Part shown: in pieces, positions 1-64,000 of the stretch
Layout of the letters: the number at the start of each line of letters is the position of its first letter
Position numbering within the stretch: position 1 is the first letter of the stretch
Assembly: GCA_002009975.1 (NCBI GenBank)
Contig: MTLP01000007.1
Coordinates: 1 to 64,000, forward strand
Origin: Thermococcus sp. JdFR-02
GTDB lineage: Archaea > Methanobacteriota_B > Thermococci > Thermococcales > Thermococcaceae
Length of the DNA stretch: 64,000 nt
Direction of reading: 5' to 3'
The notes under the pieces: model-generated
The model's database searches: none
Seen by the model: the letters and a program-made list of their open reading frames with translations, nothing else
Told to the model about the DNA's origin: nothing
Made by a program: the position numbers and the translations under genes

Positions 1-107
1 TCAGGAGCAATTGCCGGAACCCTTATCAATTCCATCAAGGTATTAACCATCTCATCCCCAAGCCTCTCAACCTCCCAAGAAACCTCAGCCAAAACACCAC
101 TTTCCAT
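1..107 (-). CDS. M20-family peptidase/deacylase, N-terminus only (runs off window)
   Basis: Partial gene: only the first 35 codons lie in the window. The start ATG at 107 follows a GGGGGAAG ribosome binding site. The peptide begins MESGVLAEVSWEVERLG and continues with a segment ending LMELIRVPAIAP. The pattern of a short helix followed by 'L.ELI.VPAI.P' is the usual start of archaeal M20 metallopeptidases of the ArgE/DapE/carboxypeptidase type (dinuclear zinc amidohydrolases). It lies on the same strand just downstream of the aminopeptidase-like gene and may be the last member of that catabolic cluster. The catalytic part is outside the window, so only the superfamily can be suggested. Confidence 0.6.
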   Translation of the reverse strand, partial: MESGVLAEVSWEVERLGDEMVNTLMELIRVPAIAP

Positions 108-176
108 ATTTTCTTCCCCCACCTAACATTTGTTATATCTGATTTGTAAGATTTGGCAAAATAATTAGATAGAAAA

Positions 177-1226
177 TTACATTTTCAGGTCTCTAGCTAA
201 CTTTGCCAAATCTTCTGGGTAAATTACTTTTCCTTTATCCATTATCTGAACATCATCTATCCACACTGAAGAGTTTAAGCAAATACCATCTGTATGAGAA
301 GCTGCTGGAATTCCTCCTGGAATATCAGGGACTAATCTTGGCCCAATGTTGCCTATTCCCCATTCTGTAGCTCCCCAAACTCTTTCATCTTCTACTATAT
401 TTCCCGTGAGCTTAGCTCCTGGATTGAAACCATATGAAATGTGAGCAAGTTGATACATGTTTGGATCATTAAAACTCTCAAGCCATGCTGCAAACTCTTG
501 AGCATCTTTTCCTCCCTCAATATTAACTATTCTCCCCTTTTCGACTTCTAATTTTATAGGTTCTTTAAGTAGTCCTATTGGGGGATAAACTGAGCCATCA
601 AAAACTATTGTCCCATTTATCGTCTCTAGCTTTGGTGTCCAACTTATTTGTCCTGGTAACATTTCATAAGTTCCTTTAGGAACGTAGCCAGAGTGGACTA
701 TTGGAGGCCTTAATGGGTGATTTTCAAACTCAACATCTGTTCCTGCAGGAGTTGTAATCCTCATTCTCTTTCCTTTTGCTGTTATTTCAGCAATCTTATC
801 TAAAAATTCAGAAAGCTTTTTCATATCAACTTTTCCAATAACACGAACCATCATGTCAGGATTCATACCTACCAAACAGATATACCTTAATTCTTTGTTT
901 TCTTTTATTACCGTATCAAATACTGTAGAATAAAGTATCCACTGATAGTTAAATTCAATCCAGACATTAACTTCCCTCAATGCCCCAATTAGGGGCTTTT
1001 GGGGTAACATCGGGTCAGCTGCTTTTCCAACTCCATCTGGTGTTGCAATCCATATAACCATTGGCTTTGCCCCTGTTTCAAAAACGGCTCTTGCAGTAGC
1101 ATTTACAACCTCTTCACTAGAGAGAGTGTCTGCTGTTATAGCGACTATTTCATTTGGTTGAACATCAAGAATGTCTCTCACAAGTCTTCGAGCTGCTAAA
1201 CCCAGTTCGAACTCATATACCCTCAT
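177..1226 (-). CDS. M29-superfamily protein with a NicX-like (2-His/1-Asp) ligand set
   Basis: 349 residues; ATG preceded by GGAGG. It shares the M29 thermophilic aminopeptidase fold signature with the 323-residue paralogue at 2912-3883, but the expected metal ligands differ. The first Glu ('LPGAE' in the paralogue) is Gln193, the second Glu is His262 (in AHISYGFNP), the His of 'VHIALG' is Glu288 (TEWGIG), and His311/Asp313 (SHTDG) are kept. His-His-Asp with a length near 350 residues recalls NicX, the mononuclear-iron dihydroxypyridine dioxygenase derived from this fold, more than true M29 peptidases. An oxygenase is unlikely in a strict anaerobe, so the reaction is open. A TATA-like GTTTAAATC lies near 1258-1266, so it may be expressed partly apart from the upstream transporter. 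Confidence 0.75.
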   Translation of the reverse strand: MRVYEFELGLAARRLVRDILDVQPNEIVAITADTLSSEEVVNATARAVFETGAKPMVIWIATPDGVGKAADPMLPQKPLIGALREVNVWIEFNYQWILYSTVFDTVIKENKELRYICLVGMNPDMMVRVIGKVDMKKLSEFLDKIAEITAKGKRMRITTPAGTDVEFENHPLRPPIVHSGYVPKGTYEMLPGQISWTPKLETINGTIVFDGSVYPPIGLLKEPIKLEVEKGRIVNIEGGKDAQEFAAWLESFNDPNMYQLAHISYGFNPGAKLTGNIVEDERVWGATEWGIGNIGPRLVPDIPGGIPAASHTDGICLNSSVWIDDVQIMDKGKVIYPEDLAKLARDLKM

Positions 1227-1297
1227 TCTTAATCCTCCACTACTTGTTTAACACAAAAGATTTAAACAAAAAAGAAAAGGATTTACAAGGGATATTC

Positions 1298-2893
1298 TCA
1301 CTTCTTTCCAAGTCTTAGCGTTGATGTGAAGAAGCTAACCAATGTTGACCCTGCTATCAATCCGGCACCTAATACATATAGAGCTTGTTGCCCTTCTTCC
1401 TTGTATATATGCCTTACAAGTAGTCTTATACCTATAGCTACTAGAACTGTTACACCTGCTATTGGGTACTTTATTAGTAATCCTGTGGCAAATAGAATAC
1501 CCAATTGCCTATCTGGACCACCGATTGCTTGTACTATAGCTCCAGGTATAGCCCACATGAGAAGGTATTTTGCTATTTGGGGACTTGCTCCTGCTTCTAT
1601 CGTAGCAACATATACCCTATCTACTGGAGGTACGAGATCTTGAAGGAGATAGTACTTAGCAAATATTGCAACCATAATTGCAGCAACAATGAGTCCTGTT
1701 AGTTCTGCAAAGTATTGTTGTTTTCTTCCTTCCAATTCAAATTCCTTGTCCTTTCCTTCTCCTCTAATTATCCAACCTGTCTTTAGATCATAACCCATAT
1801 CAGCAAAAGCTGGACCTGTTGATGCTGTGTATCCCACTAATAGTCCGAGAGCAGGGGCTGGGAATCCCATTAGTACACCTAATATAAGGAATATAAGAGC
1901 TGTGGCAAATGCTGGGAACCAGCCTGCGTGCATTGCTGATAATCCAACTATCAATTCTGATACAATGGCTGCAGCAGCTGCAAATATTATCCACCAAATG
2001 AACTTTCCAGCAGGCATACCTGTGTATAATCCTCCCATTAGGGCGAGAAGTAATGCTACTCCAAGGTATAAAGCAAATCCGCGACTTAGTCCAAATCTTA
2101 TATCTGCCTCTGTTCTTGTGAATACATACCCTTCTGATTCTTCCTCGTTCATGGATTTTCTCTTTTTGGATATTATGAGAAGTATTTGTATCAAGGCTAC
2201 AAGTCCCGCACCAATCATTATACCATGTGGGGCATAGTATTTGTTGATGTCTACACCAAATAATTGAACTGAGTACCCTCTCACGATTAGACCAATACCG
2301 AACATGGTTAATGCCCAAATATTTCCAATCCATGCAACACCAGCTATATCAGCAGGGATTTTGAAGAAAAATCTTACTACTGATCCTGCTATTATTCCAT
2401 ATACTAAAAGCATAGCTCTTTTTCCTTTTTTAGCAGCAGCTATTAGGGTCTCTGCAGTAGCTATTCCTGGTGGCCATGGATTTTTGGCTGGGAATACCCT
2501 TGAATCAAAGAGCCAATACAACATTGTCATATCAATGATTGCTGCTAACGTAGCTCCTATGAGCATGGGTATAACAAGATCAGGTCTTTTAAGTAGCCAG
2601 GCAACACCTACGGGTAAGAAGATTGCATTTGCGGCTCCAAATGTGGCACCTGAAATTGCGGTTTGTACCAAGTTTTGTCTGTTTAAGTCTAAAAATTCTC
2701 TCAATATTGCTATTGGGATTCTCGCCACTAAGATAGCGATTAATGCACCAATAATGGAAGTGTTAGTTGAGATGCCCAAGCGTGTAATTAGCTCTAATCC
2801 TATTATAGCACCTAATACTGCCATTGCAATGTTCATTACTAAGATTTTCCCCTCAAATGCCGAGGGGTGTTTCTTTTTTCCAACTTCCTCCAT
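1298..2893 (-). CDS. OPT-family oligopeptide transporter-like membrane protein
   Basis: 531 residues, about 13 hydrophobic segments. Features of the OPT family (proton-coupled oligopeptide or metal-chelate uptake) are the N-terminal 'LNRQNLVQTAISGATFGAAN' segment, matching the OPT 'N.VQT.ASAG' element, and 'NPWPPGIATAETL' near residue 140, matching 'FPEG.ACAEVL'. ATG at 2893 has a GGTGAGAT site. It lies between the two M29-like genes in a minus-strand cluster whose other members act on amide or peptide-like compounds, so it is the likely importer of the pathway substrate. Shorter than many bacterial OPT proteins (600-650 residues). The substrate cannot be read from the sequence. Confidence 0.75.
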   Translation of the reverse strand: MEEVGKKKHPSAFEGKILVMNIAMAVLGAIIGLELITRLGISTNTSIIGALIAILVARIPIAILREFLDLNRQNLVQTAISGATFGAANAIFLPVGVAWLLKRPDLVIPMLIGATLAAIIDMTMLYWLFDSRVFPAKNPWPPGIATAETLIAAAKKGKRAMLLVYGIIAGSVVRFFFKIPADIAGVAWIGNIWALTMFGIGLIVRGYSVQLFGVDINKYYAPHGIMIGAGLVALIQILLIISKKRKSMNEEESEGYVFTRTEADIRFGLSRGFALYLGVALLLALMGGLYTGMPAGKFIWWIIFAAAAAIVSELIVGLSAMHAGWFPAFATALIFLILGVLMGFPAPALGLLVGYTASTGPAFADMGYDLKTGWIIRGEGKDKEFELEGRKQQYFAELTGLIVAAIMVAIFAKYYLLQDLVPPVDRVYVATIEAGASPQIAKYLLMWAIPGAIVQAIGGPDRQLGILFATGLLIKYPIAGVTVLVAIGIRLLVRHIYKEEGQQALYVLGAGLIAGSTLVSFFTSTLRLGKK

Positions 2894-2911
2894 CTTATCT
2901 CACCTACTAAC

Positions 2912-3883
2912 TTAAACCATAAGTTTTCCATTTCTAAACAAATATTCTCCATCAATCAAAACAGTGGGTTCTATAATTATCCCATCCAAATGTATCGGAG
3001 CTTTTGTTAATCCACCAAAGCCGTAGTTGCTTCCTAATGCTATATGCACTGTTCCAAAAACTTTTTCATCTTCTAAAATGTTCCCGCTTATTCTTGCCTT
3101 TGGATTTGTGCCAATTCCAAATTCTGCGATATTTTTCGCCTCTTTCCCATATTTTGACAAAATTTTCTCCAATCTCTTTGCCTCATCACCTCCTTTAATT
3201 TTTTTAACAAAACCATCTTCGATGGTTAGCTTGATAGGAGAGGATAAAACTCCAATACTTGCCATAGAACCGTCTATAACGACCACACCATTGGCAGTTT
3301 CTTCCAAGGGAGCAATATATGCCTCGGCTCCAGGTAAGTTTCCACATTCTCCGGGTTTTCTATAAATTCCTGTGCTTCTTCTTGCTTTTCTACCTTTTAT
3401 TGAAAATGTTAAATCTGTTCCCAATTTAGTTGTAATATGGACTTCCTCCCCGTTATCCAGAATATCAGCAATTTTGTTTGTTAATTCCAGAATTTCGTCA
3501 TAATTAACATTCATTGTCCTAATGAATATTTCCTCTGTAATTCTAGGTAGAGTAGCTACTCTCACACCTTTTTCACAAGCTTCCTTCTTTGCTAAAGTAT
3601 GAGTAATAGACTTAGATGTCGGAGCTAAAACGACATCTGCACTTTTCATAGCCTCTGCCACTGGTTTTGGAGGCTCTTGGCCGTGTATTTCCCTAGGAAG
3701 CATTTCCATGTAAATAGCCTCGGCTCCGAGTTCTTTCGCTTTAGCCCAAAGATGCACCCCAATATTTCTTTCCGGTTCATCTGTTACAATTAACACTGTT
3801 TCTCCTCTTTTTACACCCATACAGTCTCTTAATGCTATTTCACATGCACTGTAAAGCTCTTTATTTATTTCAAGGCGAAACAT
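2912..3883 (-). CDS. M29-family aminopeptidase-like protein
   Basis: 323 residues, shorter than classical AmpS/AmpT (about 410). The M29 metal-ligand pattern is present: Glu187 in LPGAEAYIAP, Glu254 in AEFGIGTNP, His280 in TVHIALGSN, and His298/Asp300 in IHLDGI; these correspond to the E, E, H, H, D ligands of the dinuclear site. It probably removes N-terminal residues from peptides in the cytoplasm. The ATG overlaps the TAA of the AroM-like gene by one base, with GGAGGGA as ribosome binding site, so the two are translationally linked. It probably works downstream of the OPT-type transporter. Specificity unknown. Confidence 0.75.
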   Translation of the reverse strand: MFRLEINKELYSACEIALRDCMGVKRGETVLIVTDEPERNIGVHLWAKAKELGAEAIYMEMLPREIHGQEPPKPVAEAMKSADVVLAPTSKSITHTLAKKEACEKGVRVATLPRITEEIFIRTMNVNYDEILELTNKIADILDNGEEVHITTKLGTDLTFSIKGRKARRSTGIYRKPGECGNLPGAEAYIAPLEETANGVVVIDGSMASIGVLSSPIKLTIEDGFVKKIKGGDEAKRLEKILSKYGKEAKNIAEFGIGTNPKARISGNILEDEKVFGTVHIALGSNYGFGGLTKAPIHLDGIIIEPTVLIDGEYLFRNGKLMV

Positions 3884-4545
3884 TAGCTTCCCTCCACTAA
3901 TTCTCTAATAACGTGAGCCATCAAAGTTCTGGGAAGAAGAACTGGTTTTTTGGTAAGGTCTTTCACAATTTCCTTTGCTTTTAGATTGTATCCAATGCAA
4001 TCCAAAACTATTAAATCACGGTCTTTCAAGGCTCTTGCAGCTTCTTTGATCTCTTCTTCTTTTCCTAGATATGGCGAAACAGCTAATATTTTAGTTTCTA
4101 CGCCAGTATAGGACCATTTTTCTTTTGTTTCTTCAATTTGATCAGGAGAAGGTATAATAACCCCTAGTTTGCCTTGTGGCAATATTGACTCAACAACTTT
4201 TAGCAGAAGTAAAGAGGGCTCTATTAGGAGCTTTTTAGATTTCAATTCAGGAAATTCCCCTGTGCATAAAATACCAATAACGTCAACTTCCTTTTCCAAT
4301 TTTTCAATGCATGTTTGCAGATGCTTAACTATTTTCTCCCTGCTTAGTTTGACTTGAGTTCCATCTCTCAGCCTTGTGACTAAAACATAATCTCCCTCTT
4401 TCGGAGCTAATTTTTGTATTTCTTCGAGAGTTAAATCATCTAAAGCTCCACATTCGATTATCTCAACATCTCCTAAAATTGGAGTCATTTCAGGAACAAC
4501 ATCTACTCTGGGAGACTGTCCAATAGTTACAAAACCTATTCTCAC
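3883..4545 (-). CDS. AroM-family protein (Asp/Glu racemase-like fold)
   Basis: 220 residues. The N-terminus MRIGFVTIGQSPR is diagnostic of the AroM family, and a cysteine lies in 'GILCTGEFPEL' near residue 94 and another in 'LIVLDCIGY' near residue 178, the two places where Asp/Glu racemase-like enzymes carry catalytic cysteines. The biochemical role of AroM is not established; the name comes from a shikimate-regulon gene in E. coli. The GTG start overlaps the stop of the DUF1177 gene (GTGA), and its own stop overlaps the next ATG. Its place between DUF1177 and an aminopeptidase suggests catabolism of an amino-acid derivative, not aromatic biosynthesis. Confidence 0.8.
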   Translation of the reverse strand: MRIGFVTIGQSPRVDVVPEMTPILGDVEIIECGALDDLTLEEIQKLAPKEGDYVLVTRLRDGTQVKLSREKIVKHLQTCIEKLEKEVDVIGILCTGEFPELKSKKLLIEPSLLLLKVVESILPQGKLGVIIPSPDQIEETKEKWSYTGVETKILAVSPYLGKEEEIKEAARALKDRDLIVLDCIGYNLKAKEIVKDLTKKPVLLPRTLMAHVIRELVEGS

Positions 4546-5480
4546 TCTTTTGCCCTCCCTAACGTTTGTAAATGTTTCATAGAACCGTAAAGCTCTACTA
4601 AGCGCTTAAACTCTTCTTCATCATAGAATTTCACTTTCCCTTTTCCAAATCCTTTAGCAACTTCAATACAAAATCTTGCAGCCTGATCTATATCAATCTC
4701 ATGACTCGCCCCGCTTGCGCTTCCTGGTACTGCAACTTCAGAAGTTATTGCCACTCCAACAACAGGAGCATCCGTTGCCGTTGCCGGTTGCACTATGCTA
4801 TTCAGGTGATAGATATCATTTCCATATGGTGTGATATCTTGCATAGTTATGGGCACAACTGCAGGAAGCTTTCCAGTGACAATTTGCATTATATCTAAAA
4901 GATCATCACTAACTTTTAGTATCCATCCTTCTTTTACTGTTGGCGTTATGGCGATTCCCTTGATATTAATGATTCTATTTCCTCTGGTAGTATCGATAGA
5001 AAGAATTGCATCCATTCTTGGATCAACTTCATACTTGTTCATTGTCGCAATATCTACAGGAGAACCCATAAAAGGAACTGGTTCATGAGGTTGAGTTGGA
5101 GCGTTAGGGCAGATGTGTGTTGCTATTATAACGTCTCCTTCTAAAATGTCTCCATTTCTTTTCATATCAGCAAGTTTTAGAGCTACAGAGATTGCTGTAA
5201 CTGCACCATCTGCATCTGAAACAAGACCGATAACCTTTGGTCTAGCTCCAATACCGCCTAATCTACCAATTATGCCAAGAGTTGGTGCTGTTCCTCCTGA
5301 ACTTTTCCCATTTTTTCCAGGAATTACAATTTTTATAAAATCAGTTGAACCTCTTGGACCCTCTATTGTTTTTACTTCTATATTTTCCAATCCCCTTTTC
5401 CCTAAGAATTCAGCTACCTTATATCCGCTTACATAAGCACTGTCTAAGAGTTCATAAGCCTCTATAATCTGCTTCAACAT
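4542..5480 (-). CDS. DUF1177 family protein
   Basis: 312 residues from the ATG at 5480, chosen because a GAGGTG site lies 4-8 bases upstream inside the longer GTG frame. It matches the DUF1177 family, which has no known reaction. Visible landmarks are a glycine-rich stretch 'GIIGRLGGIGARPKVIGLVSD' near residues 68-90, 'THICPNAPTQPHEPVPFMG' near 145 with conserved His and Cys, and 'SGASHEIDIDQAARF' near 270. The His/Asp/Glu-rich loops suggest a metal-dependent hydrolase-type enzyme (inference). It begins 11 bases after the DUF917 stop and overlaps AroM by four bases, so all three are made together. Confidence 0.8.
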   Translation of the reverse strand: MLKQIIEAYELLDSAYVSGYKVAEFLGKRGLENIEVKTIEGPRGSTDFIKIVIPGKNGKSSGGTAPTLGIIGRLGGIGARPKVIGLVSDADGAVTAISVALKLADMKRNGDILEGDVIIATHICPNAPTQPHEPVPFMGSPVDIATMNKYEVDPRMDAILSIDTTRGNRIINIKGIAITPTVKEGWILKVSDDLLDIMQIVTGKLPAVVPITMQDITPYGNDIYHLNSIVQPATATDAPVVGVAITSEVAVPGSASGASHEIDIDQAARFCIEVAKGFGKGKVKFYDEEEFKRLVELYGSMKHLQTLGRAKE

Positions 5481-5490
5481 TTTTAGCACC

Positions 5491-6564
5491 TCAAACTACT
5501 ATCTTTTTTCCTATTGTCTTTTCAACTTGTTTCAAAACATCAAGATCCTTAACACCTGCTCCGAGTAGAAGTTTTTCTTTGGGAACAACCAAAATAGCGA
5601 CTTTTTGACCCTTTTTAATTTCAGCAGAGCTTAGGGGTAAAGAATTTTCAACATTGATTGTGACAATTAAGTCTGGAAATGTTCCAAGACGCCTTTTACC
5701 GGATTCTAAGGTCATATACTCATTCCAAAATGTTATTTCATATGTATCTCTTCTATTTCCTTCAATTAAAATAGAGCCTATATCAAATCCACCTCTCGTT
5801 TCAAGTGTGCAGTCTTTTACAACTCCATAATCAATGAATTTGCCTCCTAAATATTTGAGAATTTTATTTATCATTTCCTCGACATTATCTTTATGTGCTT
5901 GTATTATTTTACCAACTTCTATTGCTTGGGTTATTCCTCCAACTGCAGCATTCTCTTTAACGTATTCTGGGAAAATAGGATTTCTTGTAACTGCCACTAA
6001 CCCACCAGCTTGAACCGCCGCTTCTCTAACCATTTTCGAGGCTTTTTCTAAGTTTCCTTTTACAAAAAGTTCAATATAGCATCCCTTCTTTTTATCACCT
6101 CCCACGGCAGTTTGAATGGAAGTATATTCTGGAAGTTTATGGAGTCCCATTGCTCCCATGATGCCTGTTGGATGCGCTCTCCCATCAGCTGGGGCATCGA
6201 TAATAGGAATTCCAAGAATAGCAGATTGGATCCATCCGTTTATCGTTGAATATCCTCCGTTCTCTGAGGAAATTATTCCTCCAACTTCCATTTTTTCTAT
6301 TTCAATCAAGAGTTCGGTTGATTTTATCATATGACTTGGCATAAGATACTTCTCTTTAGCGGCAGGTGCTCCAACCATAGAAGCAGTTACAATGAGAGAA
6401 TCTTTTGGAACACTATCAATGTCTATTATAATAACATCTCCAAGCTCGATTGCAAGCTTTGCATCCCTTAGACCCTGCTTTAAATCTCCTCCACCGCCAC
6501 CACCAAAAAATGCTCCTCCTAAAACAGCGGCTTCTGCTAATCTCTCATTTATTTTAAGCTTCAT
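5491..6564 (-). CDS. DUF917 family protein (S-methyl-thiohydantoin desulfurase-like)
   Basis: 357 residues. The N-terminal poly-glycine loop (residues 21-26, followed by D27) and the later segments 'VGAPAAKEKY', 'SSENGGYSTING' and 'DAPADGRAHPTG' are typical of DUF917 proteins, which accompany hydantoinase genes; the Pfam family has been linked to S-methyl thiohydantoin desulfurase. Start ATG has a GGGGGGAG site inside the end of the racemase gene (11-base overlap). Next to a hydantoin-racemase-like enzyme, this argues for a cyclic imide or hydantoin-like substrate, but no hydantoinase (cyclic amidohydrolase) is seen in the window. Family assignment is firm, reaction is not. Confidence 0.8.
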   Translation of the reverse strand: MKLKINERLAEAAVLGGAFFGGGGGGDLKQGLRDAKLAIELGDVIIIDIDSVPKDSLIVTASMVGAPAAKEKYLMPSHMIKSTELLIEIEKMEVGGIISSENGGYSTINGWIQSAILGIPIIDAPADGRAHPTGIMGAMGLHKLPEYTSIQTAVGGDKKKGCYIELFVKGNLEKASKMVREAAVQAGGLVAVTRNPIFPEYVKENAAVGGITQAIEVGKIIQAHKDNVEEMINKILKYLGGKFIDYGVVKDCTLETRGGFDIGSILIEGNRRDTYEITFWNEYMTLESGKRRLGTFPDLIVTINVENSLPLSSAEIKKGQKVAILVVPKEKLLLGAGVKDLDVLKQVEKTIGKKIVV

Positions 6565-7234
6565 TTTTCTCCCCCCAAATATTTAATCTCTTTAGAGAAT
6601 GTAAAGCAACTGTACCAGCTGCAATTACAGGGTCAATAATAGGTATCTCAACCCTTTTCTCAAGAATAGGAGCGATTTTTATTGTTGACATACCAGTGCA
6701 TCCTAAGAGTATGACATCAACCCCTTTTTCTTTTAGTCGTTTTGCAGCGTTTATTGCCGCATTTTTTCCCAGTTCAGTCATTAGATCTAGTGTATTCGTT
6801 ACTCCTTTTGGATGATCTTCTGCGACTAAATGATCTCCGAGAATTTCTTTAATGACCATTGGAGTTTCTTCAGTTAAATTCAATACACCAACTTTCTCTC
6901 CATACGCTAATGCCAAAGAAGATGCAGCAGAACCGGCACCTATCACAGGTATAGAAACCCTCTCTCTTACTTCTTTAACTCCAGGATCAGCAGCACAACT
7001 TATAATAATTGCATCAACACCCTCTCTTTCAAATTCTTTAGCCAACTCTATAATTTTTGGTTTTGCTATTTTTTCCGTTTTAGAATCGTAGATTCCTTGT
7101 GGTTGATTTTTAATACACTTACTAATGACCTTTAATTCGGGATATGCTCTCTCTATTATCCTCCCATGCACATTTAAAAGTTCTTCATCTGTTATAGTTA
7201 GAACTCTAATTAATCCAACTATGTACTTATGCAT
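6554..7234 (-). CDS. Asp/Glu/hydantoin racemase family protein
   Basis: 226 residues with the two-cysteine active site of cofactor-independent racemases: Cys80 in SCAADPG and Cys179 in GCTGMST, each in a pseudo-symmetric half. Such enzymes abstract and return a proton at the alpha carbon of aspartate, glutamate or 5-substituted hydantoins. It is the first gene of the minus-strand catabolic cluster, with ATG 7234 and a GGTGAT site six bases upstream. A perfect palindrome and an imperfect one lie 47-114 bases upstream, between it and the divergent Lrp-type regulator. 'AADPG' with the DUF917 neighbour favours hydantoin-like or amino-acid-derivative racemisation over cell-wall glutamate racemase, which an archaeon does not need. 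Confidence 0.82.
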   Translation of the reverse strand: MHKYIVGLIRVLTITDEELLNVHGRIIERAYPELKVISKCIKNQPQGIYDSKTEKIAKPKIIELAKEFEREGVDAIIISCAADPGVKEVRERVSIPVIGAGSAASSLALAYGEKVGVLNLTEETPMVIKEILGDHLVAEDHPKGVTNTLDLMTELGKNAAINAAKRLKEKGVDVILLGCTGMSTIKIAPILEKRVEIPIIDPVIAAGTVALHSLKRLNIWGEKNEA

Positions 7235-7280
7235 GCATATATCACCATCGAGTGTGAAACCATGATAGAATTTATCTATT

Positions 7281-7303
7281 ATTGAACCAAAGTGTGGTTC
7301 AAT
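7281..7303. promoter_or_regulatory. Perfect inverted repeat, candidate Lrp-type operator
   Basis: ATTGAACCA (7281-7289), five-base spacer, TGGTTCAAT (7295-7303): a perfect 9-base inverted repeat in the divergent region between the racemase-led operon (start 7234) and the Lrp/AsnC gene (start 7425). Position and symmetry fit a dimeric HTH regulator; binding by the neighbouring Lrp protein is inferred. Confidence 0.6.
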
Positions 7304-7310
7304 GTTTTTG

Positions 7311-7348
7311 TTATTGGACTAATTTTTCATTAAAATTTAGTTCAATAA
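7311..7348. promoter_or_regulatory. Second, imperfect inverted repeat of the same half-site
   Basis: TTATTGGACTA (7311-7321) and TAGTTCAATAA (7338-7348) are inverted with 10 of 11 bases matching and a 16-base AT-rich spacer. The half-sites resemble those of the palindrome at 7281 (ATTGRAC core), giving four related half-sites in about 70 bases, a spacing pattern suited to a multimeric Lrp-type regulator. A TATA-like CTAAAAATTTA follows at 7350-7360 for the plus-strand regulator gene. Confidence 0.5.
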
Positions 7349-7424
7349 TCTAAAAATTTAAGAACATAAAGATACCGAATAAGATATGATAATAGAAATT
7401 TAGGTCAAAGTTGAGGGAAAACAA

Positions 7425-7895
7425 ATGAAGTTGTCAAAAAAAGATTGGGAGATAATTCGTCTACTTAAGAAGAATGGAAGAATAAGCGATGCTGAGATAG
7501 CTAGGAGGATTGGAATGTCAAAAACAGCGATCAGATGGAGGAGGATAAACCTACAAAAGCGCGGATGTCTTATGATATCTGCATATCTTAGATTTGACAA
7601 GGTTGGGTTTTCGTATGCCATCGTTTTAATTAAGTTAAAGGCTGATGCTTTGAGAGAGGATATTCTAAAATTTAAACAAAAGCTTATGGAAAATCCAAAT
7701 GTTTTTGAAGCTTATGAAATAGCGGGAGACTACGATATACTTGCAGGATTTTTTGGTGAAGATGTGAACTCTCTTCATAATGTCATTGAAGATGCAGTAC
7801 GAGGAGAAAAGGTTATCAATGACTACAAGATTCTTTTTGGTATTAAAACATTGAAAGGGCTTGAAGTCCCGTTTTATGATGCACTAGGTCTCTAA
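7425..7895 (+). CDS. Lrp/AsnC-family transcriptional regulator
   Basis: 156 residues: N-terminal winged helix-turn-helix (residues 5-50; 'ISDAEIARRIGMSKTAIRWR') and C-terminal RAM-like ligand domain ('AYEIAGDYDILAGFFGED' near 105-122). Lrp-type proteins sense amino acids and regulate their own gene and neighbours. It is transcribed divergently from the racemase/DUF917/DUF1177/AroM/OPT operon with two palindromic elements between, so it is the likely local regulator. ATG 7425 has a GAGG element upstream. The ligand may be the product or substrate of the operon (inference). Confidence 0.88.
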   Translation: MKLSKKDWEIIRLLKKNGRISDAEIARRIGMSKTAIRWRRINLQKRGCLMISAYLRFDKVGFSYAIVLIKLKADALREDILKFKQKLMENPNVFEAYEIAGDYDILAGFFGEDVNSLHNVIEDAVRGEKVINDYKILFGIKTLKGLEVPFYDALGL

Positions 7896-7976
7896 TTTCA
7901 TTCAAGACGAAGAAAGGCTAATAGGTAAGTAGATGTAATTATGAACTGTGTAAATGAATCTATGAATAATAGCTTG

Positions 7977-7990
7977 CAAAAAAGTATATA
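7977..7990 (+). promoter_or_regulatory. TATA box for sRNA/hypothetical gene
   Basis: A purine-rich BRE-like run of A followed by GTATATA (TATA core 7985-7990). A start about 25 bases downstream would fall near 8012-8015, just ahead of the C/D box sRNA at 8038 and the following gene, suggesting that one transcript carries both. Confidence 0.45.
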
Positions 7991-8037
7991 ACTCTTGAAT
8001 TAGCTGATAATATGAAGGACTTTATTAAGTTCCTATT

Positions 8038-8099
8038 ACCGATGATGAGTGTCATCCCAGCCGATGGAAAGATGACGACGTAAAATCCCCACCTGAGGT
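8038..8099 (+). ncRNA. C/D box guide sRNA (2'-O-methylation)
   Basis: Box C GATGATGA (8041-8048), D'-like CCGA (8061-8064), C'-like AGATGACG (8070-8077), and box D CTGA (8093-8096), closed by a short terminal stem ACC/GGT (8038-8040 with 8097-8099). The 62-base length and box order fit archaeal C/D sRNAs, which direct fibrillarin to methylate rRNA or tRNA. The D guide is roughly 8079-8092 and the D' guide 8049-8060; targets were not identified. Its 3' end overlaps the GAGGTG ribosome binding site of the next gene. Confidence 0.7.
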
Positions 8100-8107
8100 G
8101 TTCAAAA

Positions 8108-8572
8108 GTGTTTAGCATTTTTAAGAAAAAAAAGAAAAAAGAGGGAATCCCAATTTATATGAGTGAGCCTACAATCCTCTACAACACAAAAAGTGAGAAA
8201 GCTTGTGTTGAAATAATAGAGAAAAATTTTTCTTCATCTAACATTATTGTGCCATCAAAATATGGTTTAAAGCCAACGGAGCATTTGATTGAAAAAGCGG
8301 AAATTTTTGTCGCTGTTGCGATTTTAGGAAAGTTCACATCTTTAGTAGTTAGAGAGCTTGAAATTGCCCAGACACTTAATAAAAAGATCTATACCCTTGA
8401 GATAGCCCGTAAGGGAGACAAAGGATTGGCTTATGCATTGGTGGAAGGAATTCCAGAGGAAATAGAGAAACTAACTCCAGAGCAGACAAATGAGCTTTAT
8501 GAGACCTTTAGAAGGGAGGATTTTTCAGGTTTTATGAAGCTCTTCTTGGGGGAAAGAAAAAGTAGTTGGTAA
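8108..8572 (+). CDS. Uncharacterised protein, Rossmann/TIR-like segment
   Basis: 154 residues from a GTG start placed by GAGGTG seven bases upstream. I do not recognise the family. It opens with a lysine run (residues 6-11), then alternating strands and helices: '[10 protein letters not shown]' near 48, and '[20 protein letters not shown]' near 65-84 followed by 'NKKIYTLEI', a pattern reminiscent of nucleoside deoxyribosyltransferase or TIR-like folds (inference only). No signal peptide or membrane segment. The C/D sRNA at 8038-8099 runs into its ribosome binding site, so sRNA processing could affect its expression. Confidence 0.65.
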
Positions 8573-8633
8573 TATTTCTTTCAGAGTGAAAGCTTTTTAT
8601 TCTCTCACTCTTATTTTTGCTTGGGGTGATAGT

Positions 8634-9425
8634 GTGGCAAGATTTTTCGTTCCTAAATCTCATCCTCGTTATTGGAGCTTATATTATAGGCATAAACTCG
8701 AAGAGGCTTTAGAAAAGGGTATTTTAGCAAAAGCTGGTTTAATAGCCCATGGGAGAGGGGAAGCTTTTGATTATTTGATTGGAGAGAAAACAATTGAACC
8801 AGCAAAAGAAGCAATAAAAGCAGCGGTTGCAAAGCTTTTGTTAGCTGAGCATCCCGTGATTTCAATAAATGGAAATGTCACAGCATTAGTTCCAAAGGAG
8901 ACTATTGAGCTGGGAAAGGTTTTAAATGCAAAACTTGAAGTAAACCTATTTTATAGAACCTATGAGAGGGAAAAAGCGATAAGAGAGGCTTTTAGAGAAA
9001 TTGACCCAAATGTTGAACTTTTGGGCATTGGAGAAAATGCGAACAAGAGAATCCCTGGTTTAGATAGCGAAAGGGGAAGAGTTGATGAAAGGGGCATTTG
9101 GAAAGCTGACGTTGTTTTGGTCCCCTTAGAGGATGGCGATAGGACTGAAGCTTTGGTCAACATGGGCAAATTTGTCATTACAGTTGATTTAAACCCTCTT
9201 TCAAGAACGGCAAGAATGGCTGATATTACGATAGTTGACAACATAGTTAGGGCTTTTCCGTTAATGATAGAAGTTGCAGAGGAACTTAAGGAGAAGCCAA
9301 AGGAAGAACTTGAGAGAATAGTAAATAACTATGATAACGAAAGAATCCTTAATGAAATCCTGATGCACATGAGGAACAGATTAGAGCAATTAGCCAGGGA
9401 AGGTATCTGGAGGAAGGAGTTATAG
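8634..9425 (+). CDS. 4-phosphopantoate--beta-alanine ligase (archaeal phosphopantothenate synthetase)
   Basis: 263 residues from the GTG at 8634, chosen because GGGGTGAT lies just upstream and the family starts close to '[13 protein letters not shown]'. This archaeal enzyme joins 4-phosphopantoate and beta-alanine using ATP in the archaeal route to coenzyme A, replacing bacterial PanC/PanK order. Recognised from '[18 protein letters not shown]', '[11 protein letters not shown]', '[10 protein letters not shown]', '[19 protein letters not shown]' and '[17 protein letters not shown]'. Full length. Its 3' end overlaps the convergent XRE regulator by six bases, so both stop codons are interlocked. 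Confidence 0.92.
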
Positions 9426-10151
9426 CTCTTTTTCCTTCTTTTCAACTAATCTCCTTAATGAGACTATTAGATCGTTTTCAGACTCTACCTTTGAAATAAC
9501 GAGGGGGACTCTTTCTCTCTCCGCAATCTTTACAGCCAGTTCATCTAACTTCTTAACTCCATGCAAGACAACAACCGCTGGCTTCATACCTTGAACTCTT
9601 ATGGCTATCATTGGACTTCTTCCAGTGGTTACCTTCGTAAAAACTAATGCTCTCTCAGTAGTCCATCCATAGAGCTTAAGGAAGTCATCGCTGCTCATCT
9701 CTAAAATAGCCTGAATACTATCAATGACTGTGTAACCATAAATTTTTCTATCAATCAGATCCATGTTTGCAACCACTTCTCCTTTAGCGGCATCAACTAT
9801 GTCTCTAACAGTAGCAGGTAATGCGAATTCTCTCATGTCTAAAATCGCACTTGTTGGGAAGTCGCTTCCTAGGGTTTTACTAAATGCTTTAATAACATTT
9901 CCTCCTTTTTTCTCGTCAATTTCAAGTAAAGCTTCAACAAATTTTCTTATAGTGGAAGCTCCGGGGCTTTTTCTTCTTCCCCCTTCGTAATCACTTATAA
10001 CTGAAGAAGAAACGCCTAGATATTCGGCTAGTTCAGTTTGGCTAATTCCAAATATCTCACGCCATTTTCTCATAGTTTTTCCAGGGTCAGAGGATAAAGT
10101 TATTTCTCCCGCTATTCTCTTAGCTAAAGCTTCTTTCTCTTTCTCTAACAT
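9420..10151 (-). CDS. XRE-type HTH transcriptional regulator, conserved archaeal family
   Basis: 243 residues. The N-terminal XRE helix-turn-helix spans about residues 28-68 ('[20 protein letters not shown]'). The C-terminal two thirds is a conserved archaeal domain of unknown ligand with a '[18 protein letters not shown]' segment. No ribosome binding site precedes the ATG; instead a TATA box lies 24-32 bases upstream, pointing to a leaderless mRNA. Stands alone, convergent with the CoA gene and downstream of tRNA-Val on the same strand. Target genes unknown. Confidence 0.82.
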
Positions 10152-10174
10152 GGTTTATTTTTTGGAATTAACTG

Positions 10175-10183
10175 CATATAAAG
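10175..10183 (-). promoter_or_regulatory. TATA box giving a leaderless transcript
   Basis: On the minus strand CTTTATATG, centred about 28 bases ahead of the ATG at 10151. Archaeal transcription begins about 25 bases after the TATA centre, so the mRNA should start at or within a few bases of the start codon, consistent with the missing ribosome binding site. Confidence 0.6.
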
Positions 10184-10240
10184 ATTTCGACGTTTGCCTA
10201 TATAGAGTTCAAGAATGACGTATGAGATAAAAGAACTGCA

Positions 10241-10339
10241 TTGTCTTCAGTAGAAAAAGAGAAATTAGAAGTCAGAAACAAAGTTTGGAGGTTGTGGAGC
10301 GAAGCTCCGCTATGGACTAGAAAACTGAGGAAGGGGTAG
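10241..10339 (+). other. Unassigned interval with a 32-codon frame and small hairpin
   Basis: Between the XRE gene and tRNA-Val, a TTG-initiated frame reads ...KVWRLWSEAPLWTRKLRKG and then stops. It contains the hairpin GGAGC-GAA-GCTCC (10296-10308) and is less AT-rich than the flanks. There is no convincing ribosome binding site. It could be a tiny gene, a remnant, or a structured RNA; I cannot decide. Confidence 0.25.
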
Positions 10340-10377
10340 AAAATGTAGTTTTTCTAATGAGAAAGGAATCTCTCTTC

Positions 10378-10455
10378 TGGTGGGCCCGCGGGGATTCGAA
10401 CCCCGGACCTTCGCCGTGTGAGGGCGACGTCATAACCAGTCTAGACCACGGGCCC
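10378..10455 (-). tRNA. tRNA-Val (anticodon CAC)
   Basis: The reverse strand folds as a complete cloverleaf: acceptor GGGCCCG/CGGGCCC, anticodon stem TCGCC/GGCGA with loop CTCACAC (anticodon CAC, reading GUG), T arm CCGGG-GTTCGAAT-CCCCG, and an encoded CCA (10378-10380 on the plus strand as TGG). No intron is seen at the usual 37/38 site. Length 78 including CCA. Confidence 0.96.
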
Positions 10456-10481
10456 CTAAAGTTCCATGCATATACTTAAAA

Positions 10482-10497
10482 TCCCCATTTATAAAGT
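10482..10497 (-). promoter_or_regulatory. TATA box for tRNA-Val
   Basis: Minus-strand AACTTTATAAATGGGG, with TTTATAAAT centred roughly 35 bases before the mature tRNA 5' end. This suits a transcript with a short 5' leader removed by RNase P. Confidence 0.55.
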
Positions 10498-10508
10498 TTT
10501 TGAGAGGT

Positions 10509-11303
10509 CTAAGCCCACTTTAGTATTTCTTTTGGAGCATCTGCAAATTCCACTAGATATTCGGCTTCAACTATATGCAATTTGCCGGGAACAATTAACA
10601 CATGTGGCTGCTTCCCAAAGTCTTCTTTGAGCATATCTTTAACAAATCCAGCCTTAAGCGTTGGATTTAAAGAGCCAGCCCTTGCTAAAACAACAACTAA
10701 TGTTTCTAGTGTAAAAACCTTCTGCTTCTTCATATCTTCAACTTGAAGCAAAATCTCCATAGCTTCATTTGCTGTCATGTATTTTCCTTTTTCTGCCTTT
10801 ATGTCCAAAAATAATAAGGTGTGAAGCCCTCGTTCCTTGTTCTCTCTGATTACGTCATAATGACTCGTTGGGAACCAGTTTTTTTCTGGGTAAGCAACTG
10901 TGGCGGATTTTCCAAATTTGTAAATATGCAAACCAGTTATTGATATTGCAGAATATATTGAGGGAGCATGGACAACATAGCTTTCAATTCCCATTTGCTT
11001 TGCCCTTATCCTTAAATCATTATGCGTAGTTGCCACCATCGGGTCTCCAGCCGTTAGAAATGCAACATCTTTTTCTTTTGCCTCTTTTAAAACGATCTTC
11101 TCAAAATTCAGTTCAACGTCTTCTCTATTCAAAAGCTTTATGGGTTTTCCAATCAACTTTTGGATTTTTTCTATTGTGGTTCCAGCTAAAAGGGAGGTGT
11201 AAAATTCTGCAAATACTAAATCACATTTTTTTGCAATTTCCAGTCCTTTTAGAGTTATATCTTTTTCATCATAGAGACCCAAGCCTATGAAGTAAATTGC
11301 CAT
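10509..11303 (-). CDS. dph5: Diphthine synthase
   Basis: 264 residues from ATG 11303 (AGGAGG upstream; a GTG one codon earlier is the alternative). SAM-dependent enzyme that methylates the modified histidine of elongation factor 2 on the way to diphthamide. Recognised from the N-terminal 'MAIYFIGLGLYDEKDITLKG', 'DPMVATTHNDLRIRAK' near residue 87 and 'HAPSIYSAISITGLHIYKFG' near 112, hallmarks of the Dph5 tetrapyrrole-methylase-like fold. Full length, standing between tRNA-Val and an uncharacterised gene on the same strand. Confidence 0.93.
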   Translation of the reverse strand: MAIYFIGLGLYDEKDITLKGLEIAKKCDLVFAEFYTSLLAGTTIEKIQKLIGKPIKLLNREDVELNFEKIVLKEAKEKDVAFLTAGDPMVATTHNDLRIRAKQMGIESYVVHAPSIYSAISITGLHIYKFGKSATVAYPEKNWFPTSHYDVIRENKERGLHTLLFLDIKAEKGKYMTANEAMEILLQVEDMKKQKVFTLETLVVVLARAGSLNPTLKAGFVKDMLKEDFGKQPHVLIVPGKLHIVEAEYLVEFADAPKEILKWA

Positions 11304-11330
11304 CACTACAACCTCCTAAGTTTTGATGAA

Positions 11331-12152
11331 TCACCAGAATACTTTGTTTCCCTTTATCTTTATGTAGCCCAAGCTTTGCAATTCTTTAAGGAAATCTTCT
11401 AAGGCTTCTTCATCATAATAGATGTTTATCTTTTCCTTCTTTCCTTCAACTATGATTGGCTCCCTTTCAAGAATTGCCTCTATAAGCTCGTTCTTTTTTC
11501 TCTTTTGCTTCACAAGCTCCATAATGACATCTGCTAAAACAGATTTTGCAATACCAACAAACATCGCTTTAACTAAAGATTCATCTGTTACGTATTCTTC
11601 AGCTATTTCTAAAGCTCTATGAATTAGCTCTTTCTCGACTTCTAAAACCTCCACAAAGTATCTTCTCAAAAATGCAACCTCGCTTACAAGCTGGGATCCA
11701 ATTTTCTCCTCAATTTCGTCCAATATCTCCTCGACATCATCAATTGGAAATCTAATCTCTATTTCAAGGTTATCAAGTTCTGGCTTCTTTAAGAGCTTCA
11801 ATTTCCCATCTTCTTCCTCAATTGCTCCACTATCAATTAGAGCAGTTAGGAGAATCAATCTATTTATATCAACTTCATTAAAGACTTCCTCTATGTTCTT
11901 GCTCTCATTAACATTCCATTCAGATAGAAGAGCGTTAAAAGCTCTTTCAATCTCTTCAAGCTTTCCTTCTATAACCTCCCTCTCGCTTATCTTTTTGACC
12001 TTTTCCTTAAGCTCTCCATACCTGCCTTTAATGAGAATGAAGTGTTCAATATCCCAACTGAACTCCTCCTTAGTCTTGTTCATTATTCCAGCCTTGCTAA
12101 GCTCCTTAGAAAGCTCCTCCATACTCTCTTTGTTCAAAACCTCGAATCTCAT
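11331..12152 (-). CDS. Uncharacterised conserved acidic helical protein
   Basis: 273 residues, strongly acidic and predicted mostly helical, with no membrane segment or signal. ATG 12152 follows GGTGAAA. Landmarks: 'EVDINRLILLTALIDSGAIEEEDGKL' near 90-115, a winged-helix-like stretch, and a C-terminal 'EALEDFLKELQSLGYIKIKGNKVFW' that again looks like a winged-helix wing. It could be a nucleic-acid-associated protein, but I do not recognise the family. It ends 28 bases before dph5 on the same strand and is probably co-transcribed with it. Confidence 0.7.
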   Translation of the reverse strand: MRFEVLNKESMEELSKELSKAGIMNKTKEEFSWDIEHFILIKGRYGELKEKVKKISEREVIEGKLEEIERAFNALLSEWNVNESKNIEEVFNEVDINRLILLTALIDSGAIEEEDGKLKLLKKPELDNLEIEIRFPIDDVEEILDEIEEKIGSQLVSEVAFLRRYFVEVLEVEKELIHRALEIAEEYVTDESLVKAMFVGIAKSVLADVIMELVKQKRKKNELIEAILEREPIIVEGKKEKINIYYDEEALEDFLKELQSLGYIKIKGNKVFW

Positions 12153-12186
12153 TAATTTTCACCAAGCAAAAGTAAAAACTCTTAAG

Positions 12187-12846
12187 TTATAAATCTTTAT
12201 TTTGAAGAAGATAAGTCAAAAGCTTCTTCAGCGGTCTATTGTCCAAACTCTGTAAAGTTTCCTTTATCTCTTCCTCTAAACCCAAATTTCTGTTTACATA
12301 GAGATAGAGGGCATATGCCATTAGCTTTGGATCACCTTCATTAACAATTTTAATAGCCTCTGAAAGAATTGGGCTATTTAACAACTCATCAGCCAGTTTT
12401 AGTATTCTCTCATCGTTTCCTTCTCTTAGTGCATCTTTTAACGGATTATAAAATGAGCTTATCACTATACGAGCACTTCTTTCCCTACTTTCTAAATAAT
12501 CAATAGGACTCTCTTTTTGCTCTTTTCTGAAGGTTCTCCAAAGGATGTATGAGAGTGGAAAGAGAACCAATGTTGCAGTGATTATTATATAGAAGGTTGT
12601 AGGAATGGGAATTCCCCTAGCATATCTGCTTTTTATGTAGATGAGCAATAACAGTCCCAAGAAAATCCATATGAAGAATATCATGAGATAGTAAACTGAA
12701 GATTCTTGTCTTCTTTCCCAAGTTTTATATCTTGATATTGCCCCTGTTTTTTCCATTAGAGCTAATCTCTGCTCCACAAACTCTATCTCAGCTTCAAGTC
12801 TTTTAATTCTCCTTTCAATCTCACTAATAACCTCATTAATATGCAT
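12187..12846 (-). CDS. Membrane protein with N-terminal coiled coil and two TM helices
   Basis: 219 residues: a coiled-coil region at residues 3-35 rich in E/R/L, two membrane helices at about 52-70 and 83-102, then a soluble helical tail. Family not recognised. Its start overlaps the creatininase-family stop by 11 bases, so translation is coupled, but the functional link is unclear. The tail ends 'KKLLTYLLQNKDL'. Confidence 0.7.
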   Translation of the reverse strand: MHINEVISEIERRIKRLEAEIEFVEQRLALMEKTGAISRYKTWERRQESSVYYLMIFFIWIFLGLLLLIYIKSRYARGIPIPTTFYIIITATLVLFPLSYILWRTFRKEQKESPIDYLESRERSARIVISSFYNPLKDALREGNDERILKLADELLNSPILSEAIKIVNEGDPKLMAYALYLYVNRNLGLEEEIKETLQSLDNRPLKKLLTYLLQNKDL

Positions 12847-13558
12847 CTTTCTCGCCCAAGATTAGTTTGGTTATCTTCTTACTAACAATATCTAATATGA
12901 TTTCCCCTTTATCCTTTGTAGCCTTACTTGGGTCATCATTAACGCCATCTGGAAAAAGCTCAAGCCCGATATCTCTCCTTATCCTTCTAACTTTCGTTGT
13001 TCTTTTTTCACCTTTGGCTTTATCCATCTTTACAAGCTCTGGCTTTATTGCTAAGATGACAGATGTTTCATCTTCTCCCGCATGACCTTGAGAAGAACAA
13101 ACACTTAGGATGTCTTCTCTAAAATCTATCCACCAGTTGATGATCCATACCTCAACATCAAAATTCTCTGCAACCTTTTCACTTGCTTCAATAAGAGGAT
13201 ATATGTTCCCTCCATGTCCATTCATCAAAATTATTCTCCTAAATCCTTCCTTTGCAAACTCCTCTATTACATCCTTAACATAAGCACGTAAGGTTTCTGC
13301 TTTTACATTTATCGTACCGGGATAGACGTTTAAAACGAAACTATGTCCATAGGGAATTGGAGGTGCAATTAGAATATCTCCTCCTTTCTTTCTAACTTCA
13401 CCTTCAACCCTTTTTGAGATTTCAATTGGGGCTAATACGTCAGTGTTTAGAGGTAAATGCTTTCCATGAGCTTCAATACTTCCAATTGGGATTATAACAG
13501 TGCTAATCTCTTCCCTTATTTTTTCAAACTCATCCCACGTTAGGTTTTCCATCATCAT
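12836..13558 (-). CDS. Creatininase-family amidohydrolase (possible ArfB-like)
   Basis: 240 residues with the metal-binding motifs of the creatininase family: 'GSIEAHGKHLPLNTD' near residues 27-41 (Glu, His, Asp), 'MNGHGGN' near 112, and 'GHAGEDETSVIL' near 158. Members include creatinine amidohydrolase, mycofactocin peptidase MftE and the archaeal formamidopyrimidine deformylase ArfB of riboflavin/F420 synthesis; ArfB is the most plausible archaeal role, but specificity is not visible. ATG 13558 has a GGGGA site. Next to a glycosyltransferase gene on the same strand. Confidence 0.82.
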   Translation of the reverse strand: MMMENLTWDEFEKIREEISTVIIPIGSIEAHGKHLPLNTDVLAPIEISKRVEGEVRKKGGDILIAPPIPYGHSFVLNVYPGTINVKAETLRAYVKDVIEEFAKEGFRRIILMNGHGGNIYPLIEASEKVAENFDVEVWIINWWIDFREDILSVCSSQGHAGEDETSVILAIKPELVKMDKAKGEKRTTKVRRIRRDIGLELFPDGVNDDPSKATKDKGEIILDIVSKKITKLILGEKDAY

Positions 13559-13570
13559 TGCATTTCCCCA

Positions 13571-14707
13571 TTATAAAATAGAAAGAACTTCTTCATAAGC
13601 TTTCTCAATTTCTTTAATGACATTATCCCAGGAGTATTTCTCTTCAACCGCTTTCCTCCCGTTTTGACCGAGCCATTTTCTTAAGGATTCATCGTTTAAC
13701 AGCTTTTCAATTGCGTTTTTAAGCTCAAGCTCATTTGAGGGGGGAACTAAAAGACCGCTTTCACTTTCTTTAATAACCTCTGGAATTCCCCCAACGGTTG
13801 TAGCTATTATTGGAACTCCAGATGCCATAGCCTCTAAAATTACTATTCCAAAAGCTTCTGCTGTTATTGAAGGCAAAACGAAGATATCTGCCATTCCAAA
13901 TATCTTTGGCAACTCTTTTGTTGGTACGTATCCAAGGAACCTAACCCTGTCTTCTATCCCTAAAAACTTTGCTTGAGCCTTTAAAAAAGGCGAAAGTTCC
14001 CCATTTCCAGCCATAACCAATGTTGCATCTTTAATCTGTGAAAAAGCATTTAGAAGAACATGAGGACCCTTCCTATAACTCATTCTGCTTACATATAGAA
14101 TAACCTCTCCTTCTATTCCAAATTCTTCTTTTATCTTCTCTTTGTTCCAATTTGGGTGGAATGTTTTATCGTCAACCCCATTTGGTATGATCTCAACCTT
14201 TGTATCTGTGAAATGTTCTATAAATGCTTTAGCAGCTTTACTTACTGCAATAATTTGATGTGGATACTTTAAGTAGTGGCTGAACAAGGGAAAGGTTAAT
14301 CCCAAAGCCTGCCACAATTTCGATTCATGAGCAAAGGATATACTGTGGGTGGTTAGAAGGGTTCCCTTTCCAAGTGTTCTTCCAGCTTTTACAGCTTTTA
14401 ATGCAAGAGGTGTAAATGCATGATGGGAGTGAATTATGTCAAAATCCTTTAGAAACTCGTTAAGCTCTTGGGTAGATTTAAGACTGTACGTTACGTTAAT
14501 CCCAAAAATTGGGCTTATAACTCCGGGAATTTTAATTAAATCAATGTTAAACCTTTCCAGCTCTTTTTCCTTTCCGGTTTCCCAATTATTGGTAACTACT
14601 GCGACGTCATGTCTCCTTCCCTTAAGCTTTAATGCTAAATTATGCATGTGAGAGGCAACTCCACCTATCTTTGGATAATACCAATCGCTAACTAATGCTA
14701 TTTTCAC
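13571..14707 (-). CDS. GT4-family glycosyltransferase
   Basis: 378 residues from GTG 14707, placed by GGAGGGAG seven bases upstream and by the typical start 'MKIALVSDWYYPKIGGVASH'. GT-B fold: donor domain motifs 'ILYVSRMSYRKGPHVLLNAF' near 200 and the E-x7-E region 'PSITAEAFGIVILEAMASGVP' near 290-310. Transfers a sugar from a nucleotide donor to an unknown lipid or glycan. Starts 20 bases inside the flippase-like gene, forming a UbiA-flippase-glycosyltransferase string that suggests modification of a prenyl or archaeol lipid (inference). Confidence 0.88.
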   Translation of the reverse strand: MKIALVSDWYYPKIGGVASHMHNLALKLKGRRHDVAVVTNNWETGKEKELERFNIDLIKIPGVISPIFGINVTYSLKSTQELNEFLKDFDIIHSHHAFTPLALKAVKAGRTLGKGTLLTTHSISFAHESKLWQALGLTFPLFSHYLKYPHQIIAVSKAAKAFIEHFTDTKVEIIPNGVDDKTFHPNWNKEKIKEEFGIEGEVILYVSRMSYRKGPHVLLNAFSQIKDATLVMAGNGELSPFLKAQAKFLGIEDRVRFLGYVPTKELPKIFGMADIFVLPSITAEAFGIVILEAMASGVPIIATTVGGIPEVIKESESGLLVPPSNELELKNAIEKLLNDESLRKWLGQNGRKAVEEKYSWDNVIKEIEKAYEEVLSIL

Positions 14708-15608
14708 TTTTACTCCCTCCAAAAGAGCTGTAGAAAACTATTGCGCCAAGTATAGAGTAGAGATATTGGAACAAAAGCTTGTAAGTGAAAGCAGTTATTG
14801 TTGAAGTTGTAGATGCTCCAATGCCTAAGACGAGACCGAACTCATTAGCACCAACTCCAGATGGAATGCCGCTTATGCTTGCAAACAGAACACTCATTAT
14901 AAATCCGGTTAAGGCTTGTTTTATTGAGATCTGAAGCCCAAAGGCTTTGCCAACTACGATGATGCCGTAAACTTGAAGAAGGATTATTATGAGGGATAAG
15001 AAGAATGAAGAACTAAAAATTTTCTTATTTTCTTTTGCTTTGCTCCAGCCATGATATAAGCTCTCTGCATAGCCCCTTAAGCTTGAGACTAAACCCCTAA
15101 GTCCAATATTCTCCCAAATTCCAAGGAGAGAGTTCACCGCTCTGTAAATACCTTGTTCATACACCAATGCAAAGATCACTATAATCATCATTAAAATTCC
15201 CACTTTTGTGAGTCCAATGAATATGAGGGCAAATGACAGAATGACCAAAAGCTCTGTACTGAGTCCTATTATTAGGGTTGATAGAGCTTTGAAGTAATCT
15301 CCTCCAACAAGCTTTACCTTTGCTATATGCCCAATGCTTGGAGGTAAAACTGAGATCAGATAATACCCGCTTATAAAAGCGAAAAGCGTTTTCTTAAAGC
15401 TTGCTCTCTGAACTTCTTTGAGGAAGATGTACCATCTCAATGTGGAAATTAGCACTGTTAGAGTAGAGAGGAATAACGCTATCAGCAGATACTTTGGAGA
15501 TGCCCTTTCAATTGCCATACTCAGTTCATAGGGGTCAATTTGTTTATAGAGGTAGGCTACTGATATTGTAAGTGCTAGGAGGCTGAAGAGCTTTTTATCT
15601 ATTTTCAA
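14688..15608 (-). CDS. Flippase-like integral membrane protein (LPG synthase TM/AglD-like, UPF0104)
   Basis: 306 residues from a TTG start with GGTGAT five bases upstream; overlaps the UbiA stop by four bases. About eight membrane helices and the family signatures 'KYLLIALFLSTLTVLISTLRWYIFL' split across residues 39-65, 'LPPSIGHIAKVKLV' and 'SGIPSGVGANEFGLVLG'. The superfamily includes the membrane part of lysyl-phosphatidylglycerol synthase and archaeal AglD-associated proteins, thought to move lipid-linked molecules across the membrane. Position between UbiA and GT4 supports such a role. Confidence 0.8.
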   Translation of the reverse strand: MKIDKKLFSLLALTISVAYLYKQIDPYELSMAIERASPKYLLIALFLSTLTVLISTLRWYIFLKEVQRASFKKTLFAFISGYYLISVLPPSIGHIAKVKLVGGDYFKALSTLIIGLSTELLVILSFALIFIGLTKVGILMMIIVIFALVYEQGIYRAVNSLLGIWENIGLRGLVSSLRGYAESLYHGWSKAKENKKIFSSSFFLSLIIILLQVYGIIVVGKAFGLQISIKQALTGFIMSVLFASISGIPSGVGANEFGLVLGIGASTTSTITAFTYKLLFQYLYSILGAIVFYSSFGGSKSENSIS

Positions 15609-16387
15609 ACTACCATCACCTTGAGGATATATAAAACCACTAAAGCTGTCATTAAACTGTCAAAAACTTTTGGATTTCCCCTCGTGTTAAAGGCTACCAT
15701 TCCGACGACTAATGAAAATGGATGCAGGAGGTAGAGCATAATCAGGATTGGTAAGGTTGAGAATATGTAAACGAATTTTTTGGAGAGATCTTTCCCTATA
15801 ATTATTGGAGTGGTTCTTAGATTTGCTTTTAAATCACTCTCGTAATCTTCCAGATGGTTTCTGAGTTCCATGGCAAAGGAGTATAGGAGTAGAGCTACTG
15901 CAATTAGAGCTTCCTCCCTGCTTAATGCACTATCTATATATGCAGCATACATAAATGGGAAAGCCCCGAAGAAAATCCCATGTGAGAGAACATCAACTAC
16001 TGGACGAGCCTTTAATCTTGGAGGGGCTGAATAGAGGGTTGCTAAGATAACCATTAAAGTGTAAATTAGGAATGCTTCCTTTCCCACAAAATAGGAAAGG
16101 GTGATCCCAAAAATCGCCAACAAAGCAGAGGATATTAATCCAGCTTTAAAACTCAGCTCTTCATTGGCTATTGGATTTTTCCCTCTCTTTCTTGGGTTTA
16201 AAATATCAGTATCAACATCAAAGCAGTTGTTTATAGCAAAGGCATAGGCGACATAGAGAACAATAGATATCAAAACGATAATCGATTTTACAAAGTTCGC
16301 ATGATTAATCAAGAGCCCAAAGAGTCCTATTCCTATATATGCCCTGCCATCTGGGATCCTTGTGTTTTTAAGCATTGCTTTCATCAT
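15605..16387 (-). CDS. UbiA-family prenyltransferase
   Basis: 260 residues from ATG 16387 (GGTGG six bases upstream). Both Asp-rich motifs of UbiA enzymes are present: 'NNCFDVDTD' near residue 55 and 'RNHLEDYESD' near 178. About eight membrane helices. UbiA enzymes attach prenyl groups to aromatic or polar acceptors; in archaea the best-known is digeranylgeranylglyceryl phosphate synthase, but the neighbours (flippase, GT4) leave another lipid acceptor open. First gene of the string; divergent from a small HTH regulator with a palindrome in between. Confidence 0.85.
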   Translation of the reverse strand: MMKAMLKNTRIPDGRAYIGIGLFGLLINHANFVKSIIVLISIVLYVAYAFAINNCFDVDTDILNPRKRGKNPIANEELSFKAGLISSALLAIFGITLSYFVGKEAFLIYTLMVILATLYSAPPRLKARPVVDVLSHGIFFGAFPFMYAAYIDSALSREEALIAVALLLYSFAMELRNHLEDYESDLKANLRTTPIIIGKDLSKKFVYIFSTLPILIMLYLLHPFSLVVGMVAFNTRGNPKVFDSLMTALVVLYILKVMVV

Positions 16388-16418
16388 TTTGTCCACCGTC
16401 AACTAAATTAGTGGAAAG

Positions 16419-16450
16419 CTTTATAAGTCTTTTCACCATAAAGTGAAAAG
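16419..16450 (+). promoter_or_regulatory. TATA box plus perfect palindrome, candidate autoregulatory operator
   Basis: TATA-like CTTTATAAG (16420-16428) is immediately followed by CTTTTCAC (16429-16436), a six-base spacer and GTGAAAAG (16443-16450), a perfect 8-base inverted repeat lying where the transcript of the HTH gene should start. Such placement is typical of archaeal repressor operators. Confidence 0.6.
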
Positions 16451-16480
16451 GTATGAAGAAAAATTTTCATAGTGATAGAA

Positions 16481-16804
16481 ATGGAAGATCTGCTGAAGTC
16501 CTTCACATCCCTTATTGAAAAATTTGAGCTAACAAGCTCTGAGATAAAGATTTATTCAATTCTTTTAAAGGAAAATCTCACCCCAAGGCAGATATCAAAA
16601 AAATTAGGCATTTCTGAAAGGATCGTTAGGGAAAAACTAAAGCATCTTCTTGAATTGGGGCTGATAGATAGGGAATTGGTTAACAGGGGATGGATTGGGT
16701 ACATATATAAGGCAAAGGATCCTAAGGAGGCATTAAACACATTATTCAGCAAAGTTGAGGAAGTTATCAAAAACTTAGAAAAGGAAGCAAATAGAATATT
16801 TTAA
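16481..16804 (+). CDS. Small winged-HTH transcriptional regulator (TrmB/MarR-like)
   Basis: 107 residues from ATG 16481, with GTGAT just upstream. A winged helix-turn-helix covers residues 15-75 ('LTPRQISKKLGISERIVREK' is the recognition region, 'GWIGYIYKA' the wing), followed by a short coiled coil near 85-105 for dimerisation. Resembles the DNA-binding half of TrmB-type regulators without a sugar-binding domain. The palindrome at 16429-16450 in its own promoter suggests autoregulation, and it may control the divergent UbiA operon. Confidence 0.8.
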   Translation: MEDLLKSFTSLIEKFELTSSEIKIYSILLKENLTPRQISKKLGISERIVREKLKHLLELGLIDRELVNRGWIGYIYKAKDPKEALNTLFSKVEEVIKNLEKEANRIF

Positions 16805-17635
16805 TCAGGCTTTTCCTTCTAAGAGATCTTTAACATATTTTGGCATTTGGAATAATGTTTCATGTCTTTCTGGGTCGTAGTAGAGTAAATTCAAATCTTT
16901 TGCTCTATTTACTTTTACTTCTTTAAAGTTAACCTCACCTTTGACACCAACCAAGAAAGACCAAGGTGAAGCATAGCCAATAACTGGGAAGCTGAAATAG
17001 TGCACTTTGTCGAAAACCTTCTTCATGTTGTTGTAGGCATCCAAAAGCTCTTCTGTGAATAGATAAACGCTTCCTGCTTGGGTTATGTACAAACCTTTTT
17101 CATCTAAGGCGTTGTAGGCACTTTTATAAAATTCCTCACTGAATAACATCTTTGCTGGTCCAACTGGATCAGTTGAGTCTACTATTATCACATCAAACTT
17201 TTCTTCCGTGTTTTTTATGTACTCTATTCCATCTCCAACTATAACTTCAGCCCTTGGATCATCAAAGGCTCCTTTATCAATCCCTAAGTACGAGCGGGAA
17301 ACTTCTATAACCTTCTCATCAATCTCAACCATCACAGCTCTTTCCACACTTTTATGCTTTAAAACCTCCCTTAAAGTTCCCCCGTCTCCACCTCCGATGA
17401 TAAGAACCTTTTTTGGATTAGGATGAGCAAGCATTATGGGATGGACTAAGGGTTCATGATAGCTCTCTTCTCCCTCGGTTACGAGCTGCACTGTTCCATC
17501 TAAAACCAAAAGCTTTCCAAATCCCTCAGTTTCATAAAGCTCTATCTTTTGATATTTGCTTTCAATCTCCAACAGCTTTTCCTTAACCTTAAATGCCACG
17601 CCATATCCTCGTGGATACCATTCTATAAAATGCAT
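16805..17635 (-). CDS. speE: Spermidine synthase/aminopropyltransferase
   Basis: 276 residues. Transfers an aminopropyl group from decarboxylated SAM to agmatine or putrescine. Signature motifs: '[16 protein letters not shown]' near 53-68, '[14 protein letters not shown]' near 81-94 (nucleotide site), and 'DSTDPVGPA' near 153 (catalytic Asp). In Thermococcales this enzyme prefers agmatine, giving N1-aminopropylagmatine. ATG 17635 has GGAGGGGA upstream. Third in a minus-strand series pdaD-speD-speE that supplies agmatine, decarboxylated SAM and the transferase. Its stop abuts the convergent HTH gene. Confidence 0.95.
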
Positions 17636-17705
17636 AAACTCCCCTCCCAGCTAACCTTTAGCTCGCTTGAATTTAATAGAATAAATTTAATGAGAACAAA
17701 AGAGA

Positions 17706-18086
17706 TCATTCCTCCTTTTTAAATAGAAGACCTCTATCAAGCTTGACTATCGTAGGATTCTTACATTTTAGCTCTTTTATTATGTATTCGCTGGCTTTCA
17801 CTGGCATTGTGTGATCACCACAAGTGTAAACATCAACACTTGCATAACCATGCTCTGGCCATGTATGGATTGAAATGTGACTCTCAGAAACTACAACAAC
17901 ACCAGAAACGCCTTGGGGTGAAAACTTGTGAAATCTCTTATCGATTATTGTGGCATTTGCCAGTTCTGCAGCCTTAGTGAGGATTTCTTCTACCTTTTCT
18001 ATATCGTCTAATATTTGCGGGTCGCATTCGTAGAGATCTAATATGACATGCATTCCAATTGGACTGTCCACAGTTACTTGAGCCAT
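17706..18086 (-). CDS. speD: S-adenosylmethionine decarboxylase proenzyme
   Basis: 126 residues from ATG 18086 (GGAGGTGAG lies inside the longer frame). Pyruvoyl enzyme that self-cleaves between Glu68 and Ser69 in 'SESHISIHTWPE', forming a pyruvoyl group at Ser69; Ser56, His74 and Cys89 match the processing and catalytic residues of prokaryotic class 1B enzymes. Supplies decarboxylated SAM to SpeE and BpsA next door. A second homologue lies at 47889-48305. Confidence 0.93.
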   Translation of the reverse strand: MAQVTVDSPIGMHVILDLYECDPQILDDIEKVEEILTKAAELANATIIDKRFHKFSPQGVSGVVVVSESHISIHTWPEHGYASVDVYTCGDHTMPVKASEYIIKELKCKNPTIVKLDRGLLFKKEE

Positions 18087-18129
18087 CGCCCTCACCTCCA
18101 TCCATCTCCACCACCTCCAAAATTGTGGA

Positions 18130-18603
18130 TCAATATGGAAACATCACGACTGCAGCTATTGCAGCAGCGGGCTTATCTTTGACTGTAATTTCAGCAACTG
18201 CGACTTTAAACTCCTTTAACTTCCATCCTCTAACCCTAAAGCCTTCCTCAACCATTTTCTTTACCATTTCCATAGCTTCCTCTTTTGTACAGTAGCCGCT
18301 GTATTCGTAAATCAATCCTCCGCTGTTGTCTTCACTAAGTCCTACCCCTAAAGCAGCACTGATAGTTGCGTTTGGCTCATCACTTTCAATGTGAGCATAG
18401 ACTGTAGGTAAGAGCATTCCAATTGGTATTTCTGGCATTTCATCTATCCACTCTATATGAGCGGGAATTATACTGCTCAGTTTAACTAAATTAACGTTTC
18501 CGATACCCATTTTAAGAAGGGCGTTATCGAAGGCATTTAACTTTGTTCCACCCTCCGCACTCGCAGCCACCATAATGGCTTTTTTTGGTGTTATCCAGCT
18601 CAT
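18130..18603 (-). CDS. pdaD: Pyruvoyl-dependent arginine decarboxylase
   Basis: 157 residues. Converts arginine to agmatine, the first step of archaeal polyamine synthesis. The proenzyme cleavage site is Ser43-Ser44 in 'LVKLSSIIPAHIEW'; other family signatures are 'VAASAEGGTKLNAFDNALLK' near 12-31 and 'GYCTKEEAMEMV' near 106. First gene of the pdaD-speD-speE series with GGTGAGGG before its ATG and an unusually long 5' leader (about 80 bases from the TATA box at 18706-18714). Confidence 0.95.
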   Translation of the reverse strand: MSWITPKKAIMVAASAEGGTKLNAFDNALLKMGIGNVNLVKLSSIIPAHIEWIDEMPEIPIGMLLPTVYAHIESDEPNATISAALGVGLSEDNSGGLIYEYSGYCTKEEAMEMVKKMVEEGFRVRGWKLKEFKVAVAEITVKDKPAAAIAAVVMFPY

Positions 18604-18705
18604 TTTCCCTCACCTTGGTTTTTCTCTATGATTATTATTTAATTTTTGATTTAACTCCAAATTATCGTAATATTTAGGTTTCAATTAAATATGGGTTGAG
18701 CATTC

Positions 18706-18714
18706 CTTTATAAG
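18706..18714 (-). promoter_or_regulatory. TATA box of the pdaD-speD-speE operon
   Basis: Minus-strand GAAAGACTTATAAAGG, TATA core CTTATAAAG. The predicted start near 18680-18690 leaves a leader of about 80 bases before the pdaD ATG at 18603, longer than usual here. The interval 18715-18855 up to bpsA holds no gene that I can see. Confidence 0.5.
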
Positions 18715-18855
18715 TCTTTCGTTTTCAGTCAAATAACGAAATAGCTTGAAAAAACCTGATATTTTCGAAAATGGCTCGATGCTTACGGGTAAAAATTAAT
18801 AAAGCCCGCTGGAAATCTTGATTAGGGAAGTTGTTCAAAACTTAAAAGGGAGAGA

Positions 18856-19908
18856 TTAAGTTGTAGAACTCTCTTCATCGTTGTAAAGCTCTTCTCTTAC
18901 TGTTATCTCGTCTTCAAATCCTATTGAACCTTCCAAAGTCTGAATTCTAAACATGTATGATTTGTACCAATTGTATGTTGGTTTGCTTTTTATAGGTGTC
19001 AGTTGCCAAGCTTTTGTTTCTTCCTCATAACCCCAGTTTACATATTCGTTGAAGTTCCGTATTATGTCGGTTATAACTACATTGAACTCATTGAGGAGGA
19101 TTTTTTGGATCTCTCTCCACTTATTTAATGAACTCTCTCTTCTCGTTATTCCAAAGTATCCAGCGCATCCGGGACCTTTTAGGGTTGCAATACCCCGACC
19201 AATAAAAGCTCTAATAGCGTGAACCGTTTCTGGAGGATCTGTTATGAAGGTGTCAAACTTTCTTAGAGCATATTCGGGGAGAGGTTTTCTTAGATCAAAT
19301 GTAAATATATCAATGTTATTAAAGCCAATTTCATCTGCAGTTTTTTCGATGAAGCTTATCAAACGCTCATCTATATCTAAAACAGCTATCCTCTTTGGCA
19401 AACCAGAAAGCATTAATGCGATGCTGGTTAAATCATCATCACCAAGCACAAATATTTCCTTATTTTCCAAGTCCCCTCTTGTATGCATTAGGGCTATTCT
19501 CGCTATCGTTGTTTCAGGAGTAACGTATGCTTGATCAAATTCATGTTTTGGTTGTGGTCTGTCCTTTACAAGCTCTTTAAACTGCTTTAATAATTCGTTT
19601 AGAATATTAACATCAACCGTCTTCCCTTCACAGTACTTGCAGCTTAAATCTTCCCTTTTTGCAATCCCATACTTTTCCACCAGCTCTTGTCCTTTTAGTG
19701 TTAAAATAACCTCTCTATTGAAATCTAAGTAGCCTAAGTCATGAAGAGTGTTTAAAACTGCTGTAACAAGTGGCAAAGGTTCTTCACTTAAGTCAACTAT
19801 CCTCCAGAAGTCCTTACTTGCTAAAACCGCTCCTAAAACATTTTCGATAGTTCTCTCATAAACAGGGATTTTTGTTTTCTCCCTAACTTTTGCTACAATT
19901 TCTCTCAC
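18856..19908 (-). CDS. bpsA: N4-bis(aminopropyl)spermidine synthase (branched polyamine synthase)
   Basis: 350 residues. Adds two aminopropyl groups to the N4 of spermidine, making the branched polyamines of hyperthermophiles. Layout: N-terminal winged-helix-like domain (1-85), a Cys pair (C90, C93), then a methyltransferase-like Rossmann domain with 'GDDDLTS' (156-162) and the catalytic 'DPPE' (224-227). GTG start with GGGGGGAT. Lies upstream of the pdaD operon on the same strand, so all enzymes from arginine to branched polyamine except the agmatine ureohydrolase are clustered. Confidence 0.93.
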   Translation of the reverse strand: MREIVAKVREKTKIPVYERTIENVLGAVLASKDFWRIVDLSEEPLPLVTAVLNTLHDLGYLDFNREVILTLKGQELVEKYGIAKREDLSCKYCEGKTVDVNILNELLKQFKELVKDRPQPKHEFDQAYVTPETTIARIALMHTRGDLENKEIFVLGDDDLTSIALMLSGLPKRIAVLDIDERLISFIEKTADEIGFNNIDIFTFDLRKPLPEYALRKFDTFITDPPETVHAIRAFIGRGIATLKGPGCAGYFGITRRESSLNKWREIQKILLNEFNVVITDIIRNFNEYVNWGYEEETKAWQLTPIKSKPTYNWYKSYMFRIQTLEGSIGFEDEITVREELYNDEESSTT

Positions 19909-20055
19909 GTTAATCCCCCCAAAAGTTTGTTTTTAATATGAGATGGGCAAAACAGCCCGACTAAGCTTCACTTTGAGGTTTTTAAATTTAAGCTTTTTCC
20001 TCTTTAAACCCAAAAATTCAAAAGTTGTGACTCATTTTTGTAAGATGGTGATGCA

Positions 20056-20802
20056 ATGCTTAAGGTAATTGATAAAGATTTCATAAAGAGATACAGGGTT
20101 GAAAAGTCCTTGTTAGCCTTGGAGAGAGTTAAGAATTATCTTAGTAAGGAAGCCTATGAAAAATTAAAGGCTTTAGCTCATTTTAGACTCTATGGTGAGG
20201 AGTTTGAAAAAAGCGAGATAGATGAAGAAATAGTCGTCGCTTTTTCTGGAGGAAGTGACAGCACGGCAACTTTCTTAATTTTGAAGTGGGCTGGATTTAA
20301 AGCTCTACCCGTAACAGCTTTATTACCTCAAATCCCAAAAGAGAAAATTAGAAAAATTGAGGAATATGAGGGGGTTTTTGTTGAGATAGAGAATTATGAA
20401 GAAGCCATGAGGAAGTTGATAAACAAGGGTACTCACCCATGTGGGAGATGTCATGGAATGGTAATGGAGAGCATTGAGAAATTTGCAAAGGAGAGGAAGA
20501 TTAAGATAGTCGCCTATGGAGATATGTTAAGCACTGGCACTCCGTCAATTTATAAAAGAAGAGATGTGATAATATTGAACTTTCCAGCTTTTCTTGCCTT
20601 AGATAAAAGGGAGCTGATCGAAATAATTGGGGGAAGATATGATTTAAAGTTTGGATGTCCTTTATTAAAGGAAGCGTTTGAAATAAAGCCTTCTCTAAAG
20701 TTATTTTCAATCCAGAGGGTATTAAGAGAGCTTCGGGCTAATGTGATAGATGAGGAGATAGCAAAAGCATTGATACTTGATATAATGCATATTACCCATT
20801 AG
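20056..20802 (+). CDS. PP-loop superfamily ATPase (tRNA-thiolation/AANH-like)
   Basis: 248 residues. The pyrophosphate-binding loop 'AFSGGSDSTATF' sits near residues 62-73, and cysteine motifs 'HPCGRCH' near 128 and 'FGCPLLKEA' near 200 suggest an Fe-S or zinc site, as in enzymes that adenylate tRNA bases or other acceptors. ATG 20056 with GGTGAT. Followed by MIP18-like and ferredoxin genes, which fits sulfur or iron-sulfur chemistry (inference). Exact substrate not recognisable. Confidence 0.8.
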   Translation: MLKVIDKDFIKRYRVEKSLLALERVKNYLSKEAYEKLKALAHFRLYGEEFEKSEIDEEIVVAFSGGSDSTATFLILKWAGFKALPVTALLPQIPKEKIRKIEEYEGVFVEIENYEEAMRKLINKGTHPCGRCHGMVMESIEKFAKERKIKIVAYGDMLSTGTPSIYKRRDVIILNFPAFLALDKRELIEIIGGRYDLKFGCPLLKEAFEIKPSLKLFSIQRVLRELRANVIDEEIAKALILDIMHITH

Positions 20803-20855
20803 TGCTCCATAAGGTTTAAATTTGCTTAATCCTAAGGCTTCTTTGGGTGAATTTA

Positions 20856-21203
20856 ATGGAAGAAGAAAAAGAAATTGGAGAAGTTAAAACTCAAGAGCAG
20901 CCTCTAACTGAGGAGCTGATCTTGGAGAAACTAAAAGAAGTTGTTGATCCCGAGATTGGTATAGATGTTGTTAATCTTGGCTTGATCTATGAGTTGAAGA
21001 TAAGACCAGACAACACGGTTTATGTTAAGATGACGATGACTACTCCCGGGTGTCCATTAACAATGTGGCTTTTGAAAGCAGTTGAGGATAAAGTTCTTCA
21101 AATACCCGGGGTTAAGGATGCCGAAATAGAGCTAACCTTTGATCCTCCTTGGACACCGGATAGAATTAGTGAAGAGTACAAGAAAAAGTTGGGCTTGATG
21201 TAA
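20856..21203 (+). CDS. MIP18/DUF59 family protein (SufT-like Fe-S assembly factor)
   Basis: 115 residues from ATG 20856, with GGTGA upstream within the longer GTG frame. After a charged N-terminus (1-20) comes the MIP18 domain: 'VVDPEIGIDVVNLGLIYEL' near 30-49, 'MTMTTPGCPLT' near 65 with the conserved Cys, and 'ELTFDPPWTPDRISEE' near 96. Family members help deliver or assemble Fe-S clusters. It sits between a PP-loop ATPase with Cys motifs and two ferredoxins. Confidence 0.87.
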   Translation: MEEEKEIGEVKTQEQPLTEELILEKLKEVVDPEIGIDVVNLGLIYELKIRPDNTVYVKMTMTTPGCPLTMWLLKAVEDKVLQIPGVKDAEIELTFDPPWTPDRISEEYKKKLGLM

Positions 21204-21280
21204 TCTAACTTATTTTCTCTTATTTTTCTCTGCTTTGTGTTAAGCTATTTTAATTTTTTTAGGATAACCAAATTTCACGA

Positions 21281-21292
21281 AAGGTTTATAAT
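21281..21292 (+). promoter_or_regulatory. TATA box of ferredoxin gene
   Basis: AGGTTTATAATA with a purine-rich BRE just upstream (CGAAA), about 35-40 bases before the ferredoxin ATG at 21325. A strong archaeal promoter match. Confidence 0.6.
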
Positions 21293-21294
21293 AA

Positions 21295-21528
<234 letters not shown>

Positions 21529-21539
21529 TCTAGCTCTAA

Positions 21540-21590
21540 TATTCTTTGTCATTTTTCTTGTTTTAAATTCTAAACAAACCTTTTTTGTAA
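21540..21590 (+). terminator. T-rich termination region after ferredoxin 1
   Basis: Several runs of T (at 21550-21555, 21561-21565 and near 21581-21586) follow the first ferredoxin without a clear stem, the usual form of archaeal intrinsic terminators. A new TATA-like CTTTTAAGC near 21610 serves the second ferredoxin. Confidence 0.35.
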
Positions 21591-21602
21591 ACTTATGGTT
21601 AA

Positions 21603-21842
<240 letters not shown>

Positions 21843-21887
21843 TTCTTTTTACTTCTTCCCTTCTTTAAATATAAAAAGAAGAAAGCA

Positions 21888-23060
21888 TCATTCTAAGTTT
21901 AAGTTAAGCTTTTCAGCCTGCTCTAAGACGTATTTCCTAATCTCTTTTGCACTTGGCAATTTAGCAACGATTTTTCCATCTTTTATCAGAGGCTTTAATA
22001 GGGGTTCGACTTTACCTTTACAAACTGGACATTCATCGAGCTCTTCACTTGTTAGGGTTTTAATGTAATGTCCATTTTCACATCTCCAGACTTGCTTTCT
22101 TCCACTTAGCTTTCCTCTCTTCGTTATTGGCTTTCCTTCAACTTCAACTATATCTAAGGAGAAATCTATCGGTTTTGCACTTGCTATTGAACCACCAACA
22201 CCAAAGGCATCCGCTACATCGACTAACTCTCTAATGCTCTCTTCATCTAAGCCTCCACTCAGGAAGATTTTAACATGCTTGTATCCTCTAATATCAAGTT
22301 CCCAGCGAACTTCTTCAATTATGCGCTTAAAGTTTCCTCTTCTTGAGCTTGGGGTGTCCAATCTTACTGCATTTAACCGTTCTCCCAATGCTTCAGCAGC
22401 CATTAAAGCTTCAAACTTTTCATCACAAAGCGTATCTACCAAAGCAACCCTCGGAACTTCCTTTTCTACAACCTCATCAAAGTATTCCCATGCCTTAACT
22501 TGGTCTCCAACTACTAAGATTAATGCGTGAGGCATTGTGCCAACTGGCTTTTCTCCTATAAGTTCAGCACCTAAAACTCCACTAACACCGTCACATCCGC
22601 CAATAAATGCAGCTCTATCAATCATTGGTGCAATAGCTGGATGCATGTGTCTTATTCCAAAACTGTAGACAGGCTTAAAATTAGCGGCAATTTTTACCCT
22701 TAATGCAGCAGTTGCAATTCCACTTGCTTGGCTAAGCATTCCAAGTAAAGCGGTTTCATAAATTCCGAATTCTTTATAATAACCTTCAATTTGAAGAACT
22801 GGTTCATAGGGGTGAAAAATAGTTCCTTCGGGCATTGCATAAACGTTAACGGGTAATCCCTCTAAAAGCTTTGCAACTTCTTCAATTCCAGCTAAGACTC
22901 CCCATTTCCAACCTTTCGGTAAAGAAGTTGTTGAAACGTCAGCAAAAACTTTCTTGTGGATCCCTTTAGCCTTTAAAATTTTCTTTGTTCTAATGAAGTA
23001 AACGTCAGTAGTTTTTCCTGCTTTAATCTCATCCTCATGAGCTATGTGGAAATCTTTCAT
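21888..23060 (-). CDS. pncB: Nicotinate phosphoribosyltransferase
   Basis: 390 residues. Makes nicotinate mononucleotide from nicotinic acid and PRPP (NAD salvage). Type II phosphoribosyltransferase features: 'AGKTTDVYFIRTKKIL' near 13-28, 'YSFGIRHMHPAIAP' near 132-145, 'VRLDTPSSRRGNF' near 233, 'SGGLDEESI' near 264, 'FGVGGSIA' near 285. A C-terminal zinc-ribbon-like knot (C324..H327..C338..C341, approximate) is typical of the archaeal form. No obvious operon partner; convergent with ferredoxin 2. Confidence 0.92.
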   Translation of the reverse strand: MKDFHIAHEDEIKAGKTTDVYFIRTKKILKAKGIHKKVFADVSTTSLPKGWKWGVLAGIEEVAKLLEGLPVNVYAMPEGTIFHPYEPVLQIEGYYKEFGIYETALLGMLSQASGIATAALRVKIAANFKPVYSFGIRHMHPAIAPMIDRAAFIGGCDGVSGVLGAELIGEKPVGTMPHALILVVGDQVKAWEYFDEVVEKEVPRVALVDTLCDEKFEALMAAEALGERLNAVRLDTPSSRRGNFKRIIEEVRWELDIRGYKHVKIFLSGGLDEESIRELVDVADAFGVGGSIASAKPIDFSLDIVEVEGKPITKRGKLSGRKQVWRCENGHYIKTLTSEELDECPVCKGKVEPLLKPLIKDGKIVAKLPSAKEIRKYVLEQAEKLNLNLE

Positions 23061-23214
23061 TTTTTCACCTCCAATGTTTAGTTTTTAGCAGAGTTAGAAT
23101 TTAGGGTTTTTGGTGGACAAAAATGGGAAGTTTAATATAGGCAAATGACTTTTAATGAAATTAATATCGAGAGGAGTCATATGTACTCTTCTTGATATGT
23201 TGGAGGGACCATAA

Positions 23215-26001
23215 ATGAAAAATAAATCATTTGTTTTGACTATTTTGGTCTTAATGTTATTTGGCACTTTTTTGACTTCAAGTATAAGTGCAGAAAAAAG
23301 TGGGAGTTATGGACTAATATATTCGACGTACTTTGGCTGGACAACGTCTTACGACAAACTTGTTAGTGTTGATGTAAGGAATGAGCAAGTCTACGTGGTG
23401 GGGAATTTTCCAATACGCGGGAAAGGAAATGAAGTTTACTACGCAAAGCTAACAAAGAGCGGGAGAGACGTGGAATTCCTAAACTTCTTTGGAGGTAGCA
23501 AAGATGACTCAGCATTTAAGATTAGGGTTGATAATGGAGGTAATATTTACCTCTTTGGAACCACTATGTCTGAGGATTTACCCGTAAAGAATGCTTATCA
23601 AAGAAAACTAGCGGGAGATGTTGATTTCTTCCTTGCAAAGCTTAGCCCAGAGGGGGATATAATATTCACAACTTACTTCGGAGGCAAGGGGAAAGAGGAA
23701 CCTTTAGACATGGAGATTGACGATGAAGGAAATGTTTACATAACAGGGATGACTTATTCAGATGATTTTCCGACCATAAACTCCCTCTTAAGCTTTTCAA
23801 AAATTAAGGAGTATTATCCTCTTGGATCACATCCATTTATGGCAAAATTTGACTCAAATGGACAGCTGATATTTTCAAGCTACTGGTATTTGCTCAACAT
23901 GCAAATAGCTCCAGCTAAAAGTGGATTCTATGTTGGAGGTTATACTGAGGATATAAATTATCCAACAATGGGAGCTTTTGATAGCTCTTGTGGAACAAAG
24001 AAGGGAAAATGTGATCCGTATTTTCATAATGGTGACATAGCAATCACGAAATTTGATGACAACCTAAACATCGTTTATTCAACATTTATTGGAGGAAGTT
24101 CACCAGAGATTTTAAAAGACATCTACGTTGGTGAAGACGGTTATGTCTATGCAGCTGGAACTGTTGTATGGAAAAATGCTGATTTTCCAGTAAAAAATCC
24201 AATAGATGTGAAAAAAGAAGGAGATGGGGCAGATTATGGTATAGTCTTTAAAATGACGCCCAACTTAAAGGTGCTTGTTTATTCAACCTACTTCCTAAGA
24301 GAATCCCAAGTGATCTCTATAAGAGCTGATAAAGAGGGCAATACATACATAACCGGAGTAACTGGCTATAAGAATGCTTCACATTTAATGACATCTGATG
24401 CTTTTCAGAAAGAGAAGAAGGGACCAACAGATACGTTTTTTGCAAAGTTGAGTCCAAATGGAGAGCTGTTATATGCTACGCTCTTTGGAGGAACAGGAGA
24501 TTCCTATCCAATTGGAACAGATACACCTAGTGAAATTGCTATTGAAAATGGGGAAGCTTATATCGTTGGATGGACAGTAACGTGGGATTTCCCAACAACA
24601 AGAGATGCATTTAAGCAGTTCAATAATGATCCATGGGGTTACTATTCAGAAGGATTTCTTGTGAAGTTTGGTTTCAACGATTACAATCCAAAGATTCCTA
24701 AAGTAACAATGAATAAAACAATCTCAATAGGAAAGAATGTTTTTGGAAGAGACATAAAGGAAGTTAGTGGTGGTTATATAATTTTGGGAGTCACCGATTC
24801 TCCCAGTAAATACACACCACTTCTTATAAAAACAGATCTAAGCGGGAATCCACTTTGGGTTAAGGAGTATGGGGAAGTTGCAGGAAACTCATGGGGCTTT
24901 TGGAGCTTGATTGTTGACGATGGCTATTTAATTTTTGGAACCACAAATGGAAAAGCTACGCTCATAAAAACAGATTGGGATGGAAATGTCGTGTGGAGCA
25001 AGAACTATGCGGAATACGGAGACTTTCAGAGGGGAAGAGACATGATAAAAACTCAAGATGGCTACATTTTAATGGGTGTTACTAATGGAACTCGGGGAGT
25101 TTACAATGATTTGTTCTTAGTAAAAGTTGATAAAAATGGCAATACTCTATGGAAAAGCTACATAGACGTTAAAAAGGTTGGAATAAGTCCTGACTTGATG
25201 CCCTACCAAATCAAGAGGACTAAGAATGGGTACATAATAGTTGGGGAGACTGTAAAGGATGGCTTAGCAACTGCATTCGTTATTAAAACCGACTTAAAAG
25301 GTGCTAAAGAGTGGGTTAGGTTCCTTGGAACAAACAGTGTGGGAGATAGAGCTTATAGCAGGGGCTTTTCAGTGGAGGTTGTAGATGACGGCTATTTAAT
25401 TGGAGGCTTGGTGGATGATACTTTCTTTGGCGGAGCGGACATGTATCTAGCAAAGCTTGACTTCAATGGAAACATCGTTTGGGAAAATGTTAAAGGAAAG
25501 ATAGATGGATTTGAAAGTGCATATAAACTTTTGAAATCAGGAGACAGCTTTGTAGTGCTTGATAGTAGTGGAGACACAGTTTATGAGGGAAGAAGAGGAT
25601 ATTTCTTCAATTTCAATAGTGATGGCATCAAAGAATACTCCATAAAGCTTGACATGCCTAAGGACGATTATGCAGAGGACATGGAAAGAGTTAGTGATGG
25701 ATACCTAATTTTATTCTCAAGCAACTCATTTAGCGAAAACTTTGATTTATGGTTAATTAAAATTGAGGCTCCCAAAATTATACCATCCACGCAAACCTCA
25801 ACAACTATGACAAGTACTACGTCCTCATCTCAAACACAAGAAAAGCAAGTTTCAACAGAGGAGATTACAGAAACAGCTAAAGAACTTGCTACAAGTGCAA
25901 CAGAGAGGGCAAAGGAAGTTGCAACAGGAATCTGTGGTCCAGGTGTAATTGTCGGTTTGGCTTTACTTCCACTACTGTTTAGGAGGAAAATTCGCAGATA
26001 A
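23215..26001 (+). CDS. Large secreted beta-propeller surface protein with CGP-CTERM anchor
   Basis: 928 residues. Signal peptide (residues 1-26), an N-terminal half of SBBP-type repeats (units such as 'STYFGGKGKEEPLDMEIDDE' and 'GNVYITGMT.SDDFP'), and a second half of propeller-like repeats of the form 'IKTD.DGN.VW.K.Y', so probably two propellers. A Thr/Ser-rich linker (about 855-880) leads to the C-terminus 'ICGPGVIVGLALLPLLFRRK', the CGP-CTERM sorting signal found in Thermococcales, which is expected to be processed and lipid-anchored. Surface adhesion or scaffolding is likely; ligand unknown. GGAGGG before ATG 23215. Confidence 0.88.
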   Translation: MKNKSFVLTILVLMLFGTFLTSSISAEKSGSYGLIYSTYFGWTTSYDKLVSVDVRNEQVYVVGNFPIRGKGNEVYYAKLTKSGRDVEFLNFFGGSKDDSAFKIRVDNGGNIYLFGTTMSEDLPVKNAYQRKLAGDVDFFLAKLSPEGDIIFTTYFGGKGKEEPLDMEIDDEGNVYITGMTYSDDFPTINSLLSFSKIKEYYPLGSHPFMAKFDSNGQLIFSSYWYLLNMQIAPAKSGFYVGGYTEDINYPTMGAFDSSCGTKKGKCDPYFHNGDIAITKFDDNLNIVYSTFIGGSSPEILKDIYVGEDGYVYAAGTVVWKNADFPVKNPIDVKKEGDGADYGIVFKMTPNLKVLVYSTYFLRESQVISIRADKEGNTYITGVTGYKNASHLMTSDAFQKEKKGPTDTFFAKLSPNGELLYATLFGGTGDSYPIGTDTPSEIAIENGEAYIVGWTVTWDFPTTRDAFKQFNNDPWGYYSEGFLVKFGFNDYNPKIPKVTMNKTISIGKNVFGRDIKEVSGGYIILGVTDSPSKYTPLLIKTDLSGNPLWVKEYGEVAGNSWGFWSLIVDDGYLIFGTTNGKATLIKTDWDGNVVWSKNYAEYGDFQRGRDMIKTQDGYILMGVTNGTRGVYNDLFLVKVDKNGNTLWKSYIDVKKVGISPDLMPYQIKRTKNGYIIVGETVKDGLATAFVIKTDLKGAKEWVRFLGTNSVGDRAYSRGFSVEVVDDGYLIGGLVDDTFFGGADMYLAKLDFNGNIVWENVKGKIDGFESAYKLLKSGDSFVVLDSSGDTVYEGRRGYFFNFNSDGIKEYSIKLDMPKDDYAEDMERVSDGYLILFSSNSFSENFDLWLIKIEAPKIIPSTQTSTTMTSTTSSSQTQEKQVSTEEITETAKELATSATERAKEVATGICGPGVIVGLALLPLLFRRKIRR

Positions 26002-26061
26002 GAGAGCTAACTCACTTTTTGCCTATTTTTATCATTTTTTATTTTGTGCAATGACAGATAA

Positions 26062-26104
26062 TTTTAAATACTATCTCAATCAAATTACAAACCGACCAGT
26101 CGGT
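26062..26104 (+). promoter_or_regulatory. Promoter with TetR-type operator
   Basis: TATA-like TTTTAAATA (26063-26071) is followed at 26091-26104 by ACCGAC-CA-GTCGGT, a perfect 6-base palindrome with a two-base spacer lying at the expected transcription start, directly before the AGGTGAT ribosome binding site. This matches the common TetR-family operator form; the third gene of the operon is a TetR regulator. Confidence 0.75.
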
Positions 26105-26115
26105 AGGTGATAAAA

Positions 26116-28536
26116 ATGAACCTTATAGAAAAAATCGCAAGATTCACGTCCAATCACCCCAAAAAGGCTATAGCTTTGACTTTGATTTTGACGCTTATAT
26201 TTTTGATCCTTTCATCAACTTTAGAGATAGAAACAAGCTTGGAAAGCCTCTTTCCAAACTATCCCGAAGTGAAAATTATGGAAGGGATTCAAAAGGACTT
26301 CGGCAATGAAGAGTCAGTTATTATTCTTCTCCAGGGGAATGATGTTTTAATGCCAGAATCATTTAAACAAGTAGCAGAGATAGAGGAAAAGCTCTGGAAA
26401 GATGAACTCGTTTATAATACGCTTATAGACCCTAAAGATCAAAGCATAATTTCGCTACCTTCACTCTTAGCGAACTATCGGCTTGCAATGAAGGGAAATT
26501 TTAATCCAACTTGGAGGCAAATAATTGAGGAAGTGCGCTCATTCTCTTCAGAAAAAGAGATTAGAGCGACTTTAAAAGCTTTTTTAGACGATTCAAACGT
26601 TCCTCAAATCATGAAGGATTATGCTTTAGCTTTTCTTCCAAAGGGGTTTAATGAAAAGGACATGGAAGCAAATAAAATGGTGATTTATGTTTCTTTGAAT
26701 GGCTCCACCTCAGATGAGGAGCTTCAAAAAGTGGAACTTAGAATAGAAGACATCGCTCACTCTGCTAAAGGTCCAAATAAGGCTTTAGTTTACGGTTTCA
26801 AGCTTATAGATTACTACTACATGAAGACTGAGGAAAGATTAGCTCCCGCTTTTTTGATGGCACTCGTTCTCATATTAGTGGTTATGATAATAAATTTCAG
26901 ACGAGTGAGCGACATCCTTATAGCACTCATCACGCTCTTTTTGGGAATAATTTGGACAATGGGTTTTGCTGGTCTCATGAGGTGGAAAATTGACTTTATG
27001 GCTGGAATGGTGCCTATCTTAATTCTGGGTCTGGGTATAGATTTTTCGCTCCACGTTCTCATGGGCTATAGGGAGAGATTGATTCAAGTGAAAGATCCTA
27101 AAAAAGCCACATATTTAGTTTTAGCGACCTCAGGAATTGCATTTTTATTAGCCGCTATCACGACGGTAGTTGGTTTCTCATCTAACGGTATTTCCGATGT
27201 CCCAAGCATGAGGCACTTCGGGTTTTTAGCGGCATTTGGAATATTCTCAATTTTTCTCTTGAATATGACGTTTGTTCCAGCCCTCAGAGAAATTTTGGAT
27301 TTAAGAAAGAGCGAAAAAATCCCAAAAGTTTCAGATGGGAAAAAAGTAAGGAGAAATGGTATCGTTAAAAAGTTAATTTGGCTTGTTAAGCATCCCAAGG
27401 TGTCTGTGTTGCTGTTGTTATTTATATTTGCCATTGCCATACCAGGTTTTATGGCTGGATCTAAAATGAAAGCTTCTTATGATCCAACAGGTGAATTAGC
27501 TTCAGATTTTGAAATTACTCAAGCTTACAATACCCTAAACGAAGAATTTGAAGTTGGAACAGAGACGGTCTTCATAAGGGTTGATGGTGACTTAACAGAC
27601 CCTGAACTTTGGCGTAATATAGCGAGCGTTGTTGAAAACATAAGCAATGATAGTTACGTTGTAAAGCAAGGAAGCAAAGCAAGAGCTGAGTGGCTTTTAA
27701 CTGTTATTCCAATGCTTTTAATGGAAAATCCTAAGCTCGCTCAAGCTTATCTTTTAGTGGATAAAGATATGAATGGACAAATTGATAAGGATGTAACCCC
27801 AGAAAAACTTAGAGCTTTCTTAAATGCGCTATACGAGGAGAGAATAACTAGATACTTTATACATAGAGATGCGAATGGAAACTTTGATTCACTTTTAATC
27901 AGGGTAGCTACGAGGACTAAATTCGGTTATCATGGGAAAGTGCTTTTAGAAGAATTAAGGGAGGACTTTAAGGGGATTGATGCTGAGATAAGTATCACAG
28001 GGACACCTATAGTGTGGGCTAAGGGATTGGATGACATAAGGGATTCGATGGTTTACTCTATACTCCTCTGTTTAGCGTTTGCATTTCTAGTGCTTCCTGT
28101 GGCATTTTATTTTGCACATCGCTCAGTGCTTCTTGGTATATTAACAGCTATTCCGCCATTAGTGACAATTGGCTGGTTATTTATGACTATGAAGCTTTTG
28201 AATCTGCCTTTAAACCTCATGACTGCCACAGTTGGGGCTATAATAGTTGGAATAGGTATAGATTACCCCATTCACATAGCTAATCGCTGGGCTTTGGAAA
28301 GGAAAAAGGGCAAAAGCTTAGAGGAGTGCTACGCTATATCTTTAGCAAGCACGGGTAGAGAAGTATTCTTCTCCGCAATAACGACACTAATAGCTTTTGG
28401 AATATTTATAACAATTCCTATTCCAGTTATTACTCAATTTGCTACAACCATACTCTTTGGCTTAATATACAGTTTCATTGGAGCTGTAACTACCTTGCCT
28501 TTGCTCTTGAGAATCCTTTGGCACAGGGGTGATTGA
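26116..28536 (+). CDS. RND-superfamily exporter (MMPL/HAE3-like)
   Basis: 806 residues from ATG 26116 (AGGTGAT upstream). Two repeats of the RND layout: one membrane helix, a large external domain, then five helices. Helix-rich blocks lie near 12-32, 225-385, 425-445 and 655-800; 'LGLGIDFSLHVLMGYRERL' near 300 and 'IVGIGIDYPIHIANRWALE' near 715 are the paired helix-4 motifs with Asp for proton relay. Probably exports lipids or hydrophobic compounds. First gene of a TetR-controlled operon. Confidence 0.88.
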   Translation: MNLIEKIARFTSNHPKKAIALTLILTLIFLILSSTLEIETSLESLFPNYPEVKIMEGIQKDFGNEESVIILLQGNDVLMPESFKQVAEIEEKLWKDELVYNTLIDPKDQSIISLPSLLANYRLAMKGNFNPTWRQIIEEVRSFSSEKEIRATLKAFLDDSNVPQIMKDYALAFLPKGFNEKDMEANKMVIYVSLNGSTSDEELQKVELRIEDIAHSAKGPNKALVYGFKLIDYYYMKTEERLAPAFLMALVLILVVMIINFRRVSDILIALITLFLGIIWTMGFAGLMRWKIDFMAGMVPILILGLGIDFSLHVLMGYRERLIQVKDPKKATYLVLATSGIAFLLAAITTVVGFSSNGISDVPSMRHFGFLAAFGIFSIFLLNMTFVPALREILDLRKSEKIPKVSDGKKVRRNGIVKKLIWLVKHPKVSVLLLLFIFAIAIPGFMAGSKMKASYDPTGELASDFEITQAYNTLNEEFEVGTETVFIRVDGDLTDPELWRNIASVVENISNDSYVVKQGSKARAEWLLTVIPMLLMENPKLAQAYLLVDKDMNGQIDKDVTPEKLRAFLNALYEERITRYFIHRDANGNFDSLLIRVATRTKFGYHGKVLLEELREDFKGIDAEISITGTPIVWAKGLDDIRDSMVYSILLCLAFAFLVLPVAFYFAHRSVLLGILTAIPPLVTIGWLFMTMKLLNLPLNLMTATVGAIIVGIGIDYPIHIANRWALERKKGKSLEECYAISLASTGREVFFSAITTLIAFGIFITIPIPVITQFATTILFGLIYSFIGAVTTLPLLLRILWHRGD

Positions 28537-29031
28537 ATGTCAAATTGCATATGCATAATTTATGACACAAAAAGGGGCTCTACAAGACAGATTGTAGAAT
28601 GGATGGGAGAGGCGGTTAAAGATAGAGAGGTAAAAATTATGCAGGTTAACGAAGTTAAAAATCTAGATAAATGTAATTTGGTCGTAATTGGAAGTCCAAT
28701 TTACTATGAGCGCCCTTTAAAAAGCGTTCTCAGATTTTTAGAGCTGAATGAAGAGGAGCTTAGAAATAAAAAGATTGCAGTATTCATAGTTTGTATTGCT
28801 GAAATATTTGGAAACATCGGAAGGGAGTATGCTCAAAAACGCTATGTTGGAGCATTGCTTAAAAGAATCTCTGGGGATGTTATCAAAACTGGCATCATTA
28901 AGGGATGGTTCAAAAATCCTGATTTTTCCCAAAAAGAAAACGCTCAAAAGTGGATTAGAGAGGTCATTAAACTTGCGGATTCAAAATTTTTAAATAAGTT
29001 TCCAAAAATATCAGGTGAGGAAGAGCCATGA
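28537..29031 (+). CDS. Flavodoxin-domain protein
   Basis: 164 residues. The FMN phosphate loop 'YDTKRGSTRQIVEWMGE' lies near residues 9-25, and 'VVIGSPIYYERPLKSVLRFL' near 49-68 is the second FMN-binding strand and loop. Resembles HemG-type or stand-alone flavodoxins. It starts immediately after the exporter stop and overlaps the TetR ATG by four bases, so it is made with them. A redox role on the exported or sensed compound is possible; nothing in the sequence fixes the partner. Confidence 0.85.
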   Translation: MSNCICIIYDTKRGSTRQIVEWMGEAVKDREVKIMQVNEVKNLDKCNLVVIGSPIYYERPLKSVLRFLELNEEELRNKKIAVFIVCIAEIFGNIGREYAQKRYVGALLKRISGDVIKTGIIKGWFKNPDFSQKENAQKWIREVIKLADSKFLNKFPKISGEEEP

Positions 29032-29594
29032 AAAGGAGAAATGCCAAAGAGAGAATTTTAAAAGCTGCATTTGAGCTTTTTAGCGAAAAGCCATATGATG
29101 AGGTTACTGTAGATGAAGTTGCCAAGCAGGCTGGGGTTTCTAAAGGAGGACTTTTTCACTACTTCCCTTCAAAATATGAACTTGCTAAAGAATCTCTCTT
29201 TTATGGGCTTGAAAGATGGATGGGGGAGATATCTTCAAAAGTCCTTAGCATGAAGTCACCTGAGGAGAAGTTTAGAGCACTGATAGAGTACTCCGTTGAA
29301 TTCATCTTGAAGAATCCTAAATTTTCCCGCTTTTTCTTGGAGGTTTATGAGAAGAGTATTGAAAAAAAAGAGCTAGAGCAGTGGATTAGTTCCTCTTTAG
29401 AATATTTGCAGCTTTTTGAGGGAATATTTAGAGAGTTAGGAGTTTTAAATCCAAAGATTAGGGCTTTACTCTTCGGAGCACTTTTAGATGGTTTAGCCTT
29501 TGACTATCTATTAATGGGCGATGAAGGGAAGAAATACTTCGATATTGAAGATATTAAGAGGGAAATCTTTGAAATTTTCACTGGAAAGAGCTAA
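29028..29594 (+). CDS. TetR-family transcriptional regulator
   Basis: 188 residues. HTH at residues 8-52 ('VTVDEVAKQAGVSKGGLFHY' then FPSKYEL) is a textbook TetR DNA-binding domain, followed by an all-helical ligand/dimer domain. Last gene of the exporter-flavodoxin-TetR operon; the palindrome at 26091-26104 is the probable operator, so the operon should be repressed until a hydrophobic inducer binds. Convergent with the UPF0282 gene, overlapping four bases. Confidence 0.92.
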   Translation: MKRRNAKERILKAAFELFSEKPYDEVTVDEVAKQAGVSKGGLFHYFPSKYELAKESLFYGLERWMGEISSKVLSMKSPEEKFRALIEYSVEFILKNPKFSRFFLEVYEKSIEKKELEQWISSSLEYLQLFEGIFRELGVLNPKIRALLFGALLDGLAFDYLLMGDEGKKYFDIEDIKREIFEIFTGKS

Positions 29595-30496
29595 TCAATT
29601 GAAAAAGGAATCTCTACATCTTCCCCCCTTTCTCTTTTGTGCAACTCTTTTCTGTAAGCTTCCAAAGGTTTATCCTTCTTTTTGAGAAAGCGTGCAAAAG
29701 TTAAAGGTTTTTTCTCAAGTTCATCAAAGAATTCTGGATAGCGCTTATCTCTTATTAAGTGATGGTCAAGAATAATCTCTGAGTTAGTTTCGTTAATTAT
29801 CTCATTTAGATTTTTTAACCCAATTTTCCATGCATCTTTAACTCTATAGCCCTCTAAATAAGTTGGAGGACCTCCTATGATCAAAATGTCTGGCACTTGT
29901 TTTATTATCCATTCCTTGGCCTTCTCATTTAAAGCTTGAGTATCGCTTGCATGAACCAATCTTTTAGTTCCGTCGTCAATCATTACCATAATCACAAAAC
30001 CAAGCTTTGAACCTTCACTACCATGAGAGACTGGAGGGGAAAACTCCATTATGAATTCCCCTAAGTCAAAAAACTTTCCATCCGCATATTCAATTTTTTT
30101 GGCTATTTTGCGTGCCTCCTCTAAAAATACCCATGCCCTCTTTTTCTGACTAAAGTTTATGTTTTCAGTTGGATGCTTTATAAAAAGTGTTTTGCCCTCA
30201 TAAATCTCCCTCGCTTTTTCAGAGGATGAACTTTCATAAAGACCTTCAAAGAAAGGTGTATGATGGTCATAGTGGTAATGTGAAATAGTAATGATATCTG
30301 CCTTTTTTGCGTATCCCTGTATTTTTTCTCTCGCTTTTGTCAGTGCTTCAAGCTCAAGTTTTGCTGGTGGAAGAGAGTACCTTCTCGGACCTAAAGCTAC
30401 TCCAGGATCAACTAGAATACTAACTTTCTCAAGTTTTACGAAGGTTGCTAAGCTTCTAACCCCTAGGCTTTCCGATGCGAGAGGGATTATTTTCAT
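29591..30496 (-). CDS. UPF0282 metallo-beta-lactamase-fold hydrolase
   Basis: 301 residues. Metal-binding motif 'SHYHYDHHTP' near residues 78-87, with 'SHGSEGSKLGFV' near 168, 'HASDTQ' near 191 and 'ILDHHLIRDKRY' near 258 supplying the other His/Asp ligands. UPF0282 proteins are conserved in archaea without a fixed function. ATG 30496 has GGTGAG. It starts 40 bases downstream of the RNase P RNA on the same strand, so it may share its transcript. Confidence 0.87.
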   Translation of the reverse strand: MKIIPLASESLGVRSLATFVKLEKVSILVDPGVALGPRRYSLPPAKLELEALTKAREKIQGYAKKADIITISHYHYDHHTPFFEGLYESSSSEKAREIYEGKTLFIKHPTENINFSQKKRAWVFLEEARKIAKKIEYADGKFFDLGEFIMEFSPPVSHGSEGSKLGFVIMVMIDDGTKRLVHASDTQALNEKAKEWIIKQVPDILIIGGPPTYLEGYRVKDAWKIGLKNLNEIINETNSEIILDHHLIRDKRYPEFFDELEKKPLTFARFLKKKDKPLEAYRKELHKRERGEDVEIPFSID

Positions 30497-30536
30497 AGGC
30501 TCACCTTAATTAATTTGAGAAATTATGAAATCTTGA

Positions 30537-30860
30537 GGCGGGAGGGCTATAGTCCGCCTTCTGTATTGGGGAGCATTCGACTAAGCGGCTTACCACGGGA
30601 GTCACACCGGGAACTCATCCTCCCTTTTTAGCCTTGCACCCCGCGGGACAGCCGTTTCACCGCTCCCCGACAAATCGTCTGCGGGTTAACTCGGGAGCTG
30701 TCACCAGCTCCTTTCACCGCTTTCATTCTCATCTTTGCCGGGACGTGTCGTTTCTGCGCTGTTGCCCTGCCTTTCGGCAGGTGCCTTACGGCACCGCGGC
30801 CCCGGTGTGGTGGGCGGAACTTCCTCGGGCATAAGCCCGACAGCTCCCAGCCCTCCCACC
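30537..30860 (-). ncRNA. rnpB: RNase P RNA
   Basis: GC-rich island in an AT-rich genome. Read on the minus strand, the 5' GGTGGGAGGGCT pairs with the 3' AGCCCTCCCGCC to close P1 over 324 bases. Conserved archaeal landmarks include GAGGAAGTTCCGCCC near the 5' end, the pair of hairpins GGTGCC-GTAA-GGCACC and CTGCC-GAAA-GGCAG, and ACAGAAGGCGGACTATAG before the 3' P1 strand. It is the catalytic RNA that matures tRNA 5' ends. A TATA-like CTTATTAAT lies about 28 bases upstream (30885-30893). Confidence 0.95.
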
Positions 30861-30912
30861 TAATAAGATTTTAGAAAGAACTATTAATAAGACTTTGGTT
30901 ACTTTCAGATAA

Positions 30913-32508
30913 TTATCGCCTAAAGAATCCAAATTTCTTTGGCTTTTTACCTAGTGGAGATTTTCTCTTTGGTTTTGGTCTTTCTCTTCTCCTCCTAGTT
31001 TTTCTGGGTCTTCTAAGTGCATAAAGCAAGAGAGTTGTAACAATAACTACTGCGGCTAAGCCGAATTTATATAATGGATATTCCACCTTTTTTTCGATTT
31101 GGGTAGTTGGTTGGATAGGAGATGATGTTGTGGTTGTTTTTTCTGTTGTGGTAGTTGGAGTTGGCGTTTCCCACTTAAACAAAACTTCGCCCTCTTTTAC
31201 TATCTCCCTTTCAAAGCTCATAAGCTTGAATTCGTAGAACACCTTTTCCCTTTCGGGAACATCGAATGTAAGCTTTAGCTCATTTTTTCCGGGGAGGAGT
31301 AATAAATCACTCTTTCCTTTGTAGAGGATGCCCTTTCCGGTGTATATCTTATATTCTACACTTCCTTTCACTTCCATGCTGTTTGAGTTTATAATAACTA
31401 GGGTGAAATCTGCCTTCTTTTCATTTTTCCATTGATTAATGTTTATCTTCTCAATTTTTGGGATTGCTATGACTTTATAAAATGTCGAAACCTCCCCAAG
31501 GAGAGTTCCATTGTAAAAGATCTTTGCGGAAACCTTCATATCCCCCGATTTCTCTGGATAGAGCTCAAATTTATAAACGTTGGTTCCTTTCCTTAACTCA
31601 ACCCTTTTAACTTCTTTTCTTAGGAGCTGGTTGTTCTCCCCATAAATCTCCAAGGTTATATCTATGGGAATGTTCCTTTCAGAGGTTATGGTAACATATG
31701 CTTCATTTGCTTCATCTTCCAAAACAGATGTGCTTTTTAATGAAATGCTGGAAATTTCGACTCCAAATTGAATAAAGTATTCCTTTGAAAATATGTAACT
31801 ACCCCCTTCATAGCTTAACTCATAGATTAGCTTATATCTTCCAGATGGTATATTGTAAGGAACCAGAACTTCTAACTTAACTATGTTGTCCCCCTTTGTA
31901 ATGTTTATCATCTGTTCCTTAATCGAATACTTTTTCCCTTCTCTTTCTAGGTATGCTACAGCTTTTAGAGGTATAATGGTCCGCTTTAAGCTCTCTACAT
32001 GAGAATACACTACTATTGTTTCTCCATTTAGAGCATAATTTGCACTTAGAGGCCTCTCTTTAACATAAGATGATGCCTCCTTAAATATTAAAGGCTTATC
32101 TATAACGTTTACAGGGACCCTAGCAGTTATGATGTAAACATCACCGGAATGCAAAAAGCCCCAAAAGGTTAGGAGCAGTTGATATCTGCCAGCTTTAACA
32201 CTCTCATTAGCTGAAAGCTTATATTTAATCTTTCTCTCTTGTGTGGAGTTCCAGTTGTGGTATATTTTCTGCTCAAGTTCTAATGTGAACCCTTTAACTT
32301 CGTTAAGCCTCTCATCAACAACCTTATACTCTTTGAAGCTGACGATATCAAAGTTCAGCTCTGCATCATTTGAAAGAGTGAAGCTTCCTTCGGTGTAATC
32401 CCCGCTTAAAACGTTTATCTCTCCTGTAGTTGAGAAGGTTATAAACTGTGCAGAGGCAAAAGGAAGTATCGCTAAGAGCAGTGCTGAAATAAGTAACATC
32501 CTTCTCAT
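30913..32508 (-). CDS. Secreted, membrane-anchored protein with basic cytoplasmic tail
   Basis: 531 residues from ATG 32508. Signal peptide ends near 'LPFASAQ' (residue 21); the body is beta-rich with repeated Ig/CARDB-like units (e.g. 'GKNELKLTFDVPEREKVFYE'). Then comes a Thr-rich linker (about 460-482), one membrane helix ('FGLAAVVIVTTLLLYAL' near 492) and a very basic tail of R/K residues to the end. Unlike the 928-residue surface protein it has no CGP-CTERM. Probably an envelope or S-layer-associated protein; family unknown. Divergent from nothing; last gene downstream of UPF0216. Confidence 0.75.
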   Translation of the reverse strand: MRRMLLISALLLAILPFASAQFITFSTTGEINVLSGDYTEGSFTLSNDAELNFDIVSFKEYKVVDERLNEVKGFTLELEQKIYHNWNSTQERKIKYKLSANESVKAGRYQLLLTFWGFLHSGDVYIITARVPVNVIDKPLIFKEASSYVKERPLSANYALNGETIVVYSHVESLKRTIIPLKAVAYLEREGKKYSIKEQMINITKGDNIVKLEVLVPYNIPSGRYKLIYELSYEGGSYIFSKEYFIQFGVEISSISLKSTSVLEDEANEAYVTITSERNIPIDITLEIYGENNQLLRKEVKRVELRKGTNVYKFELYPEKSGDMKVSAKIFYNGTLLGEVSTFYKVIAIPKIEKININQWKNEKKADFTLVIINSNSMEVKGSVEYKIYTGKGILYKGKSDLLLLPGKNELKLTFDVPEREKVFYEFKLMSFEREIVKEGEVLFKWETPTPTTTTEKTTTTSSPIQPTTQIEKKVEYPLYKFGLAAVVIVTTLLLYALRRPRKTRRRRERPKPKRKSPLGKKPKKFGFFRR

Positions 32509-32562
32509 TTTCTCCCCCAAAATATTTCTCCCTTAGGATATAAAGTTCTTGCTGTGCATGAA

Positions 32563-32829
32563 CTAACTTAGCAGAAGAAAGACTCCTATGACAGTCATAC
32601 CTATGAATGCAACCATACTTAGCTTATAAAGAAAAAGCTTGGAGAACTGTTCTCTAACTATCAAGTTGATTATGCTAAGCATTGCACCATAAAACGTGCT
32701 AAAAATCCCCAAAGCAAGCTTTAAATCAACTTTCAAGATTAGCAGAATCCCTAAGATTGAGCCAGCTAATACAGTTATGTGTGGTATAGTGAACATGTAA
32801 TAATTCAGCAGTACTTTGTTCTCTTCCAT
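32563..32829 (-). CDS. Small membrane protein
   Basis: 88 residues from ATG 32829 (GGAGTG upstream in the end of the UPF0216 gene). Three hydrophobic segments at roughly 8-30, 36-54 and 66-86; no recognised family. Overlap of its longer frame with the UPF0216 stop indicates coupled translation. Confidence 0.65.
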   Translation of the reverse strand: MEENKVLLNYYMFTIPHITVLAGSILGILLILKVDLKLALGIFSTFYGAMLSIINLIVREQFSKLFLYKLSMVAFIGMTVIGVFLLLS

Positions 32830-32835
32830 TTCCAC

Positions 32836-33240
32836 TCACTCCATGATAAATGCGTATGTGGTTGTCGTTGGAAGCTTTCTTCTTATCTTTGGTAGCAGAT
32901 ATCTCGGCAAGGTTACTTCACTCTTTTCCTCCAAAATGTCATAAGTTCCAAGGATTTTTTCAATAACCTTCACTTCAATTTTTCCATGAATTTTAAAGTA
33001 GCCATGCCAAACAGGAGTTAACTCTAACACTATAGGGAGAAAGAGTTTATCCTTTTCCCATTCATCTATGAGGGATGATAGGAATAAAAGCTCCTCTTTC
33101 TTGAAATAATGCTTGCTTCCATCTCTAAGTTCAACTTTTGGTTCATCCTCTTCGAGCAATTTGGCTAGGCTTTTTCTTGTTTTTGGAAGATGAAGATTAA
33201 TCCTCGAAATCTCTTTGTTTAAAATTTTGTCAATTTTCAT
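32836..33240 (-). CDS. UPF0216 (DUF61) family protein
   Basis: 134 residues. Recognised from 'INLHLPKTRKSLAKLLEEDEP', 'VELRDGSKHYFKKEEL' and 'LFLPIVLELTP', the conserved core of UPF0216, a mostly archaeal family of unknown function. Lies just downstream of the ATP synthase operon on the same strand with a 40-base gap and GAGG ribosome binding site; it may be read through from the operon. Confidence 0.82.
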   Translation of the reverse strand: MKIDKILNKEISRINLHLPKTRKSLAKLLEEDEPKVELRDGSKHYFKKEELLFLSSLIDEWEKDKLFLPIVLELTPVWHGYFKIHGKIEVKVIEKILGTYDILEEKSEVTLPRYLLPKIRRKLPTTTTYAFIME

Positions 33241-33279
33241 GGACAGATCCTCAAGATGTTAATTTAACAAAATTAAAAA

Positions 33280-33921
33280 TTAGGCGTGTCTTGCCTCAAG
33301 TAAGGCTTTAACCCTCTTAAGCCTAAAGAAGTTTTCTCTCTCAATCTCATCTAAGCGCTGGCTTATGAACTTAACCGTTGCTTCCATCCTTGGGATTATT
33401 ATGTATTCCAAGGCATTAACTCTTCTTTTGGTCTTTTCAATTTCTCTTGCCAACCTTTTGAGTGTTTCCTCCACTTCTGCAAGCCTCACAGCCACATCTA
33501 AAACTTCCTCAAACTTCTGAGCGGCAATATCAACCCTCGAAGATGTAGAAACAAAGGGATATCCTCTTTCATCTGGCTTTCTCTTAAAGCTTTCAGCTTC
33601 AATTAGGGGGACTGGAACGCCCATGATATTTCTTTTTCTAATTGTTATTTCGTTGTTTGGCTTAACTCCCAAAGCAACTTCTTTAAGTTTCAGCAATCCA
33701 ACGTCAATTTCTGCTAATCTTAAGGCTGCAAAAGCCTCTTCCATCTTTTGAGCAAGCTCTTTTCTTAATGATAAGGCTTCATCATAGATAGTAAAGAATT
33801 CCATAATTAAAGCGTCCTGCTTTTCTTTGAGTAGCTTGTGACCTTTCTGGGCTAACTTGATTCTTCTCTTTAATTTAAGCAATTCCATACGTGTTGGCTT
33901 CACTTTGAGTATTTCTGGCAT
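33280..33921 (-). CDS. atpD: A-type ATP synthase subunit D
   Basis: 213 residues from ATG 33921 (GAGGTGAT upstream). Central rotor stalk subunit, a long antiparallel coiled coil: '[20 protein letters not shown]' at the N-terminus is the conserved family start and '[20 protein letters not shown]' near 167-186 the C-terminal half. Last gene of the operon, 18 bases after atpB. Confidence 0.94.
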
Positions 33922-33947
33922 TTTTATCACCTCAAAAAATTAGAGAG

Positions 33948-35339
33948 CTAGGCACTTCTGCCCTTGTACTTGGGGTGATACTTTTGTATGTACTTTGGCT
34001 CGATTCTCTTAAGCTCGCTCTCTGGAAGCATGGATAAGAGTTCCCACCCTAAGTCGAGAGTCTCAAAGATTCCTCTATCCTCATCGTAGGCTTGAGCTAT
34101 GAATTCCCTTTCGAATCTATCAGCAAAGGCTAAATATTTTCTATCAATATCTGAAAGTGCTTCTTCACCAACTACAGCAACTAAGTCCCTCAAACTTCTA
34201 CCTTCTGCATAAGCTGCATACAATTGTTGGCTCAATTGTGGGTGATCGTCTCTTGTTCTTCCCTTACCAATACCATCTTTCATCAATCTTGAAAGTGAGG
34301 GTAAAACGTCAATTGGTGGATAAATTCCCTTTCTGTGCAAATCTCTACTAAGGACAATTTGTCCTTCTGTAATATAACCCGTAAGGTCTGGAATTGGGTG
34401 AGTAATGTCGTCATCAGGCATTGTTAAAATTGGCATTTGTGTGATGCTTCCTTTTCTACCTTTAACCCTACCAGCTCTTTCATAAATTGTTGCTAAATCT
34501 GTGTAGAGGTAACCTGGATAACCTCTTCTCCCTGGAACCTCCTCTCTTGCTGCAGAGATTTCTCTCAATGCTTCACAGTAGTTTGTCATGTCTGTGAGGA
34601 TAACCAAAACTTGCATGTCGTAGTCATAAGCTAAATATTCTGCGACTGTTAATGCCATTCTTGGGGTGATTATTCTTTCAATAGCTGGGTCATCAGCTAA
34701 GTTCAAGAATAGCACAGCTCTTTCTATAGCTCCAGTCTCTTCAAAGCTCTTCTTAAAGAAGTTAGCCTCTTCATAGGTAATACCCATTGCTGCAAAGACG
34801 ACTGCAAACTGTTCTTCTTCACCTAAAACCTTGGCTTGCCTTGCAATTTGAGCGGCTAATTTATTATGTGGTAAACCTGAACCGCTAAATATTGGCAACT
34901 TTTGACCTCTAACGAGTGTGTTCATACCATCTATAGCTGAAACACCTGTTTGGATGAAGTCTCTTGGATAGGCTCTAGCTACTGGATTTAATGGAGCACC
35001 GTGAACATCTCTTCTGTCCTCTGGAATTATGTCTGGACCTCCATCGATTGGTCTCCCAATACCATTGAATATTCTCCCAAGCATATCGATTGAGACTGGA
35101 ACCTTTAATGTTTCACCGGTGAACCTAACTCTTGTGCTTTTAACATCTAAGTCTCTCGTTCCCTCGAAAACTTGAACAATTGCCAAGTTTTCTCTAGCTT
35201 CAAGCACTTGTCCCTTCCTTTTTCCTCCATCAGGCAGCTCTATCTCAACAACTTCACCATAAGCTACTCCCTTAACTCCTTCGATAATCATTAGAGGACC
35301 GTAGATTTTGCTAATTGTGGAGTATTCTTTTCCAACCAT
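33948..35339 (-). CDS. atpB: A-type ATP synthase subunit B (non-catalytic)
   Basis: 463 residues from ATG 35339. Begins '[20 protein letters not shown]'. As expected for the non-catalytic subunit, the P-loop is degenerate ('[12 protein letters not shown]' near 151) while '[20 protein letters not shown]' near 279 is intact. Alternates with subunit A in the A3B3 head. Starts right at the atpA stop (TGA within the ribosome binding region), indicating coupled translation. Confidence 0.96.
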
Positions 35340-35344
35340 TTTGT

Positions 35345-37102
35345 TCACGCTCCATACTTATTAAAGAGTTCTTCAAATTGCTCTTTTGTTTCATCCATGA
35401 GCTTTGCAATTTCCTCAACATTTGCCTCATACTTCATTCTACCAATCTTTTCCCTGACTGGAAGTTTGGCTATCTCTTCAACTGGGATCCCTCTATCAAT
35501 TGCTTGCATTGTGTATTCATAAAAGTTGAGAAGTGTTTTCATCATGGTTATTTGCTTCTTTGGTGGACAATATGTATCAACTTCATGGAAAGCATCCTGT
35601 TGGAGGTAATCTTCTCTAATCATTCTCGCAACTAAGAGAATTGCCCTCTCTCTATCTGGAAGTGCATCTGGACCTACGATTCTAACAATCTCTTGCAATT
35701 CGGCTTCTTTTTGTAATAGCTCCATAGCTCTGTCTCTTAAAGCTTTCCACTCTAAATCAACATTACTTTGCCACCAGCTTTTTACAGCATCAACATAAAG
35801 TGAGTAGCTCATTAGCCAGTTAATTGCTGGGAAGTGCCTTCTTCTTGCCAAATCTGCATCCAATGCCCAAAATACCTTAACCACTCTCAATGTGTTTTGG
35901 ACGACTGGTTCACTAAAGTCTCCACCCGGTGGTGAAACTGCACCGATGACACTAACACTTCCCACTCTTTCATCACTTCCTAGAACCCTAACTCTACCAG
36001 CTCTCTCATAGAACTCGGCAATTTTACTTGCAAGGTAAGCTGGATAACCCTCTTCACCAGGCATTTCCTCTAAACGACCTGATATTTCTCTCAATGCTTC
36101 AGCCCATCTTGAAGTTGAGTCTGCCATTAAAGCAACATCATACCCCATGTCTCTAAAGTACTCCGCAATTGTAATTCCAGTGTAAATTGAAGCCTCTCTT
36201 GCTGCAACAGGCATGTTTGAAGTGTTAGCAATTAAAACAGTTCTCTCCATCAATGGCTTTCCACTTCTTGGATCTTTTAGCTTTGGAAACTCCTCAAGAA
36301 CATCTGTCATCTCGTTACCTCTCTCACCACAACCAATGTAAACTACAACTTGGGCATCACTCCACTTTGCTAATTGATGTTGTGTAACAGTTTTTCCACT
36401 TCCAAATGGTCCTGGAATTGCTGCAGTTCCTCCCTTAGCTTGTGGGAAGAAGGTGTCAATTATTCTTTGTCCTGTAATTAATGGAACCTCTGGAGGAAGC
36501 TTTTCTTTATAGGGTCTCTTTTGTCTTACAGGCCACTTGTGATACATCTTTAGCTCTTTTATCTCCCCGCTTGGAGTTTTTACTTTTGCAATAACCTCTT
36601 CGATGGTGTACTCCCCTTCTTCCGCAATCTCGACTATTTCTCCCTCGACATGTGGAGGAACCATAATTTTGTGCTCTATTAAGCTTGTCTCTGGAACAAC
36701 ACCCAAAATATCGCCGCCAACAACTTTATCGCCAACTTTTACTTTTGGAGTGAAGTGCCATTTCTTTTCCCTATCCAAAGCTGGAGCAGTTAATCCTCTT
36801 GCAATGAAGTCACCACTTTTTTCTCTAAGAATTTCAAGAGGTCTTTGAATACCATCATAAATTGAGGTAAGTAATCCAGGACCTAATTCAACACTCAATG
36901 AAGCACCTGTTCCAATAACGGGTTCGCCTGGTTTAATACCTGCAGTTTCCTCGTAAACTTGTATAACAGCTGTATCCCCTTCTAAACGAATGATCTCACC
37001 AATTAATCCCAATTCACCAACCCTAACTACCTCGTACATTCTGCTTCCTCTCATTCCATCGGCAACTACCAAAGGTCCAGTAACCCTAATTATTTTTCCC
37101 AT
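35345..37102 (-). CDS. atpA: A-type ATP synthase subunit A (catalytic)
   Basis: 585 residues from ATG 37102 (GAGGTGA just upstream in the longer frame). Catalytic subunit: Walker A 'GPFGSGKT' near residue 231, 'GCGERGNEM' near 257, and the non-homologous insert typical of A/V-type A subunits near 110-190. The P-loop region, an intein insertion point in some Thermococcales and other archaea, is uninterrupted here. Confidence 0.97.
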
Positions 37103-37107
37103 CTTTT

Positions 37108-37416
37108 TCACCTCTTAATTTCTACACCAATGGCTTTCCTAACTATTTCCCTCAATTGGGCTTCACCATATATTGAACCAAACTTATCGGGAATTTGAAG
37201 GATGATTGGGAACTTAACTTCTGGGATTTCAACTCTCTCAGCTAATCTTTCTGTAATAAGTATTATACCAACATCTTCCCTCTCAATGAGCTCTTTTAAC
37301 TTGTTCTTAGCCCTTTCAGTTTCTAAGGAAGTTTCTCCAAATGAATAGGCTTCGTGAACTCCTGCAAGCTTAAAGCCGAGAACTGTATCCATATCACCCA
37401 TTAAGACTATCTTCAT
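37108..37416 (-). CDS. atpF: A-type ATP synthase subunit F
   Basis: 102 residues beginning '[20 protein letters not shown]', the characteristic start of subunit F, with a compact alpha/beta domain and a C-terminal helix that enters the A3B3 head. Overlaps the end of atpC by four bases; its stop lies within the atpA ribosome binding region. Confidence 0.93.
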
Positions 37417-38525
37417 GGTATCTCACCTATAATTGTCTTTATTTTCTCTGGCTTTATTTTATCTTCGATTAGCTTTGCTATTGCTTTTAGCTTTCTAACT
37501 TCACTTTCTTTTTGCAGGATATAACTGACTGGTACAGCAACGCTTAATGGGTAAAATCTTGTGAACTCAATCATTTTTCTCCTTATGAACTTCTCAAAGG
37601 CTACTTCAAATGAAGCAAGATCACCTTTCTCCAGTTCCTCTCTTACTTCTCTAACTATCTCTGAATATTTCGTTGAGTCAAGCTCTGCTAAAGCCATGCT
37701 TAAATCTTCAACGTTCAAAAGTGTTTCAATCGTCCTTTGGCTTAAGCTTCCTTCCATTAGGAGCATTGATTTAATCTTTTCAGAACTTAATCTGTGAAGC
37801 TTTGCCCTTAAGATTGTTAAAATATTTATCTTGTCTATCTTGAGTTTTACGAATTCCTCGAGTATCTTCCTCTCTTCATCTCCTCTTGAAAGTGCAAAAT
37901 TAAGTAGCTTTAGATAATGCATCCTGTAAAGCTCTGTTTCAAACTCTTCGACGCTTATTTCCTTTAGAAGAAGCTTTTGATAAACTTCTTCATATTCTGT
38001 ACCCTCAAGAATTACCAGAATTTCTTCCATTGTTTTAGCTTCTGCCATTGCTTTTATCTTTTCAATCATAGTTCCAAGCTCTGCTACATAATCCCTAGCA
38101 ACTTCTCCATAAAGTTTTGCTTTTACGACAGATGAGATATTTCTAACATCCCACTCTTCGAGAAGCAAGTTAAAAAATTGCCTAACCCTTTTGGGCAATA
38201 TTTTGAACATTAAGGCATAGGTATCTGCAAGGGCTTCATCAAAAGCTCTATCAATTGTTTCTGCGGTATATGAATTTAATTTGCTTAGATATGGCTTGTA
38301 ATCGCTATCTTCTAAATTCATAACAAAATTATTCAAAGTCTTTGATTCTGCAAGTTCAGAAAATCTCTGCTCAGTGAAGAATCTCGCTTCCATGGCTCTA
38401 ATCCTTGCGTTTGGGTAGGAATATGGAGTATATTTCCAAATAATCCTGCTCGTTTTATATCCTATCCAAGTAAAAATCAATGCTAATGTTGTGTCTAAAA
38501 TGCCTGTTATGGTGTTTATCTCCAT
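37413..38525 (-). CDS. atpC: A-type ATP synthase subunit C
   Basis: 370 residues, three-lobed helical subunit joining the central stalk to the proteolipid ring. Landmarks '[20 protein letters not shown]' near residue 39 and '[20 protein letters not shown]' near 116 are typical of V-type d/A-type C. Begins six bases after the atpE stop. Confidence 0.92.
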
Positions 38526-38531
38526 AATCTT

Positions 38532-39143
38532 TCACCCAAAGAGTGCTTTTGCTATTATACTTCTGAGTTCGCTTTGTAACCTTTCAATTCTGGCTTCGAA
38601 GGTGTTATCAACCCTCACATTACCTTCTTGATTCTCTACCACTACCCCTCCAATTGTTTCTCTCTTGGTGCCAATTTCAATGCTAATTTCTTTCCCTAAC
38701 TTCTCTTTAAGGAAGGATTTTACCTCTTCAATATTTCCTGCTATCATCTGTAATGTGGCTTCATTGGAGCTAATTCTTACCCTAGTTTCTCCCAGCTCTG
38801 CAACAGCTTGCAGTATTAAGTTTTTAACTATCTCAAAGTACTCTTCTTCTGGTAGTGATGAGAGCCTTTCTTTGAGACCCGTAAATACTTCGTTTATAAA
38901 CGTCTCTTGTGTTTGCAGCTTTTTCCTTCTAATTTCAAGCTTTGCATTTGCTATGATTCTGCTCTTTTCAATCTCTGCTTGTGTTTGAGCTTTTCTTATT
39001 ATCCATTCCGCTTTTGATTGTGCTCTACGTTCTGCTTCTTTTTTTATCTGCTCTGCTTGCTCCCTTGCCTCGTTTATGATATAATTTATCTTTTGTTCTG
39101 CTTCTCTGTGGATTTCATCGATGATCAGTTTTGCTCCTTCCAT
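38532..39143 (-). CDS. atpE: A-type ATP synthase subunit E
   Basis: 203 residues. Long N-terminal helix (1-100) for the peripheral stalk coiled coil with subunit H, then a globular C-terminal domain ending 'SIEIGTKRETIGGVVVENQE'. AAGGAGG ribosome binding site before ATG 39143. Placed between the proteolipid and C genes as in other Thermococcales. Confidence 0.92.
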   Translation of the reverse strand: MEGAKLIIDEIHREAEQKINYIINEAREQAEQIKKEAERRAQSKAEWIIRKAQTQAEIEKSRIIANAKLEIRRKKLQTQETFINEVFTGLKERLSSLPEEEYFEIVKNLILQAVAELGETRVRISSNEATLQMIAGNIEEVKSFLKEKLGKEISIEIGTKRETIGGVVVENQEGNVRVDNTFEARIERLQSELRSIIAKALFG

Positions 39144-39181
39144 AGCTTTTCCTCCTTATGGAATTAAGGAAAAGGAGTAGC

Positions 39182-41661
<2,480 letters not shown>

Positions 41662-41662
41662 C

Positions 41663-41974
41663 TTAGATCCCTCTTATTAACTTTATCGCCTCGTTAATGG
41701 CTTTTTCGAAATTTTCAGTTGCTTTGACTTTAAGATCTTCAAGCTCCTTCTTGCCACTTTCTATTATAATCTTTGCTTCACTCTCCCCTTCTTTCTTCTT
41801 TTCCTCGATTATTGCTTTAGCTTTCTTTTCTGCTTCCTCTAAAATTCTTTTCTCTATTTCTTTTGCTTCCTCTTTAGCTTTCAAAATAATAGCTTTTGCT
41901 TCCTCTTTTGCCTTTTCAATACGTATTTCGGCCTCTTTTTCTGCATCTACGATTTGCTTAATAATATCTTCCAT
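41663..41974 (-). CDS. atpH: A-type ATP synthase subunit H
   Basis: 103 residues from ATG 41974, chosen because GGGAGATGAT precedes it and family members start at 'MEDIIKQIVDAEKEAE'. Nearly continuous A/E/K coiled coil, the peripheral-stalk partner of subunit E. First gene of the nine-gene operon H-I-K-E-C-F-A-B-D. Confidence 0.9.
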   Translation of the reverse strand: MEDIIKQIVDAEKEAEIRIEKAKEEAKAIILKAKEEAKEIEKRILEEAEKKAKAIIEEKKKEGESEAKIIIESGKKELEDLKVKATENFEKAINEAIKLIRGI

Positions 41975-42032
41975 GAGCATCATCTCCCAATGATAGGTGA
42001 AAATAAGGTACATTTTTGGCTATGATGATTAG

Positions 42033-42042
42033 TTTAAATAGT
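42033..42042 (-). promoter_or_regulatory. TATA box of the ATP synthase operon
   Basis: On the minus strand CTATTTAAACTA, about 60-70 bases upstream of atpH ATG 41974. A start about 25 bases downstream leaves a leader of roughly 35 bases. No other gene lies between 41975 and 42190. Confidence 0.5.
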
Positions 42043-42190
42043 TTATGCTCATATAACATGGCATTTCTGCAAATTGCTTGCTAAGGGTGAAAATATTTTC
42101 ATCATTATGTCAAGAATATTGAAAATTAATGAAAGATTATTCAAAAATTTTTAAAACAAAATGTCAAAAAGAGAACAACATTGATCAAAC

Positions 42191-42877
42191 TTATTCTTCA
42201 GACCTCTTTCTTTCAAAGATATTCTTAACGTCCTTTAAAGTGGTGTTTCTAGCAAAAACAACTATTTGTCCCTTCTTTGGAAGTTTTGTATCTCCAGAGG
42301 GTATTATTAGGTTTCCCTTCTCGTCATATATTGCTACAATTAAGGAATCTTTTGGCAGTCCAAGTTCCTTTACCAATTTTTCTGAAACTTCATTGTCACC
42401 ATTTATTTGGAACTCTACTATTTCGGCTCCCTCTTTTGGGAATATAACTCTGTTGAATCCGGGAGTGAGGATACTCCTAAAGATGTAGTTGGCGGCTATT
42501 TCTTCAGGGCTTATTACAAAATCAAAGTATCTCTTTAAGTCTTCTACCTTCTCAAAGACTTCCTTGTTTTTTGGATTGCTAACCCTAAGCACGGTTATTA
42601 CATTTGGGTTCAAATGTTTGGCTAGAATACACGCTAAAAGGTTTGCATCATCTCTACCAGTTAAGGCAGCAAATGCATCGGCTTGTTTTATGTTTGCTTC
42701 TTCAAGGGTCTTTTGGTCAGTTGCATCGCCTTCAATAACCAATCCATTAATGAGGAAAGAAAGTTCCTTAGCTCTCTCCTTTTCCATCTCTATTATTGTG
42801 ACATCATGACCCTCATTCTCAAGCATCTTCGCAACCAAGTATCCAACTCTACCAGCCCCCATAATAACAACAAACAT
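42191..42877 (-). CDS. TrkA-family potassium uptake regulator (RCK domains)
   Basis: 228 residues: RCK-N Rossmann domain starting 'MFVVIMGAGRVGYLVAKMLE' (GxGxxG nucleotide loop), Asp/Glu at the end of strand 2 ('TIIEMEKERA') and 'EGDATDQKTLEEANIKQADA'; RCK-C domain near 135-215. Binds NAD(H)/ATP-type ligands and gates a Trk/Ktr channel subunit, which is not encoded nearby. Third gene after secF-secD, with GAGGTGA overlapping the secD stop. Confidence 0.9.
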   Translation of the reverse strand: MFVVIMGAGRVGYLVAKMLENEGHDVTIIEMEKERAKELSFLINGLVIEGDATDQKTLEEANIKQADAFAALTGRDDANLLACILAKHLNPNVITVLRVSNPKNKEVFEKVEDLKRYFDFVISPEEIAANYIFRSILTPGFNRVIFPKEGAEIVEFQINGDNEVSEKLVKELGLPKDSLIVAIYDEKGNLIIPSGDTKLPKKGQIVVFARNTTLKDVKNIFERKRSEE

Positions 42878-42882
42878 CTAAT

Positions 42883-44412
42883 TCACCTCTTTTTCGCTTG
42901 AAGCAACACCTTAGCTATCTCTGCATAGGCTGGTCTTGTTATGGTTATACCAATTAATACTCCAAGTATTGTTGTGAAGGCAAATCCTCTTAGTCCACCA
43001 ACGAAGAATTTGAACAAGAAGCTCATTGCTACTATTGTGGTTGATGCTGACGCTAAGATTACAAAGAATGCCCTACCCATCCTTTTCAGCATGCTGCTCC
43101 TCTTAACGATTCTCTCCTTTCTTTCACTTCCTAAGAGTTCATCGGTAATAACTATTTGCTGGTCAACGCCGGTGCCAATTGCCGCTATAATTCCGGCTAT
43201 ACTTGGCAAATCTAGGTTCCATTTAATTAACGCAGCGATTCCAAGTATTATTATAACTTCACTTAAGCTTGTCGTCACAACTGGTACAGCGATACTAATC
43301 TTTCTGTAGTGAGCATATATAACAAGTCCAACAACTATTAAAGCTGCTATTCCCGCTATTAGAACTTGTTTCTTAAAGTTCTCACCCAATTCTGGAGAAA
43401 TGTATTGAGAACCTTCCACATAGACCTTTATTGGCAGTGATCCACTGCTCAATACTACCGCTATGACTTGAGCTTCGTGTTGGGCTATATATTGATCTGG
43501 AGCAGTTCCAGTAATTTCAACGTCTGTTGAAGGTACACCCCTTGCCAATCCTTCACTTAAAGTATAAGGACCGTATAATCCTAAAGCTCTCGTTATGACC
43601 TCTGTTAGATCTTCATTTGTTCCCCTCTCAAAGTATCTAACTTTTATCCCCTTAGCATCGAGTTGTTCTTTTAGACCACTATCAACATCTATCAGCACTA
43701 TCAATTCCTTGTCCTTAGCCAAGCTCATAATTTCATCGATACTTTGATTTGTGTATGTGATGGTGTCTATATTGAAAGCTTTTTTAATACGCTCTGTTAG
43801 AGGCATTGCTTGAGGAGCCTTGGCTTTAAATTCATTTGATGTCATTAAAGCGTAAACATCTGGAGAGACTACTAAGAGGGAGTTCTTTGGAGGGTCTAAA
43901 AACATGTCAACTGGATAGTTTGCTTTTCCTTCAGCTATTTTAGCAAATTTTTCTGCTGCAGTTTTTGAAATCCTAAATGGGACATGCCATTTGTAGTATC
44001 CACCAGAGGGTTCTATACGAATGTTAAACACTTGTTCTATATCCTCTCCAGTTGCGAAGATTTCTCCCTCAAATTCTGCAAAGAATACACCTTGTCTCTC
44101 AATAGTTTCTTTTATGCTTTGGGCTTCCTCTTCCGTAACTCCTGCAACTTTAACTAAAATAAACTGGTCTCCCCAAGGTTGAATCTTAATATCCTTTACT
44201 CCAAGCTGATTTAATCTCTTATCTAAAGACACCCTAACTTGCTCCATTGTAGCAGAATCCACAGGTTTTTCCAATTTTACAGTTATAGCGCTCCCACCAC
44301 TTATGTCAAGACCAAAAGTTAATCCATAAGCTAAAAGTGAAGCTATTGAACCCATGATGAAGATTAGAAGCAGTAACACTCTTCCATTAAGTAGAACTTT
44401 TTTCCAGCTCAT
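42883..44412 (-). CDS. secD: Protein-export membrane protein SecD
   Basis: 509 residues. N-terminal helix near 14-30 followed by the family motif '[16 protein letters not shown]', a large external P1 domain (about 50-345), then five membrane helices including '[19 protein letters not shown]' near 410-428, the helix-4 motif with conserved Asp. Works with SecF on the outer face of the Sec translocon, using the ion gradient. Overlaps secF stop by four bases. Confidence 0.95.
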
Positions 44413-45260
44413 TTGGATCCCCTCCTAGCTAAATACCACTTAAGAACACCAGCATTTAATATCCATGTGTTCATGAAATCCGCAAGCAAACCAAACATCA
44501 GAACTATGGCTATCTCGTCAATTACTTTAGCTGTAGAAAAGAGCCATAGGGAGAATAGGGCGCCCAATGTGGTTGTAGTCATTGTAAATCCCGTCTTTAC
44601 AGCCGAAAGATAAGCTTCTTCAACAGTATCTTCTTTTCTCTTTAGAATTTTGGTTGTTAAAAGAATATTGCTATCAACGGAGTAACCTATCAACATTAAC
44701 AAAGCCGCTATGGTTGCTTGACTTAATTGTATACCAACTATGCTCATTAAGGCTACAGCTACTGTCATGTCGGACAGTGCAGAGAAAATAACGGTGAAAG
44801 AAGGCACTAATACTCTAAAGAATAGGAAAACAACGATAGCCATTCCAATAAATGCCAACGCTATTGCCTTTATTCCTTGTTGCTGTGCCATTTGACCAAA
44901 AGTAGGTTGAACCTCTGTGTGAGCATATTTAGCATCTGGAAACTTTTGCTGGAGAAGCTTTATCACATCATTTGGATCTATTGTTGAAGGAGCATAGATG
45001 TTTAAACCACTCCCACCGATCCCAGAAAACCTCTCCACTCTAACTTCTACATTTAGATCATTTGATAGGTATTTAGCGATGTCATCTGGATTTGCATTAA
45101 CCCCATAAGCCGTTACAACAACGCCACCTTTCAAGTCAATACCCAGTTGAGGAAACTTAAAAGCAACTATCAACACCGCTATTAGGAATATTACCAAAGG
45201 ATAAGTAATCATTTTTTTGTATCTCATTTCAGCGAGCTTTTTCAAATGTTTTTCTAGCAT
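44409..45260 (-). CDS. secF: Protein-export membrane protein SecF
   Basis: 283 residues from ATG 45260 (GGGGTGGAG upstream). Six-helix RND-like half: '[18 protein letters not shown]' near 41-58 and '[22 protein letters not shown]' near 187-208, the SecF helix-4 motif. Partner of SecD. First gene of the secF-secD-trkA series; intergenic 45261-45393 carries promoters for both directions. Confidence 0.95.
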
Positions 45261-45348
45261 TAACTCCACCCCGCATTATTTTTAGGACTCTCAAATAAAT
45301 CTTTTTCCATTACAATTGAATTACTGTTGGTGAAAACTATCTAATACT

Positions 45349-45357
45349 ATTTAAATT
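45349..45357 (+). promoter_or_regulatory. TATA box for the Ldh2-type dehydrogenase gene
   Basis: ATTTAAATT about 40 bases before the ATG at 45394; fits a transcript starting near 45378 with a short leader carrying the GGTGATGGAG site. Confidence 0.4.
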
Positions 45358-45393
45358 TGTGCTTAACATTAGGTATGTATAATGGTGATGGAG

Positions 45394-46482
45394 ATGTTTG
45401 AGAAGGGTTATATTGATGGGAATTATGTTAGGGTTTCGAGGGATGAGCTATTTTCATTTGTTGTGAAAGTTCTCACAAAGCTTGGAGTTAGCAAAGAAGA
45501 TGCAGAAATTGTTGCGGACAACTTGATAATGGCTGATTTGAGGGGGATTGAGAGTCATGGCGTTCAAAGGCTAAAGAGATACGTTGATGGGATTCTAAGC
45601 GGGGGAATAAATCTGAAGCCGAACATTAGGATTGTCAGGGAAGGGCCTTCTTATGCGTTGGTTGATGGTGATGAGGGATTGGGTCAAGTTGTTGGTTATA
45701 AGGCGATGAAGCTGGCGATTGAAAAAGCCAAGAGGAGCGGCATTGGAGTTGTTGTTGTGAGGAACAGTAACCATTATGGTATTGCTGGATATTATGCTTT
45801 GATGGCTGCTAAGGAGAAAATGGTTGGAATAAGCATGACGAATTCTCGTCCGTTAGTTGCTCCAACTGGTGGGGTGGAAAGGTTTTTGGGGACGAATCCG
45901 ATCTCAATTGCAGCTCCTACTAAAGGAAAGCCTTTTCTTTTGGATATGGCTACTAGCGTGGTTCCAATTGGGAAATTGGAAGTTTATAGAAGGAAGGGTA
46001 AGCCTATTCCAGAGGGATGGGCGATAGACAAAGAGGGTAATGTGACTATAGAAGTTGAAGACGTTTTTAATGGAGGTGCTTTGTTGCCTTTGGGTGGTTT
46101 TGGGGAGCTTTTTGGTGGGCATAAGGGTTATGGGCTTAGCGTAATGGTTGACATTTTAGCGGGGATTCTAAGTGGTGGAACTTGGAGTAAGCATGTGAAG
46201 AATACAAGTGATAAAGGTAGCAATGTATGTCACTTCTTCATGGCGATTAACATTGAAGCTTTTGTTCCTCTCGAGGAGTTTGAGGAGAAGATGAGCAGGA
46301 TGATTGAGGAGTTGAAAAGTTCGAGGAAGCATAGGGATTTTGAGAGAATCTGGATTCATGGTGAAAAGGGTTTCTTAACAGAGGAGACAAGACTTAAAAT
46401 TGGAATCCCAATTTACAAAAAAGTCTTGGAAGAACTGAATGAAATAGCAGATAGTCTTAAAATAGAGAGGTTGAAAGTATAG
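45394..46482 (+). CDS. Malate/L-sulfolactate-type dehydrogenase (Ldh2 family)
   Basis: 362 residues from ATG 45394 (GGTGATGGAG upstream). NAD(P)-dependent 2-hydroxyacid dehydrogenase of the non-Rossmann Ldh2/YlbC family: 'ADLRGIESHGVQRLKRYVDG' near 49-68, 'RNSNHYGIAGYYA' near 123 with the catalytic His, 'TNSRPLVAPTGG', and 'GGHKGYGLSVMVD' near 237. Close to P. horikoshii malate dehydrogenase, and followed after 12 bases by malic enzyme, supporting malate as substrate. Its codons (AGG, GGG, GTT, AAG) look richer in G than those of neighbours. Confidence 0.88.
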   Translation: MFEKGYIDGNYVRVSRDELFSFVVKVLTKLGVSKEDAEIVADNLIMADLRGIESHGVQRLKRYVDGILSGGINLKPNIRIVREGPSYALVDGDEGLGQVVGYKAMKLAIEKAKRSGIGVVVVRNSNHYGIAGYYALMAAKEKMVGISMTNSRPLVAPTGGVERFLGTNPISIAAPTKGKPFLLDMATSVVPIGKLEVYRRKGKPIPEGWAIDKEGNVTIEVEDVFNGGALLPLGGFGELFGGHKGYGLSVMVDILAGILSGGTWSKHVKNTSDKGSNVCHFFMAINIEAFVPLEEFEEKMSRMIEELKSSRKHRDFERIWIHGEKGFLTEETRLKIGIPIYKKVLEELNEIADSLKIERLKV

Positions 46483-46494
46483 GGTGGTGATTTT

Positions 46495-47802
46495 ATGGCT
46501 AAGCTAACTGAAGAACAAAGGAAGAGGCTTAAAAAGGATGCCTTAGTTTATCATAAAAATAATTTTCCTGGAAATGGAAAAATAGAAGTCATTCCAAAGG
46601 TTAAACTTGAGGGTTTTTACGATTTAAGTTTAGCCTACACTCCCGGTGTGGCAGAACCATGTAAAGCCATAAGAGATGGAGAAAGCTACGAAGAGTATAC
46701 GATAATCCCAAACACCGTTGCAGTTGTGACAGATGGGACTGCAATATTGGGCTTGGGTGATATAGGCGTTTTGGCGGGAATGCCAGTAATGGAAGGAAAG
46801 TGCGTTCTATTTAAGGCTTTAGCTGGAGTAGATGCTTTTCCAATTTTAATTGACTCGAAGGATGTTGATGAAATTGTAAACACTGTAAAGCTCATAGCTA
46901 AAGGTTTTGGAGGAATAAATCTTGAAGACATTAGTGCCCCAAGGTGTTTCACTATAGAAGAGCGCTTAAAAAAAGAACTCGACATTCCAGTGTTTCATGA
47001 TGACCAGCATGGAACCGCCGTAGTAACCTTAGCTGGGTTAATCAACGCTTTAAAGCTTGTTGGAAAGAAGTTTAGTGAAATAAAAGTTGCAATGAGTGGT
47101 GCAGGCGCAGCTGGAATTGCAATAGCAAAGACTTTGCATCATGTTGGGGTTAGAGACATAATCATGGTTGACAGGAAAGGAATAATTTATCAGGGGAGAA
47201 AAGAGGGAATGAATCCATACAAGGAAGAGGTTGCTAAGTTCAACAGAGAAAACATTAGCGGTGATTTAGCCAAGGCAATGGAAGGTGCTGATGTTTTTAT
47301 TGGGGTAAGCGTTGCGGGGTTAGTTACTAAAGATATGGTTAGAAAAATGTCCGATGATGCAATAGTTTTTGCAATGGCAAACCCAGTGCCAGAGATAATG
47401 CCAAATGAAGCTAAAGAGGCTGGGGCAAAGATAGTTGCAACTGGGAGGAGCGATTACCCAAACCAAATTAACAACGTTTTAGGATTCCCGGGAATATTTA
47501 GGGGTGCTTTGGATGTTAGGGCAAGTGACATAACGCTAAATATGAACATTGCCGCTGCTGAAGCTATTGCAAGTGTTGTTAATGAAGATGAGCTTAGTGA
47601 AGAATATATAATTCCAACACCTTTACATCCGGATGTATTTCCAAAGGAAGCAAGAGCCGTTGCTGAGCAGGCTATTAAGGATGGTGTTGCAAGGAAGAAA
47701 GTGAGTGGTGAATGGGTTGAAGAACACACAAGAAAACTCAGGGAATTTTATAACACGTTAATTGCACCAATAAATAGAGAGAGGAGAAAATGGGGCTTTT
47801 AG
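46495..47802 (+). CDS. NAD(P)-dependent malic enzyme
   Basis: 435 residues; oxidative decarboxylation of malate to pyruvate. Motifs: 'SLAYTPGVAEPCKAI' near 45-59, 'VTDGTAILGLGDIG' near 78, 'DDQHGTAVV' near 168 (metal ligands Asp), 'SGAGAAGIAIAK' near 203 (dinucleotide loop) and 'ATGRSDYPNQINN'. Short, bacterial/archaeal-type. Forms a two-gene unit with the malate dehydrogenase before it. Confidence 0.94.
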   Translation: MAKLTEEQRKRLKKDALVYHKNNFPGNGKIEVIPKVKLEGFYDLSLAYTPGVAEPCKAIRDGESYEEYTIIPNTVAVVTDGTAILGLGDIGVLAGMPVMEGKCVLFKALAGVDAFPILIDSKDVDEIVNTVKLIAKGFGGINLEDISAPRCFTIEERLKKELDIPVFHDDQHGTAVVTLAGLINALKLVGKKFSEIKVAMSGAGAAGIAIAKTLHHVGVRDIIMVDRKGIIYQGRKEGMNPYKEEVAKFNRENISGDLAKAMEGADVFIGVSVAGLVTKDMVRKMSDDAIVFAMANPVPEIMPNEAKEAGAKIVATGRSDYPNQINNVLGFPGIFRGALDVRASDITLNMNIAAAEAIASVVNEDELSEEYIIPTPLHPDVFPKEARAVAEQAIKDGVARKKVSGEWVEEHTRKLREFYNTLIAPINRERRKWGF

Positions 47803-47888
47803 CTCTTACTTTATTTTTCTTGCATGTGGGAAAAGAGTCAATTACTTTAAAAACATTTGTTGACATTATGAATTCTTAGGTGAGTGTG

Positions 47889-48305
47889 ATGGACACCATA
47901 GGATATCATTATATTGTCGAAGCATCAGGATGTGACGAGGATATACTAAGAGATCCAAACAAGATAAGGGAGATTTTCATAAAAGCAGCAGAAGTCGGAA
48001 ACATGGAAGTTAGATCATCATACTTTTACAAGTTTTCCCCAACGGGAGTTAGCGGAGTAGTTATAGTTGCAGAGTCTCATATTTCGATCCACACATGGCC
48101 TGAGGAAAAATATGCGGCTATAGATGTTTATGTTTGTGGAAATAAAGCAGATCCGGAAAAAGCGGTTGATTATATTCTAGAGGCTTTTAATGCAGCCTAT
48201 GCCCACGTATCGGAAGTAAAGAGAGGTATTAAGGAAGACGATGAGACGTTTACTCACATGATCCTTACGTGGGAAGAAAAGCTCGATAGAAAAAACAAAA
48301 ACTAA
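47889..48305 (+). CDS. Second S-adenosylmethionine decarboxylase-like proenzyme
   Basis: 138 residues from ATG 47889 (GGTGAG inside the longer GTG frame). The self-cleavage site Glu62-Ser63 in 'AESHISIHTWPE', and His68 and Cys83, are intact; Ser50 matches the other catalytic Ser. Compared with the operon copy at 17706-18086 it has 'EEKYAAIDVYVCGNKADPE' in place of the 'GYASVD..TCGDH' stretch and a longer C-terminus. Not near other polyamine genes. Could be a second AdoMet decarboxylase or a SpeD homologue with altered substrate such as arginine. Confidence 0.85.
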   Translation: MDTIGYHYIVEASGCDEDILRDPNKIREIFIKAAEVGNMEVRSSYFYKFSPTGVSGVVIVAESHISIHTWPEEKYAAIDVYVCGNKADPEKAVDYILEAFNAAYAHVSEVKRGIKEDDETFTHMILTWEEKLDRKNKN

Positions 48306-48309
48306 AAAA

Positions 48310-49083
48310 TCACTCTAAAAGTTTTTCAATTTCCTCTTTTAGCTTTTCAATCTTTTCTTTAAGCTCTTCGAACTTTATCTTGTAAGGCTCAAGTTCTTCA
48401 ACCTTCTTTGCCAACTCTTCTTTCTCTTGCATTAACTTTTCTCTCTCACTTTCAAGTGCTTGTAGCTCCATGAGCTTAACTTTTGCTTGTGTTAGTTCTT
48501 TTTCAAGTTCTTTCTTCTCCTTTTTTACTTTTTCAAGCTCTGCTTTTATTTTATCTAGCTCTTCTTTTAGTCTCTCAATTTCTTCTTTTGCTTTTTCAGC
48601 TTCAGCCAAACTTATTGTTTCCTTCATCTTCTCAAGCTCTGCTTTAACTTGCTCATATTCGGCTTTAAGCTTCTCGTATTCACTCATTAGCTTTTCATAC
48701 TCTTCTTTTGCAATCATATCTTTTAAGCCACCTTTTTCTATTGCTTCTATTGTTTTGATTAGCTCATTAAGCTTTCCTTGCTTTATTAGCTCGTAGGTTT
48801 CTCTAACTAACTGCCCAGCTTTGCTCTCTCCTTTCAGGTGCTTTCTAATTGTTTGCTCAGTTCTTCCAAGCTCTCTTGCAATCTCACTTGTTGCCATTCC
48901 AGCTTTTTCTCTTGCAATCGCCCCAGCGGCAACTGCTAAACTGTCAACCCAAGTTAATCTTTCCGCTGGATCTTTTATGAGCTCAATGACCTCTGGTCTG
49001 AAGAGTGTTGCAAATAATAAGATACTCTCCAATTGGTGAATCTCTTGTCTTCCAATTGGATTTAGGGGAATCTCAATTTCCAT
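48310..49083 (-). CDS. HTH plus long coiled-coil protein
   Basis: 257 residues. The N-terminal region (1-90) contains a helix-turn-helix 'MATSEIARELGRTEQTIRKH' (63-82); from about 105 to the end there is a nearly unbroken coiled coil of E/K/L heptads. ATG 49083 has GGGGGTGAG. It follows the KaiC-like ATPase gene by 12 bases on the same strand, so the two likely act together, perhaps as an ATPase with a DNA-binding or scaffolding partner. Family otherwise unrecognised. Confidence 0.8.
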   Translation of the reverse strand: MEIEIPLNPIGRQEIHQLESILLFATLFRPEVIELIKDPAERLTWVDSLAVAAGAIAREKAGMATSEIARELGRTEQTIRKHLKGESKAGQLVRETYELIKQGKLNELIKTIEAIEKGGLKDMIAKEEYEKLMSEYEKLKAEYEQVKAELEKMKETISLAEAEKAKEEIERLKEELDKIKAELEKVKKEKKELEKELTQAKVKLMELQALESEREKLMQEKEELAKKVEELEPYKIKFEELKEKIEKLKEEIEKLLE

Positions 49084-49095
49084 TTTCTCACCCCC

Positions 49096-49821
49096 TTACA
49101 CCTTCAACACTTTGTCAGGGTAAACAACTATTCCTTTATCGGTAATATCGAATGGATGTCTCCTCATTGAGTGAGAAGTTCCCCTCATCTTCCACACAAT
49201 TAATGAACGTTTCAATTCTCCCCCAATTTCGTCTAAATCTAGTCTAATAATCCCATCTACTCCATGTTCAACTCCAGGTCCTCCAAATCCTCTCTCACCA
49301 ACACTAATTTGGCTTACAAAGATTGATGTACATCCCGTTCCGGCAAGGACTCTCTTTAGTTGGAGTATTATACTCCTTGCCATTGCAGGTTTGTTTATGT
49401 AAAGTGTTGTGACTGAATCAACGACAACCCTTTTAGCGCCTATATCTTTAATAGCTTGCCTCAAAACATCAATAAACTCTCTAATATCTGTTAAATCATG
49501 GACTATGTATTTTTCGTATTCTTTTGACTTTCCTATTCCTGCTGTAAAAGCATCAACCATTGCAAATAATCCCTCTTCTTCGTATTTTTTAACATCCCAG
49601 CCAAATTGAGACATGTTTTGTCTAACCTGAACTGGATGTTCTTCTAATGCGACATAAATCCCTGGCTCTTCCATTTGAAGACCATTCCATAGGAACTGTT
49701 GTGAGAATATTGTCTTTCCTGTACCCGGTCCACCACTTAATAAAACAACATTTCTCTCTGGGATTCCTCCATATAGGATTTCATCCATCCCGGGAATCCC
49801 AGTTTTTACTCTCTTTATCAC
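49096..49821 (-). CDS. KaiC-like RecA-superfamily ATPase
   Basis: 241 residues from GTG 49821 with GGAGGTGAT. Single RecA-like domain: '[20 protein letters not shown]' near 7-26, Walker A 'GGPGTGKT' near 30-37, catalytic Glu pair in 'YVALEEHP' near 56, Walker B '[11 protein letters not shown]' near 134. Single-domain KaiC homologues are frequent in Thermococcales, with signalling rather than clock roles assumed. Operon with the HTH/coiled-coil gene. Confidence 0.9.
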
Positions 49822-49933
49822 TTATATCACCTCCTTCTTTGAGAAAAGTGATTTTAGCTTAATCACAGAAGTAGCAGGTTTTAATTACCAAAAGGTATTA
49901 TAATTTCTGGGTATATAAATTTTATGCTGGACT

Positions 49934-50431
49934 TTATTTCCGATGCCGCCTTATGAACTCTCCAATGTCCGTTATGTTCTCTATGAAAACTTTTTTCCTC
50001 GGCTGTATCCTCCCAATTCCCAGAATTGTCCAATTTTCATCTAAAATGACGAGCTTTCTTGTTCCTTCCCATTTATATTCTTTGATGCCTTCTCTTGGGA
50101 TATCCTTTCCAGTTGTAAACAAAAAAGCTGAACGAGGTTTTAAAATAGCGTAATTTTTGCTTATATCAACAAAATAGAAGAACTCGACGTTTGGATAAAA
50201 CCTTTCAACCAAGTTCTTGTCAGTTTTAATTGTCCCGACAAATGTGCCAAAAGAGTAAGGCTTGAGCTTCAAATTTTCAATCTCTTTCCAAACTCTCTCA
50301 TTCACAGCATAAACGTCTTTAAACTTCCCTTCAACTATTCCAAAAAATTCATGTTTAAGCTCGCCATATTTTTCCGCTTCCCTTAGAATTAGGTCAAATT
50401 CATGCGAGGAAACCCTTCTATATCTCAGCAT
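49934..50431 (-). CDS. PUA-domain protein, Nip7-like
   Basis: 165 residues from ATG 50431 (GGTGAG upstream). N-terminal pre-PUA domain (1-90) and C-terminal PUA domain ('[20 protein letters not shown]' near 98-117, '[11 protein letters not shown]'), matching the archaeal Nip7/pre-PUA group that binds RNA in ribosome biogenesis. Overlaps the upstream cysteine-cluster gene by 14 bases. Confidence 0.8.
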
Positions 50432-50930
50432 TGCTCTCACCATTAATTAAATCAACAAACCCTTCTAAATTACTTTTATCAAATTCCTCTTTAAACTTTA
50501 GTCCTAATTCTGCTATTTCCTCTCTTGTGATTGTTTTGCCTTTTCCAATTCCAGGGCAGCTTTCGTCATAGTAAAGCCAAAGCTTTTGACCTTTATATTC
50601 AAAAGACTCTTCCCCTTCAATACCTAAGGGCTTGTGAGAAACCATAAAAGGGTAGATTTGGCAGATTAATGGATTATAGTCATGAATTTTACATTTCCCA
50701 CTCTCTGGGTCATGGAAAATGCAACCTAGATCCCATTCCCTATAGGCTAAAATAAACCTAATTTGCTCATTTTCAGTAGTTAGCACTACAAAATCCTGTG
50801 GATCGTGGTGTTTAGCTATTCGCTTTATATCATAGAGAGTTAAATAAATGAACCTCCCCCTGCAGCAATCTAAACAAAACTTGCACTCAAAGGCTATATC
50901 ATCCTTAAGTGGTTTTGGTTTGAATCTCAC
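50418..50930 (-). CDS. YkgJ-family cysteine cluster protein
   Basis: 170 residues from GTG 50930 (GGTGAT). The metal-binding cysteines '[12 protein letters not shown]' (15-26), 'DLGCIF' and '[18 protein letters not shown]' and the final '[10 protein letters not shown]' match the YkgJ/UPF0153 family, which likely binds zinc or an Fe-S cluster. Function unknown. Coupled to the PUA-domain gene. Confidence 0.85.
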
Positions 50931-50981
50931 ACAATCACCTCACCAGATTAATAAGGATACCAGCTTAAAGCATGCCCCTCC

Positions 50982-51356
50982 TTAGTGATTTAACATTATC
51001 TTTATCAATTTATATAACAATATGCCAATAGCAAATCCAGCGAGATCAAAAGTAAGCACTGCAAAGGCTATAACACCTGTGCCTTCCGCAACAGCCTCTG
51101 GTGGAACTTGATGTAGCCAGCCCATAATACCTGACCAAAGGGATACAGTGATCCAGGAACCAAATACAGAAAAGATAGAAAACTCTATGAGCGGCATCTT
51201 TATTTTTAAAAGAAAGAAGAATGTCATCAGAGAAACCCACAGAATGGGAATTATGAATATCATAACTCCCTCAGCTTTAGTCCAAAATGGCAAATAAAAC
51301 CAACCAATGCTTGCAATAGGAAGAAAAATTAGAAAGTAGAGGAAGTGTTTTTTCAT
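50982..51356 (-). CDS. Uncharacterised four-helix membrane protein
   Basis: 124 residues from ATG 51356 (GGTGAT directly upstream, just after the preceding gene's end). Four hydrophobic helices at about 4-20, 28-50, 60-80 and 95-118. No recognised family. Last of three small orphan genes in the order 51990-52223, 51361-51936, 50982-51356. Confidence 0.65.
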   Translation of the reverse strand: MKKHFLYFLIFLPIASIGWFYLPFWTKAEGVMIFIIPILWVSLMTFFFLLKIKMPLIEFSIFSVFGSWITVSLWSGIMGWLHQVPPEAVAEGTGVIAFAVLTFDLAGFAIGILLYKLIKIMLNH

Positions 51357-51360
51357 GATA

Positions 51361-51936
51361 TCACCATTTTTTAATTCTTGTTGCATAACCATCATTGTAT
51401 CCATACTGATCAGCAACTCTGTTGTCTAAATAGTACCAATCTGGATACACTACCCATGGAGAATAATAGTAGCTTGCAATAAGCTCTTCAACTTCTTCCC
51501 AATCAACACCAACATGAGGAAAGCCCTCATCATGATGAGCTGATCCAACAACTTTTCCGTTATAGATTACCCAAAGTATTACATGATTCCTTTCAGGTGT
51601 TCCAGTAGGATGTGTCGCCATGTCATCTCCCTCTTCCCATCTCCCTCCTCCATATTCTGGTGGATCGTATATATATTGGTTATAAGCATAAACAAAGTCC
51701 CACCAACCATTACTATCGAGTACATCCTTTACTTCTTCTTTTGTTCCACCTTCCCATACTAAGTTTATGGGACCTGATCTTTTGTAACCTTCAAGCCATC
51801 CAGATGGAGAATATACTGGTTTCCATGTCCATCTTGGTAAATATGGGTAATAATTCCACCAAGGATATGGATCATTTGGCTTAACAATAACTGCAGTGGT
51901 CTGGTAGGATTTCATGGGCACTTCCATGCCAAGCAT
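51361..51936 (-). CDS. Orphan Trp/Tyr-rich protein
   Basis: 191 residues from ATG 51936; the start is uncertain. Extraordinarily aromatic: 'NDPYPWWNYYPYLPRWTWKP' near 21-40 and many W/Y later. His-rich 'GSAHHDEGFPHVGVDWEEVE' near 132-151 could bind metal or be catalytic. In-frame codons upstream read IDRRTLIKAFGVEGIKL, resembling a twin-arginine export signal but with no usual start codon, so the real start may be a non-standard ATT at 51987, or the N-terminus was lost. Family not recognised. Confidence 0.6.
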   Translation of the reverse strand: MLGMEVPMKSYQTTAVIVKPNDPYPWWNYYPYLPRWTWKPVYSPSGWLEGYKRSGPINLVWEGGTKEEVKDVLDSNGWWDFVYAYNQYIYDPPEYGGGRWEEGDDMATHPTGTPERNHVILWVIYNGKVVGSAHHDEGFPHVGVDWEEVEELIASYYYSPWVVYPDWYYLDNRVADQYGYNDGYATRIKKW

Positions 51937-51989
51937 AAGTTTAATGCCTTCAACACCAAATGCTTTTATTAAAGTTCTTCTGTCAATCT

Positions 51990-52223
51990 TTAATTTTGTA
52001 ACTTCATAAAGCTCTCACTTCCAAATTTCTTTTTCAACTCTGGGCTTATATAAATAGTTTCTTGAACAAGCTGTCCATTCTCATATTTGAGTTTCTCAAT
52101 AACCATGACGTTGTAAGTATGCTTTGCAGCCCATTCTTCCCAAGGATCACTCGAGGCAGTTGTCAACTCTATATTTGCAGCAAGAAGAAACAAACCAATC
52201 AACATTGCAAATAACTTTCTCAT
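51990..52223 (-). CDS. Small secreted protein
   Basis: 77 residues: signal peptide 'MRKLFAMLIGLFLLAANIEL' with likely cleavage after TTA-S near residue 23, then a short charged mature part. Not recognised. First gene of an orphan envelope cluster with the Trp/Tyr-rich protein and a membrane protein. The 189 bases upstream to Elp3 contain no gene I can see. Confidence 0.65.
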   Translation of the reverse strand: MRKLFAMLIGLFLLAANIELTTASSDPWEEWAAKHTYNVMVIEKLKYENGQLVQETIYISPELKKKFGSESFMKLQN

Positions 52224-52412
52224 GCTCGTCCCTCCATAAGCTTCTGCATTAGTAAATAATACTTAGTTTCTTATAAGTTTTTCTATCTATTAGTGTTAAT
52301 TTATTACATTTTTCTTTGTTATCCATAATTTACTTTTTAACTGTAACTTTATGGTGTTTTTGAGTCAAAAGAAGCTGAAGTAAAGGAGTAAACAAACTTG
52401 ATCATTAGGTAT

Positions 52413-54173
52413 TCAAATGCGCATCAAACTCTTTGCTCTTTCCAAAGTCAGCATAGGTTTATCCAGACGCTTGCTCACATAAGGTCCATCTTTTCTATAG
52501 CCAAACTTTCTGTAGTATTCTCTAACGCCAATACCACTTATAACGAGCATCTTCTTCCTATCAAATTCTTCCTTTGCTATTCTCTCAGCCTCAGCTATTA
52601 ACTCCCTTCCGTAGCCTCTATGCTGCCACTCATATTTTGGCTTTTCACCAATCGGAACCAAAGGTCCATAAACATGGAGTTCTCTGATTATAGCAGAGGG
52701 GACTCTATTTATCTCCTTCCTATGGGCTTTTTCGCTTGGAATTCTAAGCCTCAAGAAGCCAATTAAAATGTCGTTTTTAACATCTTCAAAGCTCAAAAAG
52801 ATTTCATGACCTTCGCTTGCTTCGTAATCCTCTCTTAAAAGCTTGATGTGTTCAATTTCTGGTTGAATTCCAAACTTCTGCATCATGTGTCCAACTTCTC
52901 TAAATCTAATCTCTCTCGGTCTTATTCCTTGCTTTACAAGTTCATTAAAAACTAACTGTCCCAAATTTGAGTGTTTAACTCCATCGACTATTAATTGGAC
53001 TGGAATATCCCTTTGAATTCTCATAACTCTAACCCATTTTGGAACGAACTTCATTACCTCAACAATGAGCTTTACAGCTTTTTCTGTATCGTAAGGTTTG
53101 TATTCTCCACTCTTCCACCATTGGTATAGGGTAGTGTCATCAGTCACGAGGGTTGGGTAAATCTTTAACATATCAGGTCTAAAGCGCTCATCTTCAAAAA
53201 TTGTTCTAAAAGTTCTTAAATCTCTTTCAAAGTTGCTTCCAGGTAAACCTGGCATCATGTGGTAGTTTATTTTCAATCCAGCGTCTTTTAGGATTCTTGT
53301 TGCTTCAACCACATCTTCAACTGTGTGTCCTCTTTTAACCCTTTCATAAATGAAATTGTAAACAGTTTGAACTCCCAATTCAACCCTCGTTGCTCCTAAG
53401 GCGAGCATTCTATCAACATGCTTTTCCTTTGCCCAATCTGGTCTCGTCTCGAAAGTCATTCCAATATCTCTAACTTTAGCCTTCTCATTTTTCCTTTGCA
53501 CCTCTTCAAGGTAATAATATCTCTTTGAGTGTGTTTTTTTCCAAGCCTCTTTGAACTTTTTATCCTTGAAAACGCTCTCATCTTTGTGAATTAAGATTCT
53601 CTCAAGTTTATCTTCCAGATCATCGATGTCTTTGAAGTAAACAAAATCATTCATTGCTTTCAAAGCTTCTTTAACAAACCACTCTTGATAGTCTAGATCC
53701 ACCGAAGGAAAAGTTCCTCCCATTATTATAAGCTCAACTTTGTCTACATCATGCCCTATGTCATAGAGCTGTTTTAAGCGGCGCATAACTTGTAGATATG
53801 GATGGAAAGAGCTTTGTGCTGCTCTTAAAGCCGCTGGTTCCTTTCCAGTATAGCTTTGGGGAGAACCTATTGTTGGACCTCCCGGACAGTAGATACATCT
53901 TCCATGTGGGCATGGAAAAGGTTTTGCCATAATTGCAACAATAGCAACGCCGCTAATAGTTCTTGTTGGCTTTTTCTTTAGGAAATCTTTGAAAAACTCC
54001 CTATCCTCTTTTTTCATAACTCTTAAGATGTCAGCGTTGCTTGGAATTTTGCTTAAATGGTATTTTCTCGCTACAATAACCTTAAACCTATTCAACTCTC
54101 TCCTATCTCTAATCTCACCATTTAAAACTGCTCTTGCCAACTCCTCGCAGGCTTTTTTATAAATTTCATCCAT
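52413..54173 (-). CDS. elp3: tRNA U34 carboxymethyltransferase Elp3 (radical SAM/acetyltransferase)
   Basis: 586 residues from ATG 54173 (GAGGTG). The radical SAM cluster 'CPHGRCIYC' lies near residue 90, preceded by a TRTISG segment, and the C-terminal GNAT acetyltransferase domain spans about 430-560 ('QHRGYGRELIAEAERIA' near 525, the acetyl-CoA loop). Archaeal Elp3 makes cm5U34 in tRNA from acetyl-CoA and SAM. Divergent from the Nif3-like gene. Confidence 0.95.
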   Translation of the reverse strand: MDEIYKKACEELARAVLNGEIRDRRELNRFKVIVARKYHLSKIPSNADILRVMKKEDREFFKDFLKKKPTRTISGVAIVAIMAKPFPCPHGRCIYCPGGPTIGSPQSYTGKEPAALRAAQSSFHPYLQVMRRLKQLYDIGHDVDKVELIIMGGTFPSVDLDYQEWFVKEALKAMNDFVYFKDIDDLEDKLERILIHKDESVFKDKKFKEAWKKTHSKRYYYLEEVQRKNEKAKVRDIGMTFETRPDWAKEKHVDRMLALGATRVELGVQTVYNFIYERVKRGHTVEDVVEATRILKDAGLKINYHMMPGLPGSNFERDLRTFRTIFEDERFRPDMLKIYPTLVTDDTTLYQWWKSGEYKPYDTEKAVKLIVEVMKFVPKWVRVMRIQRDIPVQLIVDGVKHSNLGQLVFNELVKQGIRPREIRFREVGHMMQKFGIQPEIEHIKLLREDYEASEGHEIFLSFEDVKNDILIGFLRLRIPSEKAHRKEINRVPSAIIRELHVYGPLVPIGEKPKYEWQHRGYGRELIAEAERIAKEEFDRKKMLVISGIGVREYYRKFGYRKDGPYVSKRLDKPMLTLERAKSLMRI

Positions 54174-54268
54174 AAATGACACCTCAATGATAGTGACTTG
54201 TTTTTAACCAAAGCGGAGATGTTTAAAAATGTTGCTTTATTGGACAAATTTGCCGAAAAATATGTATA

Positions 54269-54300
54269 TTCACTTTGTGAATTGTTCAGTGGGTGAACAA
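54269..54300. promoter_or_regulatory. Two adjacent palindromes upstream of the Nif3-like gene
   Basis: TTCAC-TTT-GTGAA (54269-54281) and TTGTTCA-GTGGG-TGAACAA (54282-54300) lie side by side between Elp3 and the Nif3-like gene; the second contains the ribosome binding site and ends one base before the ATG at 54302. They may be an operator or a hairpin that hides the ribosome binding site. Confidence 0.45.
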
Positions 54301-54301
54301 A

Positions 54302-55060
54302 ATGACCGAGCTTTACGAAATTGTTAGGTTTTTGGATGATTACTTAAATGTCAAAGAGTGGGAAGATAAATCAAGGAACGGACTTCAAGTTGAGGGAAAA
54401 AGTGAAGTAAATAAAGTAGCTTTCGCTGTAGACGCCTGTATGGAAAGCTTTGTTAGGGCAAAATCCCTAGGAGCTGATCTCTTAATAGTCCATCACGGTT
54501 TGATTTGGGGAGGAATTGAATATGTTCGCGGTTTAGTTCAAAAGAGGCTCAAGTTTTTGCTTGAAAATGAGCTAAGTCTTTATGCAGCCCATCTGCCCTT
54601 AGATGCACATCCAGAAGTTGGGAACAATGTTCAACTTTTGAAGCTCTTAGATTTAGAGCCGAAAGAACCATTTGGCTATTATCACGGTGTTCCAATAGGT
54701 TACGTCGGCTATTTTGAAGAGCCAAAACCTTTGCCATTAGTTGCTCAAATACTGGTGGAAAAGCTAAAGACAGATTACGTTAAAGCCTATGAGTTTGGAA
54801 AGCAAGAAATAGAAAGTGTTGGTGTTGTTAGTGGTGGAGCAAGCTTTGCAGCTGCAGAAGCTGTAGAAAAGGGATTAGATTTATTTATAACTGGAGAATT
54901 TGAGCATGAAGCATACCACGTCGCAAAAGAAGGGAATCTCAACATTATTTCGGCGGGGCATTATGCAAGCGAGACTTTAGGCGTAAAAGCGTTAATGCCG
55001 TTAATAAGGGAAAAATTTGAAGTGAAAACTGTGTTTATAGATCTTCCAACAGGGTTGTGA
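54302..55060 (+). CDS. Nif3-like dinuclear metal centre protein
   Basis: 252 residues from ATG 54302. The Nif3/DUF34 signatures are present: 'KSRNGLQVEG' near 22, 'LIVHHGLIWGG' near 63 (metal His), 'AAHLPLDAHPEVGNN' near 97, 'GGASFAAAEAVEKGLDLFIT' near 180 and 'GHYASETLG' near 222. Widespread family whose role (possibly damage-repair hydrolase) is unsettled. Palindromes overlap its ribosome binding site. Confidence 0.9.
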   Translation: MTELYEIVRFLDDYLNVKEWEDKSRNGLQVEGKSEVNKVAFAVDACMESFVRAKSLGADLLIVHHGLIWGGIEYVRGLVQKRLKFLLENELSLYAAHLPLDAHPEVGNNVQLLKLLDLEPKEPFGYYHGVPIGYVGYFEEPKPLPLVAQILVEKLKTDYVKAYEFGKQEIESVGVVSGGASFAAAEAVEKGLDLFITGEFEHEAYHVAKEGNLNIISAGHYASETLGVKALMPLIREKFEVKTVFIDLPTGL

Positions 55061-55070
55061 TTTTTGACTT

Positions 55071-55447
55071 CTATTTCTTTACCAAATATCTCTCTATTAG
55101 TTCTACAGCTTTTTCTGGCTTTACAAGGCTAACTTCCATTTTAAGCTCGCTTTCAATAAAATCTCTAACCCAACTATTTTTTAGTGGATCGCTTTTAAAG
55201 GGATAAATAAGGATTAATCTTTTAAAGCCAGCACGATGAGCTTTTAAAGCATTGTATAGCACTCTTTGCTTTATCCACTTGTAAGAATTCTCAAATTCAA
55301 TTGCAAGTATCTTTTCTTCATCCTTTCCAAGAATAACCAAATCTATCCTTGCCCCATCTTCTGTATAAAACTCCTTATAGCTCTTAAGCCCCTTATGTTG
55401 CACTGAGCCTTTATCTCTCTCAAGAGGGTTTTAACTTTGATTTTCAT
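55071..55447 (-). pseudogene. PDDEXK-nuclease-like protein with probable frameshift
   Basis: A frame opening at ATG 55447 with a perfect AAGGAGGC site reads MKIKVKTLLREIKAQ, then is cut off by a stop; a second frame from GTG 55403 (no good ribosome binding site) continues for 110 residues. Joining them needs a -1 or +2 shift near 55385-55405, close to a GGGG run. The long part has 'DGARIDLVILG' and 'EEKILAIEFENS', the Asp and ExE of restriction-endonuclease-like folds. Sequencing error, pseudogene or programmed shift are all possible. Convergent with the Nif3-like gene. Confidence 0.55.
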
Positions 55448-55475
55448 GCCTCCTTAAAAAAGAGAAGTAAAAAAA

Positions 55476-58205
55476 TCAGGCAATTTTCTTTTTAAGCTCT
55501 TCTAAGGCTTCTTTTGCTTTTAAGATATTCTTTATCTTTCCTTGAGCTAAATCTTTCTTTCCTCCACCGCCGCCGCCAGCTATTGAGGTTATAATCCTTA
55601 TTAGTTCACCAGCTTTGAAAGGTAGTTCATCTCCGACAACGACTACTACCGCATTTGTGTCTTCACTTATTACTGCAATTATTCTATTTGGCTTCTTTAA
55701 CTTAAGTGCGGCTTCTCTTAAGTGGTCTAGGTCTCCTTCAACGACATCGCCAATAAATTCAATGTTTCCAATCCTCTCTACTTTGCTTTCAAGCTCATAA
55801 ACCAATAGCTTTGCTAATTCCTTCTTTAGATTTTCAACTTCCTTCCGTGCCTTTTTCCATTCTTCGAAGAACTTTTGAGCAGTTTCTGGGAGCTTTTCAG
55901 GTGGAACTCTAAATACCTCACTTGTCTTCTTTAGTATTGCCTCGCTCTCTTGCATCCATTTAATTGCTGCTTCTCCACATGCAAATATTATCCTCTCAAC
56001 ACCATCTTGTATCCTCTCAGTTCTTAAAATCTTTATTGGACCTATTAAGCCTGTATTTGACAAGTGCGTTCCACCACAAGCCTGAACATCCCAATCTTCT
56101 ATTTTAAGCACTCTAATAACTTTTCCTGGAACTACTCCACCTTGGTAAAGTCTAAAGCCATACTTTTGCTCTGCTTCAGTTCTTGGAAGCCACTCCCATT
56201 TAACGTTTCTATTCTCCATTACGATTTGATTTGCCAAATGCTCAATTTTTCTAAGCTCTTCTTCACTGATACGTTTGTAGTGAGATACATCTAGCCTTGC
56301 CCACTCCGTAGTTAGTTGTGAACCTGCTTGCCAAACATGCTTTCCGAGAACTCTGACCAGGGCTCCCATTAGGACATGAGTTCCCGTGTGATGCCTCATG
56401 TGCTGGATTCTTCTATTCCAATCAATCTTCCCGTGAACTTCTTGACCTTCTTTGAACTTCTCGGGATTTTCAACTTTGTGAATAATCACCTTTCCAACTT
56501 TTTGCACATCTAAGACTTTAACTCCCTCTATTTCACCTAAATCGCAAGGTTGTCCTCCACCTTCTGGATAAAATGCTGTTTGGTCTAAGATGAGCCAATC
56601 ATCGATTATCTTAAGCACCTTTGCATTGAACTCTTTCATAAATGGATCCTCATAATAAAGGGTCCTTGTATCTGGTAAATCTTTGAGAAGCTCAAAGTCT
56701 ATGAGTTTTTCTTCTTTTTCTGCTTCCTCTAAACTCTTCTCAGCTTCTTTGGCAACTAATGTGTAGAAGTTGTCTGGAACGTGAACTTTCACACCTTCTT
56801 TCTCGGCGACTTCTTTAACTATTTCTGGGGTTAAACCATGGCTTTCATAGAATAAAATAAGCTGTTCAAGTGGAATTTCGCTTTTTCCTTCTTTCTTAAG
56901 TTTTTCAACGTTCCTTCTAACTAAGTTTGTCCCTCTCTTTAGCGTTTCGAAATATCTCTTTTCCTCGACATTTATCATGTCTAGAACAACATCTTCCATC
57001 TCTTTGAATTCTGGGAAAGTCTTGTGAAGAGCTTTAATGTGCATTGCAACTATCTCAGCTAGAGGAACCTCTAATCCAAGTTCCCTTAGATGCCTAATGC
57101 TCTTTCTAATTAAGAGTCTTGCCAAATAGCCAGCTTTAACGTTGGAAGGGACAACCCCATCAGCCAGCATGAAAGTCAAAGCCTTTGTGTGATCTGCTAT
57201 AGCATATATTAGCTCATAAGGTCTCACTAAGCTCTCAAGTTCTTCCATACTAATATCTACTCTCTTTGCAACTTCTCTTCTTAGTATTTTCAAATCTCCC
57301 ATGTCTTCGATGTCAAACATTCCAGCTAAGCGGGAATTTTCCATTAAAATTCTTTCGTCTATATTATCTATACCCGCCATTTTCTTTAATGGCTCAACTA
57401 CATAACCTAAAACAGCATCATATGCTGTAGGTGTCCCTTGGCTCATCCAGACTAAACGTTCAAGTCCATAGCCGGTATCAACGACTTTTGTATCCATTGG
57501 TATGTATTTGTCGCCTTTAATCTCAACAATTTGTGAAGGATCAGCATTTTCTGGGGCTTTCTTATACTGCATAAAGACCAATGTTGCAACTTCTAAACCT
57601 TTATACAATACCTCAAAAGCTGGTCCAGCATTTCCTCCTCCTGCCCATGGGTTTTCCTTAAAGGTTATCTCCTCTCCTTTCATTCCTAAGTCTTTAGTAA
57701 AGAATTCATAAGCGTACTTTACAGTCTCGTCCATCCAATATATTGGTTTTCCGGGGTAATTAAAGGCATGATGAGCCATCATTTCGAAGATCGTGAAGTG
57801 CCTACCTGTTATTCCAACATTGTCAATGTCTGTAAATCTAATTGAAGGCTGAGAAATCGTTAAGGGATTTGCTGGTGGGTCAGCTTCTCCCGTGATTACC
57901 CATGGTTGAAAGTCCATAATTGAAGCTCCTACTAACAAGACGTCATCTCTCCATCTTGGTAAAACCGGATAGCGTTTTACTCTACCATGATTGTGCCTTT
58001 CAAAGAAGCTTAAGAACTTTTCACGCATCTCTTCTAATGTGTATTTTTTCGGAATCCCTGGTTTTCCGATGAATTGGTATTCATCACAAGGTGGATCTCC
58101 ACAGGTCTCTCTATCGGGATCTAATGTCCAAAAGGGTTTGCCACAAACTTTACATGTCTTTCTTACCCATCCTTCCTCTTTGAACATTCTTGTTGACATG
58201 TCCAT
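55476..58205 (-). CDS. alaS: Alanyl-tRNA synthetase
   Basis: 909 residues from ATG 58205 (GGTGAGAG; ATG two codons later is an alternative). Archaeal AlaRS layout: N-terminal zinc-binding '[20 protein letters not shown]' start, aminoacylation domain with '[20 protein letters not shown]' near 135, editing domain with '[15 protein letters not shown]' near 595 and 'QACGGTH' near 690, and a C-terminal glycine run with 'GGGGGGKK' near 883. Monocistronic; frameshifted small gene follows. Confidence 0.96.
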
Positions 58206-58287
58206 TCTCTCACCTTCTTTATGATTAAAGTTCACAGAATAAAAAGCATTCGCTTAGTAAAAGAAAGCACATTCACATATAAATATG

Positions 58288-58554
58288 TCACTTTTCATCT
58301 TCCTCGTTTATTATGACAATTGGAAGCTTTATCTTCTTTATAGCCTCTATTAGTTGTTCATAACTTTTCTGAATCCTACTGAGCTTATATCTCAAGTTTT
58401 CATTTTCTATCGCTAAGCTATTTACTTCTTCAGTTTTTGTCCTTATCTGTGCCTTCAGTTCTATTATCTGCTCTTCAGGTTCAATAACAGAACGCTCAAG
58501 CCTGTCAATTTCTTCATACAAATCTCTACAAACTTTTCTCTTTAAACTTTCCAT
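58288..58554 (-). CDS. Small coiled-coil protein
   Basis: 88 residues from ATG 58554 with GGTG upstream. Residues 8-70 form a coiled coil rich in E/I/L; the end 'KLPIVIINEEDEK' looks like a beta strand. Family not recognised. The C/D box sRNA at 58563-58620 on the same strand abuts it, its 3' end overlapping the ribosome binding site, like the arrangement at 8038-8110. Confidence 0.6.
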   Translation of the reverse strand: MESLKRKVCRDLYEEIDRLERSVIEPEEQIIELKAQIRTKTEEVNSLAIENENLRYKLSRIQKSYEQLIEAIKKIKLPIVIINEEDEK

Positions 58555-58562
58555 TTTTAACA

Positions 58563-58620
58563 CCGGTCAGACCCGCGAAACATCATCACTTATTTCAGTG
58601 GGCTCCAGACTCATCATTCC
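58563..58620 (-). ncRNA. C/D box guide sRNA
   Basis: Minus strand, 5' to 3': box C ATGATGA (58617-58611), D' CTGA (58596-58593 region, 'CCCACTGAAAT'), C' TGATGATG (58589-58582 region), and box D CTGA (58570-58567), with GG/CC ends able to close a short stem. The D guide reads TTTCGCGGGT and the D' guide GTCTGGAGCCCA; targets not identified. All four boxes are exact or near consensus, making this the clearer of the two sRNAs. Confidence 0.8.
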
Positions 58621-58835
58621 TCTTAGGGGTATATCTCAACACCTATTATACTTTTTTGCAATTAAAAAACTTTCAATGATTTCGACAATTTGACTAAATG
58701 TTCAAAGAATACTCCAAAAACCTTAAATATTTTGACAATATTTAAAATACATTTGTAAAGTACACTAATGCAGAAAATCTCACGTTATAGTACAACAGAG
58801 TCCAGAAAATCCCAAATTAATAAGGAGGTGTCTAT

Positions 58836-60383
58836 ATGGGAGCTATAATGGAATTTATTAACTGGTTGGATGGTATGGTTTGGGGTCCTCCCATAATGAT
58901 TTTGCTTGTTGGTACAGGACTCTTCTTAACCATTGCCCTAGGAGGAATTCAATTCCGCAGGATTGGATGGTCAATTAAGTTTACTCTCTTTGAAGGAAGA
59001 AAGAAACAAGGTGAGGGTGATATCACACCATTTCAAGCATTGATGGCAACTATTGCCGGAACAGTAGGTATAGGGAACATTGCTGGTGTTGCAACTGCAA
59101 TTCATCTTGGTGGACCTGGAGCACTGTTCTGGATGTGGGTTACAGCTTTAGTAGGTATGGCAACGAGATACTCAGAGGGTCTCTTAGGTGTTGCCTTTAG
59201 AGGCAAGTTACCAGATGGAACGATGATTGGTGGAACATTTAACTTCCTTGAAAAAGGTCTTTCAGAGGAAAAGATTTCACCGACTGCAAGATATTTAGCA
59301 GCAGCCTTCATGTTTATATTCGCAGTGTTTATAGGCTATGAAGCCCTCGGACTTGCAGGAGGGCTCAAGATTCTGGCAATAATAATTGCTCTGTTCTTCT
59401 TGGCATTAGCGCTCCTTCTTACAAGAGAACAATCACTGCCAAGCCTTGGAAAGACATTAGCAATACTCTTTGCATTATTCGCAGCAATTTCAGCATTTGG
59501 TATAGGTAACATGACCCAAGCTAACTCACTAGCATTGGGAATGAAGGTAGCGTTTAACGTTCCAGAATGGGCAAGCGGAGCATTCTTTGCATTCCTGACA
59601 TTTATAGTCATCGTAGGTGGAATTAAGAGAATCGGTGAGGTTGCAGAAGGATTAGTGCCATTCATGGCAATAATCTACTTCATCTTCGCAATTGGAGTAT
59701 GGATCAAGTTTGCTGGACAATTACCAGGTGCAATTGCGCTAATATTTAAGGACGCATTTACAGGAAGCGCAGTTGCTGGAGGTGCAGTTGGTACGACCAT
59801 AAGGTGGGGTGTTGCAAGAGGTCTGTTCTCCAACGAGGCAGGTCTAGGTACGGCAACGCTTGCTCACGCAGCTGCAAGGACAGATCATCCATCAAGACAA
59901 GCTCACGTTGCAATGCTTGGACCATTTATCGACACACTTATCATCTGTTCACTTACTGGAATTTCAATCGTGGCAACAGGTGCTTGGCAAACAGACAAAA
60001 CAAGTACAGCATTAACCCAAGAAGCATTTGCAAGAGCCTTTGGACACATCGGTGAAATAATGGTCGTTATCGGTGTCATACTCTTCGCATACTCAACAGT
60101 TCTTGCATGGTCATTCTATGGAAGGCAAAACATCATGTACTTGGCTAAGTGGATTGAAGGAGATCCAGAGAAATTTGCAAAGCTCTATCCAAAGCTCCAC
60201 TTGATCTACAACTTGCTGTTCGTGATCTTTATCTACATTGGTGCAACAACAGTTCTTGAAAATGTCTGGACATTCTCAGACATGATGAACGGTCTCATGG
60301 CAATACCCAACTTGGTTGGTTTGATACTGCTTTACACAGTTATCAAGAGATACACAAATGAATTCATTTCGGCGAATCCATGA
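58836..60383 (+). CDS. Sodium:alanine symporter (AGCS family)
   Basis: 515 residues; GGAGGTG before ATG 58836. About eleven membrane helices and AGCS hallmarks: 'GDITPFQALMATIAGTVGIG' near 61-80, 'GPGALFWMWVTALVGMATRY' near 93-112, and 'GLFSNEAGLGTATLAHAAAR' near 330-349. Takes up alanine, serine or glycine with Na+. Followed after 71 bases by a class III PLP enzyme of the racemase/aminotransferase group, suggesting amino-acid uptake and interconversion. TATA-like ATATTTAAAATAC at 58738-58750 gives a rather long leader. Confidence 0.93.
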   Translation: MGAIMEFINWLDGMVWGPPIMILLVGTGLFLTIALGGIQFRRIGWSIKFTLFEGRKKQGEGDITPFQALMATIAGTVGIGNIAGVATAIHLGGPGALFWMWVTALVGMATRYSEGLLGVAFRGKLPDGTMIGGTFNFLEKGLSEEKISPTARYLAAAFMFIFAVFIGYEALGLAGGLKILAIIIALFFLALALLLTREQSLPSLGKTLAILFALFAAISAFGIGNMTQANSLALGMKVAFNVPEWASGAFFAFLTFIVIVGGIKRIGEVAEGLVPFMAIIYFIFAIGVWIKFAGQLPGAIALIFKDAFTGSAVAGGAVGTTIRWGVARGLFSNEAGLGTATLAHAAARTDHPSRQAHVAMLGPFIDTLIICSLTGISIVATGAWQTDKTSTALTQEAFARAFGHIGEIMVVIGVILFAYSTVLAWSFYGRQNIMYLAKWIEGDPEKFAKLYPKLHLIYNLLFVIFIYIGATTVLENVWTFSDMMNGLMAIPNLVGLILLYTVIKRYTNEFISANP

Positions 60384-60454
60384 ATTTGAATTTTCCCTAT
60401 TTTTTAATTTTAACTCAAAAGTTTGATTTAAAATATAAATACTGAGGTGATTTT

Positions 60455-61840
60455 ATGAATTTTAAAGAATTTCCCAGGATAGTTGTTAAACCCCCGGGAC
60501 CGAAGGCTAAAGAGTTAATAGAAAGGGAAAAAAGTGTCATCTCTTCTGGTCTTGGAGTTAAACTTTTCCCTGTTGTCCCTGAAAGGGGTTTTGGCGCGTT
60601 AATAGAAGATGTTGATGGTAATATTTTTATAGACTTTTTAGCTGGTGCAGCTGCGGCTTCAACTGGATATGCTCATCCAAAATTAGTAAAAGAAGTTCAA
60701 GAGCAAGTTTCTAAAATCCAGCATTCAATGATAGGTTATACTTACAGCAAAAGAGCAATAGAAGTTGCTGAAATCTTAGCAGAGAAAGCTCCAATTAAAA
60801 ATCCAAAGATACTTTTTGGTTTAAGTGGAAGCGATGCAATGGACTTAACTATGAAAGTCGCCCGTTTTGCAACAAGAAAACCTTGGTTCATCGCCTTTAT
60901 TGGAGCTTATCATGGACAAACCTATGGTGCAACATCCATAGCTGCATTTCAAAGTTCTCAAAAGAAAGGTTTTTCTCCGTTAGTACCCAATGTAGTGTGG
61001 ATTCCATATCCAAACCCCTATAGAAACGTTTGGGGAATTGACGGCTATGAAGAACCTCAGGAGTTGATAAACCGCTTTTTGGACTACCTCGAGAATTACA
61101 TTTTGGCTCATGTTGTTCCTCCTGATGAAGTGGGCGTTTTGATTGCAGAGCCAATTCAAGGTGATGCGGGAATAGTGGTTCCGCCAGAGAACTTCTTCAA
61201 AGAGTTAAAGAAGGTTTTAGAGGAACACGGTATTTTATTGGCAATGGATGAAGTTCAAACTGGAATTGGGAGAACAGGAAAATGGTTTGCAACTGAATGG
61301 TTTGGAGTTGAGCCGGATTTCTTGGCTTTTGGTAAAGGAGTTGCAAGCGGAATGGGACTTAGTGGGGTAATTGGAAGAGCTGAGCTAATGGAAATGACAA
61401 GCGGGAGCGCTTTGCTAACTCCCGCGGCAAATCCAGTGATTTCAGCAGCAGCTTATGCAACGTTAAAAATAATAGAGGAAGAGAAAATAATAGAGAATGC
61501 TCAAAAAGTTGGAGCATTCATATTCAAACGCCTAAAGGAGATGCAGGAGAGATATGAGGTTATTGGAGACGTCAGAGGAAAAGGATTGATGATTGGTGTT
61601 GAGATTGTAAAGCCAAATACCAGGAAGCCAGACCCAGAGCTTACAGGTAAAATATGCTGGAGAGCCTTTGAGCTTGGATTAATTTTGCCGAGCTATGGAA
61701 TGTTTGGAAATGTCATAAGAATAACTCCACCCCTCGTTATAACACAAGAAATAGCAGAAAAAGGTCTAGAGATCATGGAGCAGGCTTTAAAAGATGCTTT
61801 AGCTGGAAAAGTTACTCACAAAGTTGTTACTTGGCATTGA
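60455..61840 (+). CDS. Class III PLP aminotransferase/amino-acid racemase
   Basis: 461 residues. Fold-type I PLP enzyme: 'SGSDAMDLTMKVAR' near 124-137 (phosphate loop), 'YHG' at 152-154 (ring stacking), Asp265 in 'MDEVQTGIGRTGKW', and the Schiff-base Lys294 in 'AFGKGVASG'. Thermococcales homologues include ornithine omega-aminotransferases and two racemases (broad-specificity and alanine/serine). The alanine symporter immediately upstream favours the alanine/serine racemase or an aminotransferase of small amino acids; sequence alone cannot separate them. Confidence 0.87.
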   Translation: MNFKEFPRIVVKPPGPKAKELIEREKSVISSGLGVKLFPVVPERGFGALIEDVDGNIFIDFLAGAAAASTGYAHPKLVKEVQEQVSKIQHSMIGYTYSKRAIEVAEILAEKAPIKNPKILFGLSGSDAMDLTMKVARFATRKPWFIAFIGAYHGQTYGATSIAAFQSSQKKGFSPLVPNVVWIPYPNPYRNVWGIDGYEEPQELINRFLDYLENYILAHVVPPDEVGVLIAEPIQGDAGIVVPPENFFKELKKVLEEHGILLAMDEVQTGIGRTGKWFATEWFGVEPDFLAFGKGVASGMGLSGVIGRAELMEMTSGSALLTPAANPVISAAAYATLKIIEEEKIIENAQKVGAFIFKRLKEMQERYEVIGDVRGKGLMIGVEIVKPNTRKPDPELTGKICWRAFELGLILPSYGMFGNVIRITPPLVITQEIAEKGLEIMEQALKDALAGKVTHKVVTWH

Positions 61841-61901
61841 TGAATTTTCTTTCATGATTTATTTTTTAAACTCTTTTTCTAACTTATTTTCAGGTGATAA
61901 G

Positions 61902-62021
61902 ATGGGACTCAAAAAGTTCTTTGCAGAATGGAGGAATAGATGTCCATTCATCAGGGCGATAGAAAAGTGGCGCTTTGAAAGAAAGAAGAATAAGTTTGAG
62001 GTAAAGAGGAGTAGAAAATAA
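61902..62021 (+). CDS. Tiny basic protein (39 residues)
   Basis: From ATG 61902 with AGGTGATAAG immediately upstream, reading MGLKKFFAEWRNRCPFIRAI and ending EVKRSRK. Highly basic (about 14 K/R), one Cys, aromatic; no family known. The ribosome binding site and TATA-like TTTTTTAAA at 61861 support expression. Could bind nucleic acid or membranes (inference). The following 62022-62110 is less AT-rich than its surroundings and open in two frames, but no start is convincing. Confidence 0.55.
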   Translation: MGLKKFFAEWRNRCPFIRAIEKWRFERKKNKFEVKRSRK

Positions 62022-62185
62022 GAAAATTCAAAGAAAAACATTGCAAACATCAACATCAGCTAGGTCGTCATCTGAAGAAAGCGAAGCGCATCACAGCTCA
62101 GCAATGGGTTTAATTATAATTCAACTCTAACTAAAGCCAAATATTTTTTAAATCTTTTATCGTAATTTTGCTTTGGTGTTGGTGA

Positions 62186-62983
62186 GTGAGGGATGAGTTT
62201 AAAATTATTGTTGAGTTTTTTAATGTTCAGCGGAGTGTTTTCTTTAGTTATCGTTGGGATGTTGTGAGCTACTTTATTGGGCTTTTGATTCAGATCATGG
62301 TCATGGGGATTTTTGCGAGTCTTGTAAGTATAAATGTAAACATTGCAAAATATGGGACCACGAGTTTTCTCCAATTCTTTCTTATTGGTTTTATTGTGCA
62401 CAACCTAATTTTCCTTCCAAGGGGGAGTTTGTCAAGATTTATTGTTGGACGGAGTTTTCCAATGCTTTATGCTTCACCCACAAGTATGCTCACAATATTT
62501 CTCGGAGTAAACGCATGGAACATTGTATGGAGCTTGCTAATTTTAGCTTTAATAACTACGACTTTTGTCCTCTTTTACAAATTAACACTTCACTTGAACT
62601 CTGGAGCAATATTGGTAATTTTGAGCGGTTTTGTTCTAATATTTGCCCTTGATTTGTTCTCTGCGGGATTTAAGGTTGCCACAAAGGCAAGACAAGACCC
62701 CTTAAACTGGTTTTTAAACATTACTTCACAACTTGTGAGTGGCTTGTACTTCCCACCTGAAGCTCTCCCTTGGTGGCTTCAACCAATATCAAAAATCCAT
62801 CCTGAAAGATATATTCTTGAAATGGCGCGCTTAACAATGGGAGGAGGATACTCCCTAAGCCAGATTTATCCAAGCTTAATCAACTTAACTATAACCACCT
62901 TGGCAATGCTCCTTATTGGGTATATAACCTTTAAATGGGGTGTGAAAAAAGCTATGCAACTTGGAACCCTCGGTCACGTTTGA
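62186..62983 (+). CDS. ABC-2 type transporter permease
   Basis: 265 residues from GTG 62186. Six membrane helices (about 25-45, 60-80, 105-130, 138-160, 165-185 and 230-250), 'DPLNWFLNITSQLVSGLYFP' near 175-194 and 'ISKIHPERYILEMAR' near 206-220 match ABC-2/NodJ-type permeases, exporting drugs, lipids or polysaccharides. Nine bases precede the ATPase gene. Confidence 0.85.
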   Translation: MRDEFKIIVEFFNVQRSVFFSYRWDVVSYFIGLLIQIMVMGIFASLVSINVNIAKYGTTSFLQFFLIGFIVHNLIFLPRGSLSRFIVGRSFPMLYASPTSMLTIFLGVNAWNIVWSLLILALITTTFVLFYKLTLHLNSGAILVILSGFVLIFALDLFSAGFKVATKARQDPLNWFLNITSQLVSGLYFPPEALPWWLQPISKIHPERYILEMARLTMGGGYSLSQIYPSLINLTITTLAMLLIGYITFKWGVKKAMQLGTLGHV

Positions 62984-62992
62984 GGTGATAAA

Positions 62993-63985
62993 ATGATTGA
63001 AGCAATGAACTTGACAAAGTATTATCCACCACCATTCAAGGGTTTCCTCGATTTAAAGAGTCTTAAAGACTTCTTTGGAGCACCAAGAGAAGAAATCCCG
63101 GCTCTGATTGATTTGAACTTCAAAGTTAAAGAGGGCGAAATTTTTGGACTTTTAGGTCCCAATGGAGCTGGGAAGACCACTTTTTGTAAAATTGCCAATG
63201 GATTATTACTTCCTACTCGAGGGCAATTACTAATTAATGGTTATGATAGCGTCAAAGAGCACAAAAAAGTTGCCAAAGATATGTTTACAGTTTTCACTGG
63301 GGAAAGAGATATGTGGGGAATTTTTCAATGGCGCTTAAGTATTTACAAGAATTTACGCTTTATTGCGCGTTTGTGGAAAGTATCTGAGAGTGAAATTAAT
63401 AAGCGGATAAATTATGCTCTGGATTTGCTGAATTTAAAAGAGAAAAGGAATGAGTGGTATCAAAAGCTTTCGGCAGGGATGAAGCAGAAGGTGTATATTG
63501 CTTCCGCATTAGTAATCCAACCAAAAGTCCTTATTTTAGACGAGCCAACAGTGTTTTTGGACATTATAACTAAGAGTGAGATTCACAATGCGATTTTTGA
63601 ACTTGTGAAAGAATTTGGGACTACTGTTATTCTGACCACGCACGATTTGCATGAAGCTGAGAAGTTAAGTGATAGGGTTCTGCTTTTCAGCAAGAAGCCA
63701 ATTCTTGAAGGAAAGCCTGAAGAAATTAGCAAAAGACTTGAAGTTGAGTTCGATAAAAAGGTTGTTGCTCTTGTTAAGGGGAATGTTAAGTGTGATTTTG
63801 GGTTTAAAGTGCAGTGCTTCTCTAAGGACAATGTTACGAGGATTGTAGCTTACTTACGAGAAAGTGAAGTTGCTCAGTTCTTAGATGGATTATCTAAATA
63901 CAAAATTCTAAGTCTTAAAGTTGAAGAATTAACACTCGAAGATGCATTTCTATTAATTTTCAATCATTCTAAAAAAGTAGAATAG
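62993..63985 (+). CDS. ABC transporter ATP-binding protein
   Basis: 330 residues with GGTGAT before ATG 62993. Walker A 'LGPNGAGKTTF' near 54-64, signature 'LSAGMKQKV' near 160-168, Walker B 'VLILDEPTVFLD' near 178-189, and H-loop 'TTHDLHEAEKL' near 213. The C-terminal extension (about 240-330) is typical of ABC-2 drug/lipid exporters. An inserted segment near 18-32 ('LDLKSLKDFFGAPREE') before the core domain recalls polysaccharide-type ATPases. Complete, 15 bases from the window end, where nothing more is seen. Confidence 0.92.
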   Translation: MIEAMNLTKYYPPPFKGFLDLKSLKDFFGAPREEIPALIDLNFKVKEGEIFGLLGPNGAGKTTFCKIANGLLLPTRGQLLINGYDSVKEHKKVAKDMFTVFTGERDMWGIFQWRLSIYKNLRFIARLWKVSESEINKRINYALDLLNLKEKRNEWYQKLSAGMKQKVYIASALVIQPKVLILDEPTVFLDIITKSEIHNAIFELVKEFGTTVILTTHDLHEAEKLSDRVLLFSKKPILEGKPEEISKRLEVEFDKKVVALVKGNVKCDFGFKVQCFSKDNVTRIVAYLRESEVAQFLDGLSKYKILSLKVEELTLEDAFLLIFNHSKKVE

Positions 63986-64000
63986 AGTTAATTACGTAGA

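Follow-up and report, generated by a model that had tools for sequence, protein, structure and literature searches.

Which substrate is handled by the products of a compact gene cluster located at the very beginning of a contig of Thermococcus sp. JdFR-02 (64,000 nucleotides analyzed, referred to below as the window)? The cluster includes members of three families, DUF1177, AroM and DUF917, which are common in prokaryotes and for which we know of no, or almost no, tested reaction. Its host belongs to the Thermococcales, an anaerobic, peptide-fermenting lineage. We tentatively propose, while giving this reading somewhat less than an even chance, that the window carries module one of a system that imports and degrades dipeptides which are cyclised and of mixed stereochemistry (2,5-diketopiperazines), or closely related cyclic amides.

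Organization of the cluster and its promoter region

All of the genes named in a preliminary description of this DNA were found, from the racemase gene to the start of an M20 gene, in a single minus-strand run (positions 1-7234; Table 1), together with the divergent gene of an Lrp-type regulator. The reading frames of the first five genes overlap or nearly overlap, as had been stated: the racemase/DUF917 junction is an 11 nt overlap, followed by a 1 nt gap (DUF917/DUF1177), a 4 nt overlap (DUF1177/AroM) and a 1 nt overlap (AroM/M29a). The remaining genes are separated by gaps of 18 nt (M29a/OPT), 71 nt (OPT/M29b) and about 55-70 nt (M29b/M20). This tight operon spacing was counted in favor of the cyclic-dipeptide reading.

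Table 1. Features of the cluster and its promoter region (positions in the window)
Feature	Position	Strand	Remarks
M20 metallo-hydrolase, first ~35-40 codons	1..122	-	open frame off position 1
M29b, NicX/M29-like metalloenzyme	177..1226	-	PDB match NicX 7cn3; without Pfam match
OPT-family transporter	1298..2893	-	PF03169, E 2e-22
M29a, M29-like hydrolase	2912..3883	-	PF02073, E 2e-17
AroM family	3883..4545	-	PF07302, E 3e-81
DUF1177	4542..5489	-	PF06675, E 3e-142
DUF917a, S-Me-THD N + C domains	5491..6564	-	PF06032/PF20906
race1, hydantoin-type Asp/Glu racemase	6554..7234	-	PF01177, E 3e-30
Promoter region, divergent, palindrome + half-sites	7235..7424	.	190 bp intergenic
Lrp/AsnC-type regulator, divergent	7425..7895	+	PF13404, PF01037

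The M20 frame exits at position 1, which is the end of contig C5, and the cluster is therefore cut by the assembly and not by biology. The 3' part of the M20 gene is present at the end of contig C2, and is 80% identical to the M20 gene placed between M29b and race2 in the relative G011. A repeat breaks the assembly between contigs C5/C10 and C2/C30; the C5-C2 linkage was inferred from the relatives G011, G047 and G008. The possibility that the cluster itself is an assembly artefact was rejected, because complete single-contig relatives retain the identical gene order. Nor does composition identify a horizontally acquired island: the GC content of the cluster (0.384) equals that of the rest of the window (0.381), and thus gives no sign of recent foreign DNA. 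In a tree of DUF1177 proteins, the window sequence falls within a Thermococcales clade which also contains a few MAGs of other taxa.

The Lrp-type regulator, also divergently encoded at the loci of G005, G006, G011, G078 and G086, might control the block via palindromes in the shared promoter. The clearest palindrome (ATTGAACCA-N5-TGGTTCAAT) lies within the 190-bp intergenic region; by itself it is only weakly beyond chance, with a 9-bp arm reached in 2.3% of composition shuffles, and so it was dropped as strong evidence and retained as suggestive only. A GGTTCAA-type half-site precedes a TATA-like element and recurs in relatives.

Racemase-fold proteins and metalloenzymes of module one

The racemase race1 is a close, full-length homologue (E 1e-101) of PDB 2eq5 of P. 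horikoshii, a protein whose name, 'hydantoin racemase', comes from annotation, and by sequence it resembles the hydantoin/allantoin racemases (PF01177; PDB 2eq5, 3qvj). Both catalytic cysteines are placed in CxxDP and GCTGM contexts (C80, D83, P84, C179, T180 and G181 are conserved), and C80, C179 and D83-P84 are invariant in 36 sequences. AroM, whose E. coli gene was reportedly sequenced in 1986, greatly exceeds the PF07302 gathering score (272.5 bits; cut-off 23.8). A Foldseek search with its AlphaFold2 model (pLDDT 96.7) recovered racemases of allantoin, hydantoin and glutamate, and C94 and C183 are invariant in 47 sequences; AroM has, as predicted from this model, a two-cysteine racemase fold. 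Five racemase-fold proteins, each keeping both cysteines, are encoded in one genome, which was likewise counted in favor of the cyclic-dipeptide reading.

DUF917 had been tied to thiohydantoin desulfurisation, and thiohydantoin desulfurases are in fact the family closest to DUF917a. The protein matches the thiohydantoin and S-methyl thiohydantoin desulfurase models (NF058529 and NF058532) over nearly its full length with 313 and 276 bits, falling below both equivalog cut-offs (440 and 450, respectively); these scores place it within DUF917 at large and outside both equivalogs. Degradation of hydantoins, N-carbamoyl amino acids or thiohydantoins, in which race1 would racemise a 5-substituted hydantoin, DUF917a would hydrolyse or desulfurate the five-membered ring, and DUF1177, M29a and M20 would remove the carbamoyl or acyl group, is favored by this match and by the race1 motifs (C80..DP, C179TGM). 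We consider it a serious rival, though less probable than the cyclic-dipeptide reading: besides the sub-threshold score of DUF917a, no HyuB-type hydantoinase was found in the genome, the M20 enzyme is ArgE/DapE-like (NF010589) and not of the carbamoylase family, and the importers are of oligopeptide and dipeptide types. The evidence is thus not specific for hydantoin, which the preliminary description had put forward as a possible substrate. DUF917 also weighs against the cyclic-dipeptide reading: the characterised proteins nearest to DUF917a have five-membered thiohydantoin rings as substrates, whereas a diketopiperazine ring has six members.

DUF1177, on which a literature search found nothing relevant, passes the PF06675 gathering score with 472.6 bits (cut-off 25). 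The best Foldseek matches of its AlphaFold2 model (pLDDT 89.6) were M17/M28 zinc aminopeptidases (E 4e-9), from which a zinc-exopeptidase fold is predicted. It differs from these enzymes in sequence (about 10% identity, TM about 0.5) and keeps the canonical ligands only in part: R76 occupies the apparent position of the first His of M28, and H263 is present in 51/68 sequences (75%), an assignment that is provisional because positions were matched by eye from fold order. Both residues were counted against the cyclic-dipeptide reading. That three of the enzymes have no known reaction still holds biochemically; what can be added are the predicted folds of AroM and DUF1177.

M29a passes the PF02073 cut-off (63.7 bits; cut-off 27) and also matches the PepS structures 4icq/4icr. 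It is shorter than the M29 aminopeptidases PepS and AmpS (323 versus about 410 residues) and its sequence match to them is weak, yet E187, E254, H280, H298 and D300, which alignment and family knowledge indicate as candidate dimetal ligands, are invariant in 33 homologues. For M29b no Pfam match was obtained, and the best PDB sequence match was the 2,5-dihydroxypyridine dioxygenase NicX (7cn3; E 6e-16, over 225 residues), in which Fe is bound by His265, Ser302, His318 and Asp320 (PMC7910607). His262, His311 and Asp313 of M29b align with three of these four ligands, whereas Ser302 is replaced by Arg. O2-dependent ring cleavage by M29b was rejected, given the absent Fe ligand and an anaerobic host lineage in which chemistry requiring O2 is unlikely.

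With four enzymes of exopeptidase family or fold, and with OPT and Dpp importers being peptide transporters, the cluster could also serve the ordinary use of linear peptides, broadened to those that contain D- or iso-amino acids. Import would then occur through OPT, M29a, M29b, M20 and DUF1177 would act as exopeptidases, and the racemases would convert the released D-amino acids, all without ring chemistry. Minimal loci composed of just DUF1177-AroM, an ABC importer and M20 fit such a scheme, which we regard as improbable, since it accounts neither for DUF917 and the linked cyclodipeptide oxidase (CDO) nor for the NicX-like site and the hydantoin-type motif of the racemase.

The second module and its cyclodipeptide oxidase

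In single-contig relatives the block runs on into a second module, and the term "eight-gene cluster" had to be abandoned. This module comprises CDOA and CDOB, a dipeptide-type ABC importer, two racemases, a second DUF917 (DUF917b) and another NicX-like enzyme. In the genome of the window it is located outside the window, at the end of contig C2, together with the missing half of M20; in G008, both modules are contiguous, on one strand of a single contig. In the PDB, CDOA matched AlbA (8uc3) and the 'nitroreductase' 9exv best, better than any other nitroreductase. The protein keeps the cysteine of the covalent-FMN region; this GIGSCP cysteine occurs in 9/9 Thermococcales CDOAs. CDOB belongs to PF19585 (E 2e-30), and its gene overlaps CDOA by 29-32 nt in 8 loci.

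According to the main text of PMC11055893 (Nat Commun 2024), the substrates of the CDOs studied so far are 2,5-diketopiperazines, CDOs occur in Thermococcus, and CDO clusters are enriched in PF01177 racemases, DUF917, AroM, OPT/ABC transporters and peptidases. The pathway had been described as apparently unreported, which is too strong a statement, because much of the gene set is already covered there. The same families surround CDOA/CDOB in the non-CDPS clusters of that study and in the block analyzed here, where the CDO is placed in the second module and module one also occurs without it. DUF1177, M29a/M29b and the two-module layout are features of the present block that do not appear in that main text. 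New here are the DUF1177-AroM core, the two-module layout, and the fold and active-site assignments.

That study also suggested that these families are connected with hydantoin/allantoin, a point in favor of hydantoin degradation, which however leaves the CDO unaccounted for. It further raised biosynthesis or tailoring for non-CDPS clusters. Tailoring of a cyclic-dipeptide-based metabolite would agree with the role of CDOs elsewhere as tailoring enzymes of biosynthetic clusters; two importers and many hydrolases make it very improbable in this case. No cyclodipeptide synthase was found in 94 genomes of the family, a result which shows little because the control genomes also gave no match.

In the cyclic-dipeptide reading, the substrate would enter through the OPT permease or through the ABC importer encoded in the second module, and two-cysteine racemases (race1, AroM and race2-4 of module two) would change the configuration of the alpha carbons. 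The CDO could remove hydrogen from the ring, passing the electrons to an acceptor that is not oxygen, DUF917 and/or a NicX-like metalloenzyme might add water and open the ring, and DUF1177, M29a and M20 would cleave the resulting linear compounds into amino acids usable by a peptide-fermenting lineage. The analysis shows which genes are present, how they are conserved and occur together, the folds predicted for their products, conserved candidate catalytic residues and a link to CDO; substrate, reactions and regulation are proposals. The contiguous modules of G008, the AlbA-like CDOA with its overlapping CDOB gene, the diketopiperazine substrates of the CDOs studied so far, and the distribution and importer exchange described below were counted in favor of this reading. 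A literature search on cyclic-dipeptide degradation found nothing on point. In G006 and G086 (the latter genome being incomplete) module one is present and CDOB was not found; module one therefore need not share the substrate of the CDO.

Distribution of the DUF1177-AroM core

DUF1177, AroM and DUF917a share a common patchy distribution. DUF1177 and AroM occur in the identical 9/94 genomes of the family (AroM in 9/9 DUF1177 genomes versus 0/85 others, p = 9e-13), and the same DUF917 type is present in 8/9 DUF1177 genomes (p = 8e-11), with both p values ignoring kinship. The same families adjoin DUF1177 in Bacillota, Spirochaetota, Synergistota and other groups; the co-occurrence sought across genomes was found. 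In a varied sample of 59 DUF1177 loci, each 12 kb or longer, genes on the strand of DUF1177 and no more than 9 kb away from it were counted: AroM was present in 76%, DUF917 in 54%, M29a in 42%, a racemase in 41%, OPT in 36%, PucR in 34% and a dipeptide-ABC permease in 25%. OPT and ABC importers are seldom found together (2 loci, p about 0.03), and the importer is interchanged among OPT, dipeptide ABC and ECF types. The PucR regulators, together with HyuA in a few loci, suggest ureide-like substrates, speak for hydantoin degradation and were counted against the cyclic-dipeptide reading, as was the finding that most bacterial DUF1177 loci had no recognised CDO nearby (searched with a narrow seed). 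Import and degradation of a peptide-like compound or cyclic amide, as first suggested, agrees with the set conserved across phyla, the interchangeable importers, the racemase cysteines and the likeness of DUF917a to thiohydantoin desulfurases.

More broadly, a pathway that is widespread in anaerobes and hyperthermophiles but has gone unnoticed might center on DUF1177-AroM and salvage dipeptides altered by cyclisation and epimerisation, a kind of heat damage to peptides; DUF1177 would then be a hydrolase of a new kind, built on an exopeptidase fold, and some lineages would add a CDO that works in the absence of oxygen. We hold this to be unlikely. That DUF1177, AroM and DUF917 are accompanied by importers of peptide type, by racemases and, among archaea, by a CDO narrows their substrate to cyclic amide/peptide chemistry. 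The archaeal block offers a thermostable test system for these families, and would bear on the role of CDOs outside biosynthetic clusters and in anaerobes.

A conserved DUF1177-AroM neighborhood

The genome of Thermococcus sp. JdFR-02 (G000; 2.36 Mb, 44 contigs), whose nearest named relatives are Thermococcus, includes the window as G000:C5:1-64000. The window begins with seven closely packed complete genes and the first part of another (Table), with Pfam/NCBIfam assignments to a PF01177 racemase (race1), DUF917 (DUF917a; S-Me-THD N and C), DUF1177, AroM, PF02073 (M29-like hydrolase, M29a) and OPT. This agrees with the eight-gene cluster of the preliminary description, as does the divergent regulator, except that the block extends past position 1, the contig end. 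Beyond the regulator, no link to the cluster was seen for a 154-aa protein without a family or for 4-phosphopantoate--beta-alanine ligase.

Features of the window and related loci
Feature	Locus	Coordinates	Strand	Remarks
Gene block	window	1-7234	minus
M29b	window	177-1226	minus	no Pfam match; matches NicX in PDB
Lrp/AsnC-type regulator	window	7425-7895	divergent from cluster
ORF GSIEAHGKHLPLNTDV	window	12836-13558	minus	resembles creatininase/amidohydrolase family by eye; unlinked to cluster
Terminal repeat	window	1-101
Terminal repeat	G000:C10 (L146)	1-101
Terminal repeat, different	G000:C2 (L132), G000:C30 (L133)	contig ends
Contiguous modules	G008 (single-contig genome)	about C1:399768-417543	one strand
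Apparent ECF transporter	L097 (G078)	10187-13322		also L041, L046, L047
282-aa family	L047	5453-6301		similar in L010-L014, L032, L046
Archaeal-type cluster	L063 ('bacterium GBS-1' MAG)	8245-15219
Archaeal-type cluster	L005 (Thermoplasmata MAG)	8823-20942

The co-occurrence search suggested in that description revealed that AroM, DUF917, M29a, racemase and OPT genes recur around DUF1177 within the family and outside it. DUF1177 (PF06675) is present in 9 of the 94 family genomes, and true AroM matches occur in exactly the same nine (weaker AroM-profile matches are racemases); eight of them also carry DUF917 of the DUF917a type. Fisher tests on these related genomes, which ignore kinship, gave 9e-13 for AroM and 8e-11 for the DUF917 type. 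The order race1-DUF917a-DUF1177-AroM-M29a is kept in seven of the nine (the window's genome, G005, G006, G008, G011, G047 and G078); the fragmentary locus of G086 agrees with it as far as the sequence reaches, and G074 retains only DUF1177-AroM, with an M20D-type amidohydrolase. The archaeal-type clusters in two MAGs (Table) reflect either transfer or mis-binned Thermococcales contigs.

Outside the family, same-strand neighbors within 9 kb of DUF1177 were counted in the 59 loci of at least 12 kb among the best 80 of 230 encoding a DUF1177 relative. AroM was found in 76% of these 59 loci, DUF917 in 54%, M29a in 42%, a racemase in 41%, OPT in 36% and a PucR-type regulator in 34%. A dipeptide-type ABC permease replaces OPT in 13 loci, and both occur together in only two. 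It follows from these frequencies and the importer exchange that the DUF1177-AroM pair is the core, often accompanied by a peptide-type importer, and that the racemase, DUF917 and M29a frequently join it.

In a few loci an apparent ECF transporter stands in place of OPT; its S component, without a Pfam or NCBIfam match, should share the pathway's substrate. A 282-aa family, also lacking such matches, adjoins DUF1177/AroM in several bacteria.

A second module, probably across the contig break

The remainder of an M20 gene lies at the end of contig C2, followed by race2, the cyclodipeptide oxidase (CDO) genes CDOA and CDOB, a second Lrp-like protein, a five-gene dipeptide-type ABC importer, race3, DUF917b, race4 and another NicX-like gene. 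Contigs C5 and C10 terminate in an identical 101 bp, and C2 and C30 in a different common 101 bp; the assembly broke here because two M20 paralogues have a near-identical 5' part, which suggests recent gene conversion between them. The C10 copy adjoins a second membrane protein (627 aa), OPT-like by eye.

M29b, M20, race2 and CDOA lie on a single contig in G011 and G047, and the G011 M20 gene is closer to the C2 copy (80% identity) than to the C30 copy (65%), from which we infer that C5 joins C2. The modules are contiguous in G008 and lie within about 25 kb in G078. DUF917b and CDOB are neighbors without DUF1177 in five further genomes of the family, G031, G039, G043, G088 and G091, so module two can occur by itself. 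In L134-L141 (G008, G039, G088, G078, G047, G064, G091), the genes linked to CDOA/B encode a dipeptide-type ABC importer, two racemases, DUF917b and a NicX-like protein.

The top two PDB matches of the C2 CDOA, among more than 60 nitroreductases, were AlbA (8uc3) and 9exv, labelled only 'nitroreductase', which we take to be NdasCDO-A. The cysteine of the covalent-FMN region aligns with these matches; NdasCDO carries covalent FMN on Cys121 (PMC11760959). CDOB belongs to PF19585. In eight loci its reading frame and that of CDOA share 29-32 nt, similar to the overlap described for CDOs (20-30 nt; PMC11760959). As the lineage is anaerobic, the electron acceptor is presumably other than oxygen.

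The pathway had been thought undescribed, which goes too far: association of the racemase, DUF917 and AroM-type families with CDO clusters is already published (PMC11055893). Our literature search found nothing on DUF1177 function and sparse mention of DUF917. New here are the DUF1177-AroM core with its distribution, the exchange of importers, the block of two modules in Thermococcales, and the predicted folds and active sites.

Predicted enzymes and substrate

The AroM model (AlphaFold2 pLDDT 96.7) gave allantoin racemase, maleate isomerase, arylmalonate decarboxylase, glutamate racemase and hydantoin racemase as best Foldseek matches. C94 and C183, invariant in 47 sequences, line up with both racemase cysteines; the predicted fold agrees with a structure-based remark on AroM in PMC11055893. 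DUF1177 (pLDDT 89.6) matched the M17/M28 zinc aminopeptidase fold (E 4e-9; TM about 0.5, rmsd 6-8 A). Its conserved polar residues (D92, D94, H125, C127, H135, D166, H228) do not clearly match the canonical zinc site, and DUF1177 is thus a likely, though unproved, hydrolase. M29a has five invariant residues spaced compatibly with M29 dimetal ligands; M29b shares His-His-Asp with NicX but lacks its Ser302.

The pathway would start with import and continue through racemisation and ring opening to hydrolysis by exopeptidases; this is the simplest scheme using every part and probably how the system works. The link to CDO and the dipeptide/oligopeptide importers lead us to favour cyclic dipeptides as the substrate; hydantoin-type rings come close in credibility, race1 and DUF917a being closest to enzymes that act on five-membered rings. 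Dipeptides cyclise and epimerise at high temperature, and the hot habitat would supply such cyclised, epimerised substrates.
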